Source of the DNA: Nocardiopsis endophytica
Lineage (GTDB): Bacteria > Actinomycetota > Actinomycetes > Streptosporangiales > Streptosporangiaceae
Assembly (NCBI RefSeq): GCF_027706725.1
Contig: NZ_JAQFWQ010000072.1
Location: 1 to 37,488, forward strand
Length of the DNA stretch: 37,488 nt
Reading direction: 5' to 3'
In this document: in pieces, positions 1-37,488 of the stretch
Layout of the letters: every line of letters begins with the position of its first letter
Position numbering within the stretch: position 1 is the first letter of the stretch
Made by a program: the position numbers and the translations under genes
The notes under the pieces: model-generated
Told to the model about the DNA's origin: nothing
Seen by the model: the letters and a program-made list of their open reading frames with translations, nothing else
The model's database searches: none

Positions 1-70
1 TCTGCCGGGAGTGGCGCCGCTCCGCCAGTCGCAGCGGCGGGGTGGCGGGCATTCCGAGATCGACGGACAT
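1..70 (-). CDS. ispG: 4-hydroxy-3-methylbut-2-enyl diphosphate synthase (IspG/GcpE), N-terminus only
   Basis: The minus strand from 70 down to 1 encodes a 23-residue start, [12 protein letters not shown] followed by LRLAERRHSRQ. This matches the well-conserved N-terminus of actinobacterial IspG proteins (LGMP...LAxRRxSRQ). The gene runs off the window. Its ATG (70-68) shares a base with the TGA stop of dxs (72-70), so the two are translationally coupled. IspG is the Fe-S enzyme that converts MEcPP to HMBPP in the MEP pathway, the step just before IspH, which is encoded two genes upstream in the same operon. The partial length means only the family can be stated. The assignment rests on this short motif plus operon context. 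Confidence 0.8.
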   Translation of the reverse strand, partial: MSVDLGMPATPPLRLAERRHSRQ

Positions 71-1893
71 CACTTCTCCTCCGCTGTGGACATTCGTGCC
101 AGTTCGCCGTCCCATTCCCCGTCCTCGGAGCCCCCATCGATCGCCGCGAGCGCCTCGGAGACGGACAGGGAGATGTCCTGGACGGTCAGGCCGCACAGGG
201 AGAGCACGTCCGCCCGGCTCCCGTGGTCGAGGAACCTCCGGGGAACCCCGAACGAGCGCACCGGGGTGGTGACCCCCGCGTCCTGGACCGCCTGCGCCGT
301 GGTCGCCCCGACGCCGCCGGTGCGGCTGTTGTCCTCGACCGTGGCCACCAGGCGGTGCCGCCGCGCCATGTCCGCGAGGCCGGGGTTGACCGGCGCCACC
401 CAGCGGGGGTCGACGACGGTGACGCCGATCCCCTGCTCGCGCAGCGCGTCGGCGACACCGAGGGCGACCCCGGCCAGCACGCCGACGGAGACGATGAGCA
501 CGTCCAGCGGGCCGCTCCTGCGCAGCACGTCCACCCCGGAGAAGACCGCCTCGGCGGGCACGTCCCCGCCCACCGCCCCCTTGGGGAAGCGGACCAGGGT
601 GGGGCCGTCCTCCCAGGCCACCGCCTCCTCCAGCAGCTCTCCCAGGCGCGTGGCGTCGCGGGGGGCGGCGATCCTCAGGTTCGGCACCACCTGGAGCACC
701 GACATGTCCCACACCCCGTTGTGGCTGGGGCCGTCGTCCCCGGTGACCCCCGACCGGTCCAGGACGAAGGTGACCGCGCGGCGGTGCAGCGCCACGTCCA
801 TCAGCACCTGGTCGAGCGCGCGGTTGACGAAGGTGGAGTAGATGGCCACCACCGGGTGCACGCCGCCCATCGACATGCCCGCCGCCATGGTCACCGCGTG
901 CTGCTCGGCGATGCCCACGTCGATGACCCGCTCGGGGAACCGCTTCTGCATGCCCAGCAGCCCCACCGGCTCCAGCATGGCGGCGGTCACCGCCACCACG
1001 TCCTCGCGCCGCTCGGCGATCTCGGTGATCCGCTCGCCGAAGACCGCGGTGAAGGAGGTCCCCGAGGAGGAGGACAGCGGTCGGCCGGTCGCGGGGTCCA
1101 TCGGCTTGACGGCGTGCCCCCGGTCCAGCTCGTTGTCCTCGGTGTGCACGAACCCGCGCCCCTTCTCGGTGACGGCGTGCACCACCACCGGCATGCGCAG
1201 GTCCCGGGCGCGGCGCAGCGCCTCCTGCAGCGCGGCGATGTCGTGCCCGTCCACCGGCCCGATGTAGGCCAGCCCGACCTGCTCGAAGACGCTGTGCGCG
1301 GAGCCGCGGGAGCGCAGGTCGCCGAAGTGCCCGGCCACCCCGCCCGGGGTGAGGGCGTAGGAGCGCTCGTTGTCGTTGAGCACGATGACCAGCGGGCGGT
1401 CCGCGCCGGACACGTTGTTCACGGCCTCCCAGGCCATGCCGCCGGTCATGGCGCCGTCGCCGATGACGGCGACCACCGACCGGTCGGTCCTGCCGGCGTA
1501 GGCGTCCGCACGGGCCAGGCCGTCGGCGTAGGACACCGCGGTGGAGGCGTGCGAGTTCTCCACCAGGTCGTGCTCGGACTCGGCCGGGGAGGGGTACCCC
1601 GACAGCCCTCCGCCCTTGCGCAGCCGCTCGAACCCGGCGCGCCGGCCCGTCAGCAGCTTGTGCACGTACGACTGGTGGCCGGTGTCCCAGAGCAGCCGGT
1701 CCCGGGGCGATTCGAAGACGGTGTGCAGCGCGATCGTCAGCTCGACGACCCCCAGGTTGGGGCCCAGGTGCCCGCCGGTGGCGGAGACCCGTTCGATCAG
1801 GAACGCCCGGATCTCCGCCGCGAGTTCGGTGAGTTGGTCCGCGGTCATGCCGCGCAGCCGCGCGGGACCGTCGACCTGGTCGAGCAGGGACAT
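70..1893 (-). CDS. dxs: 1-deoxy-D-xylulose-5-phosphate synthase
   Basis: This is a 607-residue thiamine-diphosphate enzyme that condenses pyruvate and glyceraldehyde-3-phosphate in the first, rate-setting step of the MEP pathway. Visible landmarks are GDGAMTGG at about residues 145-152 with a following VNN (ThDP/Mg binding), EKGRG, and [15 protein letters not shown] in the pyrimidine-binding domain. Length is normal for the family. The ATG at 1893 is preferred over an in-frame GTG at 1899, because an AAGGAG ribosome site (1904-1899) lies 5 nt upstream of that ATG and overlaps the GTG. The gene sits between the prenyl synthase and ispG. A dxs copy inside such an operon usually boosts isoprenoid supply for a specialised terpenoid; that role is inferred. 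Confidence 0.95.
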
Positions 1894-1941
1894 GTTCACT
1901 CCTTAGACCGCCGGTGGGCGGTGCGGCGTGCAGGGGTGCCG

Positions 1942-2985
1942 TCAGCGGTCGCGGTAGGCGACCTCGCGGGCCATCGCGGCGAGCTCGTCCCGCCAGGCCG
2001 GGGGGACCCCGGGACGGTCCAGCGCGTCCAGGGCCTCCTGGTGGAGGCCGTCGATGCGGGCCTCGATCTCCTCGCCGATGGCGATCTCGGTGAGGCGCCG
2101 GCGCAGCGCGGGCACGTCCCACTCCTCCGCCGACACCAGGGCGCGCACGCCCGCGTCCCGCCGCACCGCCGTGGCCAGCAGCAGGGTCATCTTGTTCCGT
2201 TCCAGGTCCAGGCCGACCGGCTTGCCCGCCGCGCCGCCGTCCCCGTAGGCGTCGATGAGGTCGTCGCGGAGCTGGAACGCCTCCCCCAGCGCCTCGCCGT
2301 ACCGCTCGAAGACGGGGGCCAGGTCGGTCCGGCCGGTGAGGGAGGCGCCCAGGAGCAGGGGCCGGTGGATGCTGTACCGGCCCGACTTGCACACCGCGAT
2401 CCACCGGGACAGCCCGGGGTCGACCACCGACTCGGCCGCCACCGCCACGTCCAGGTGCTGTCCGATGACGATCTCGGTGAGCAGCTCGTTCCAGACCGCG
2501 CGGGCCTGCGGCGGCAGGCCGGCGGTGAGCCGGTCGGCGAGGATGTCCGCCAGGTCCCCGGCCAGGACGGCCACGCCCTCCCCGTACCGGCGCGACTCAC
2601 CCCGCCACCCGCGCGCGGCGTGCTCGGCGGCGTGCTTGGTGTGCACCGCCGGCCGGCCCCGGCGCTCGTCGGCGGCGTCCAGGACGTCGTCGTGGATCAG
2701 CGCGCCGACGTGGATCAGCTCCAGGGCCGCCGCGCAGTCCACCGCGAGCCCGCTGTCGGGGTCCCCGCCGGCGGCGAGGAACCCGCTGAGGCAGAAGGCC
2801 GGCCGCAGCCGCTTGCCCCCCGCCTCGACCAGGTGGGCCACGGACGCCGCCGGGGAGGCGCCCCGCGGGTCGACCGCGGACCACCGCGCGCGCTCGGTGT
2901 CCAGCACGCCGGCGAGCCGCTCCTCCACCCGCGCGAGCAGGCGCAGGCGCAGGCCGTGGACCTCTTCGTCCGCCGAAACCGTCAT
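1942..2985 (-). CDS. Polyprenyl diphosphate synthase, trans-type (GGPP synthase-like)
   Basis: This 347-residue class I prenyltransferase elongates allylic diphosphates with IPP. The first Asp-rich motif is DDVLD (residues 99-103) and the second is DDLID (241-245). GGKRLRP near residues 56-62 and K200 in the CKSGRYS segment are also typical. Residues 4 and 5 before the first motif are Ala and Gly rather than aromatic, which by the usual chain-length rule argues for C20 or longer rather than FPP. A GGAGGAG ribosome site precedes the ATG. The gene lies 31 nt after ispH and 48 nt before dxs. Product length (GGPP versus longer) is inferred. No terpene cyclase or prenyl-accepting partner is visible in the window. 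Confidence 0.9.
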   Translation of the reverse strand: MTVSADEEVHGLRLRLLARVEERLAGVLDTERARWSAVDPRGASPAASVAHLVEAGGKRLRPAFCLSGFLAAGGDPDSGLAVDCAAALELIHVGALIHDDVLDAADERRGRPAVHTKHAAEHAARGWRGESRRYGEGVAVLAGDLADILADRLTAGLPPQARAVWNELLTEIVIGQHLDVAVAAESVVDPGLSRWIAVCKSGRYSIHRPLLLGASLTGRTDLAPVFERYGEALGEAFQLRDDLIDAYGDGGAAGKPVGLDLERNKMTLLLATAVRRDAGVRALVSAEEWDVPALRRRLTEIAIGEEIEARIDGLHQEALDALDRPGVPPAWRDELAAMAREVAYRDR

Positions 2986-3016
2986 GATCGTCTCCTCCGC
3001 TCCTGGGCCCGGGGGG

Positions 3017-3961
3017 TCAGACCGCCGGGCGGGTCAGTTTGGCCGGGGGCGAGAACACCACGTCCTCGGTCGCGACGCGGTCGGTCACCACGTTCCGGTA
3101 GCCGTGGCCGGCCAGGACCTCCAGGAGCTCCTCGACGAGGACGTCGGGAGCGCTGGCGCCGGCGCTGACGCCCACGGTCTCCACCCCCTCCAGCCACTCC
3201 GCGGAGAACTCGCCCGCGTCCGGCACCAGGTGCGCCGGGGTCCCCATGCCGCGGGCGACCTCGACCATCCGGATCGAATTGCTGGAGTTGCGCGACCCGA
3301 CCACCAGGACCAGGTCGCTGACGGGCGCGACGCTCTTGATCGCGTCCTGGCGGTTCTGGCTCGCGTAGCAGATGTCGTCGGTCCCCGGACCGCGCAGGTC
3401 GGTGAAGCGCCGCTGGAGGACCGCGATGATGTCCCGGGTCTCGTCGACCGAGAGCGTGGTCTGGGTGAGGTAGGCCGCAGGGGTGTCCGGCGGCAGGTCG
3501 AGCGCCTCGGCGTCGGCGGCGGTCTCGACGATGACCGTGCGCTCCGGCGCGTGCCCGTAGGTGCCCTCCACCTCCTCGTGGTCGGCGTGCCCGATGAGGA
3601 ACAGCACCCGGTCCTCCCGGGCGAAGCGCACCGCCTGCTGGTGGACCTTGGAGACCAGCGGGCAGGTCGCGTCGATCACGTCCAGCGACCGCGACTCCGA
3701 CACCCGGCGCACCTCGGGGGAGACCCCGTGCGCGGAGAACACGCAGACCGCGCCCTCGGGGACCTCGCTCTCGGAGTCGACGAAGACGGCGCCGCGCTCC
3801 CGCAGCAGCCGGACCACGTAGTGGTTGTGGACGATCTCCTTGCGGACGTAGACGGGCGGACCGTACTTCTCAAGGGCGAGTTCGATGATCGAGATCGCAC
3901 GGCGCACCCCCGCGCAGAAGCTCCGAGGTTCCGCGAGTACGACCCTTCTTCCCTGGGGCAT
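3017..3961 (-). CDS. ispH: 4-hydroxy-3-methylbut-2-enyl diphosphate reductase (IspH/LytB)
   Basis: This 314-residue [4Fe-4S] enzyme reduces HMBPP to IPP and DMAPP, the last MEP step. The three cluster ligands are visible at Cys16 (SFCAGVRR), Cys100 (DATCPLVSK) and Cys198 (DICYASQNRQDA). The conserved HNH (about 45-47) and SAHG (about 77-80) segments are also present. The ATG at 3961 is chosen because GGAGG lies 7 nt upstream (3973-3969); an upstream ATG at 4012 would add 17 poorly conserved residues. This is the first gene of the minus-strand isoprenoid operon, divergent from the SRPBCC/nitrite operon with a 199-bp gap between start codons. Confidence 0.95.
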   Translation of the reverse strand: MPQGRRVVLAEPRSFCAGVRRAISIIELALEKYGPPVYVRKEIVHNHYVVRLLRERGAVFVDSESEVPEGAVCVFSAHGVSPEVRRVSESRSLDVIDATCPLVSKVHQQAVRFAREDRVLFLIGHADHEEVEGTYGHAPERTVIVETAADAEALDLPPDTPAAYLTQTTLSVDETRDIIAVLQRRFTDLRGPGTDDICYASQNRQDAIKSVAPVSDLVLVVGSRNSSNSIRMVEVARGMGTPAHLVPDAGEFSAEWLEGVETVGVSAGASAPDVLVEELLEVLAGHGYRNVVTDRVATEDVVFSPPAKLTRPAV

Positions 3962-4100
3962 TCGGCTGCCTCCGATCCGCTCGGGTTCACTGCGCGCGCT
4001 GACGGCAGGCAAGCTATTCGGCGCCCGGAGGGGTGCCCCAGCGGCCGCGGGAATCTAGATCAGGTCGCGGCCGGGCCCGCCGCACGGGCGGGCGGGGACT

Positions 4101-4152
4101 TGACCAACCCGCCGCCGCACCGTGGCCGGGGCGCCCGGACCGCTGCCAGGCT
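4101..4152 (+). promoter_or_regulatory. Bipartite promoter element before the nitrite operon
   Basis: TGACCAACCC (4101-4110) lies exactly 36 nt before a -10-like CAGGCT (4147-4152), with TGGCCG at 4123-4128 between them. The same TGAC(C/A)AAC core with the same 36-nt spacing to an (C/T)AG-type hexamer is found before the GH29 and P450 genes. The start codon follows the hexamer by only 8 nt and has no Shine-Dalgarno sequence, so the transcript may be leaderless. Activator-dependent promoter function is inferred. Confidence 0.4.
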
Positions 4153-4160
4153 GGCGCGCC

Positions 4161-4718
4161 ATGAGCGCTTCCCTGACTTCCATCGTCGAATCGCGGCCGC
4201 TGTTCGAGCTCGACGCGCGGATCCCCGTGGAGGCCCCGCCCGCGGAGGTCTACCGGGTCGTCAGCGACCTGCCCCGCAGCGCCGAGTGGAGCCCGGAGTG
4301 CCGCGGCGGCACGTGGGTCTCCGGCGCGCCCGGCGCGGTGGGATCGGTCTTCCGCGGCGAGAACCACCGCCCCGACGACGTCGTTGGGTGGGCCCCCCTG
4401 GTCCGCGGGACCTGGCACACCGAGGCCCGGGTGGTCCGGGCCGAGCCCGGGCGCTCCTTCGCCTGGATGATGCTCTCCCACGCCGGCGCGGACCAGGAGA
4501 GCGTGTGGGGCTTCGACATCGAGCCCGCCGGAGAGGGGGCGGGGTCGGTGCTGGTGCACCGCTTCCGCATGGGCACCGCCACCGCCGGCATCCGCAAGAT
4601 CGTCGCCGACCTCGACGAAGAGGCGCGCGAACGGTTCATCGAGGAGTGGACCGACAAGATCGCCTCGGACCTCGACGCGACCCTCGCGCGGATCAAGGCC
4701 GTGATCGAGGAGGGCTGA
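4161..4718 (+). CDS. SRPBCC / START-like superfamily protein
   Basis: This 185-residue protein has the pattern of the polyketide-cyclase/dehydrase-type SRPBCC fold: an N-terminal strand with VEAPPAEVYRVVSDLPRSAEWSPEC, a central beta-rich part and a long C-terminal helix ending in IKAVIEEG. The fold makes a hydrophobic pocket used by cyclases, dehydratases and carrier proteins, and the exact activity cannot be read from sequence. The ATG at 4161 is preferred over a GTG at 4122 because the extra residues look non-conserved and the putative -10 lies between the two. It is the first gene of a plus-strand operon with the adenylating ligase (43-nt gap), CreE-like and CreD-like genes, so a role in handling the substrate or product of that pathway is likely but unproven. 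Confidence 0.85.
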   Translation: MSASLTSIVESRPLFELDARIPVEAPPAEVYRVVSDLPRSAEWSPECRGGTWVSGAPGAVGSVFRGENHRPDDVVGWAPLVRGTWHTEARVVRAEPGRSFAWMMLSHAGADQESVWGFDIEPAGEGAGSVLVHRFRMGTATAGIRKIVADLDEEARERFIEEWTDKIASDLDATLARIKAVIEEG

Positions 4719-4761
4719 GGCCCCGTCCCCGCAGACGCCGACGACCAGGACGGAAGACCGC

Positions 4762-6348
4762 ATGCTGCTGCAACGCATCAACAACCCGGGCATCCGCCTG
4801 GGCACGCTGTTCGACCGGGCGGCGGCCCGGCACCCGGCGAGCCCCGTGATCCTCGACCACGACCTGGACATCGCCCCGGAACGGGGACGCCGCCTGACCC
4901 TGACCGAGCTGGCCGACCTGGTCTCCGACACCGCCTCCCGGCTGTGGTCGGTCCGGGTGCGCCCGGGCGACCACGTCGTCGTGCACAAGTCCGACGGGTT
5001 CGACATCTCCCTGCTGGCCTGCGCGGTGGCGCGGATCGGGGCGATCCCGGTGATGCTCTCCCCCAAGCTGGACGGGGCCACCGTCGCCGAGCTGCTGCGC
5101 CGGGTGGACCGCCCCTACCTGCTCACCGACGGGGCCAAGCTGGAGGGGTCGCTGCCCGAGGAGGTCCTCGGGCTGAGCGAGCGGGTGCTGCTGGCCTCCG
5201 GTGACCACCCCGGCGCCACACCGCTGGCCGCGCTGGCCGGGTGCGCACGGGTCCGCCCGGTCACCATGCCGCCGCAGCACCCCACCATGGTCACGCACAC
5301 CTCCGGCACGACCGGCGTCCCCAAGCTGGCCGTGCACACCGGGCACACCTTCCAGGCGCGCTACCGCCCCCAGGCCGCGGTGGTCGCCGCCGCCGTGGCG
5401 CGCAGCGAGCCGGTCGCCGTGCACGTGTCCTTCGTGCACTCGCGCATGTACACCGCGATGCCGATCTCGGTGCTGCAGGGCCACCCGCTGATCGTGCTGC
5501 GCGACGACGACCCCGCGTCGGTGGCCGAGGTGTTCACCCGGGTGCGCCCCGGGTTCATCGAGGCCCACCCCAACACCTTCCTGCGCTGGGAGGAGCTGGC
5601 CGACGCCCCCGGCGCCCCGCTGGCCAACGTGAAGTACTTCAGCAGCACCTTCGACGCGATCCACCCGCGGACCGTGCAGCGCATGCTGTCGGCGTCCCGC
5701 CGCTCCCTGCCGCTGTTCGCCCAGGCCTACGGGCAGAGCGAGGTCGGCCCGATCGCGGCCCGCACCTACAGCCGCCGCGGCGGCGCCGACTTCGACGGGC
5801 GCTGCGTGGGCCGCCCCTTCCCCGGCATGACCGGGGTCCGGGTGGTCAGCCGCGACGGCCGGCCGGTGACCCGGGACAACCCCGGCTTCATCGAGGTCAC
5901 CAGCGACGGCCGGATCGTCACCTACCTGGGCGAGCACCACCGCTGGGAGAAGCAGGCCCGGGGCGGCTGGTGGCGGATGGGCGACCTGGGCTACCGGACC
6001 CCCTGGGGCTGCCTGCACCTGCTGGACCGGGAGGTCGACGAGATCCCCGGCATCGCCAGCACGCTGGAGCTGGAGGACAAGCTCTTCACCCGCCTGCCCG
6101 ACCTGGTCGAGGTGGTGATCGTGCCGTCCCCGGACGGCACGGCGGTGCCCGTGGTCGCCACCCGCGGCGACCGGCCGCTGGACGAGGGCGCCTGGCGGCG
6201 GGCCGTCGCCGACCTGCCCCCGCTCGGCGCCCCGGTGCACCGGCGGCTGGACGAGCTTCCGCAGACCGCCACCACGAAGATCAAGCGGATCGAGCTGGCC
6301 GGCCGCTTGGCCTCGGAGGGCGCCGTCCCCTCCGAGCGGACCCGGTGA
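4762..6348 (+). CDS. Class I adenylate-forming ligase, candidate nitrite-using diazotase (CreM-like)
   Basis: This 528-residue ANL-superfamily enzyme shows the full adenylation core: THTSGTTGVPK (178-188, phosphate loop), YGQSE (323-327), D408 in WWRMGDLGY, the hinge LLDREVDE (about 420-427) and the catalytic Lys506 in TATTKIKR. Such enzymes activate carboxylates as acyl-AMP and usually make CoA esters. In the cremeomycin and avenalumic-acid systems, however, homologues encoded beside nitrous-acid genes carry out ATP-dependent diazotisation with nitrite. The same neighbourhood here (GTGA overlap with the CreE-like gene) makes that role attractive. An ordinary acyl-CoA ligase remains possible. 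A GGAAG ribosome site precedes the ATG. Confidence 0.88.
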   Translation: MLLQRINNPGIRLGTLFDRAAARHPASPVILDHDLDIAPERGRRLTLTELADLVSDTASRLWSVRVRPGDHVVVHKSDGFDISLLACAVARIGAIPVMLSPKLDGATVAELLRRVDRPYLLTDGAKLEGSLPEEVLGLSERVLLASGDHPGATPLAALAGCARVRPVTMPPQHPTMVTHTSGTTGVPKLAVHTGHTFQARYRPQAAVVAAAVARSEPVAVHVSFVHSRMYTAMPISVLQGHPLIVLRDDDPASVAEVFTRVRPGFIEAHPNTFLRWEELADAPGAPLANVKYFSSTFDAIHPRTVQRMLSASRRSLPLFAQAYGQSEVGPIAARTYSRRGGADFDGRCVGRPFPGMTGVRVVSRDGRPVTRDNPGFIEVTSDGRIVTYLGEHHRWEKQARGGWWRMGDLGYRTPWGCLHLLDREVDEIPGIASTLELEDKLFTRLPDLVEVVIVPSPDGTAVPVVATRGDRPLDEGAWRRAVADLPPLGAPVHRRLDELPQTATTKIKRIELAGRLASEGAVPSERTR

Positions 6349-8345
6349 CCGGCGCGACGCGGGCGCCGGACCCCCTGGCGGTGGGGATCGTCGGCGCCGG
6401 TCCGCGCGGGCTGTCGGTGCTGGAGCGGCTGTGCGCCAACGAGCGGGCCGCACGCTCGGGCCGCCCCATCACCGTGCACCTCATCGACCCGTCGCCGCCC
6501 GGCGCGGGCGGGGTGTGGCGCCCCGGCCAGTCGCGGGTGCTGCTGATGAACACGGTGGCCTCGCAGATCACCGTGTACACCGACGACAGCGCGGACATCG
6601 GCGGGCCGGTGGAGCCCGGGCCGACGCTGTACGAATGGGCGCGCGACCTGGCGCTGTTCGGCGGGGAGGAGGCGGACGGGGCGACGCTGCGGGAGGCGCG
6701 GGCGCTCGGCCCCGACGCGTACCCGACCCGGGCGTTCTACGGACGGTACCTGCAGGCCTGCTTCGCCCGGATCGCCGGGCAGGCCCCGCCCGGGGTCCGG
6801 ATCCGGGTGCACCGCTCCCGCGCCGTGGCCATGGCCGACGTGCACGGCGTCCCCGGGGGACCCCAGGGCCTGCGCCTGGAGGACGGCACCCGGCTGAACG
6901 ACCTGGACGCCGTCGTGCTGGCGCAGGGGCACCTGGCCTCCCGGCTCACCGCGCGCCAGGAGCGCACCGCCAGCCTCGCCCGCATCCACCGGCTCACCTA
7001 CCTCACCCCCGCCAACCCGGCCGATGTGGACCTGGAGGGGATCGCCCCGGGCGCCCCCGTGCTGGTCCGGGGCCTGGGACTGACCTTCTTCGACTACATG
7101 GCGCTGCTCACCGAGGGGCGCGGCGGGCGCTTCGAGGAGCGGGACGGCCGCCTGGTCTACCGGCCCTCCGGACGGGAGCCGGTGATCCACGCCTTCTCCC
7201 GCCGGGGCGTCCCCTACCATTCCCGGGGACGGAACGAGAAGGGCGCCCACGGCCGCCACCACGCCCGGCTCCTCACCCCGGACACGGTCGCGCGGCTCCG
7301 CCGCGCCCGCCCGGAGGGCCTGCGCTTCTCCACCGACCTGTGGCCGCTGATCGCCCGGGAGGTGGAGTGCGTCTACTACGAGGCGCTCCTGGCCGCCGGG
7401 GGGCGCGCGGCGGACCGGGCGGCGTTCGCCGACCGCTACCTGCACGCCGGCGCCGGGGAGGCGGACGGCGTGCTGGACGCCTTCGCGGTTCCCCCCGGCC
7501 TCCGGTGGAGCTGGGAGCGGATCGCCCGGCCGTGCGCGGGGCGGCGGTTCGCCGACCGGGCGGACTTTCGCTCCTGGCTCCTGGACCACCTGCGCGAGGA
7601 CGTCCGCGAGGCCGAGCTGGGCAACGTGACCGGCCCGCTCAAGGCCGCGCTCGACGTGCTGCGCGACCTGCGCAACGAGATCCGGCTGGCGGTGGACCAC
7701 GGCGGCCTGGCCGGCTCGTCCTACCGGGACGAGCTGGAGGGGTGGTACACGCCGCTCAACGCCTACCTGTCCATCGGCCCGCCGCCCTCCCGGATCCGCG
7801 AGCTGATCGCGCTGATCGAGGCCGGGGTCGCCGAGGTCGCCGGGCCGGGGACCCAGGTCCGGTTCGACACCGTGCGGCCGGGGTTCACCGCCTCCTCGCC
7901 GGAGGTGCCCGGGGAGCCGGTGCGCTCCCGGGTGCTGATCGAGGCCCGGCTCCCCGAGCCCGACATCCGCCGCACCCGGGACCCGCTGCTGTGCCACCTG
8001 CTCGACACCGACCAGGCGGCCCCCTATGTCATCCGCGGCGGCCCGGGGGCGCCCTACGAGGCCGGCGGCCTCACCGTCACCGAGCGCCCCTACCGGCTGG
8101 TCGACGGCCAGGGCAGGACGCATCCGCGCCGGTTCGCCTACGGGGTGCCCACGGAGTCGGTGCACTGGGTCACCGCGGCGGGGACCCGGCCCGGCGTCGA
8201 CTCGGTCACGCTCGGCGACTCCGACGCGATCGCCCGCGCTGTGCTCGCCCTGGAGCCGGTCGCACACGTGCCCTTCGGCCTGCGGCCCGCCGGGGCCGGA
8301 GTCGACGCCGGGGCGGACGCCGGGGCCGCGGGGGTGGTCGTGTGA
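6345..8345 (+). CDS. creE: FAD/NAD(P)-dependent oxygenase, CreE-like L-aspartate N-monooxygenase (nitrosuccinate synthase)
   Basis: This 666-residue flavoprotein starts at a GTG that overlaps the ligase stop (GTGA). The N-terminal dinucleotide fold is clear: LAVGIVGAGPRGLSVLERL with GAGPRG at 17-22, followed by the IDPSPPGAGGVWRP segment typical of the NAD_binding_9 flavoprotein family. In cremeomycin, fosfazinomycin and related clusters, members of this kind (CreE, FzmM) oxidise L-aspartate to nitrosuccinate. The partner lyase (CreD, FzmL) then eliminates nitrous acid. Here the lyase gene follows immediately with a second GTGA overlap, which is the strongest support for the call. Substrate specificity itself is inferred from this pairing and not from identified active-site residues. 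Confidence 0.82.
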   Translation: MTGATRAPDPLAVGIVGAGPRGLSVLERLCANERAARSGRPITVHLIDPSPPGAGGVWRPGQSRVLLMNTVASQITVYTDDSADIGGPVEPGPTLYEWARDLALFGGEEADGATLREARALGPDAYPTRAFYGRYLQACFARIAGQAPPGVRIRVHRSRAVAMADVHGVPGGPQGLRLEDGTRLNDLDAVVLAQGHLASRLTARQERTASLARIHRLTYLTPANPADVDLEGIAPGAPVLVRGLGLTFFDYMALLTEGRGGRFEERDGRLVYRPSGREPVIHAFSRRGVPYHSRGRNEKGAHGRHHARLLTPDTVARLRRARPEGLRFSTDLWPLIAREVECVYYEALLAAGGRAADRAAFADRYLHAGAGEADGVLDAFAVPPGLRWSWERIARPCAGRRFADRADFRSWLLDHLREDVREAELGNVTGPLKAALDVLRDLRNEIRLAVDHGGLAGSSYRDELEGWYTPLNAYLSIGPPPSRIRELIALIEAGVAEVAGPGTQVRFDTVRPGFTASSPEVPGEPVRSRVLIEARLPEPDIRRTRDPLLCHLLDTDQAAPYVIRGGPGAPYEAGGLTVTERPYRLVDGQGRTHPRRFAYGVPTESVHWVTAAGTRPGVDSVTLGDSDAIARAVLALEPVAHVPFGLRPAGAGVDAGADAGAAGVVV

Positions 8346-9781
8346 GCGGCCCCTCCGACACCGGGCTGCTCTCCCCGGTCCGCGCGGGCACGCCGGTGGA
8401 GGCGGCCGTGTCCGACGAGGCGTGGCTCCAGGCGATGGTCGACGCCGAGGCCGCACTGGCCCGCGCGCAGGCCCGGCTGGGCTCGGTCCCCGAACGGGCC
8501 GCGGCGGTGATCACCGAGGCGGCCGCGGACCACGGGCTGGACCCGCGCGCGCTCGCGCTCGCCTCCCGGGAGCACGCCAACCCCGTCGTCTCCGTGGTCG
8601 CGGCGTTCACCCGGGCCGTCACCGAGCGCTCCCCCGAGGCCGCCGAGTACGTCCACCGGGGATCCACCAGCCAGGACGTCTTCGACACCGCCGCGATGCT
8701 GGTGTGCCGACGCGCCCTGGCGGCCGTCCGGGACGACCTCGCGGCGGCGGCCGACGCCCTGGAGCCGCAGGTCCGGCGGCACCGGGACACCCCGATGGCC
8801 GGGCGGACCCTCGCCCTCCAGGCGGTGCCCACCACCTTCGGCCTGAAGGCCGCCGGCTGGCGCCGGCTGTTCCTGGACGCCGCGCGGCGGATCGACCGGC
8901 TGCTCGACGGCGGCCTGCCGGTCTCGCTGGGCGGTGCGGCCGGAACCCTGGGCGGGTACCTGGAATACGCCGCGCCGCCGGCGGGAGGGGACGCCCCGGA
9001 GGACCCCGGCCGCTCCGCCGACCGCCTGGTGGAGGCGTTCGCGGCGGAGACCGGTCTGGCCCCGCAGGCCCTGCCCTGGCACGCGCTGCGCTCCCCCGTC
9101 GCGGACCTGGCCTCGGTGCTGGCGTTCACCGCCGGCGCGCTCGGCAAGGCCGCCGTGGACGTGCTCACCCTGTCCCGCACCGAGGTCGGCGAGGTCGCCG
9201 AGCCCGGGGCGCCGGGGCGGGGCGCCTCCTCGGCGATGCCGCACAAGCGCAACCCGGTCCTGGCCACGATGGTGCGCAGCGCCGCGCTCCAGGTCCCGGC
9301 GCTCGCGTCGGTCCTGCACCAGTGCCTGGCGGCCGAGGACGAGCGCTCCGCGGGGGGCTGGCACGCCGAGTGGCAGCCGCTGCGCGAATGCCTGCGGCTG
9401 ACCGGCGGGGCCGCGCACACCATGGTGGAACTGGCGCGGGGGCTGGAGCCTCGCCCGGAGCGCATGGAGCGCAACCTCCGGCTGACCGCGAGCGCGTTGA
9501 CCAGCGAGCGGGTCGCCGCGGCCCTGGCACCGGCGCTCGGGCGGGTGCGCGCCCGGGAGCTGGTGTCGGACGGCGCCGCGGAGTCGGTGCGCACCGGTCG
9601 GCCGCTGGCCGAGGCGGTGGCCGACCGGCTGGCCCGGGAGGCCGGCGGCGGGGGGCCCACGGGCGCCCCGTCCGCCGCGGAGCTCGCCGCGCTGTGCGAC
9701 CCGGCCGACTACACCGGCGCCGCCGCGGCCCTGGCCGATCGCTCCCTGGCCGATCGCTCCCTGGACGGCCGCGGCCGCTGA
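8342..9781 (+). CDS. creD: Fumarase/adenylosuccinate-lyase superfamily enzyme, CreD-like nitrosuccinate lyase
   Basis: This 479-residue lyase carries the superfamily signature GASSAMPHKRNP (294-305), which holds the flexible catalytic serine loop. It also has the upstream HRGSTSQDV segment (105-113). Its general shape resembles 3-carboxymuconate cycloisomerase-type members. Next to a CreE-type flavoenzyme the likely reaction is elimination of nitrous acid from nitrosuccinate, giving fumarate. The GTG start overlaps the creE stop. The C-terminus carries a perfect 15-bp tandem duplication (9731-9760) that doubles LADRS. The gene ends 11 nt from the convergent sensor-kinase gene. Without the CreE partner, a purine or muconate-type lyase would have been the default annotation. 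Confidence 0.85.
   Translation: MSGPSDTGLLSPVRAGTPVEAAVSDEAWLQAMVDAEAALARAQARLGSVPERAAAVITEAAADHGLDPRALALASREHANPVVSVVAAFTRAVTERSPEAAEYVHRGSTSQDVFDTAAMLVCRRALAAVRDDLAAAADALEPQVRRHRDTPMAGRTLALQAVPTTFGLKAAGWRRLFLDAARRIDRLLDGGLPVSLGGAAGTLGGYLEYAAPPAGGDAPEDPGRSADRLVEAFAAETGLAPQALPWHALRSPVADLASVLAFTAGALGKAAVDVLTLSRTEVGEVAEPGAPGRGASSAMPHKRNPVLATMVRSAALQVPALASVLHQCLAAEDERSAGGWHAEWQPLRECLRLTGGAAHTMVELARGLEPRPERMERNLRLTASALTSERVAAALAPALGRVRARELVSDGAAESVRTGRPLAEAVADRLAREAGGGGPTGAPSAAELAALCDPADYTGAAAALADRSLADRSLDGRGR
9731..9760 (+). repeat. 15-bp perfect tandem duplication in creD
   Basis: CTGGCCGATCGCTCC occurs twice head to tail (9731-9745, 9746-9760). It keeps the frame and duplicates five residues (LADRS) in the C-terminal tail of the lyase. 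It is probably a recent replication-slippage event without functional effect. Confidence 0.95.
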
Positions 9782-9785
9782 CCGG

Positions 9786-9808
9786 GCCCGCCTCAGCCGG
9801 GGGCGGGC
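9786..9808. terminator. Possible terminator between convergent creD and sensor-kinase genes
   Basis: GCCCGCC (9786-9792) and GGCGGGC (9802-9808) form a 7-bp stem with a 9-nt loop. The hairpin spans the 11-nt gap and the kinase stop codon. There is no U-tract, which is common for actinomycete terminators. Confidence 0.35.
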
Positions 9809-11010
9809 AGCCGGCCGTCCCGGGCCCGGTCCCCCTCTTCGCCCTTGCGGGGGACCGGCAGCTCCACGGCCAGGCGGAAGCGTCCCCCCGGCAGGCGCCC
9901 GGCGACGAGCCCGCCGCCGAGGGCGGCGGCCCGCTCGGAGAGGTTGACCAGGCCCCCGGAGGCGCGGTCGGCGGGGCGGTCCGGTTCGGGCCCGACGCCG
10001 TCGTTGACGATGGAGGCGGTGACCCGGCCGCACTCGCGGACGAGGAGGATCTCGCAGTTCTCGGCGGCGCTGTGGCGCAGCACGTTGGCGGTGCCCTCGC
10101 GGAGGACCGTGGCCACCGCCGTGGCCACGGCGGGCGGCAGGCCCACACCGTCGGCGTCCATCCGCACCCGCACGCCCGCGGCGGCCAGGACACCGGACAC
10201 GGACCGGCACTCCTCCTCCAGGGACAGGTCGCGGTGGCCGTGCGCCACGGTGTGCAGGTCGGCGCGGGCCCGGCGGCTGATGTCCAGGATCTCGTCCAGC
10301 TCCGTGCGGGCCCGGTCGGGGTGGCCCGGGACGAGGCGGAGCACCAGTTCGGCCTTGAGGACCATGGCGGACAGGCCGTACCCCATCAGGTCGTGCAGGT
10401 CCTTGGCGAAGCGCAGGCGCTCCCGGACCACCGCGGCCTCGGCGAGCGCCCGCTGCGCCCGCCGCAGATCGCCGAGCATCTGGCGGAACCGGGAGAGCCC
10501 GTAGACGATCAGGCCGGTGATGACCACCTGGACGGACATGAACAGGGGGTCCGAGGGGGTACCGGCCTCCAGGGTGTTGAGCAGCCGGTGGGTGAAGGCC
10601 ACGCTCGCCGCCACCGCGATGAAGACGAGCCAGCCCGCCTTGGCCGACAGCACGAACAGGACGCTTCCGGCGAGGTAGCCGGGGATCCCCATCCAGGGGT
10701 GCTGGAAGTACAGGGCGGGCAGGTACACCAGGCACGCCTGCCCCCCGATCACCGTGGAGGCGATCAGGAGGCCGCGGCGGCCGCGGCCGGGGCCGCCGGC
10801 GCTCAGGGTCAGCACCAGCTGCAGGGCGAGCATCAGGACCAGGCAGACGACCGCGAGGGCCGTCCAGTCGGGGGCGTGCGGCCCGGCCAGGGCCGCGTGC
10901 AGGTTGGTGAGGAAGATGCCGGTGATGACCGCGACCGGTACGAACCAGGCGGCCGCCCCCGCCACCGGCGGCGGGGGCGCGGGGGAGGGGGTGCTCAGGG
11001 TTGGGGTCAC
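9793..11010 (-). CDS. NarL/DesK-type sensor histidine kinase (intact phospho-acceptor)
   Basis: This 405-residue membrane kinase starts at GTG. About six hydrophobic segments fill the first 180 residues. A HisKA_3 dimerisation/phosphotransfer helix with FAKDLHDLMGYGLSAM follows (His codon at 10395-10393), then an HATPase_c domain containing an N-box-like EGTANVLRHS segment and a C-terminal GGLVNLSERAAALGG segment. The fold and helix match DesK-family kinases that pair with LuxR-type response regulators; the nearest such regulator is encoded at 24862-25467. The gene follows a paralogous kinase gene on the same strand with a 70-nt gap. Its signal is unknown. The polytopic N-terminus suggests a membrane-associated cue such as product or membrane stress. 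Confidence 0.92.
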   Translation of the reverse strand: MTPTLSTPSPAPPPPVAGAAAWFVPVAVITGIFLTNLHAALAGPHAPDWTALAVVCLVLMLALQLVLTLSAGGPGRGRRGLLIASTVIGGQACLVYLPALYFQHPWMGIPGYLAGSVLFVLSAKAGWLVFIAVAASVAFTHRLLNTLEAGTPSDPLFMSVQVVITGLIVYGLSRFRQMLGDLRRAQRALAEAAVVRERLRFAKDLHDLMGYGLSAMVLKAELVLRLVPGHPDRARTELDEILDISRRARADLHTVAHGHRDLSLEEECRSVSGVLAAAGVRVRMDADGVGLPPAVATAVATVLREGTANVLRHSAAENCEILLVRECGRVTASIVNDGVGPEPDRPADRASGGLVNLSERAAALGGGLVAGRLPGGRFRLAVELPVPRKGEEGDRARDGRLPAPG

Positions 11011-11080
11011 CGCGTTCTCTTCTCCGTCTCGTCCTCGTCGTCGTCGCGGGGGGCGGCGGGGGCGGCGGGGGCGCGCCCCG

Positions 11081-12277
11081 TCAGCCGAAGGCGGCGGTGG
11101 AGCGGGCGGGCTCGGGGACGGGGACCTCCAGCGCGAGGCGGAACCGGCCCTCGTCCAGATACTCGGCGGTCAGGGTGCCGCCGAGGGAGGCCGCCCTCTC
11201 GGACAGGGTGCGCAGTCCCCCGGAGCGGCCCCCCGGCGGCTCCGCCCCCGGGTCGGCGCCGTCGCAGGAGACCTCGGCGCGGACCGCGTCCCCCTCCCGG
11301 ACCACGCTGATCGCGCACTCCTCGGCCCGGGCGTGGCGCAGCACGTTCGTGGTGGCCTCGCGCAGCGCGGTGGCCAGCAGCGTGCCGACGGGGCGCGGGA
11401 GGTCCCCGTGGTCGGCGTGGATCCGCACGCGGATTCCGGCCGCCGCCAGGACCGAGCGCACCGACCGGAACTCCTCGGCCAGGGACAGGTCACGGTAGCC
11501 GTGCGCCACGGACCGGACGTCCGACAAGGCCTTGCGGCCGACCTGGAGGACCTCCTCCACTTCGTGCCGCGCCCGCTCCGGGTCGCGCTCGACCAGGCGG
11601 CGGGCCAGCTCGGTCTTGAGCGCGATCGCCGACAGCTCCTCGCCGACCAGGCCGTTGAGGTCCCGGGCGAAGCGCAGGCGCTCCGCGACGACGGCGCTGT
11701 CGGCGATGCGGGCCTGGGCACGCTCCATCTCGCCCACGAGCACCCGCAGGCAGGACAGGCCGTACACGACGAGCCCGGTGACCATCGTGGAGACGGCGGT
11801 GTAGCCGAGGGGCCACAGCTCGGCGGAGACGACGGCCTGGGCGGCGGTCGCGCCGGCGGCGACGGCGCCGAAGAGGGTGATGCCCGCGGCCCGGGGGAGC
11901 ACGAGCAGGGCGCTTCCGGCGACGAAGCCGAGCATGCCCAGCCAGCTCTGGGTGAACAGCAGCAGCGGCGGGAAGGCGATGAGCAGCTGCAGCGCGAGCA
12001 CGGCGCGCGCCGCCCGCCGGTGCTCGGGGCACCCGGCCCACCCGCACTGCAGCATCTGCAGCGCGAAGAGGGCGGCCATGCAGACGCCGGCCAGCAGGGT
12101 GGCGGCCGGGCCCAGCGCCCGGCTGTACACGTTGACGAACGCGACCACGCACATTCCGCCGAACACGGTGGCGGTGACGCCCCAGGCGAGGGTGGACGCC
12201 ATACGGGCACCGCCGGGACCCGCTGCCGGGGGGCGGCGGCCGGCCTCCGGGGTCCACTGCGTCGATTCCCTCGGCAT
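11081..12277 (-). CDS. DesK-type sensor kinase paralogue lacking the phospho-acceptor histidine
   Basis: This is a second six-TM DesK-like protein of 398 residues, clearly paralogous to its downstream neighbour across the helix and ATPase domain (AVVAERLRFARDL, VAHGYRDLSL, RSVLAAAGIRVRI). The histidine box reads FARDLNGLVGEELSAI: the acceptor histidine is Asn (AAC codon, 11656-11654) and the following acidic residue is Gly. The ATPase domain still looks complete (REATTNVLRHA; GGLRTLSERAASLGG). It is probably a catalytically one-sided or regulatory partner, perhaps forming heterodimers with the intact kinase. The ATG at 12277 is preferred because GAAGGGA lies upstream; an ATG at 12355 would add 26 residues. 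Confidence 0.88.
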   Translation of the reverse strand: MPRESTQWTPEAGRRPPAAGPGGARMASTLAWGVTATVFGGMCVVAFVNVYSRALGPAATLLAGVCMAALFALQMLQCGWAGCPEHRRAARAVLALQLLIAFPPLLLFTQSWLGMLGFVAGSALLVLPRAAGITLFGAVAAGATAAQAVVSAELWPLGYTAVSTMVTGLVVYGLSCLRVLVGEMERAQARIADSAVVAERLRFARDLNGLVGEELSAIALKTELARRLVERDPERARHEVEEVLQVGRKALSDVRSVAHGYRDLSLAEEFRSVRSVLAAAGIRVRIHADHGDLPRPVGTLLATALREATTNVLRHARAEECAISVVREGDAVRAEVSCDGADPGAEPPGGRSGGLRTLSERAASLGGTLTAEYLDEGRFRLALEVPVPEPARSTAAFG

Positions 12278-12419
12278 CCCGGTCCCTTCGGAAGGTCCAC
12301 CTGCGCCGTCGGCCCGTTCCTCGTGGCGCCCCGTGGGCCTCCGTATTCGGGGCATACAATGCCGTCCCCGGCAAACTACCCCGATTCGGTCGCCGCGTGA
12401 AGGTGTCGGCGGCCGTGCG

Positions 12420-13808
12420 TCACAGGCGCACCGCCCCGGTGGTGAGGCAGGCCAGCAGCGTGCGCGCCTGGACGTTGAGGTAGCGGCCGTGCCTGACGAG
12501 CCAGGTCAGCTGCGCGGGGGTGGCCCAGCGGTAGCCGGGCGGAGCCGCCAGGGGGGCCTCGTCCCCGTCGGCCTCCACCACCGTGTAGCAGATCCGGGCG
12601 TCCAGGAACCGCCCCCCTTCCTCGGAGAGGATCGCCCGGTAGCGGACCCGTTCCGGCGGGGCCGCGAGCACCGCCTCCAGGAAGCGCGGCCGGGCCCGGG
12701 CGGGCAGGTGCGCGTAGTTGCCCGGGGTGCACTGCACGGTCGGCCCCAGCTCCACGGTGTCCAGGAACCCGCCCTCGGCGCGGGCCTGGACGAGCACGTG
12801 CGGGACCCCGCCGATCCTGCGGACGAGGAAGGCCGCCACCCCCACCCCGCGCGGTGCCACCAGCGGCTGGCTCCACCCCGCCACCTCGCGCGTCCCCGCC
12901 CGCACCGATACCGCGACGACGTCGAAGAAGCACCCGCTCTCATGCCGCACCCGGTCGTCCTCGCGCACCCACCCGGGCAGCGGGGACAGCGGCACCTTGC
13001 GCGCGCGCACCCGGTGCCGGGAGCGCTCTCCGGTGAACCAGGACAGCAGCTCGGCATCGGCGTGCAGCGCGCGGGGGCCGTACTCCTCCACCGGCGCGCA
13101 GGCCAGCACCGTGCGGGCGTCCATGTTCACCACGCCGTCCATGCGCAGCAGCTCACCCAGGGTGCCCAGGGTGACCCAGCGGAAGTCCTCGTGCGGCGGG
13201 ACCTCCACGTCCGGGCCGACCTCGACGATCATGTTCCGGTTGCTCTTGTGCAGGAACCACGACCCGTGCTCGGACTGGAGCACGTCGGCCAGCACCCGGG
13301 CGCCGGGGCGGGTGAAGTGCTCGATGTGGCGCACGGGGCGGCCCCCGTGCGCCCGCGTGTAGTTGCTGCGGGTCGCCTGCACCGTCGGCGAGAGCTGCAC
13401 CCGGCCGGGGTTGCCGGGCTCCATCTTCGCCTGCATGAGGAAGTGCAGCACCCCGTCGATCTCCTTGGCGAGGATGCCCAGGATCCCCACCTCGGGCTGG
13501 TCGATGACGGGCTGGTACCACTCGGCCACCGGCCCGGCCTCCGAGACCACGTGCAGGCCCTCCACCGAGAAGAAGCGCCCGCTCCGGTGGGCCAGGGCGC
13601 CGGTGCCCTCGCGGAACCCCCATCCGTCCAGCTCGGCGAAGGGGATCCGCCGCACGTCGAACCCGCCCGCCTCGGCCCGTTCGCGGAGCCAGCGGACGAC
13701 GTCCCCGGCCGCGCCGCCCGTGCCCGCCGCGCCCGACCGGCGCAGCCGCGGACCGGCGGAGGCGTCGTGCCGCCACCGCAGCTCCGGGCCGAGGAGTCCC
13801 GCGGTCAC
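12420..13808 (-). CDS. TDP-4-keto-6-deoxyhexose 2,3-dehydratase (EvaA/TylX3-like)
   Basis: This 462-residue enzyme has the internally duplicated layout of the NDP-hexose 2,3-dehydratase family. Paired segments occur in both halves: VEWYQP-type versus VAGWSQPLV, LHFLMQAKMEPG versus PHVLVQARAEGG, QLSPTVQATRSNY versus ELGPTVQCTPGNY, and NMDARTVLAC versus NVQARTLLAC. It removes the C-2 hydroxyl of TDP-4-keto-6-deoxyglucose, making the 2-deoxy-3,4-diketo intermediate. No 3-ketoreductase is encoded nearby, so the intermediate most likely goes to the PLP aminotransferase at C-3, as in vancosamine-type pathways. The GTG start overlaps the rmlB stop (GTGA). This is the last gene of the sugar operon. 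Confidence 0.93.
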   Translation of the reverse strand: MTAGLLGPELRWRHDASAGPRLRRSGAAGTGGAAGDVVRWLRERAEAGGFDVRRIPFAELDGWGFREGTGALAHRSGRFFSVEGLHVVSEAGPVAEWYQPVIDQPEVGILGILAKEIDGVLHFLMQAKMEPGNPGRVQLSPTVQATRSNYTRAHGGRPVRHIEHFTRPGARVLADVLQSEHGSWFLHKSNRNMIVEVGPDVEVPPHEDFRWVTLGTLGELLRMDGVVNMDARTVLACAPVEEYGPRALHADAELLSWFTGERSRHRVRARKVPLSPLPGWVREDDRVRHESGCFFDVVAVSVRAGTREVAGWSQPLVAPRGVGVAAFLVRRIGGVPHVLVQARAEGGFLDTVELGPTVQCTPGNYAHLPARARPRFLEAVLAAPPERVRYRAILSEEGGRFLDARICYTVVEADGDEAPLAAPPGYRWATPAQLTWLVRHGRYLNVQARTLLACLTTGAVRL

Positions 13809-14815
13809 CGCGCCCCCTCTCCGGCCGCGGCCTCCAGCGGCGCCCCGGCCCCCTGCCGCAGCGGCCGCCACCAGCCGGGGTTCTCCGCGTACCAGGCCAC
13901 CGTCCGGGCCAGCCCCTCGTCGAAGGGCACCAGCGGGCGGTAGCCGAGCTCCCGCCTGATCTTGGTGTCGTCCACCGCGTAGCGGCGGTCGTGCCCGGCC
14001 CGGTCGGGGACCCACTCGATGGCCGACTCGTCCGCCCCGCACAGCGCGAGCAGCCGGCGCGTGACGGCGAGGTTGGTCGTGCCGGACCCGCCCCCCACGT
14101 TGTAGACCTCGCCCGCGCGCCCCGCGGCCAGCACCCGGTGCACCGCGCGGCAGTGGTCGTCGACGTGCAGCCACTCGCGGACGTTGCCCCCGTCCCCGTA
14201 CAGCGGGACGCGCCCGCCCTCCAGCAGGCTGGTGATGAAACGGGGGATCAGCTTCTCGGGGTGCTGATAGGGGCCGTAGTTGTTGGAGCAGCGCGTGACG
14301 CGGACGTCGAGCCCGTGGGTGCGCGCGTACGCGCGGGCGACCAGGTCCGATCCGGCCTTGGAGGCGGCGTAGGGGGAATTGGGGTCCAGCGGCTCCTCCT
14401 CGTCCCACGCCCCCTCCGCGATGGACCCGTAGACCTCGTCGGTCGACACGTGCACGACGCGCCCGACCCCCGCCGCGAGCGCGGCCTCCATCAGCGTCTG
14501 GGTGCCCAGGACGTTGGTCCGCACGAAGGCGTGGGCCCCGCCGATGGAGCGGTCCACGTGGCTCTCCGCGGCGAAGTGGACCACGGCGTCGTGCCCGGGC
14601 AGCAGACCGGCGAGCAGGTCGGCGTCGCACACGTCGCCGCGGACGATCTCCAGCCGCGGCCCCTCCTCGGGCAGGTTGGCCCTGTTCCCCGCGTAGGTGA
14701 ACAGGTCCAGGACGGTGACGCGGGCGCCCTCGGCCCCGGGCAGGGCGCCGGAGAGCAGCATCCGGACGTAGTGCGAGCCGATGAACCCGGCGGCACCGGT
14801 GACCAGGATCCTCAT
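13805..14815 (-). CDS. rmlB: dTDP-glucose 4,6-dehydratase
   Basis: This 336-residue extended short-chain dehydrogenase makes TDP-4-keto-6-deoxyglucose, the branch point for deoxysugars. The NAD-binding GAAGFIGSHY motif is at the N-terminus. The family's STDEVYG catalytic segment and YAASK (Tyr-x3-Lys) follow, with CSNNYGPYQHPEKLIPRFI typical of RmlB. Length is normal. The stop overlaps the start of the 2,3-dehydratase (GTGA), and the aminotransferase gene ends 44 nt upstream. Confidence 0.96.
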   Translation of the reverse strand: MRILVTGAAGFIGSHYVRMLLSGALPGAEGARVTVLDLFTYAGNRANLPEEGPRLEIVRGDVCDADLLAGLLPGHDAVVHFAAESHVDRSIGGAHAFVRTNVLGTQTLMEAALAAGVGRVVHVSTDEVYGSIAEGAWDEEEPLDPNSPYAASKAGSDLVARAYARTHGLDVRVTRCSNNYGPYQHPEKLIPRFITSLLEGGRVPLYGDGGNVREWLHVDDHCRAVHRVLAAGRAGEVYNVGGGSGTTNLAVTRRLLALCGADESAIEWVPDRAGHDRRYAVDDTKIRRELGYRPLVPFDEGLARTVAWYAENPGWWRPLRQGAGAPLEAAAGEGAR

Positions 14816-14859
14816 GTCCTCTTCCTCCGAGTTCCTCCGAGGGGGCGGCCGGGAGCGGT

Positions 14860-15969
14860 TCAGAGCGCGTCGACGGCCTCGCGGACGGCCCCGATGACCT
14901 CGTCCTGCACCCGCGGTGACAGCGAGGGGTACATCGGCAGCGAGAAGATCTCCCCGGCGATCGCCTCGGTCACCGGCAGGTCGCCCTCGCCGTAGCCCAG
15001 GTACGCGAAGCCCGTCATGGTGTGGACCGGCCACGGGTAGCTGATGTTGAGCTCGATCCCCCGGGCGGCGAGCGCCTTGAGGATCTCGTCGCGGCACGGG
15101 TGGCGGACCACGTACACGTAGTAGACGTGGTCGTTGCCGGGCGCCGTGGCGGGCAGCCTCAGGCCGGTTCCGGCGAGCCCCTCCTCATAGCGCCGGGCGA
15201 CCGCGCGGCGCCCCTCGATGTAGGCGTCGAGCCGGGCGAGCTTGTGCCGCAGGATCTCGGCGTGCACCTCGTCGAGGCGGCTGTTGTGCGCCGGGGTCTC
15301 CACCGTGTAGTAGACGTCGTCCATCCCGTAGAAGCGCAGCCGCCGCAGCCGCCGGTCGGTCTCGGCGCTCCGGGTGATCACGCCCCCGCCGTCGCCGTAG
15401 GCGCCCAGCACCTTGGTCGGGTAGAAGGAGAAGGCGGCCGCGTCGCCGGTGGTTCCGGCCAGGGTGCCGTGCTGCCGGGCGCCGTGCGCCTGGGCGCAGT
15501 CCTCCAGGACGGCCAGGCCGTGCTCGGCGGCCAGCCGGCGCAGCGGCCCCATGTCCACGCACTGCCCGTACAGGTGCACCGGCAGCAGCACTTTGGTGCG
15601 CGGACCGATCGCGGCGGCGACCTGGCCGGTGTCCATCAGGAAGTCCTCGTCGCGGACGTCCACGAACACCGGGACCGCGCCGACGGCGTTGATGGCCACC
15701 ACCGTGGGGGCCGCCGTGTTCGACACGGTGATGACCTCGTCGCCGGGCCCCACTCCGAGCGCGCGCAGCGCCAGGACGATGGCGTTGGTCCCGTTGTCGA
15801 CGCCGACGCAGTGGTCGACCCCGTGCCAGGCGGCGAACTCCCGCTCGAAGCCGAGCACGCTCTCGCCGAGGACGAGCCGCCCCGAGGAGAAGACCCGGTC
15901 GACGGCGTCGAGGATCTCCTTGCGCTCCTCGCCGTACTCCTCCACGTAGTCCCAGACCCGGATGGTCAT
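14860..15969 (-). CDS. DegT/DnrJ/EryC1-type PLP sugar 3-aminotransferase (EvaB-like)
   Basis: This 369-residue PLP enzyme has the family layout. [24 protein letters not shown] lies in the cofactor domain (shown here by its ends), [10 protein letters not shown] precedes the active site, and the Schiff-base lysine sits in [15 protein letters not shown]. Such enzymes transaminate keto-sugars with glutamate as donor. With a 2,3-dehydratase present and no 3-ketoreductase, amination at C-3 is expected, as in EvaB and relatives. A C-4 aminotransferase is less likely because a 4-ketoreductase is also encoded. The ATG is at 15969, with rmlA ending 71 nt upstream. Confidence 0.93.
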
Positions 15970-16040
15970 TCACGTCTCCATTCGTGCGTCGCGTGCCCTG
16001 CGTTGCGTTCCCGGCCGGAGTGCGCCGGGGCGGGGCGGCC

Positions 16041-17015
16041 TCACCGCGCGGCGCCGAGCGCCGCCGGCTCCGCCCCCTCCCCCGGGGCTCCGCGGAACGG
16101 CGGCTCCAGGTCCGCCCGCGCGTCGAACCCGGAGGACCCGTCCCTGTCGAAGGCGGCCGCCAGCTCCATGAGGTACCGGCCGTACCCGGACCCGGCCTGG
16201 AGCTCGCCGAGCCGGTGGCAGGCCTCGGCCCCGATGAAGCCCATCCGGAGCGCGACCTCCTCGACACAGGCGATCCGGACGCCCTGGCGCCGCTCCAGGA
16301 TCCGCACGAACTCGCCCGCCTCCAGCAGCGAGTCGTGGGTGCCGGTGTCGAGCCAGGCGAAGCCCCGTCCCAGGTCGACCAGCCGCGCCCGGCCCTGCTC
16401 CAGGTAGACCCGGTTGACGTCGGTGATCTCCAGTTCCCCGCGCGCGGAGGGGCGCAGGCCGGCGGCGATGTCCACCACCTGCTCGTCGTAGAAGTACAGG
16501 CCGGTGACCGCGCGGTCGGAGCGCGGGTGCGCGGGCTTCTCCTCCAGGGACAGCAGCCGCCCCTCGGCGTCGGCCTCCGCCACCCCGTAGCGCTCGGGGT
16601 CGGAGACCGGGTACCCGAACAGCGTGCAGCCGTCGACGGCCCGTGCGTGGTGGTACAGCAGCGAGGACAGCCCGGGCCCGTGGAAGATGTTGTCCCCCAG
16701 GACGAGCGCCGAGGGGTCGGCGCCGATGTGCCGGGCGCCGATGCGGAAGGCGTCGGCGAGGCCGCGCGGCTCGTCCTGCTCGGCGTAGTCGATGCCCAGC
16801 CCCAGGGACGACCCGTCGCCCAGGAGGCGGCGGAAGGCGGGCAGGTCCCGCGGGGTGGAGATCACCAGGATCTCCCGGATCCCGCTGAGCATCAGGACCG
16901 ACAGCGGGTAGTAGATCATCGGCTTGTCGTAGACCGGCAGCAGCTGCTTGGAGACCCCCTTGGTGATGGGGTGGAGCCTCGTGCCGCTGCCCCCTGCGAG
17001 GATCAGGCCCTTCAT
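16041..17015 (-). CDS. rmlA: Glucose-1-phosphate thymidylyltransferase
   Basis: This 324-residue nucleotidyltransferase couples glucose-1-phosphate to dTTP, opening the TDP-sugar pathway. The signature [17 protein letters not shown] is at the very N-terminus, followed by [27 protein letters not shown] and a metal-binding Asp in GFAWLDTGT. The last 30 or so residues are an extra Gly/Ala/Glu-rich tail beyond the usual 290-odd residues. The ATG at 17015 gives the canonical MKGLILAGG start; longer in-frame extensions upstream are not conserved. A 127-nt gap with a strong hairpin separates it from the preceding ketoreductase gene. Confidence 0.96.
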
Positions 17016-17092
17016 GGACGGCCTCCGGTGGTCGGCGGTCGCGCGCCCGCGGTCCGGAGCACCCGGGAGGGGTCCGGGGCACCGCGCGCCCC

Positions 17093-17111
17093 GGGGCGGG
17101 CGTCCCGCCCC
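17093..17111 (-). terminator. Intra-operon hairpin between 4-ketoreductase and rmlA genes
   Basis: GGGGCGGG (17093-17100) and CCCGCCCC (17104-17111) pair perfectly around a CGT loop in the 127-nt gap. It may attenuate transcription into rmlA and the four genes after it, or protect mRNA ends. Function is inferred only from structure. Confidence 0.3.
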
Positions 17112-17142
17112 TGGGCCCACATCGTCCGCGCCCGGCGCGGCC

Positions 17143-18165
17143 TCATCCAGGGCGCCGGGGAGGGTGTGTCAGCTCGGGCCGGACCGGTGCCGGGGGGCGG
17201 GCGCCCCCCGGCACGGGAGCCGTCTGGGCCCGCCACATGGCCCGCAGCGACTCCTCCAGGGTGGTCCGCGGCCGCCAGCCGAGGAGCGTCCCGGCGAGCC
17301 GGACGTCGGCCAGCGACCAGTCCCCGCCCAGCCCGGCGACCGGAGCGGGCTCCTCGGCCACCGCGCCGCGCGGGAGCCCGGCCACCGCGGCCATCAGGGC
17401 GACCGCCTCGGTGATGGGCACGGCCCTCCCGCCGCCGATGTTGACCGCGTGCCCGGACGCCTCCCGAACCTCGGCGGCGCGCAGCACCGCCTCGGCGACG
17501 TCCCGGACGTCGACGAAGTCGCGCCGCGCGTCGGCGACGCGGAGCGCCGGGCGGCCTCCCGCGGCGGCCTCGCGGAACAGCCGCAGCAGCAGGCCCGGGA
17601 AGGAGGCCGGCGAGGGGTGCGGACCGCACACGTTGGCCAGCCTGAGCACCACCGCGTCGGCCCGGCCCTCCCGGGCCGCCGCCAGCGCCTCGCGCGACCC
17701 GGCCAGCCTGCTGCGGGCGTAGGCGTTGGCCGGGCGGGGCGGGGTCCGCTCGTCCACCGCCGTCCCGGGCGCTGCCGGGCCGTACTCGTGCAGGGTGCCC
17801 AGGTGGACCAGGCGCGGCGGGCGGGGCTGGTCGGCGGCGGCCTCCAGGAGGGTGCGGACCGCGCCGACGTTGGCCGCCCGCAGGTCCTCCTCCGACCGGT
17901 CCCAGCCGTCGCGGGCGTTGGCCGCGTCGACGGCGTTGACGACGACGCGCGCGTCCGCCCCGCGCAGCAGGGCGCCGACCTCCCCCGGACCGGCGGCCGC
18001 CAGGTCCATGGGGTGGAACGGGTGGCCCCGCATGTGCTCGGCGGGGCCCCGGGCGACCGCGAGGACGGGGCGGCCGCGCGCGGCGCAGGCCGCGACGACG
18101 TGCCGCCCCACCCATCCGGTCGCGCCGAGCACCACGACGGTCCCGCCGTCCGCGGCGGGCGTCAT
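17143..18165 (-). CDS. NDP-hexose 4-ketoreductase (EvaE-like extended SDR)
   Basis: This 340-residue NAD-dependent epimerase/dehydratase-family protein has the Rossmann motif [13 protein letters not shown]. It also has HLGTLHEYG where the family has its catalytic Ser/Thr region, and [14 protein letters not shown]. In a vancosamine-type pathway it reduces the C-4 ketone last, fixing the C-4 stereochemistry. The usual Tyr-x3-Lys catalytic pair appears as Tyr-Ala-Arg-Ser-Arg (YARSR, Tyr codon 17721-17719, Arg codon 17709-17707), so the lysine is replaced by Arg. The ATG overlaps the epimerase stop (ATGA). The Arg substitution leaves some doubt about the exact reaction. Confidence 0.88.
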
Positions 18166-18791
18166 CCGGTCCCCGCCGCGGACCGCAGCTCATCGTCCAG
18201 CTCGCGGCAGCGGCCGTAGTCGGGCAGCAGCCCGGCGTCCGCGGCCTCGGCCAGGGTCGGCGCCGCGCGGTCCCGCTCGGACAGCACCGGCGCGACCCCG
18301 CCGGGCAGCGGCAGCCTGAGCTCGGGGTCGGTCGGCGCGATCGCCCGCTCGTTCTCGGCGACGTACTCCCGGGAGAGGGTGTAGCTCATCGCGGTGTCGT
18401 CCTGGAGCGCCGCGAACAGGTGCCCGACGCCGACCGGCAGGTAGGCCGCGCGGGCGTCGTAGGGGTCCAGCACCACGCTCTCCCAGCGGCCGAAGGTGGG
18501 CGAGCCCAGCCGCAGGTCGACGATGAAGTCCAGCGCCCGCCCCTGCGGGCAGTGCACGAACTTGGCCATGCCCGGGGGCGTGGCGGTGTAGTGCAGCCCC
18601 CGCACGACGCCGCGGCGGGAGAGGCTGTAGCTGGTCTGGGCGACGGGGAAGAGGCGGTGCCCCGTCGCCCGGGCGAACGCCGACTCCTGGAAGGGGGAGA
18701 CGAAGGAGCCGCGGGTGTCGGTGTACACGTGCGGGGTGAAGACGAACGCGCCCTCGATGGCGAGTCTGCGCACCTGCATTCCGCGGTTCAC
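18162..18791 (-). CDS. dTDP-4-keto-6-deoxyhexose 5-epimerase / 3,5-epimerase (EvaD/RmlC-like)
   Basis: This 209-residue cupin-fold epimerase shows RRGVVRGLHYTATPPGMAKF with the catalytic His, FIVDLRLGSPTFGRWESVVL, and PVGVGHLFAAL. These are the standard RmlC landmarks. It inverts C-5 (and possibly C-3) to give an L-configured sugar. With C-3 already carrying a methyl and an amine, a 5-epimerase is the likelier role. The GTG at 18791 overlaps the methyltransferase stop (GTGA); an in-frame ATG at 18779 is an alternative start. Confidence 0.93.
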   Translation of the reverse strand: MNRGMQVRRLAIEGAFVFTPHVYTDTRGSFVSPFQESAFARATGHRLFPVAQTSYSLSRRGVVRGLHYTATPPGMAKFVHCPQGRALDFIVDLRLGSPTFGRWESVVLDPYDARAAYLPVGVGHLFAALQDDTAMSYTLSREYVAENERAIAPTDPELRLPLPGGVAPVLSERDRAAPTLAEAADAGLLPDYGRCRELDDELRSAAGTG

Positions 18792-19525
18792 CCCCCGCCC
18801 TTCGCGACCCCGACGAACAGGCCCGGCCCGTCCCCGGGCAGGTACTCGACCGCGCAGCCCGCCTCCTCGAACGCCCGCTCGTACTCCTCGCGCGCGACGA
18901 CGGCCAGCACGTGCTCGTCCGTGAAGTGCCGGATCCCGTTCTCCCGGTCGGCCACGATGTAGTGCACCTCCATCCGGTGCGCACCGTCCTCCAGTACGGC
19001 CCGGGAGACCCGCGAGACGGTCCTGGCGCCGACGGTGAAGGTGTCCGCGACCACGTGCCGGTCCAGCGCCGTCTCCGGGAAGTACCAGGGCTCCAGCACG
19101 ATCACGCCGCCGGGCTCCAGGTGCCGGGCGAAGGAGGCCAGCGTGGCACGCACGCCCTCGGCACCGCCCGTGTAGCCGATCGAGCTGAACATGCAGGTGA
19201 CCGCGTCGAACCGGCGGCCGAGCCGGAAGTCGCGCATGTCGCCCGTGTGCAGCGCGGTCCCCGGCAGCCGCTCGCGGGCCACCCGGAGCATGTCCTCGGC
19301 CAGGTCCACCCCTTCGACCGTGTCGAAGCGGTCCGCCAGGTGGCGCAGGTGCGCCCCGGTCCCGCAGGCCGCGTCGAGCAGCGACACCGCCCCGGGACGG
19401 CGTTCCGTGATGATCGCGGCGACGCGCTCGGCATCGGCCGCGTAGTCCTTGCCCCGGCCGCTGTAGACGTCCTCGTAGAGTTCGGCCCAGCGGTAGATCC
19501 CCGCCAGGCCGCCGTCGCGCGTCAT
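18788..19525 (-). CDS. Amino-sugar N,N-dimethyltransferase (DesVI/TylM1-like)
   Basis: This 245-residue SAM-dependent methyltransferase closely follows the DesVI/TylM1 pattern. It has YEDVYSGRGKDYAADAE near the N-terminus, SLLDAACGTGAHL (SAM motif I), GDMRDFRLGRRFDAVTCMFSSIGY, LEPGGVIVLEPWYFPET, HRMEVHYIVAD and a terminal LFVGVAKGG. DesVI and TylM1 add two methyls to the 3-amino group of TDP-3-amino-3,6-dideoxyglucose. Here the acceptor should be the C-3 amine of a C-3-methylated sugar. The start overlaps the C-methyltransferase stop (ATGA). One versus two methyl transfers cannot be told from sequence. Confidence 0.94.
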   Translation of the reverse strand: MTRDGGLAGIYRWAELYEDVYSGRGKDYAADAERVAAIITERRPGAVSLLDAACGTGAHLRHLADRFDTVEGVDLAEDMLRVARERLPGTALHTGDMRDFRLGRRFDAVTCMFSSIGYTGGAEGVRATLASFARHLEPGGVIVLEPWYFPETALDRHVVADTFTVGARTVSRVSRAVLEDGAHRMEVHYIVADRENGIRHFTDEHVLAVVAREEYERAFEEAGCAVEYLPGDGPGLFVGVAKGGG

Positions 19526-20772
19526 ACGACCCGCACCTCCGGGACGTAGAGCACCCACTTGCCGCCGGCCTCGCGGAACCCCTGCTCCTTGGCCATGATC
19601 TCGTCGGCGTGGTTCCAGGCGAAGAGCAGTGCGTAGTCCGGGTACGGCTCGGAGAACCCCTCCGGGGCGACCACGGGGATGTGCGCGCCCGGGGTGAGGC
19701 GGCCCTGCTTGGCGGGCGTGCTGTCGTGCACCCGGGCGACCAGGTCCGGGCCGATCCCGCAGTAGTTGGTGACGGTCGCGCTCTTGGCGGTGGCGCCGTA
19801 CGCGACGACGGTGCGGCCCTCCTCCTTCAGCCGGCGCAGGAGGGAGGACAGGTCGCCGCGGATGGCGGCCACCGCCTCGGCGAACCCGCGCAGGGTCTCG
19901 GGGGCGTGCAGCCGGGCCGCCTCCTCCTGCTCGATCAGCTCGGCCACGGCGGGCGACGGTGTGCGGGCCCCTTGGCGCGCCAGCGTGTAGCGGACCTCGC
20001 CGCCGTGCACCGGCAGGCGCTCGACGTCCACCAGCTCCAGTCCGCCGCGCCGGGCCATCTGCTGCACGGAGGTGGCGGTGAAGAAGTAGAAGTGCTCGTC
20101 GTAGATCTGGTCGAAGGAGGTCTTGGCGACGATGTCGCCGAGGTAGGGGTCCTCGAAGACGAACACGCCGTCGGGCCCCAGCAGGACGTCGACCCCTTCC
20201 AGGATGGACCCCATGTAGGGGATGTGGCAGAGCGTGTTGGCGGCGAAGACGACGTCGGCGGGCCCGTACTCCTCGCGCACCGCCTTGGCGGTCGCGGCCT
20301 CGAAGAACTCCTCCCGCACGGCGACCCCGGCCTCCCGGGCGACGGCCGCGACGCTGCCGGAGGGCTCGAATCCGAGGTGGCGCACCCCGGCGTCGCGGAC
20401 CGTGCCCAGCATCACGCCGTCGTTGGAGCCGATCTCCACGATGAAGGGGGACTCGGACGACGCCTCCTTCTCCAGGAAGCGGCGTGCGGTGGCGCGGAAG
20501 TGCTCGCGCATCACCGCCGATCCCTGGGAGAAGTACGGGTAGTCGGCGTTGAACATGCGCTCCCGGGGGACCTCCTCCATGAGCTGGACCATCGTGCAGG
20601 AGCCGCACAGGCCCACGGCGAGCCGGTAGAAGAACTCGCCGGAGGCATCGCCGCCCGGGTCGAGGAACGCGTCGGAGAGCGGCTGCCGCCCGAGGTCGAG
20701 GAAGCCGTGGACGTCCCCTCCGCAGATGCGGCACTGGACGGGGCCGAGCTCCGTTCCGGCGGGTCCGGTCAT
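19522..20772 (-). CDS. NDP-hexose 3-C-methyltransferase (EvaC/TylC3-like)
   Basis: This 416-residue SAM enzyme carries the N-terminal zinc site (Cys14, Cys17, Cys56, Cys59 in CRICGG...CGSC), the SAM fold at FIVEIGSNDGVML, and the family active-site segment YDEHFYFFT. It also has a C-terminal Rossmann-like half with VVAYGATAKSATV. TylC3-type enzymes methylate C-3 of 4-keto-deoxysugars, giving a branched sugar such as vancosamine or mycarose. AAGGAG lies before the ATG at 20772. It is the first gene of the eight-gene sugar operon and diverges from the acyltransferase gene across 255 nt. Confidence 0.95.
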   Translation of the reverse strand: MTGPAGTELGPVQCRICGGDVHGFLDLGRQPLSDAFLDPGGDASGEFFYRLAVGLCGSCTMVQLMEEVPRERMFNADYPYFSQGSAVMREHFRATARRFLEKEASSESPFIVEIGSNDGVMLGTVRDAGVRHLGFEPSGSVAAVAREAGVAVREEFFEAATAKAVREEYGPADVVFAANTLCHIPYMGSILEGVDVLLGPDGVFVFEDPYLGDIVAKTSFDQIYDEHFYFFTATSVQQMARRGGLELVDVERLPVHGGEVRYTLARQGARTPSPAVAELIEQEEAARLHAPETLRGFAEAVAAIRGDLSSLLRRLKEEGRTVVAYGATAKSATVTNYCGIGPDLVARVHDSTPAKQGRLTPGAHIPVVAPEGFSEPYPDYALLFAWNHADEIMAKEQGFREAGGKWVLYVPEVRVV

Positions 20773-20812
20773 AGGTCTGCTCCTTGGCGTGAGGCGGAGG
20801 GCACCGCCCCCG

Positions 20813-20864
20813 ACCCTTCCCCGGGCGGGCGCCTGCGGCCAGGAGGCGCGTTCGAGCGTGTCAA
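20813..20864 (-). promoter_or_regulatory. Putative promoter of the deoxysugar operon
   Basis: On the minus strand TTGACA (20864-20859) starts a TGACACGCTC element. It is followed 22 nt on from the T of TGAC by TGGCCG, and then by AAGGGT (20818-20813) after a 17-nt gap. The arrangement is one base off the spacing seen before the SRPBCC and P450 genes. It is placed 40 nt before the C-methyltransferase ATG. Confidence 0.35.
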
Positions 20865-21027
20865 GTCGCCGCGGCGGCCGACCGGCCCGGCCGGCGTCCG
20901 GGTTCGGACATTTTTCGCTGATCATGACAAAGGAGGATTTGAGCAGTAGGGAACGGGCGGCGCGGGGCCCACGATCACCGGACCGCGCCCGGCCACGCCG
21001 CGGGCGCCCTTCCGAAAGGACCCGTCC

Positions 21028-22233
21028 ATGACCACCCCGCGCGCGGCCGAGCGGCCGTCCTCCCCGCCGGAGGACACCGCCCGCCGCCACCTCGGCGAAG
21101 TCCAGGGCTTACGCGGCCTCGCGGTCTCCCTCGTCGTGGTGGCGCACATCAACTCCACCCACCTGACCGGCGGCTACATCGGCGTCGACGTCTTCTTCGC
21201 GGTCTCCGGCTTCATCATCACCACCCTGCTCCTGCGCGAGGCGCGTGAACACGGGCGCGTCCGCCTCACCGCCTTCTACGCCCGCAGGATCCGGCGGATC
21301 CTGCCCGCGGCGACCCTGGTCCTGGTGACCGCCGGCGCGGCCTCCCTCGCGCTGCTGCCCCCCGCGCAGACCGCCGAGACCGGACGCCAGCTGCTGGCCT
21401 CCGCCCTCTTCGCGGAGAACCTGCTGCTGGCCTCCTACCACGCCCCGGGCGTGGCCGACTTCCCGGCCGAGACCATGAACGCCGTCGCCCACTACTGGTC
21501 GCTGGCCACCGAGGAGCAGTTCTACCTGGTGTGGCCGCTGCTGGTGATCGGCTGGACCGCCCTGCCCCGCCGCCTGCGCGGCCTGCGCACCCTGTTCGCC
21601 GCCGGGAGCGTGCTCCTCCTGGGCTCCCTGGCCGCCTCGGCGCTGCTCACCTCCCCCGACGGGATGGGCATGGCCTTCTACCTGTCGCACACCCGCCTCT
21701 GGGAGCTCGCCGCCGGCTGCCTGCTGGCCGTCGCCCTGGTGCGCCTGTCCGTGCCCGTCCGCGTGCGCGCGCCGCTGGGCTGGGCCGGGCTCGCCGCCAT
21801 CCTCGCCTCCGCCTTCCTCTTCGACGAGCGGACCGCCTTCCCCGGCTGGATCGCCGCGGTGCCGGTCCTGGGCACCCTCGCGGTGATCGCCGCCGCGGAC
21901 TCCCCCGGCCGGTGGACCGCCTACCGGCTGCTCAGCACCGCGCCGGCGCGGTTCGTCGGCGACGTCTCCTACTCCCTCTACCTGTGGCACTGGCCGCTGA
22001 TCGTGTTCTGGCCCGCCCTCACCGGCGGCCGCCTGAGCTGGGGCTGGCCCGACGGCCTCATCATCGGCGTGCTGTCGCTGCTGCTGGCGTGGGGGACGAA
22101 GGTCCTGGTCGAGGACCCGGTGCGACACGGTCCCCGCCTGCGCTCCCCGCGGGCCGCGGCGGCCTTCGCCGCCGGCTGCACCCTGCTGATCGCGGCGCTG
22201 GCGTGGGGGATGCTCTCCGCCTCGGGCGTCTGA
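21028..22233 (+). CDS. OafA/YrhL-type membrane O-acyltransferase
   Basis: This 401-residue acyltransferase-3 family protein has about ten hydrophobic segments. Family landmarks are QGLRGLAVSLVVVAH (Arg and catalytic-type His), GGYIGVDVFFAVSGFII, HYWSLATEEQFYLVWP and SYSLYLWHWPLIV. It lacks the C-terminal SGNH hydrolase domain found in many cell-wall members. That makes it more like the secondary-metabolite acyltransferases that acylate sugar or aglycone hydroxyls with acyl-CoA. Leu28 is encoded by TTA (21109-21111), the rare bldA-dependent codon; it is the only in-frame TTA I noticed in the window. AAAGGA precedes the ATG. It lies upstream of the precursor-peptide gene on the same strand. Confidence 0.92.
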   Translation: MTTPRAAERPSSPPEDTARRHLGEVQGLRGLAVSLVVVAHINSTHLTGGYIGVDVFFAVSGFIITTLLLREAREHGRVRLTAFYARRIRRILPAATLVLVTAGAASLALLPPAQTAETGRQLLASALFAENLLLASYHAPGVADFPAETMNAVAHYWSLATEEQFYLVWPLLVIGWTALPRRLRGLRTLFAAGSVLLLGSLAASALLTSPDGMGMAFYLSHTRLWELAAGCLLAVALVRLSVPVRVRAPLGWAGLAAILASAFLFDERTAFPGWIAAVPVLGTLAVIAAADSPGRWTAYRLLSTAPARFVGDVSYSLYLWHWPLIVFWPALTGGRLSWGWPDGLIIGVLSLLLAWGTKVLVEDPVRHGPRLRSPRAAAAFAAGCTLLIAALAWGMLSASGV

Positions 22234-22286
22234 CCGCCCGCCGCGCGGCACGAGGGGGGACCCATGAGAATCACACGTGTCCACCG

Positions 22287-22326
22287 TGACGGGGGCACTC
22301 CCTATCGAGCGGCACTTCTGTAGAGA
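22287..22326 (+). promoter_or_regulatory. Putative promoter of the precursor-peptide gene
   Basis: TCGAGCG (22305-22311) is identical to the heptamer bound by several SARP activators. It ends 9 nt before TAGAGA (22321-22326), a good -10 candidate. A second exact copy at 11 or 22 nt upstream is not present, which weakens the SARP reading. TGACGG starts at 22287 and recurs 35-36 nt before a -10-like hexamer at the second flavin-reductase gene. Confidence 0.35.
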
Positions 22327-22355
22327 ATGGACGCACGGACCATGAACCGGCGCGC

Positions 22356-22364
22356 AAGGAGGAG
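22356..22364 (+). promoter_or_regulatory. Strong ribosome-binding site of the precursor gene
   Basis: AAGGAGGAG lies 7 nt before the ATG at 22372. It fixes that start in preference to in-frame upstream ATGs at 22327 and 22342. It is among the strongest Shine-Dalgarno sequences in the window, as expected for a precursor needed in excess over its enzyme. Confidence 0.85.
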
Positions 22365-22371
22365 ACCGACG

Positions 22372-22539
22372 ATGGACTCGGCCACGACGGACCAGGTTCA
22401 CGACACCGGCGACGGCACCGACGCCCTCGACCTGAACATCCACGTCTTCGAGAGCTGGTCCGCCTCCCCCGAGGCCACCATGAACCCCACCACCATCACC
22501 TGGGCCGTCGCGCAAGGGCACGGCGGACCGGCGGTCTGA
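22372..22539 (+). CDS. Cysteine-free RiPP-like precursor peptide, 55 residues
   Basis: The peptide begins MDSATTDQVHDTGDGTDALD and continues LNIHVFESWSASPEATMNP, then TTITWAVAQGHGGPAV. The first half is acidic with a hydrophobic ALDLNIHVFE patch, the style of leader bound by RRE domains in azole-forming RiPP systems. The second half is rich in Ser, Thr, Asn and Gly and has no Cys. Candidate modifiable residues are Ser30, Ser32, Thr36, Thr40, Thr41 and Thr43. The stop is directly followed by the GTG of the YcaO fusion gene, so the pair is coupled. The leader/core boundary is unknown; the Ser-Trp-Ser or Met37 region are candidate starts. I do not recognise the core from any named family. Confidence 0.75.
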   Translation: MDSATTDQVHDTGDGTDALDLNIHVFESWSASPEATMNPTTITWAVAQGHGGPAV

Positions 22540-24837
22540 GTGCCGCAGGATCCCGAGACGGGCGGCCTCCGGGGCCCCTTGGCCTTCAAGGCGGGTCTGC
22601 ACGCGCGGACCGTCCCCGGTCAGGCCGTCTACCTCTTCTCCGAACACCGGGTCACCGCACTGCGCGGGCGCCACGTGGAGGCCCTGGCCCCGCTGCTGGA
22701 CGGGACCCACGACCTGGCGGCCCTGCAGCGCGCCGCCCCGGCCGGGCTGGCCCCGGACAGGGTCGCCGAACTCGTCGCCCGCCTGGACCGGGCCGGCCTC
22801 ATCGGCCCCGCACCTCAGGCCCCGCCGGAGAGGGCCGCCTTCTGGGAGGCCGGAGGCGCCGACCCGGCCGCCGCCGAGCGCTCGGTCGCCGGGACCGCGG
22901 TGCAGCCCGTGGCGGTCGGCACGGCGGACGCCGAGGGGACCGCCTCGGCGCTGGCCGACACCGGTCTGGGGGTGCGCGAACCGGTCCGGCACGCGCCTGG
23001 GTCCCCGCTCCGGCTCGCCCCCGACGCCGACCTGACCGTCGTGCTGTGCACCGACTACCTCGCCCCCGGGCTGGACGAGGTGGACGCCGCGCACCGCGAG
23101 CGCGGCCGCCCCTGGCTGCTCGCCCGCCCCACCGGCGCCGTCATGTGGATCGGGCCGGTGTTCACTCCAGGGGAGGGCGGAGGCTGCTGGCACTGCCTGG
23201 CACACCGCCTGCGCTTCCACCGCCAGGGTGAACTCCACGCGCTGGAGGCCGTGGGCGGCGCCGGGCGGGTGGACCGCCCTCGCGCCGCCGTCCCCGCGCT
23301 CACCGCCGCGGGGGCCGGACTGGTCGCCACGGAGGCGGCCAAGTGGGCCGCCGGGCACCGCGGCTCCTGGCAGCGCTCCGTCTGGACCATGGACACCATC
23401 ACCCTGGAGGCGCGCCTGCACCCGCTGCACGCCCGCCCCCAGTGCCCCGCCTGCGGCGACCCCTCCCTCGTCCGGGCGCAGGCCCAGCGCCCGGTGCGGC
23501 CGCGCCCGCACCCGCGCTCCCGGGAGGCGGAGGAGGGCACCGGCCACCGGACCGTGTCGTCCCGCGAGGTACTCGACGCCTACGCGCACCTGATCGGCCC
23601 GGTCACCGGCCTGGTCAAGGAGCTCACCCCCGTCGAGGGGCCGCCCGGGACCCACACCTACCGCAGCGGCCCCAACGCGGCGGCCCCCGGGACGGGGGTG
23701 GACGGGATGCGCGCCGTGCTGCGGGTGGAGAACGGCGGCAAGGGGACCACGGACGAGCAGGCCCGGGCGAGCGCGCTGTGCGAGGCGCTGGAGCGGCGCA
23801 GCGGGACCTATCACGGGGACGAGGAGCGGATCCGGGGGAGCTACACGGAGTTCGCCGGCACCGCGGTGCACCCGGCCGACTGCCTGCTCTACGACCCCCG
23901 GCAATACGCCGGCCGCGAGCGGTGGAACGCCGAGCACGGTGCCTTCCAGTTCGTGTGCGCGCCCTTCGACGAGGACGCCGCGACCGACTGGACCCCGCTG
24001 TGGTCGCTCACCGAGGAGCGCCGGCGGCTCCTCCCCACGGCGATGCTGTACTTCGGGGCCCCCGCGGAGCGGGCCGAGCCCGTGGTCACGGCCGACTCCA
24101 ACGGCTGCGCGGCCGGGGCGCTCCTGGAGGACGCCGTGCTCCAGGGCGCCCTGGAGGTCGTGGAGCGGGACGCCGTGGCGCTGTGGTGGTACAACCGCAC
24201 GGTCCACCCCGGCGTGGACCTGGACGCCTTCGCCGACCCCTGGGTGGATCGGATGCGCGGGGTGTACCCCGGCCTCGGGCGGGAGTTCTGGGTCCTGGAC
24301 GTCACCTCCGACCTGGGGGTGCCGACGATGGCCGCGGTGACCCGGCGCACGGACGGCGGGCCGGAGGAGGTCATGTTCGGCTTCGGGGCGCACCTGGACG
24401 CGCGGGTGGCCCTGCGCAGGGCGGTCGCGGAGATGAACCAGCTCCTCGGCGCGGCCGGGCCGGCCACCGACTGGGGCGACCCGGACGCCGACCGCTGGCT
24501 GCGCGGCCCGGGGACGGCGGCCGGCGCCTACCTGCTCCCCGACCCGGACCGGCCGCCCTCCGCCCCCGGCGACCACCCGTCGGGGCCCGGGGACGACGCG
24601 GCCGCCGACGTCCTGGACCTGCGGGACCGGTTCGCCGCACGCGGCCTGGACATGCTGGTGCTCGACCAGACGCGGCCGGACATCGGGCTCCCGGTGGCCA
24701 AGGTCGTCGTCCCGGGGATGCGCGGCATGTGGGCGCGCTACGCCCCCGGCCGGCTCTTCGACGTCCCGGTGGAGCTGGGCCGCCTGCCCGCTCCGACCGC
24801 CTACGCCGACCTCAACCCCTACCCGCTGTTCCTGTGA
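22540..24837 (+). CDS. Fused azoline-forming cyclodehydratase (RRE/E1-like domain plus YcaO)
   Basis: This 765-residue fusion protein has three parts. Residues 1-95 look like a winged-helix leader-recognition region. Residues up to about 310 form an E1/ThiF-like part with a zinc site (C216-W-H-C219 and C302-P-A-C305). Residues from about 335 to 765 form the YcaO domain. YcaO landmarks are ALCEALERRSG (E415, E418), DSNGCAAGALLEDAVLQGALEVVERDAVALWW (given here by its ends, 519-550) and FGAHLDARVALRRAVAEMNQLL. The C-terminus LNPYPLFL is a variant of the proline-rich tail. YcaO enzymes activate backbone amides with ATP, cyclising Ser/Thr/Cys to azolines or forming thioamides or amidines. No TfuA, flavin dehydrogenase or protease is visible nearby. 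Confidence 0.92.
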   Translation: MPQDPETGGLRGPLAFKAGLHARTVPGQAVYLFSEHRVTALRGRHVEALAPLLDGTHDLAALQRAAPAGLAPDRVAELVARLDRAGLIGPAPQAPPERAAFWEAGGADPAAAERSVAGTAVQPVAVGTADAEGTASALADTGLGVREPVRHAPGSPLRLAPDADLTVVLCTDYLAPGLDEVDAAHRERGRPWLLARPTGAVMWIGPVFTPGEGGGCWHCLAHRLRFHRQGELHALEAVGGAGRVDRPRAAVPALTAAGAGLVATEAAKWAAGHRGSWQRSVWTMDTITLEARLHPLHARPQCPACGDPSLVRAQAQRPVRPRPHPRSREAEEGTGHRTVSSREVLDAYAHLIGPVTGLVKELTPVEGPPGTHTYRSGPNAAAPGTGVDGMRAVLRVENGGKGTTDEQARASALCEALERRSGTYHGDEERIRGSYTEFAGTAVHPADCLLYDPRQYAGRERWNAEHGAFQFVCAPFDEDAATDWTPLWSLTEERRRLLPTAMLYFGAPAERAEPVVTADSNGCAAGALLEDAVLQGALEVVERDAVALWWYNRTVHPGVDLDAFADPWVDRMRGVYPGLGREFWVLDVTSDLGVPTMAAVTRRTDGGPEEVMFGFGAHLDARVALRRAVAEMNQLLGAAGPATDWGDPDADRWLRGPGTAAGAYLLPDPDRPPSAPGDHPSGPGDDAAADVLDLRDRFAARGLDMLVLDQTRPDIGLPVAKVVVPGMRGMWARYAPGRLFDVPVELGRLPAPTAYADLNPYPLFL

Positions 24838-24861
24838 CCGGCACGGCGGCGGGCCGACCGC

Positions 24862-25467
24862 TCAGAACCACCCGGCCTCGCGCGCGATGCGGATCGCGTC
24901 CACCCGGTTGCGGGCGTTGAGCTTCGACACCGCCGAGGTCAGGTAGTTGCGGACGGTCCCGGGGGTGAGGAAGAGGCCTTCGGCGATCTCGACCACGTCG
25001 CGCCCGTCCGCGGTGAGCCGCAGCACCTCCAGCTCCCGCGAGGTCAGCGGGCACTCGGCGCTGTCGAAGGCGGCGACCGCCAGCTCCGCGTCGATCACCC
25101 GCCGCCCGGCGTACACCCCGCGCACCGCCGCGGCCAGCTCGCCCGGCGGCGCGTCCTTCGGCAGGAACCCCCCGACCTTGGCGGCCAGCGCCCTGCGCAG
25201 CGCCCCCGGTGTCCCCAGGCTGGTCAGGATCAGCGTGCGGACCCCGGGCGCCTCGGTGCGCAGCCGCGCCGCGGCGGTGAGCCCGTCCATTCCGGGCAGG
25301 TCGATGTCGATGATCACCACGTCCGGCCGGTGCTCCAGGACCGTGGGCAGGATCCGGTCCCCCGTGTCGATGTCGGCGACGACCTCGATGTCCTCTTCGA
25401 ATTGCAGCAGGGAGACCAGGGCCCCGCGGACCATGTGCATATCCTCGGCGAGGACCACGCGGATCAC
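24862..25467 (-). CDS. NarL/DesR-type response regulator
   Basis: This 201-residue regulator has an N-terminal receiver with acidic Glu8/Asp9, phospho-acceptor Asp54 in VVIIDIDLPGMDG and a Lys in GFLPKDA. A LuxR-type helix-turn-helix follows (LTSRELEVLRLTADGRDVVEIA...TVRNYLTSAVSKLNARNRVDA). It resembles DesR, the partner of DesK, and the two DesK-like kinases of this window lie 12 kb away, so they are likely but unproven partners. The GTG start has GGGGAG upstream. The gene converges on the YcaO gene with a 24-nt gap. Confidence 0.93.
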   Translation of the reverse strand: MIRVVLAEDMHMVRGALVSLLQFEEDIEVVADIDTGDRILPTVLEHRPDVVIIDIDLPGMDGLTAAARLRTEAPGVRTLILTSLGTPGALRRALAAKVGGFLPKDAPPGELAAAVRGVYAGRRVIDAELAVAAFDSAECPLTSRELEVLRLTADGRDVVEIAEGLFLTPGTVRNYLTSAVSKLNARNRVDAIRIAREAGWF

Positions 25468-25499
25468 CGTGATCTCCCCATCTCCTCACGCCCGCATGC

Positions 25500-25656
25500 A
25501 ACCAGGATCGCCATTTATCCGAAATGTACCTTTAAGTCGTTTATTCGAAAACCTGCGTCATGCTATCGCAGCGAACACCGTTCCCCATATTCCTTTTTGT
25601 CCGCAAACGGCCCGAGGTCCCGAACGGACCACGGTTCCCGGTGGTCCCGCCGCCGG
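25500..25656 (-). promoter_or_regulatory. AT-rich region upstream of the response-regulator gene
   Basis: 25505-25565 is markedly AT-rich for this genome (runs such as TTTATCC, TTTAAG, TTTATTCG). It lies between the afsR-like stop and the response-regulator GTG. It most likely holds the regulator's promoter, but no single -35/-10 pair stands out. Confidence 0.4.
25626..25647. terminator. Hairpin after the AfsR-like gene
   Basis: GGACCAC (25626-25632) and GTGGTCC (25641-25647) form a perfect 7-bp stem with an 8-nt loop, 10 nt past the stop of the AfsR-like gene. There is no U-tract. Probably a terminator separating it from the response-regulator gene. Confidence 0.5.
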
Positions 25657-28600
25657 TCAGCGGACCGGCGGCCCCGGATCCACCAGCCCCTCCGGCCCCG
25701 CCTCGGCCCCGGCCCGCGCCTCGGCCGCGAACCCCGCCTCCCCCAGGGCCGCGCGCGCCGCCCCGGCCGCCCGGTCGACGTCCCGGCGCTCGGCCGCGGG
25801 CAGCGGGGCGCCGATCCCCTCCCGCACCGCCGCCGCGGCGCCGAGCAGCCGCGCCGCCTCCGTGTGCGCTCCGGCCAGCGCCCGCGCCCCGGCCAGCCCC
25901 TCCAGGGCCAGCGCCACCGCGCGCGGCTCCCCGGACGCCCCGGCCACGGCGTACCCCTCGGCCTGCAGGCGCAGCGCCTCCCGCGCATCCCCGCGCAGCT
26001 CGGCCACGAACCCCAGCTCGGCCAGGATCAGCGCCAGGGTGCTGTCGCCTCCCCGCCCGCCGATCCAGTCGCGCAGCCGCAGCAGGTGCGCCTCGGCCGC
26101 GTCCAGGTCGCCCTCGCGGCGGGCGACGAGCCCGAGCCCGAGCTCGGCGTAGCGCCGGCCGAAGTGGTCGGAGTGCTCCTCGGCCGTGCGCACCCCCCGC
26201 TCGTGGAACTCCCGGGCCGCCGGGTAGTCCCCGTTGAGCAGGGCGATCCTGCCGATCCCGGAGTACTTCCAGGACGCGTCGTGCCAGAGGCCGAGCCCTT
26301 CGGCGATCCGCAGGCCCTCCCGGTGCAGCCGCTCGGCCCGCCCGTAGTCCCCGGTGATCTCGGCGAGCGTGGCCAGGGCGTCCCCGGCCTGGACCAGCCC
26401 CCACTGGTCGCCCAGCTCCCGGAAGTACTCCAGGCTCTGCTCCCCGTCCCGGGCGGCGCCCGCCAGGTCCCCGGAGAACAGCCCGTACCAGGTGCGCTGC
26501 GCCAGGGCGGCCGCGGTGCCCCACCGGTCGCCGTGCGCCCGGAACTCGACCAGGGCCTCCTCGATCAGTTCCCTGCCGAGCCCGTTCTTGTTCACCGCGA
26601 ACAGCGCCGTGGCCAGGAACCAGCGGGCGCGGGCGCGCTCCAGCGGACCGGACCCCCGGCCGGAGGCGAGCGCCCGGCGGCCCTCCGCGACCGGGTCGGG
26701 CCCGGTGCGCGTCAGCACCCCGATCCCGGCCGCCCAGACCTCCAGGTCGGCGCGCACCCCGTCGCGGTCGTCCCCGCCGAGCGCCAGCGCCGCCGCCAAC
26801 GACCGCTGCGCCTCCCGCAGCCGCCCGCGCAGGTACCAGTGCCAGGTGAGGGCCGCGACCAGGCGCCGCGCCCGTGCGGCGTCGCCGCCCCGGACCGCGG
26901 TGTCCAGCGCCGCGCGCAGGTTCGCGGACTCGGCGTCCAGCCGGCGCAGCCAGGTGCGCTGCTCCGGCCCGTACAGGTAGGGCGCCGCCCGCTCGGCGAA
27001 CGCGGTGTAGTGGGCCGCGTGCCGCTCGGCCAGCACGGCCGCCTCCCCGGCCTCCTCCAGCCGCTCGGCGCAGTAGGCCGCGACCGACTCCAGCAGCCAG
27101 TAGCGCGGCCCCTCCGCGCCGTCGACCATGATCACCAGGGACCGCGCGACCAGCCGCCCCAGCGTGTCGACCACGTCCTCGGCGGCCACACCGTCCCCGG
27201 CGCACACCGCCTCGGCCGCGGCCAGGCCGCACCCGTCGGCGTGCACCGCGAGGCGGCGGAGCACCCGGCGCTCGGCGGCGCCCAGCGTCTCCCAGCTCCA
27301 GTCGATGGTGGCGCGCAGCGTCCGCTGCCGCTCCGGCGTCCCCCGGCGGCCCCCGGTGAGCAGGCGGAACCGGTCGTCCAACCGCTCGGCCAGCTCGTGC
27401 ACGCCCAGGGCGCGCACCCGGGTCGCCGCCAGCTCCAGCGCCAGCGGCAGGCCGTCCAGCCGACGGCAGACCGCGGCGATCCGCTCCGCGTTCCCCTCGT
27501 CCAGGGTGAACCCGGGGGAGGCCGCGGCGGCGCGCCGGACGAACAGCTCCACGGCCCCGCTGGCGCGCACCTCCTCGGTCCCCGCGCCCGGCTCCGGCAC
27601 CTCCAGCGGCGGGACCAGGTACAGCCGCTCGCCCGGGACCTCCAGCGGCTCCCGGCCGGTCGCCAGCACCCGCAGCCCCGGGGCGCGCCCGAGCAGCAGC
27701 CCGGCGAGCTCGGCGGCCCCGCCGACCACCCGCTCGCAGCCGTCCAGCACCAGCAGCACCTCGGCCCCGCGCACCGCCTCGACCAGCCGGTCCACCACGT
27801 CCTCGCGGTCCCGCACGGCCGGGACCGGATCGCGCAGCTCCATCACCTCGCAGACCGCCTCGGCGACCGCGGACGCGGCGGCCTCCCCGGACGCGTCGCC
27901 GCGGCGGAGCCCGCCGTCGGCCTCCACCGTCCACACCCCGTCGGGGAAGTCGCCCTGGAGCGCCGAGGCGACCTCCGTGGCCAGCCGGGTCTTGCCGACG
28001 CCACCCGGCCCGGTGAGCGTCACCAGGCGCTCGCCGCGCAGCAGCGCCGCCACCTCGGCCACCGCGCCCGGGCGGCCGACCAGCTCGGTGACGGGCACCG
28101 GAAGGCTCGTCCGGCCCCGCAGCGGCCCGGCGGCGGGCTCCGGCGCGTCCAGCGACGGGTCCTGCCGCAGGATCGCGTCGCGCAGGCGGGTCGTCTCGGC
28201 CCCGGGGTCCACCCCCAGCTCCTCACGGAGCCTGCGCTCCAGGTCCGTGTGGCTGCGCAGCGCCTCGCCCCGGCGCCCGGACCGGTAGAGCGCCAGCATG
28301 TGGGCCGCGCGCAGGCGCTCGCGCAGCGGGTGGGCGCCGACCAGGTCGGCCAGCTCGCCCGCGAGCATACGGTGCTCGCCCAGGGCCAGCCGGGCCTCGG
28401 CCTGCTCCTCCAGGGCGGCGGCCCTCAGCTCCTCCAGGCGGGCGACGGCCGGACGGGCGAAGTCCTCGTCGGCGAACCCGGCCAGCGCCGGACCGCGCCA
28501 CAGTGCCAGCGCGTCGGCCAGCAGCGCCGCCCGGGCCCCGGTGTCGCGGGCCGAACGGGCGCGCGCCAGCAGTTCGGAGAAGCGGTCCGCGTCCACCACC

Positions 28601-28896
28601 TCAGGGCCGCCCTTGAGGAGGTAGCCGGAGGGGCCGGAGGACACCAGCTCGCGCCCGCCCGGTTCGGCGTCCTCCAACGCGCGGCGGAGCTGGGAGGCCT
28701 TCGCCCTGAGCGCGGCGACCGGCCTGCCCGGGGGAGACGCGCCCCACAGGTCGTCGACCAGGCGGTCGGCGGAGACCGGCCTGCCCTCGGCGACGAGCAG
28801 GGCCGCGAGCAGAGAGCGCACCTTCAGCTCGGGCACCCGGACCGGATGCCCGTCCGACGTCCACACCTCCAGCGGCCCGAGTATGCCGAATCGCAT
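25657..28896 (-). CDS. AfsR/SARP-family transcriptional activator with NB-ARC and TPR domains
   Basis: This 1079-residue regulator has an OmpR-type winged helix (1-90; MRFGILGPLEVW...VRSLLAALLV...GYLLK) and a bacterial transcriptional-activation domain (about 97-245). An NTPase follows with P-loop GPGGVGKT (296-303) and a Walker-B-like VLLVLDGCERV, then a long helical TPR-like C-terminus from about 600. This is the AfsR layout; Streptomyces AfsR is slightly shorter. SARPs bind 11- or 22-bp-spaced direct repeats near -35 and activate cluster genes. The ATG at 28896 gives the canonical start; the open frame upstream to 29256 runs through the promoter and is not coding. It diverges from the GH29 gene. 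Confidence 0.95.
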   Translation of the reverse strand: MRFGILGPLEVWTSDGHPVRVPELKVRSLLAALLVAEGRPVSADRLVDDLWGASPPGRPVAALRAKASQLRRALEDAEPGGRELVSSGPSGYLLKGGPEVVDADRFSELLARARSARDTGARAALLADALALWRGPALAGFADEDFARPAVARLEELRAAALEEQAEARLALGEHRMLAGELADLVGAHPLRERLRAAHMLALYRSGRRGEALRSHTDLERRLREELGVDPGAETTRLRDAILRQDPSLDAPEPAAGPLRGRTSLPVPVTELVGRPGAVAEVAALLRGERLVTLTGPGGVGKTRLATEVASALQGDFPDGVWTVEADGGLRRGDASGEAAASAVAEAVCEVMELRDPVPAVRDREDVVDRLVEAVRGAEVLLVLDGCERVVGGAAELAGLLLGRAPGLRVLATGREPLEVPGERLYLVPPLEVPEPGAGTEEVRASGAVELFVRRAAAASPGFTLDEGNAERIAAVCRRLDGLPLALELAATRVRALGVHELAERLDDRFRLLTGGRRGTPERQRTLRATIDWSWETLGAAERRVLRRLAVHADGCGLAAAEAVCAGDGVAAEDVVDTLGRLVARSLVIMVDGAEGPRYWLLESVAAYCAERLEEAGEAAVLAERHAAHYTAFAERAAPYLYGPEQRTWLRRLDAESANLRAALDTAVRGGDAARARRLVAALTWHWYLRGRLREAQRSLAAALALGGDDRDGVRADLEVWAAGIGVLTRTGPDPVAEGRRALASGRGSGPLERARARWFLATALFAVNKNGLGRELIEEALVEFRAHGDRWGTAAALAQRTWYGLFSGDLAGAARDGEQSLEYFRELGDQWGLVQAGDALATLAEITGDYGRAERLHREGLRIAEGLGLWHDASWKYSGIGRIALLNGDYPAAREFHERGVRTAEEHSDHFGRRYAELGLGLVARREGDLDAAEAHLLRLRDWIGGRGGDSTLALILAELGFVAELRGDAREALRLQAEGYAVAGASGEPRAVALALEGLAGARALAGAHTEAARLLGAAAAVREGIGAPLPAAERRDVDRAAGAARAALGEAGFAAEARAGAEAGPEGLVDPGPPVR

Positions 28897-29000
28897 CAGC
28901 CGATCGGAGGACGCACCCGGAGAAGGGCCGTTCCCCCGCCCCCTTTCCCAGCGGTCGCGCGGGCGGTCCGCGCGGTCCGGAGCACTTCCGAAACGCCACC

Positions 29001-29031
29001 AATCTAACCGTGCGGCCGTCCCCGCGGTCAC
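29001..29031 (-). promoter_or_regulatory. Putative promoter of the AfsR-like gene
   Basis: On the minus strand GTGACC (29031-29026) and TAGATT (29006-29001) are separated by 19 nt, about 105 nt before the ATG. The spacer is at the long end of the normal range. It lies in the 295-nt divergent region that also carries the GH29 promoter element; no gene was seen there. Confidence 0.45.
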
Positions 29032-29077
29032 TCCCGGCCGGGGGCGCCTCCCCTTCCCGCCGCCTTCCGGGGAAAGG

Positions 29078-29129
29078 TGACAAACTCGCCGCCGGGAAAA
29101 GCGGTCCGCGCCGGGCCGGTACCTAGCAT
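29078..29129 (+). promoter_or_regulatory. Bipartite promoter element before the GH29-GT operon
   Basis: TGACAAACTC (29078-29087) precedes TAGCAT (29124-29129) by 36 nt. This is the same spacing as the TGACCAAC elements before the SRPBCC and P450 genes, and TAGCAT is the most -10-like of the set. The predicted mRNA would have a leader of about 55 nt. Confidence 0.45.
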
Positions 29130-29191
29130 CGCCTCGTTGTGCCCCGGGGCCCTCCGGAGGCGAATCGGCGATCGGTGAACGGACCCGTCCC

Positions 29192-30592
29192 ATGACCGAC
29201 GACTCACGCCCGGGCGACCCCGCCTGGTTCGACGACTCCAAGCTCGGCGTCATCATCCACTGGGGCGCCGCCTCGATCCCCGCCTACGCGCCGGTGCGCC
29301 GTGCGCGGGTCCCCGACCCGGTGGCCGACGGCGACGTCTTCGAACGCGCGTCGAACCCGGGCTGGTGGCGCACCGACGGCGACGCGATGATGTACCAGAA
29401 CGCGCTCGCACTGCCCGGGAGCGCGGTGGCGCGCCACCATGCCCTGCACTACGGGGACCTGCCCTACTCGGCCTTCGTGGAGCGCTTCCGGGACGCGACG
29501 CTGCCGGCGTGGGACCCCCGCCCGTGGGCCGAGCTGTTCGAGCGGGCCAGGGCGGGCTACGTGGTGTTCTGCGCCAAGGGCGAGGACGGCTTCCTGCTGT
29601 GGCCGAGCGAGCACCCCAACCCCCGCGTGGCCGGCTGGCAGTCCGAGCGCGACGCGGTCGGCGACCTCGCCGCCGAGGTGCGCGCCCGCGGGATGGAGTT
29701 CGGCGTCTACTACAGCGCATGGGACTTCGCCACCAATCACCCCCCGGTGCGCGACCTGGATTCGGCCTTCGCCGCCGTCCCCCGGGACGAGGAGTACCGG
29801 GAGCGGTTCGTCGCCCACTGGAAGGAGCTCGTCCGCCGGTACCGCCCCGTCACCCTGTGGAACGACTACGGCGTCTCCCCGCCCGGCACCGACCTTCCGG
29901 CGCTGTTCGACTGGTACCGGTCCCAGGTCCCCGAAGGGCTGGTGAACGACCGGTTCGACCTGCCCGCGCAGAGCTCGGGCGAGCTGCACTCCGGGTACGC
30001 CACGCCGGAGGGCACCACGGTCGGCCCCGAGGGGCGGCGGTGGCAGGCCGTGTGGCCGCTGAGCACCGGCTACTGCTTCAACCGCGAGGAGACCGACGCC
30101 GACCACATCTCCCCCGAGGCCCTCGTCCACGCGCTGGCCGACATCGTGGCCCGGGGCGGGACCATGCTGGTCAACGTCGGCCCCACCGGGGCCGGGGCCG
30201 TGCCCTGGTCGCAGTCGCAGCGGCTGCTCGCGCTCGGGGCCTGGCTCGGCGAGCACGGCGAGGCGATCCGCGGCACCCGGCCGTGGACCACCGTGCACGG
30301 GATGACCGACGAGGGTGTGCAGACCCGCTACACGCGCAAGGGCGACGACCTGTACGTGATCGTGCTCGGCACCCCGCGGACCCGCACCCTCGGGCTCGAC
30401 CTGAGGCTGCGCGAGGGGGCCCACGTGGAGCAGGTGGGCCGCCCCGGCCCGCTTCCCTGGAGCGATTCCCCGCACGGCGTCGCCGTCGAGCTGCCCGAGG
30501 CCCCGGCCCCGCAGCCGGCCATGGCGGTGCGCATCGGCCCGGTCGGCGCCGTCGAGCCGCTCGGGGCGGCCCCCGCGGACGGCGGCGGCTGA
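29192..30592 (+). CDS. GH29 alpha-L-fucosidase-like glycosidase with altered active site
   Basis: This 466-residue protein has the GH29 barrel landmarks: KLGVIIHWGAASIPAY (His23), FGVYYSAWDFA (Tyr173/174) and TLWNDYGV with the predicted nucleophile Asp225. GGTMLVNVGPTGAG follows. The family's His-His pair in the KHHDGF motif is replaced by Gly130-Glu131 (AKGEDGF), so substrate contacts differ from ordinary L-fucosidases. There is no signal peptide, so it should be cytoplasmic. It is upstream of a glycosyltransferase with a 38-nt gap. A plausible role is hydrolysis, editing or transfer of the cluster's L-configured amino sugar. The substitution makes plain fucosidase activity doubtful. Confidence 0.9.
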   Translation: MTDDSRPGDPAWFDDSKLGVIIHWGAASIPAYAPVRRARVPDPVADGDVFERASNPGWWRTDGDAMMYQNALALPGSAVARHHALHYGDLPYSAFVERFRDATLPAWDPRPWAELFERARAGYVVFCAKGEDGFLLWPSEHPNPRVAGWQSERDAVGDLAAEVRARGMEFGVYYSAWDFATNHPPVRDLDSAFAAVPRDEEYRERFVAHWKELVRRYRPVTLWNDYGVSPPGTDLPALFDWYRSQVPEGLVNDRFDLPAQSSGELHSGYATPEGTTVGPEGRRWQAVWPLSTGYCFNREETDADHISPEALVHALADIVARGGTMLVNVGPTGAGAVPWSQSQRLLALGAWLGEHGEAIRGTRPWTTVHGMTDEGVQTRYTRKGDDLYVIVLGTPRTRTLGLDLRLREGAHVEQVGRPGPLPWSDSPHGVAVELPEAPAPQPAMAVRIGPVGAVEPLGAAPADGGG

Positions 30593-30630
30593 CCGCCCCG
30601 TCCCCCGACCACAGAGAGGTTCGGACGAGC

Positions 30631-31737
30631 ATGAGAGCACTGTTCCTGCCGGGCAACAGCCCGGCCACGATCTACACGCACGCCGCCCTGGCCACCGCGG
30701 TCCGCAACGCCGGGCACGAGGTCTTCATGGGCGGCATCGAATGGGTGCTGCCCGACATCACCGCGGTGGGGCTCCCCGCGGTGCGGATCTCGCCGCTGGC
30801 GCTGGAGGACGTCATGGCCTTCATGGCCGGGATGCCCACCGACCCCGAGGGGGCGGCGCGCGCGGCCGGCCGGGTGTACGCAGAGATCGCCGTCGACGGG
30901 CTGAAGCCGCTGCTGGAGACGGCCGAGCACTGGCGGCCCGATGTCGTGGTGGGCAACCCCATGTTCTACGGCGCCCCGCTCCTCGCCCACCACCTGGGCG
31001 TCCCGACGGTCCTGCAGGAGTGGGACCGCGGCGACGCCTCGATCTACCACCCCGGTGCCCTGGAGGTGCTCCGGCCGGTCCTGGACGACCTCGGCCTGGA
31101 CGGGCTCCCCGAACCGGACCTGCGGATCGACGTCGGCCCGCCGAGCCTGCGCCCCGACGGCGCGCCCGGGGCGCGGCCCATGCGCTTCGTCCCGGCCAAC
31201 CCCCAGCGCGCGGTCGAGCCGTGGATGTACGGCAGGGGGGACCGGCCCCGGGTGGCCATCACCGGGGGGAGCCGCGTCTTCCAGGGGGACACCCTGCACG
31301 CGCTGGCCGAGGGCGTCGCCGCGCTGGGCGTCGAGGTCGTCGTCGCCGCGCCCGAGCCGGTGGCCGAAGGGCTGCGCGCCCGGATCCCGGAGGTGCGCGC
31401 CGGGTGGATCCCGCTCGACGTGCTGGCGCCCACCTGCGACGTGATCGTGCACCACGGCGGCGGCGCGACGGACATGACCGCGATCGCCTCGGGGGTGCCC
31501 CAGCTGATCGCCATCCAGGACGTCTCCGCGGTGGAGATGCGCCGCCTGGCCGAGGCCGGTGCGGGGATCATGCTGGAGGAGGACCGGCAGCGGCCGGAGG
31601 ACATCGTCGACGGCTGCCGCGCCCTGCTCTCCTCCCCCGGATACCGCGAGCGGGCCCAGGAGCTGGCGGCGGAGAACGCCGCCCAGCCGCACCCCGGTGA
31701 GCTGGTCGGCGCCATCGAGGAGCTGGTCGGCGGCTGA
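30631..31737 (+). CDS. GT1-family glycosyltransferase (UGT/antibiotic type)
   Basis: This 368-residue GT-B enzyme is on the short side for the family. The N-terminus MRALFLPGNSPATIYTHAALA is the acceptor-domain start. The C-terminal nucleotide-sugar signature reads HHGGGATDMTAIASGVPQL, against the usual HHGGAGTT pattern. It is the only glycosyltransferase in the window and therefore the best candidate to transfer the TDP-amino sugar made by the 12420-20772 operon. No auxiliary P450-like activator protein is adjacent. Co-transcription with the GH29 gene suggests that attachment and removal of a sugar are linked. Its acceptor is unknown. Confidence 0.9.
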   Translation: MRALFLPGNSPATIYTHAALATAVRNAGHEVFMGGIEWVLPDITAVGLPAVRISPLALEDVMAFMAGMPTDPEGAARAAGRVYAEIAVDGLKPLLETAEHWRPDVVVGNPMFYGAPLLAHHLGVPTVLQEWDRGDASIYHPGALEVLRPVLDDLGLDGLPEPDLRIDVGPPSLRPDGAPGARPMRFVPANPQRAVEPWMYGRGDRPRVAITGGSRVFQGDTLHALAEGVAALGVEVVVAAPEPVAEGLRARIPEVRAGWIPLDVLAPTCDVIVHHGGGATDMTAIASGVPQLIAIQDVSAVEMRRLAEAGAGIMLEEDRQRPEDIVDGCRALLSSPGYRERAQELAAENAAQPHPGELVGAIEELVGG

Positions 31738-31752
31738 CGGACGGACGCCCCC

Positions 31753-31781
31753 GCCGGGCGCGGGCACGGCCCGCGCCCGGC
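31753..31781. terminator. Strong bidirectional terminator between GT and MFS genes
   Basis: GCCGGGCGCGGG (31753-31764) and CCCGCGCCCGGC (31770-31781) form a perfect 12-bp stem around CACGG, in the 54-nt gap between convergent genes. It can stop transcription from both sides. Confidence 0.8.
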
Positions 31782-31791
31782 AGGGGCCGTG

Positions 31792-33429
31792 TCAGCCCCG
31801 GGCCCCGGTCGGGTCGGACGCCTCGCCCTCCTTCTCCGTGCCCGCCTCCTGATCGGCCTCCGGCTCCTGATCGGCCTGCTCCTCCTGCCCGAGCGGCGGC
31901 ACGTGCCGCAGCACGATCGCCACCACGACCGCGATGAGCAGCATCACGGCCGCGCTGGCCCCGGTGACCGCGTTCATTCCGGACACGAACGCGTCCCGGC
32001 CGGCGGCGACCAGCTGCGCGCCCAGGTCGGCGGGTAGGCCCTCGGCCGCGGAGAGCGCCCCGGCGAAGCTGTTGCGCGTGGTCTCCGCGGCGGCCTCCGG
32101 CACGCCCTCGGGGATCAGCCCGTCGATGCGCGCACCGTAGACCGCGGCGTTCAGCGAACCGAACACCGCGATGCCCATGGCCGCGCCGAACTCGCCGCCG
32201 GTCTCCGACATCGCCGAGGCCGAACCGGTCTTCTCCGGCGGCGCGGAGCTCACCACCATGTCGGAGCCGAGCGCCAGCATCGGCTGCGCGCCCAGGACCG
32301 CCACGACCGAGCCCGTGATGAAGACCGCCAGCCCGGTGGTGGCGTCCATCAGCGTCAGCGACACGAACCCCGCCGCGCACACCACCAGGCCGAACGAGAT
32401 CAGGCGGGCGGGCGGGATGCTCCTGGCCAGGATCGGGGCCCCCATCGCCCCCACCACGCTGGCGATGCCCAGCGGGACGAACCAGACCCCGGCCTGCAGC
32501 GGCTCCAGCCCCTGCACCAGCTGGAGGAACTGGGTGAAGTGGAAGGTGAAGGAGTAGAGCACCACCATGCCCAGCAGCAGCGCCACCAGCGCGCCGGTGA
32601 ACGTGCGGCTCCGGAACAGCCGCATGTCCAGCAGCGGGCTCTCCAGCACGAACTGGCGGCGCACGAACGCCCACCCGATCAGCAGGGACACCGCGACGGC
32701 CGCCAGGACCGGGAGCGAGAACCCGCCCTTGGCGATCTCCTTGAGCCCGTACACGAACGGCAGGATCGTGCCGAGCGAGAGCGCCACGCTGAACAGGTCC
32801 AGCCGTCCGGCGGAGGAGTCCCGGTACTCCGGGAGCAGTAGCGGCCCCGCCACCACCAGCAGCACCATCACCGGCACGGCCAGCAGGAAGACCGAGCCCC
32901 ACCAGAAGAACTCCAGCAGCGCCCCGCCCACGGCCGGGCCGATCACCCCGCCCAGCGTGAAGGACGTCAGCCACACGCTGATCGCCATGGCCCGCTGCTT
33001 GGGGTTCTTGAACATCACGGTCAGCAGCGCCATGGTCGGCGGCATCAGGGTGGCACCGGCCAGACCGAGCAGCGCGCGCGCCGCGATCAGCATCTCCGCG
33101 CTGACGGAGTAGGCGGCGATCACCGAGGTGACGCCGAACGCCGCCGCGCCGATGAGCAGCAGTCTCCGCCGGCCGATCCGGTCGCCCAGCGTCCCCATGG
33201 TGATCAGGAAGCCGGCGACCACGAAGCCGTAGATGTCCATGATCCACAGCAGCTGCGTGCTGCTCGCGCCCAGGTCTCCCCCCAGGTGGGGGATGGCCAT
33301 GTAGAGCACGGTCAGGTCCAGGCTCAGCAGCATCGTGGGCAGGGCGAGCATCGTCAGCCCCGCCCACTCCTTCGGTCCGGCGCGCACCTCCTTCTGAGGC
33401 GCCGCGGCGGACGGTTCTGGGGTTGCCAT
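31792..33429 (-). CDS. DHA2-type MFS drug exporter, 14 TM
   Basis: This 545-residue transporter has about 14 membrane spans. Family motifs are LDLTVLYMAIPHLGGDL near the first span, GFLITMGTLGDRIGRRRLLL (motif A) and LLGLAGATLMPPTMALL (motif B region). GGVIGPAVGG is the antiporter motif C. DHA2 members export amphipathic drugs by proton antiport, so it is the likely self-resistance and export pump. The acidic tail contains an 18-bp imperfect duplication (14-bp identical cores at 31846-31859 and 31864-31877). The ATG at 33429 has GGAG upstream; an ATG at 33450 adds seven residues and overlaps the preceding gene's end region. It is co-transcribed with the flavin reductase gene upstream. Confidence 0.93.
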   Translation of the reverse strand: MATPEPSAAAPQKEVRAGPKEWAGLTMLALPTMLLSLDLTVLYMAIPHLGGDLGASSTQLLWIMDIYGFVVAGFLITMGTLGDRIGRRRLLLIGAAAFGVTSVIAAYSVSAEMLIAARALLGLAGATLMPPTMALLTVMFKNPKQRAMAISVWLTSFTLGGVIGPAVGGALLEFFWWGSVFLLAVPVMVLLVVAGPLLLPEYRDSSAGRLDLFSVALSLGTILPFVYGLKEIAKGGFSLPVLAAVAVSLLIGWAFVRRQFVLESPLLDMRLFRSRTFTGALVALLLGMVVLYSFTFHFTQFLQLVQGLEPLQAGVWFVPLGIASVVGAMGAPILARSIPPARLISFGLVVCAAGFVSLTLMDATTGLAVFITGSVVAVLGAQPMLALGSDMVVSSAPPEKTGSASAMSETGGEFGAAMGIAVFGSLNAAVYGARIDGLIPEGVPEAAAETTRNSFAGALSAAEGLPADLGAQLVAAGRDAFVSGMNAVTGASAAVMLLIAVVVAIVLRHVPPLGQEEQADQEPEADQEAGTEKEGEASDPTGARG

Positions 33430-33454
33430 GGCTTCTCCGTTTCTCATCACGTTG

Positions 33455-34093
33455 TCAGCGCGTGGCCGCGGGCCGGCCGCGGCCGCCGGGCTCTTCGAGG
33501 CCGGATCCGCCGCCCTGCGGGTAGGGCGCGCGGGCGCGGCCGTCCCGGAGGGTGCGCGCCCACCACGCGAGCTGGTCCAGCAGCCTGCGCGCGCTGCCCT
33601 CGCAGCCCGCGGGGTCGGTGGGGCGGCCGCGCGGGTCGAACCGCTCCGGGTAGTTGTGGAAGCTGACGGTCTCCCGGACGTTCACCGCGTAGAGCTCGGT
33701 GAAGACCGGCTGCAGCGCCTGCACCGCGCGCAGGCCGCCGGCCGAGCCCCCGTAGGAGACGTAGGCGACCGGCTTGGTCCGCCATTCGTCCCCGTACCAG
33801 TCGATGGCGTTCTTCAGGGCGGCCGGGTAGCCGCGGTTGTACTCGGGGGTGACGATCACGAACGCGTCGGCCGCCCGCAGCCACCCGCCCAGGCTGCGCA
33901 CCGCCCCGGGGACCTCGTCGCCGTCGGCCGTCAGCACCTCGGGCAGCCAGGCCTGCGCCAGGTCGATGGTGTCGACCTCGAAGGCCCCGTGGTCCCGCGC
34001 CTGTCCGGCGAACCAGTCCGCCACCACCGGGCCGAACCGCCCCTTGCGGTTGCTGCCGATGATGATCGCCACGCGCAGCGGGCTCTCGGCCAT
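33455..34093 (-). CDS. NADPH-dependent FMN reductase family protein (first copy)
   Basis: This 212-residue flavodoxin-like protein has RVAIIIGSNRKGRFGPVVADW (phosphate-binding loop, given by its ends), VTPEYNRGYPAALKNAIDW and VSYGGSAGG, the standard FMN_red landmarks. It reduces flavins or quinones and may supply FMNH2 or detoxify redox-active product. The ATG at 34093 is chosen for its GGAGAGGGG site; an earlier ATG at 34117 adds eight residues. It precedes the MFS gene by 25 nt and diverges from the P450 gene. It is a paralogue of the protein at 36616-37206. Confidence 0.92.
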   Translation of the reverse strand: MAESPLRVAIIIGSNRKGRFGPVVADWFAGQARDHGAFEVDTIDLAQAWLPEVLTADGDEVPGAVRSLGGWLRAADAFVIVTPEYNRGYPAALKNAIDWYGDEWRTKPVAYVSYGGSAGGLRAVQALQPVFTELYAVNVRETVSFHNYPERFDPRGRPTDPAGCEGSARRLLDQLAWWARTLRDGRARAPYPQGGGSGLEEPGGRGRPAATR

Positions 34094-34168
34094 CGCGCCC
34101 CCTCTCCCTGCGGGCATCCGTGCGGGCGGGGCCCTCCCCCGCCTGTCGCGGCCAGTGTGCGCGGCCGC

Positions 34169-34197
34169 CGTTCGGAAACCGTTCGGGTCCGGTTACG
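34169..34197. promoter_or_regulatory. Three 11-bp-phased heptamers, candidate SARP/AfsR operator
   Basis: CGTTCGG (34169-34175), CGTTCGG (34180-34186) and GGTTACG (34191-34197) repeat every 11 bp with 4-nt spacers, in the 240-nt region between the flavin reductase-MFS operon and the P450 gene. SARP and AfsR sites have this 11-bp phasing. Read on the minus strand the last copy is followed about 10 nt later by CACACT, a weak -10 candidate for the flavin reductase gene. The assignment to the window's AfsR-like protein is inferred. Confidence 0.45.
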
Positions 34198-34220
34198 GCC
34201 CCGCCGAAGCGGCCCGGACC

Positions 34221-34272
34221 TGACCAACTCCGGGCGGGCGCGGTGGCCGCGGGGGCGGGGCGGTGCCAGGGT
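34221..34272 (+). promoter_or_regulatory. Bipartite promoter element before the P450 gene
   Basis: TGACCAACTC (34221-34230), TGGCCG (34244-34249) and CAGGGT (34267-34272) match the element upstream of the SRPBCC gene almost base for base, at the same 36-nt outer spacing. It implies a transcript leader of about 55 nt for the P450. Confidence 0.45.
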
Positions 34273-34333
34273 GCGGGCGGCGCGGGCCCCCGGCTCCGCC
34301 GACCGCACGCACGGTGATGAGGCGAGGTGCACA

Positions 34334-35557
34334 GTGACGAGCACGATGACCCCCAGCGCGCTGGCCGACGACTCCTGCTGGACCCGGACCGACGAGATGT
34401 TCGCGATGCTGGCGGAGTACCGGCGCAAGGAGCCCGTCGTCTGGGTGGAGGGCGACTTCCTGCCGTTCTGGCTGGTGACCCGGCACGCCGACATCACCGC
34501 CATCGAGAGCCGGCCCGCCCTGTTCACGAACCGGCCGGGGCCGATCCTGGAGTACGCCGAGCCCCCCGCGGAGACCGCCGAGGGCGACCTGTGCCCGCTG
34601 CCGCACCGCGACGGAGAGGACCACCGCGCCCACCGGGCCATCGCGCAGGGCTGGTTCAAGTACAGGAACATGCGCGACCTGGAACCGCGGGCGGCCGACC
34701 TGGCCCGCCAGGCCGTCGACGAGCTGCTGGCGCAGGGGCCCGAATGCGACTTCGTGGACACCGTGGCCGCCCGGTTCCCGCTCCGGATGATCCTGTCCGT
34801 CCTGGGGCTGCCGGACGCGGACTACCCGCAGATGTACCGGGCCACCCAGACCATGGCCTGGGACAAGGAGCCCGAGGAGGCCTGGAACAACTGGCAGGAC
34901 TGCCTGGCCCTGTTCGGCCGGGTGACCGAGGACCGCCGGGCGCGGCCCAACGGCGACATGTCCTCGGCCATCGCCAACGGGCGGGTCGGCGGGCGGCTGC
35001 TGGAGGAGCCCGACCTGACGACCTACTACATGCTCATCGCCGACGCCGGGTACGAGACGACGGCGTTCGCCATCGCCACCGGCCTGTTCGAGCTGCTGCG
35101 CCACCCCGACCAGCTGGAGCTGCTGCGGCGCGAGCCCGACCGGATCCCCGGCGCGGTGGAGGAGATCCTGCGCTGGAGCTCGCCCGTGCGGCACTTCCTG
35201 CGCACCGCCCAGGAGGACACCGAGGTGTCCGGGGTGAAGATCCGCAAGGGCGAGCGGGTGATGCTCTCCTACCCCTCGGCCAACCGGGACGAGGAGGTCT
35301 TCGCCGACGCCGAGCGGTTCGACGTCACCCGCGAGGACGCGGGGCGGCACCTCGCCTTCGGCGGGCACGGCCCCCACCACTGCATCGGTGCGCCGCTCAG
35401 CCGCATGGAGATGCGGCTGCTCTTCACCGAGCTGCTCACGCGCACCGACGCCATCGAGGCGGCCGGGGAGGCGGAGTTCAAGGGGTCGGCCTTCCTCGGC
35501 GGCGTGAAGTCGCTGCCCGTGCGCGTCACGGCCGCCGCGGGGGCCGCGCGGACCTGA
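34334..35557 (+). CDS. Bacterial class I cytochrome P450
   Basis: This 407-residue P450 has the oxygen-binding I-helix ADAGYETT (236-243), the ExxR pair Glu277-Arg280 (EEILR) and the haem loop AFGGHGPHHCIG with Cys350 as thiolate ligand. These are all intact, so a working mono-oxygenase is expected. The GTG at 34334 is preferred because GAGG lies 6 nt upstream; an ATG at 34346 is an alternative four codons later. No ferredoxin gene is next to it, so redox partners are probably housekeeping. It is followed 90 nt later by a PhyH oxygenase gene. The pair probably oxidises the cluster scaffold, with substrate unknown. Confidence 0.95.
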   Translation: MTSTMTPSALADDSCWTRTDEMFAMLAEYRRKEPVVWVEGDFLPFWLVTRHADITAIESRPALFTNRPGPILEYAEPPAETAEGDLCPLPHRDGEDHRAHRAIAQGWFKYRNMRDLEPRAADLARQAVDELLAQGPECDFVDTVAARFPLRMILSVLGLPDADYPQMYRATQTMAWDKEPEEAWNNWQDCLALFGRVTEDRRARPNGDMSSAIANGRVGGRLLEEPDLTTYYMLIADAGYETTAFAIATGLFELLRHPDQLELLRREPDRIPGAVEEILRWSSPVRHFLRTAQEDTEVSGVKIRKGERVMLSYPSANRDEEVFADAERFDVTREDAGRHLAFGGHGPHHCIGAPLSRMEMRLLFTELLTRTDAIEAAGEAEFKGSAFLGGVKSLPVRVTAAAGAART

Positions 35558-35647
35558 CATACCGCCGCCTCCGCGGTGGGGCGGCACCGCGCCGATGCCG
35601 ACAGTGGGCCCCGAACGCCCCTTGGACCACGACCCGGAAGGAACCCC

Positions 35648-36445
35648 ATGACCGTGGCCGATGATCAGAACACGGACGCCCTGATTTCGGACGACGCCGT
35701 CGAGCTGTACCGGAGCCGGGGGTTCATCAACGTCCCCGGGCTCCTGACGCCCGAGGAGGTGGCCGAGCAGCTGGAGGACGCAAAACGGCAGCTGTCCCGG
35801 GAGAAGACCGAGCTGTGGGAGGAGGACGAGGGCCTGGCGATGGACTGGGTCCCCGACGCCGGACTGCGCAGCGAGGTCACCCGCCGGCTCACCTTCCACC
35901 CGAAGATCACCGCGGTCGCCGAGCGGCTGGCCGGGGCCCCGCTCCGGCTGTTCAAGAGCGAGCTGTTCCGCAAGCCCGCCGGAGGGGCGTCCGCCCCCAC
36001 CCCGCTGCACCACGACGAGCCCTCGCACCCGATCGAGGGCCGGCCGATCACCCTGACCGCCTGGGTGGCGCTGGTGGACGTGCCGGTCGAGCGGGGCTGC
36101 ATGTCGTTCATCCCCGGCTCCCACAAGCTGGTCACGCCCAAGGAGGACGACGACGGGATGTCGCCGCTGGAGCGGTGGCCGCACTTCGCCTGGGAGGAGC
36201 GGACGACGGTGCCGATGCGCGCGGGCGACGTGCACTTCCACCACGCCCGCGTCCTCCACGAGGCGGGTGCGAACGACACCGACACCACCCGCGTCTCCCT
36301 GGCCTCCATCTACATGGACGCCGAGGCCGTCTACCGCCCCAACTTCGTCTACACCTACCTCTTCCCCGACGACGACCTGGGCGGCCTGAAGCCGGGCGAC
36401 CCGGTCCGCGGCGAGCGGTTCCCGCTCGCCCGCTCCGGCGCCTGA
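35648..36445 (+). CDS. Phytanoyl-CoA dioxygenase (PhyH)-family Fe(II)/2-oxoglutarate oxygenase
   Basis: This 265-residue double-stranded beta-helix protein has the metal triad His121/Asp123 (PLHHDEPSHP) and His204 (RVLHEAG), with Arg215 placed to bind 2-oxoglutarate. SFIPGSHK before the distal region is typical of PhyH proteins. In biosynthetic clusters these enzymes hydroxylate, desaturate, epoxidise or halogenate (halogenases lack the Asp, which is present here). GGAAGGA precedes the ATG at 35648. It lies between the P450 and a flavin reductase gene and ends in a very strong palindromic terminator. Confidence 0.94.
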   Translation: MTVADDQNTDALISDDAVELYRSRGFINVPGLLTPEEVAEQLEDAKRQLSREKTELWEEDEGLAMDWVPDAGLRSEVTRRLTFHPKITAVAERLAGAPLRLFKSELFRKPAGGASAPTPLHHDEPSHPIEGRPITLTAWVALVDVPVERGCMSFIPGSHKLVTPKEDDDGMSPLERWPHFAWEERTTVPMRAGDVHFHHARVLHEAGANDTDTTRVSLASIYMDAEAVYRPNFVYTYLFPDDDLGGLKPGDPVRGERFPLARSGA

Positions 36446-36451
36446 CGGCGC

Positions 36452-36479
36452 GCCGCCGGGGCCGGCCGGCCCCGGCGGC
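36452..36479. terminator. 28-bp perfect palindrome after the PhyH gene
   Basis: The sequence from 36452 to 36479 is a perfect inverted repeat with no spacer (half-site GCCGCCGGGGCCGG). It starts 7 nt after the stop codon. In RNA it folds to a very stable hairpin and is the likely terminator of the P450-PhyH transcript. Confidence 0.75.
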
Positions 36480-36480
36480 A

Positions 36481-36521
36481 TGACGGATTCATACCCGCAC
36501 GGGTGAACCCGCCACTATGGC
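36481..36521 (+). promoter_or_regulatory. Putative promoter of the second flavin-reductase gene
   Basis: TGACGG (36481-36486) lies 29 nt before TATGGC (36516-36521), a possible -10. Between them an inverted repeat ACCCG-CA-CGGGT (36493-36504) could be an operator. TGACGGnnnCAnnCCC is shared with the region before the precursor-peptide gene. Confidence 0.3.
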
Positions 36522-36615
36522 CGAGCGCCACCGGACGAACACAATGGGCCGTGCGGCGCTCGGCCGTCCCGGACGCCCGTGCCCTGAGAGTGCGAGAGAC
36601 CGAGGGAAATTGAGC

Positions 36616-37206
36616 ATGACGGAGACCGACCGCCTCCGTGTCGCCGTGATCATCGGCAGCACCCGCGTGGACCGGTTCGGGCCGACGCCGGCGCGCTGGA
36701 TCACGTCCGTGGCCGACCAGCGCGGCGACATCGAGACCGACCTGATCGACCTGGCCGAGGCCGACCTCCCGTACGTCCTTCCGGGAGACGACCAGGATGC
36801 GGAGCTGCCCGCGGCCGTCTCCGCCCTGGCCCCCAGGATCGCCGCCGCCGACGCCTACATCGTGGTCACGCCGGTGTACAACCGCGGCTATCCGGCGTCC
36901 CTGAAGAACGCCGTCGACTGGTTCTTCTACGAGTGGGGGGCCAAGCCGGTCGGCTTCGTCTCCTACGGCGGGATCAGCGGCGGCCTGAACGCGGTGGAGC
37001 AGCTGCGCACCGTTTTCAACGAGCTGCACGCGACGACCATCCGCAACACCATCAGCTTCGCCGACTTCCCGGACAAGTTCGACGGCCAGGGGCTCCCCAC
37101 CGACACCGAGGGGGCCGAGACGGCCGCCAAGGACTTCCTGGACCAGCTCTCCTGGTGGGCGTACACCCTGCGGGAGGGCCGCGCCAAGCGCCCCTACGTC
37201 TCCTGA
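36616..37206 (+). CDS. NADPH-dependent FMN reductase family protein (second copy)
   Basis: This 196-residue flavodoxin-like protein has RVAVIIGSTRVDRFGPTPARW, VTPVYNRGYPASLKNAVDW and FVSYGGISGGLNAVEQL, each shared with the copy at 33455-34093 in slightly diverged form. It probably arose by duplication with that gene. The likely role is NAD(P)H-driven reduction of FMN or a quinone-like substrate, possibly for a flavin-dependent enzyme of the cluster. GAGGGA lies upstream of the ATG. Its own promoter region sits downstream of the PhyH terminator, so it is probably transcribed separately. Confidence 0.93.
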   Translation: MTETDRLRVAVIIGSTRVDRFGPTPARWITSVADQRGDIETDLIDLAEADLPYVLPGDDQDAELPAAVSALAPRIAAADAYIVVTPVYNRGYPASLKNAVDWFFYEWGAKPVGFVSYGGISGGLNAVEQLRTVFNELHATTIRNTISFADFPDKFDGQGLPTDTEGAETAAKDFLDQLSWWAYTLREGRAKRPYVS

Positions 37207-37488
37207 GGCGCCGGATCCCGGCCCGCTCGCTCGCGTCCCCTGCTCCGCCCCGTCTCCCGAGGTGACACAGAGCGGCCGAACGCCCTCGCCACCCCCCCCG
37301 CCCCCCCCCCCAGCGCTCGGGACGACCCGCGTTGTCCACCGCCCCCCGCACCGACGACGGCACCCACGCCCCGAACCCCGCCGTCCCGCCGGCGCTCCCC
37401 GCCCGCCTGCACCACTAACCCGGCCTGGGCACCGGCACCTTCCTGGACCGGGTGCGCGCCGTGCCCCCGGCCGCCGACCGCCCCTTCG
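37207..37488. other. Unassigned right-end region with poly-C tract
   Basis: No convincing gene was seen. A C-rich stretch with long C runs lies at about 37291-37311. From 37333 a plus-strand frame reads as plausible protein (ending PGLGTGTFLDRVRAVPP to the edge) but is broken by an in-frame TAA at 37417-37419. It may be the start of a gene outside the window, a gene remnant, or chance. Confidence 0.4.

Follow-up and report, generated by a model that had tools for sequence, protein, structure and literature searches.

Whether a flavoprotein gene and the lyase gene behind it in Nocardiopsis endophytica encode a route from L-aspartate to nitrous acid, and on what such a reagent would be spent, was addressed in a 37,488-nucleotide stretch of DNA (the window; positions 1 to 37,488 of contig NZ_JAQFWQ010000072.1, hereafter C72). 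The genes of the window are given below; apart from the ligase, the putative precursor peptide and entries with another basis in brackets, assignments come from protein-family scans.

1-70, minus: ispG, first 23 codons, cut by the contig end (N-terminus resembles IspG of Nocardiopsis sp. CC223A in a by-eye comparison)
70-1899, minus: DXS (MEP pathway)
1942-2985, minus: polyprenyl diphosphate synthase
3017-4012, minus: IspH/LytB (MEP pathway; start may be 3907)
4161-4718, plus: SRPBCC protein, Pzm19-like (Pfam Polyketide_cyc2, 45.1 bits; start may be 4122)
4762-6348, plus: ANL-superfamily ligase of the Pzm17/Pzm18 group, candidate ATP-dependent diazotase (528 aa)
6345-8345, plus: predicted CreE-type L-aspartate N-hydroxylase (nitrosuccinate synthase; 666 aa; PDB 8cp2 match and residues)
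8342-9781, plus: predicted CreD-type nitrosuccinate lyase (479 aa; NF052556, 5xny, residues and tree)
9793-11010, minus: membrane histidine kinase, HisKA_3
11081-12355, minus: membrane histidine kinase, HisKA_3
12420-13808, minus: NDP-hexose 2,3-dehydratase
13805-14815, minus: NDP-hexose 4,6-dehydratase
14860-15969, minus: DegT-type sugar aminotransferase
16041-17120, minus: sugar nucleotidyltransferase (start may be 17015)
17143-18165, minus: NAD-dependent epimerase/4-ketoreductase-type enzyme
18162-18791, minus: dTDP-sugar 3,5-epimerase type
18788-19525, minus: SAM methyltransferase
19522-20772, minus: NDP-hexose C-methyltransferase
21028-22233, plus: acyltransferase (Acyl_transf_3)
22372-22539, plus: putative RiPP precursor peptide (ORF can begin at 22327)
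22540-24837, plus: TOMM cyclodehydratase, E1-like and YcaO (TIGR03604, 259.1 over 219.25; TIGR03882, 138.4 over 36.9)
24862-25467, minus: LuxR-type response regulator
25657-29256, minus: large SARP-type regulator (start may be 28896)
29192-30592, plus: GH29 alpha-L-fucosidase family protein
30631-31737, plus: EryCIII-type glycosyltransferase
31792-33450, minus: MFS exporter (start may be 33387)
33455-34117, minus: NADPH-dependent FMN reductase family
34346-35557, plus: cytochrome P450
35576-36445, plus: PhyH-type dioxygenase (start may be 35648)
36517-37206, plus: NADPH-dependent FMN reductase family (start may be 36616)

Family scans of the window genes recognised no LanB-type dehydratase, and assignment of the YcaO gene to a thiopeptide pathway was therefore dropped.

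The flavoprotein-lyase pair

The original prediction had described a NAD_binding_9-type flavoprotein and a lyase of the fumarase/adenylosuccinate superfamily joined by a GTGA overlap, and the genes were found as described. The flavoprotein gene spans exactly 6345-8345 and its product matched NAD_binding_9 at 147.8 bits (Pfam cut-off 21.8); the lyase, at 8342-9781, matched Lyase_1 (117.6, cut-off 27) and ADSL_C (39.2, cut-off 32.7); the stop of the first gene and the start of the second share GTGA, and both frames are supported by third-position G+C. The closest solved structure to the flavoprotein was the aspartate N-hydroxylase 8cp2 (657 bits, 59% identity, 591 aligned residues). In the alignment to 8cp2, 12 of 13 published CreE residues are retained (equivalents Arg13, Trp51, Asn62, Arg266, Arg276, Arg409, Arg412, Asn413, Arg416, Val571, Arg577 and Arg593), the sole change being Arg597 to Ala635, and the protein combines the FAD/NADPH domains and the aspartate arginine cluster of a CreE-type enzyme of the aspartate-nitrosuccinate (ANS) pathway. 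The closest solved structure to the lyase was CreD (5xny, 517 bits; the lyase is 65% identical to CreD). All 20 CreD positions examined, drawn from the accessible part of PMC13411527 and numbered by anchoring on the SS loop, are retained: 16 of 16 are identical to CreD, and Val96, Leu170, Trp346 and His347 are kept as well. Retained in the lyase are thus the SSxMPxKRNP loop, Arg341 and both residue pairs of a CreD-type lyase, the E49/H118 dyad and D125/H253.

The pair is not a chance juxtaposition, because in Nocardiopsis chromatogenes it is 90-91% identical and syntenic and because both genes are present in 45 of 78 ligase-bearing loci (below). Encapsulin and terpene synthase genes lying beyond the N. 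chromatogenes cluster were judged a separate neighbour.

Two other uses of such a pair were weighed. It might consist of a degradative muconate- or adenylosuccinate-type lyase (PcaB/PurB) beside an unrelated flavoprotein, with no nitrite formed; Pfam sees only Lyase_1 and ADSL_C in the lyase, which also passed the muconate-cycloisomerase model TIGR02426 (358.4 against 355.75, a margin of 2.65 bits). Against this stand the score of 703.8 bits with the NCBIfam nitrosuccinate-lyase equivalog NF052556 (cut-off 650), the arginine cluster of the flavoprotein, the CreD positions, and a tree of lyases, proposed as a check in the original prediction, in which the lyase and CreD form one clade (100/100) apart from the muconate lyase 1q5n. 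The degradative lyase was rejected on the tree and the CreD residues, and we hold the whole reading to be very improbable. Equally, the cassette could feed a hydrazine-type pathway as in fosfazinomycin and kinamycin (FzmM-FzmL with a KinJ-type heme enzyme), which uses the same CreE/CreD chemistry, and the window does encode a P450; yet the partners present are an ANL ligase and an SRPBCC protein, and Pfam scans of the genes in the window detected neither the heme enzyme nor the hydrazino genes described in the accessible part of PMC12154649. This route was set aside because the partner genes differ, and is highly unlikely. For the same reasons, the neighbours being CreM/Pzm-like in ligase type and no hydrazine cassette being recognised in those scans, the CreE-CreD arrangement named in the original prediction holds, whereas FzmM-FzmL is the weaker analogy.

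The observation of an aspartate-nitrosuccinate cassette is confirmed at the level of sequence, which identifies the two products as CreE- and CreD-type enzymes, and its interpretation as such is supported. Formation of nitrous acid from L-aspartate is predicted, being favoured by the 8cp2 and 5xny matches, the NF052556 cut-off, the active-site residues and the lyase tree. That routine annotation would overlook the pair no longer holds in full, since the lyase is named by NCBIfam NF052556.

The ligase and its SRPBCC partner

The original prediction had stopped one gene short. The end of the ligase gene overlaps creE by GTGA, and the coupled unit is therefore at least ligase-CreE-CreD. The SRPBCC gene lies 43 nt upstream of the ligase and is its conserved partner, present in 64 of the 78 related loci; in a profile search, the only confident structure was the uncharacterised Cgl2373 (2m47).

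The ligase was compared with those of a Streptomyces halstedii locus (L108) that agrees with the published pzm table where both overlap, and is 66% identical to the Pzm18-like and 68% identical to the Pzm17-like ligase. In a ligase tree the window group is a separate 22-row clade (100/100) on a long branch, outside the Tri17/AvaA6 clade and on the side of Pzm17, not of Pzm18, a placement for which the program cautions against long-branch attraction. Comparison with CreM is by way of the published Pzm18 figure (48/61%; PMC9323291). Glu327, in a YGQSE motif, is the ATP/Mg glutamate of ANL enzymes and is invariant in 15 of 15 aligned sequences; from the motif it would be equivalent to CreM E352, given as that glutamate in the accessible part of a review (PMC11705231). 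AvaA6-type matches are only 25-27% identical to the window ligase, which scored 87.3 bits with the AvaA6 equivalog NF058622 (cut-off 975) and was third best in its own genome with the AvaA6 model; a ligase on contig C29 reached 411 bits and may also use nitrite. A plasmid search returned two records in other contexts, one of which yielded a distant ligase.

Related loci and nitrite supply

The 78 loci examined all carry a ligase of the window-type clade (60-95% identical), and one of them could be linked to a published product. Where full flanks were available, 42 of 50 loci had a CreE and/or CreD and/or NasC-like (nitrate-reductase) gene no more than 10 kb from the ligase, and eight had no nitrite gene nearby. 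Seven loci have a NasC-like gene without CreE/CreD, five of these in genomes without a CreE match (E 1e-30), and second NasC-like copies occur elsewhere in 8 of 9 genomes with a linked one. Nitrite supply apparently swaps between loci. NasC-like genes were rejected as part of the window cluster, none being recognised in the window or on contig C74 (below); the genome has two, on C113 and C29.

The ligase is best read as a diazotase that probably spends the nitrous acid on an aromatic amine. It might instead activate a carboxylate, for example 3-hydroxyanthranilate (3-HAA) or a prenylated benzoate, with the nitrite from CreE/CreD used elsewhere, such as by a different ligase encoded in the genome or in N-nitrosation of the amino sugar. 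The ligase has what we take to be ordinary ANL motifs and a retained A10-type lysine. It is also far from the Tri17/AvaA6 clade, on the side of Pzm17, which the pzm table annotates only as an acyl-CoA ligase; the C29 ligase is much nearer the AvaA6 model, and the window holds a full amino-sugar gene set. However, a local nitrite gene accompanies 23 of 30 single-ligase loci on the window/Pzm17 side and 25 of 35 on the Pzm18 side (sides assigned by BLAST score), and most loci keep the SRPBCC-ligase pair without recognised sugar genes within 10 kb. We therefore consider carboxylate activation unlikely, though well short of negligible, and prefer the diazotase.

The wider cluster and its proposed product

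The window would be part of a larger cluster continued on C74, which carries 3-HAA genes, a UbiA prenyltransferase and a quinone reductase. We infer that C74 and C72 adjoin because ispG is cut at the end of each, one of its termini lying on either contig; UbiA-IspG-DXS-PPS-IspH is contiguous in Nocardiopsis sp. CC223A, and a related Nocardiopsis has most of the gene set on a single contig. Two further sets of 3-HAA-type genes occur in the genome, on C53 and C151. Relatives of the cluster occur in Nocardiopsis and Kibdelosporangium.

On the operon layout and gene content of C72 and C74, as read from the assembly, a pathway can be proposed. The SRPBCC-ligase-CreE-CreD operon would make nitrous acid and use it at once: CreE would convert L-aspartate to nitrosuccinate (NADPH, O2), CreD would release fumarate and nitrite, and the ligase would activate nitrite with ATP and pass it on to an aromatic amine, yielding a diazo/diazonium (quinone diazide) intermediate. 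The likeliest amine is 3-HAA, or prenylated 3-HAA, from the C74 genes. The UbiA enzyme, fed by the cluster-borne MEP genes, would prenylate the aromatic core, and a branched amino sugar would decorate it. A prenylated aromatic bearing an amino sugar is thus the expected product. Taken whole, we regard this account as likely.

Cremeomycin CreE-CreD-CreM likewise draws nitrous acid from aspartate with a flavoprotein and a lyase and adds a third, ATP-dependent ligase; its amine is a substituted 3-aminobenzoate (accessible part of PMC11705231), whereas the window cluster combines 3-HAA genes with the SRPBCC partner and with genes for isoprenoids and an amino sugar. The penzonemycin (pzm) cluster shares with C72 and C74 an SRPBCC protein (Pzm19), a ligase that is CreM-type in pzm and a candidate of that type in the window, homologues of CreE and CreD (Pzm12/11), 3-HAA genes (Pzm6-9) and a quinone reductase (Pzm13). 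It differs in encoding a second ligase and an acetolactate synthase and, in the table rows covered, no isoprenoid or sugar set; the roles assigned in that paper are proposals rather than assays (PMC9323291). The avenalumic and p-coumaric acid clusters (AvaA6/CmaA6 with AvaA7) also join the ANS pathway to an ANL ligase, a diazotase there and a candidate here, and lose the diazo group by hydride substitution (PMC10777205); their ligases belong to another clade, and no equivalent of AvaA7 was identified here, the quinone reductase being only a candidate. In L-alanosine clusters without ANS genes, nitrate/nitrite reductases are proposed as the replacement (accessible part of PMC11705231), with a diazeniumdiolate as product, whereas here a nitrate-reductase-like set adjoins the window-type ligase clade in related loci. 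Within open-licence PMC literature, no description of a 3-HAA/UbiA/amino-sugar cluster was found, and among the papers listed for SRPBCC with diazotisation only PMC9323291 contained the term SRPBCC, again with no account of the window cluster. The cassette itself is of a known type; its setting and the apparent swap of nitrite supply look new.

By analogy with avenalumic and p-coumaric acid, loss of the nitrogen as N2 is, in our judgement, at least as likely as the diazo, hydrazine, N-nitroso or nitro group of the original prediction. As a guess, there is an even chance that the quinone-reductase partner removes the diazo group reductively as N2, retention of the N-N bond is somewhat less probable, and replacement by oxygen is unlikely. 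More tentatively still, a conserved quinone reductase-SRPBCC-ligase module may diazotise 3-HAA and strip its nitrogen as N2, turning a shikimate unit that carries nitrogen into a phenolic acid without it, which would then be prenylated and joined to the amino sugar. The products would form a new class of meroterpenoid glycosides from bacteria, and nitrite would reach the module interchangeably from the aspartate pathway or from a dedicated assimilatory nitrate reductase copy.

The analysis connects the nitrous-acid pathway with a clade of ligases represented in all 78 loci examined and predicts 3-HAA as substrate and the SRPBCC protein and quinone reductase as partners. From the cluster a novel prenylated aromatic bearing an amino sugar can be expected, a sugar-bearing terpene-aromatic (meroterpenoid), and if the nitrate-reductase neighbours do give nitrite, the producers would have two routes to the same reagent.

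Identity of the predicted nitrite-forming gene pair

The original prediction of a flavoprotein gene and a lyase gene joined by a GTGA overlap held: both genes lie where they had been placed on C72, the contig that makes up the entire window and belongs to a 7.26-Mb assembly, and GTGA is common to both. A further partner had been overlooked, an ANL ligase gene that in turn shares GTGA with creE and is preceded by an SRPBCC gene. In order, these genes are:

4161-4718, + strand, SRPBCC gene
4762-6348, + strand, ANL ligase gene
6345-8345, + strand, CreE-type flavoprotein, 666 aa
8342-9781, + strand, CreD-type lyase, 479 aa

Only one solved structure was a strong relative of CreE: 8cp2 (657 bits), which is the Streptomyces sp. 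V2 L-aspartate N-hydroxylase. Of 13 residues named in the available part of PMC10404684 and checked, 12 are identical in the window protein, with Trp51, Asn62, Asn413 and most arginines kept; the tunnel-mouth Arg597 is replaced by Ala.

The lyase scored 703.8 against the NCBIfam nitrosuccinate lyase model (cut-off 650), which was exceeded in 4 of 149 related genomes searched, own genome counted, and it also passed the PcaB model, by a margin of 2.65 bits. Its best solved relative was CreD (5xny; 65% over 454 residues). All 16 positions taken from the accessible text of PMC13411527, and 4 further positions mutated there, are identical in the window lyase; residue numbering was anchored on the SS loop, which is thus no independent check of it. 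Assignment to CreD rather than to muconate lyases was upheld by a 36-row tree, in which the window lyase and 5xny fell in one 15-row clade (100/100) and the muconate lyase 1q5n stood apart. L006 also passes the nitrosuccinate lyase cut-off yet lies outside this clade.

The ligase and its probable nitrite sources

In the ligase tree, Tri17, 8ztz and AvaA6-type enzymes stand outside the 22-row clade that contains the window ligase. Inside that clade the window ligase falls on the Pzm17 side; the tree program warns of long branches meeting. Streptomyces halstedii locus L108 agrees, in its overlap, with the penzonemycin (pzm) cluster as tabulated in the part of PMC9323291 available: quinone reductase (334 aa), Rrf2 (161 aa), MFS (406 aa), acetolactate synthase (622 aa), CreE (659 aa) and ligase (527 aa) have the same lengths. 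Some other lengths deviate with called starts, and the stretch fetched stops short of the 3-hydroxyanthranilate (3-HAA) genes. The window ligase matches the L108 ligases at 66% (Pzm18-like) and 68% (Pzm17-like); for Pzm18 and CreM, that table gives 48/61%. Among single-ligase loci, assigned to sides by BLAST score and leaving out the window, Nocardiopsis chromatogenes, L035 and L050, local nitrite genes accompany the two sides about equally often (23/30 and 25/35). The window ligase is likely a diazotase, although within its own genome it ranks only third against the AvaA6 model (86 bits, compared with 411 for a ligase on C29).

The C29 contig (features at 24595-26187 and 6179-8233) carries this second ligase approximately 16 kb from a NasC-like gene, and is possibly another nitrite-using locus.

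One scan of genome contigs yielded 138 stretches encoding a ligase relative; the best 80 were kept, corresponding to 78 distinct loci, and all were examined, with partners assigned by clustering of called genes. Within this set (best 80 of 138), an SRPBCC protein was found in 64/78 loci, an underestimate because some SRPBCC genes were fused or overlooked in the simple gene calling, and a quinone oxidoreductase in 57/78 (the closest NCBIfam model, PIG3 family, gave 155 bits, below the cut-off of 297). CreE and CreD occur together in 45/78, CreE only in 5 and CreD only in 1; a molybdopterin gene resembling assimilatory nitrate reductase NasC (742 bits, below the model cut-off of 1100) occurs in 26/78, seven of them lacking CreE/CreD (L052, L068, L076, L078, L081, L101 and L110). 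By the same clustering, 20/78 loci contain no CreE, CreD or NasC-like gene. Many loci are interrupted by contig ends. Where the flanks are complete (50 loci), CreE and CreD occur together in 31 (14 of these also with NasC), NasC alone in 6, CreE alone in 4, CreD alone in 1 and none of them in 8.

In the 7/78 loci that have NasC but lack CreE/CreD, NarK-NasC-NirB-like genes adjoin the ligase. The NasC partner, judged from one representative, matches the NirB model only over 1-465 of 794, the second half being absent, so that nitrite might accumulate. A whole-genome CreE search of the genomes with these seven NasC-only loci gave no match at E 1e-30 in 5/7; the L068 genome has two matches elsewhere (60-61%) and the L052 genome one distant match (39%). 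Linked NasC copies were 77-100% identical to the query in 9 genomes (100% being the query's own genome; the G178 copy is broken over two frames), and 8/9 have another copy elsewhere at 66-69%. Genomes G184 and G180 hold copies at 77-78% yet none in their fetched ligase loci, which counts against a strictly linked NasC paralogue.

Remainder of the cluster and neighbouring genes

The window starts with 23 codons of ispG. On C74, inferred to be adjacent, UbiA and IPP isomerase genes are followed by the final codons of an ispG at the contig end; the sole full ispG found in the assembly is elsewhere, on C140. Further inside C74 are quinone reductase, regulator, IS701-type, DAHP synthase, SDR, isochorismatase, PhzE-type, FMN reductase and MFS genes. 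In N. chromatogenes, the UbiA contig starts at the ispG end and the DXS contig stops just past DXS. The cluster is patchy in the genus: the UbiA gene is without a match in G002, G003 and G005, and the G004 match is only 45%.

One contig of Nocardiopsis sp. CC223A (within 1-40403) holds CreD-CreE-ligase, quinone reductase and SRPBCC, UbiA-IspG-DXS-PPS-IspH, 3-HAA genes, most sugar genes, glycosyltransferase, PhyH and IDI; searches of it for YcaO, C-methyltransferase, acyltransferase, fucosidase, P450 and FMN reductase gave no match, and that genome has no close YcaO relative. A single stretch of Kibdelosporangium persicum combines 3-HAA genes, ligase, CreE, sugar genes, glycosyltransferase, PhyH, IspH-PPS-DXS-IspG, a UbiA-like protein, YcaO and a precursor peptide, with creD ~26 kb from creE. 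PhzE-type sets also occur on C53 and C151 of the own genome, and 3-HAA supply is therefore not unique to C74; each of the three separate sets includes DAHP synthase and isochorismatase.

IS701-type transposase-like genes recur in several such clusters (L132:15755-17002, C74 and CC223A contig 37), and in C74 and CC223A they adjoin the gene for DAHP synthase; pzm10 is likewise a transposase in the table of PMC9323291. They may be a recruited protein or a sign of mobility. Within the window, 22372-24837 begins with the gene of a small conserved peptide (over 59 residues, 83% to the one in N. chromatogenes) and is completed by an E1-YcaO cyclodehydratase; a response regulator (24862-25467) follows, and two membrane kinases lie at 9793-12355. 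Sets of small-ORF, YcaO, kinase and regulator genes also occur in fetched stretches of K. aridum and Streptomyces LHD-70 that have no ligase, in LHD-70 together with a SagB-type nitroreductase, so the set may be a mobile cassette for RiPP signalling by which clusters are switched on. A GH29 fucosidase-family enzyme (29192-30592; no hydrophobic stretch by hydropathy) adjoins the glycosyltransferase and possibly acts in self-protection or a trimming step. Adjoining the N. chromatogenes cluster (L036:1-9000) are a terpene synthase (PF19086), two family 2B encapsulin shell genes and a polyprenyl synthase cargo gene.

Proposed chemistry and its novelty

CreE would convert aspartate to nitrosuccinate, CreD would release fumarate and nitrite, and the ATP-dependent ligase would join nitrite to a 3-HAA-type amine as a diazonium/quinone diazide. 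The diazo group could then be replaced by hydride through the quinone reductase, perhaps assisted in binding or catalysis by the SRPBCC protein; alternatively, the N-N bond could be retained. Loss is favoured by the AvaA7 precedent (PMC10777205, in the portion available) and by the frequency of the quinone reductase among the best 80 of 138 stretches. Retention is favoured because penzonemycins are hydrazones; as described in the available part of PMC9323291, their pathway is a proposal only, and the pzm cluster, as here, also has a quinone reductase. The SRPBCC protein, whose nearest solved relative is uncharacterised, has 43 invariant columns among 28 sequences drawn from a family of 66, and this strong conservation argues for a catalytic role.

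The two-gene cassette itself is a known pathway, and for alanosine a nitrate/nitrite route has already been reported (review PMC11705231, accessible in part). As far as the open-licence literature shows, what is new is the meroterpenoid amino-sugar setting of the cassette and the nitrate-reductase alternative beside the window ligase clade.
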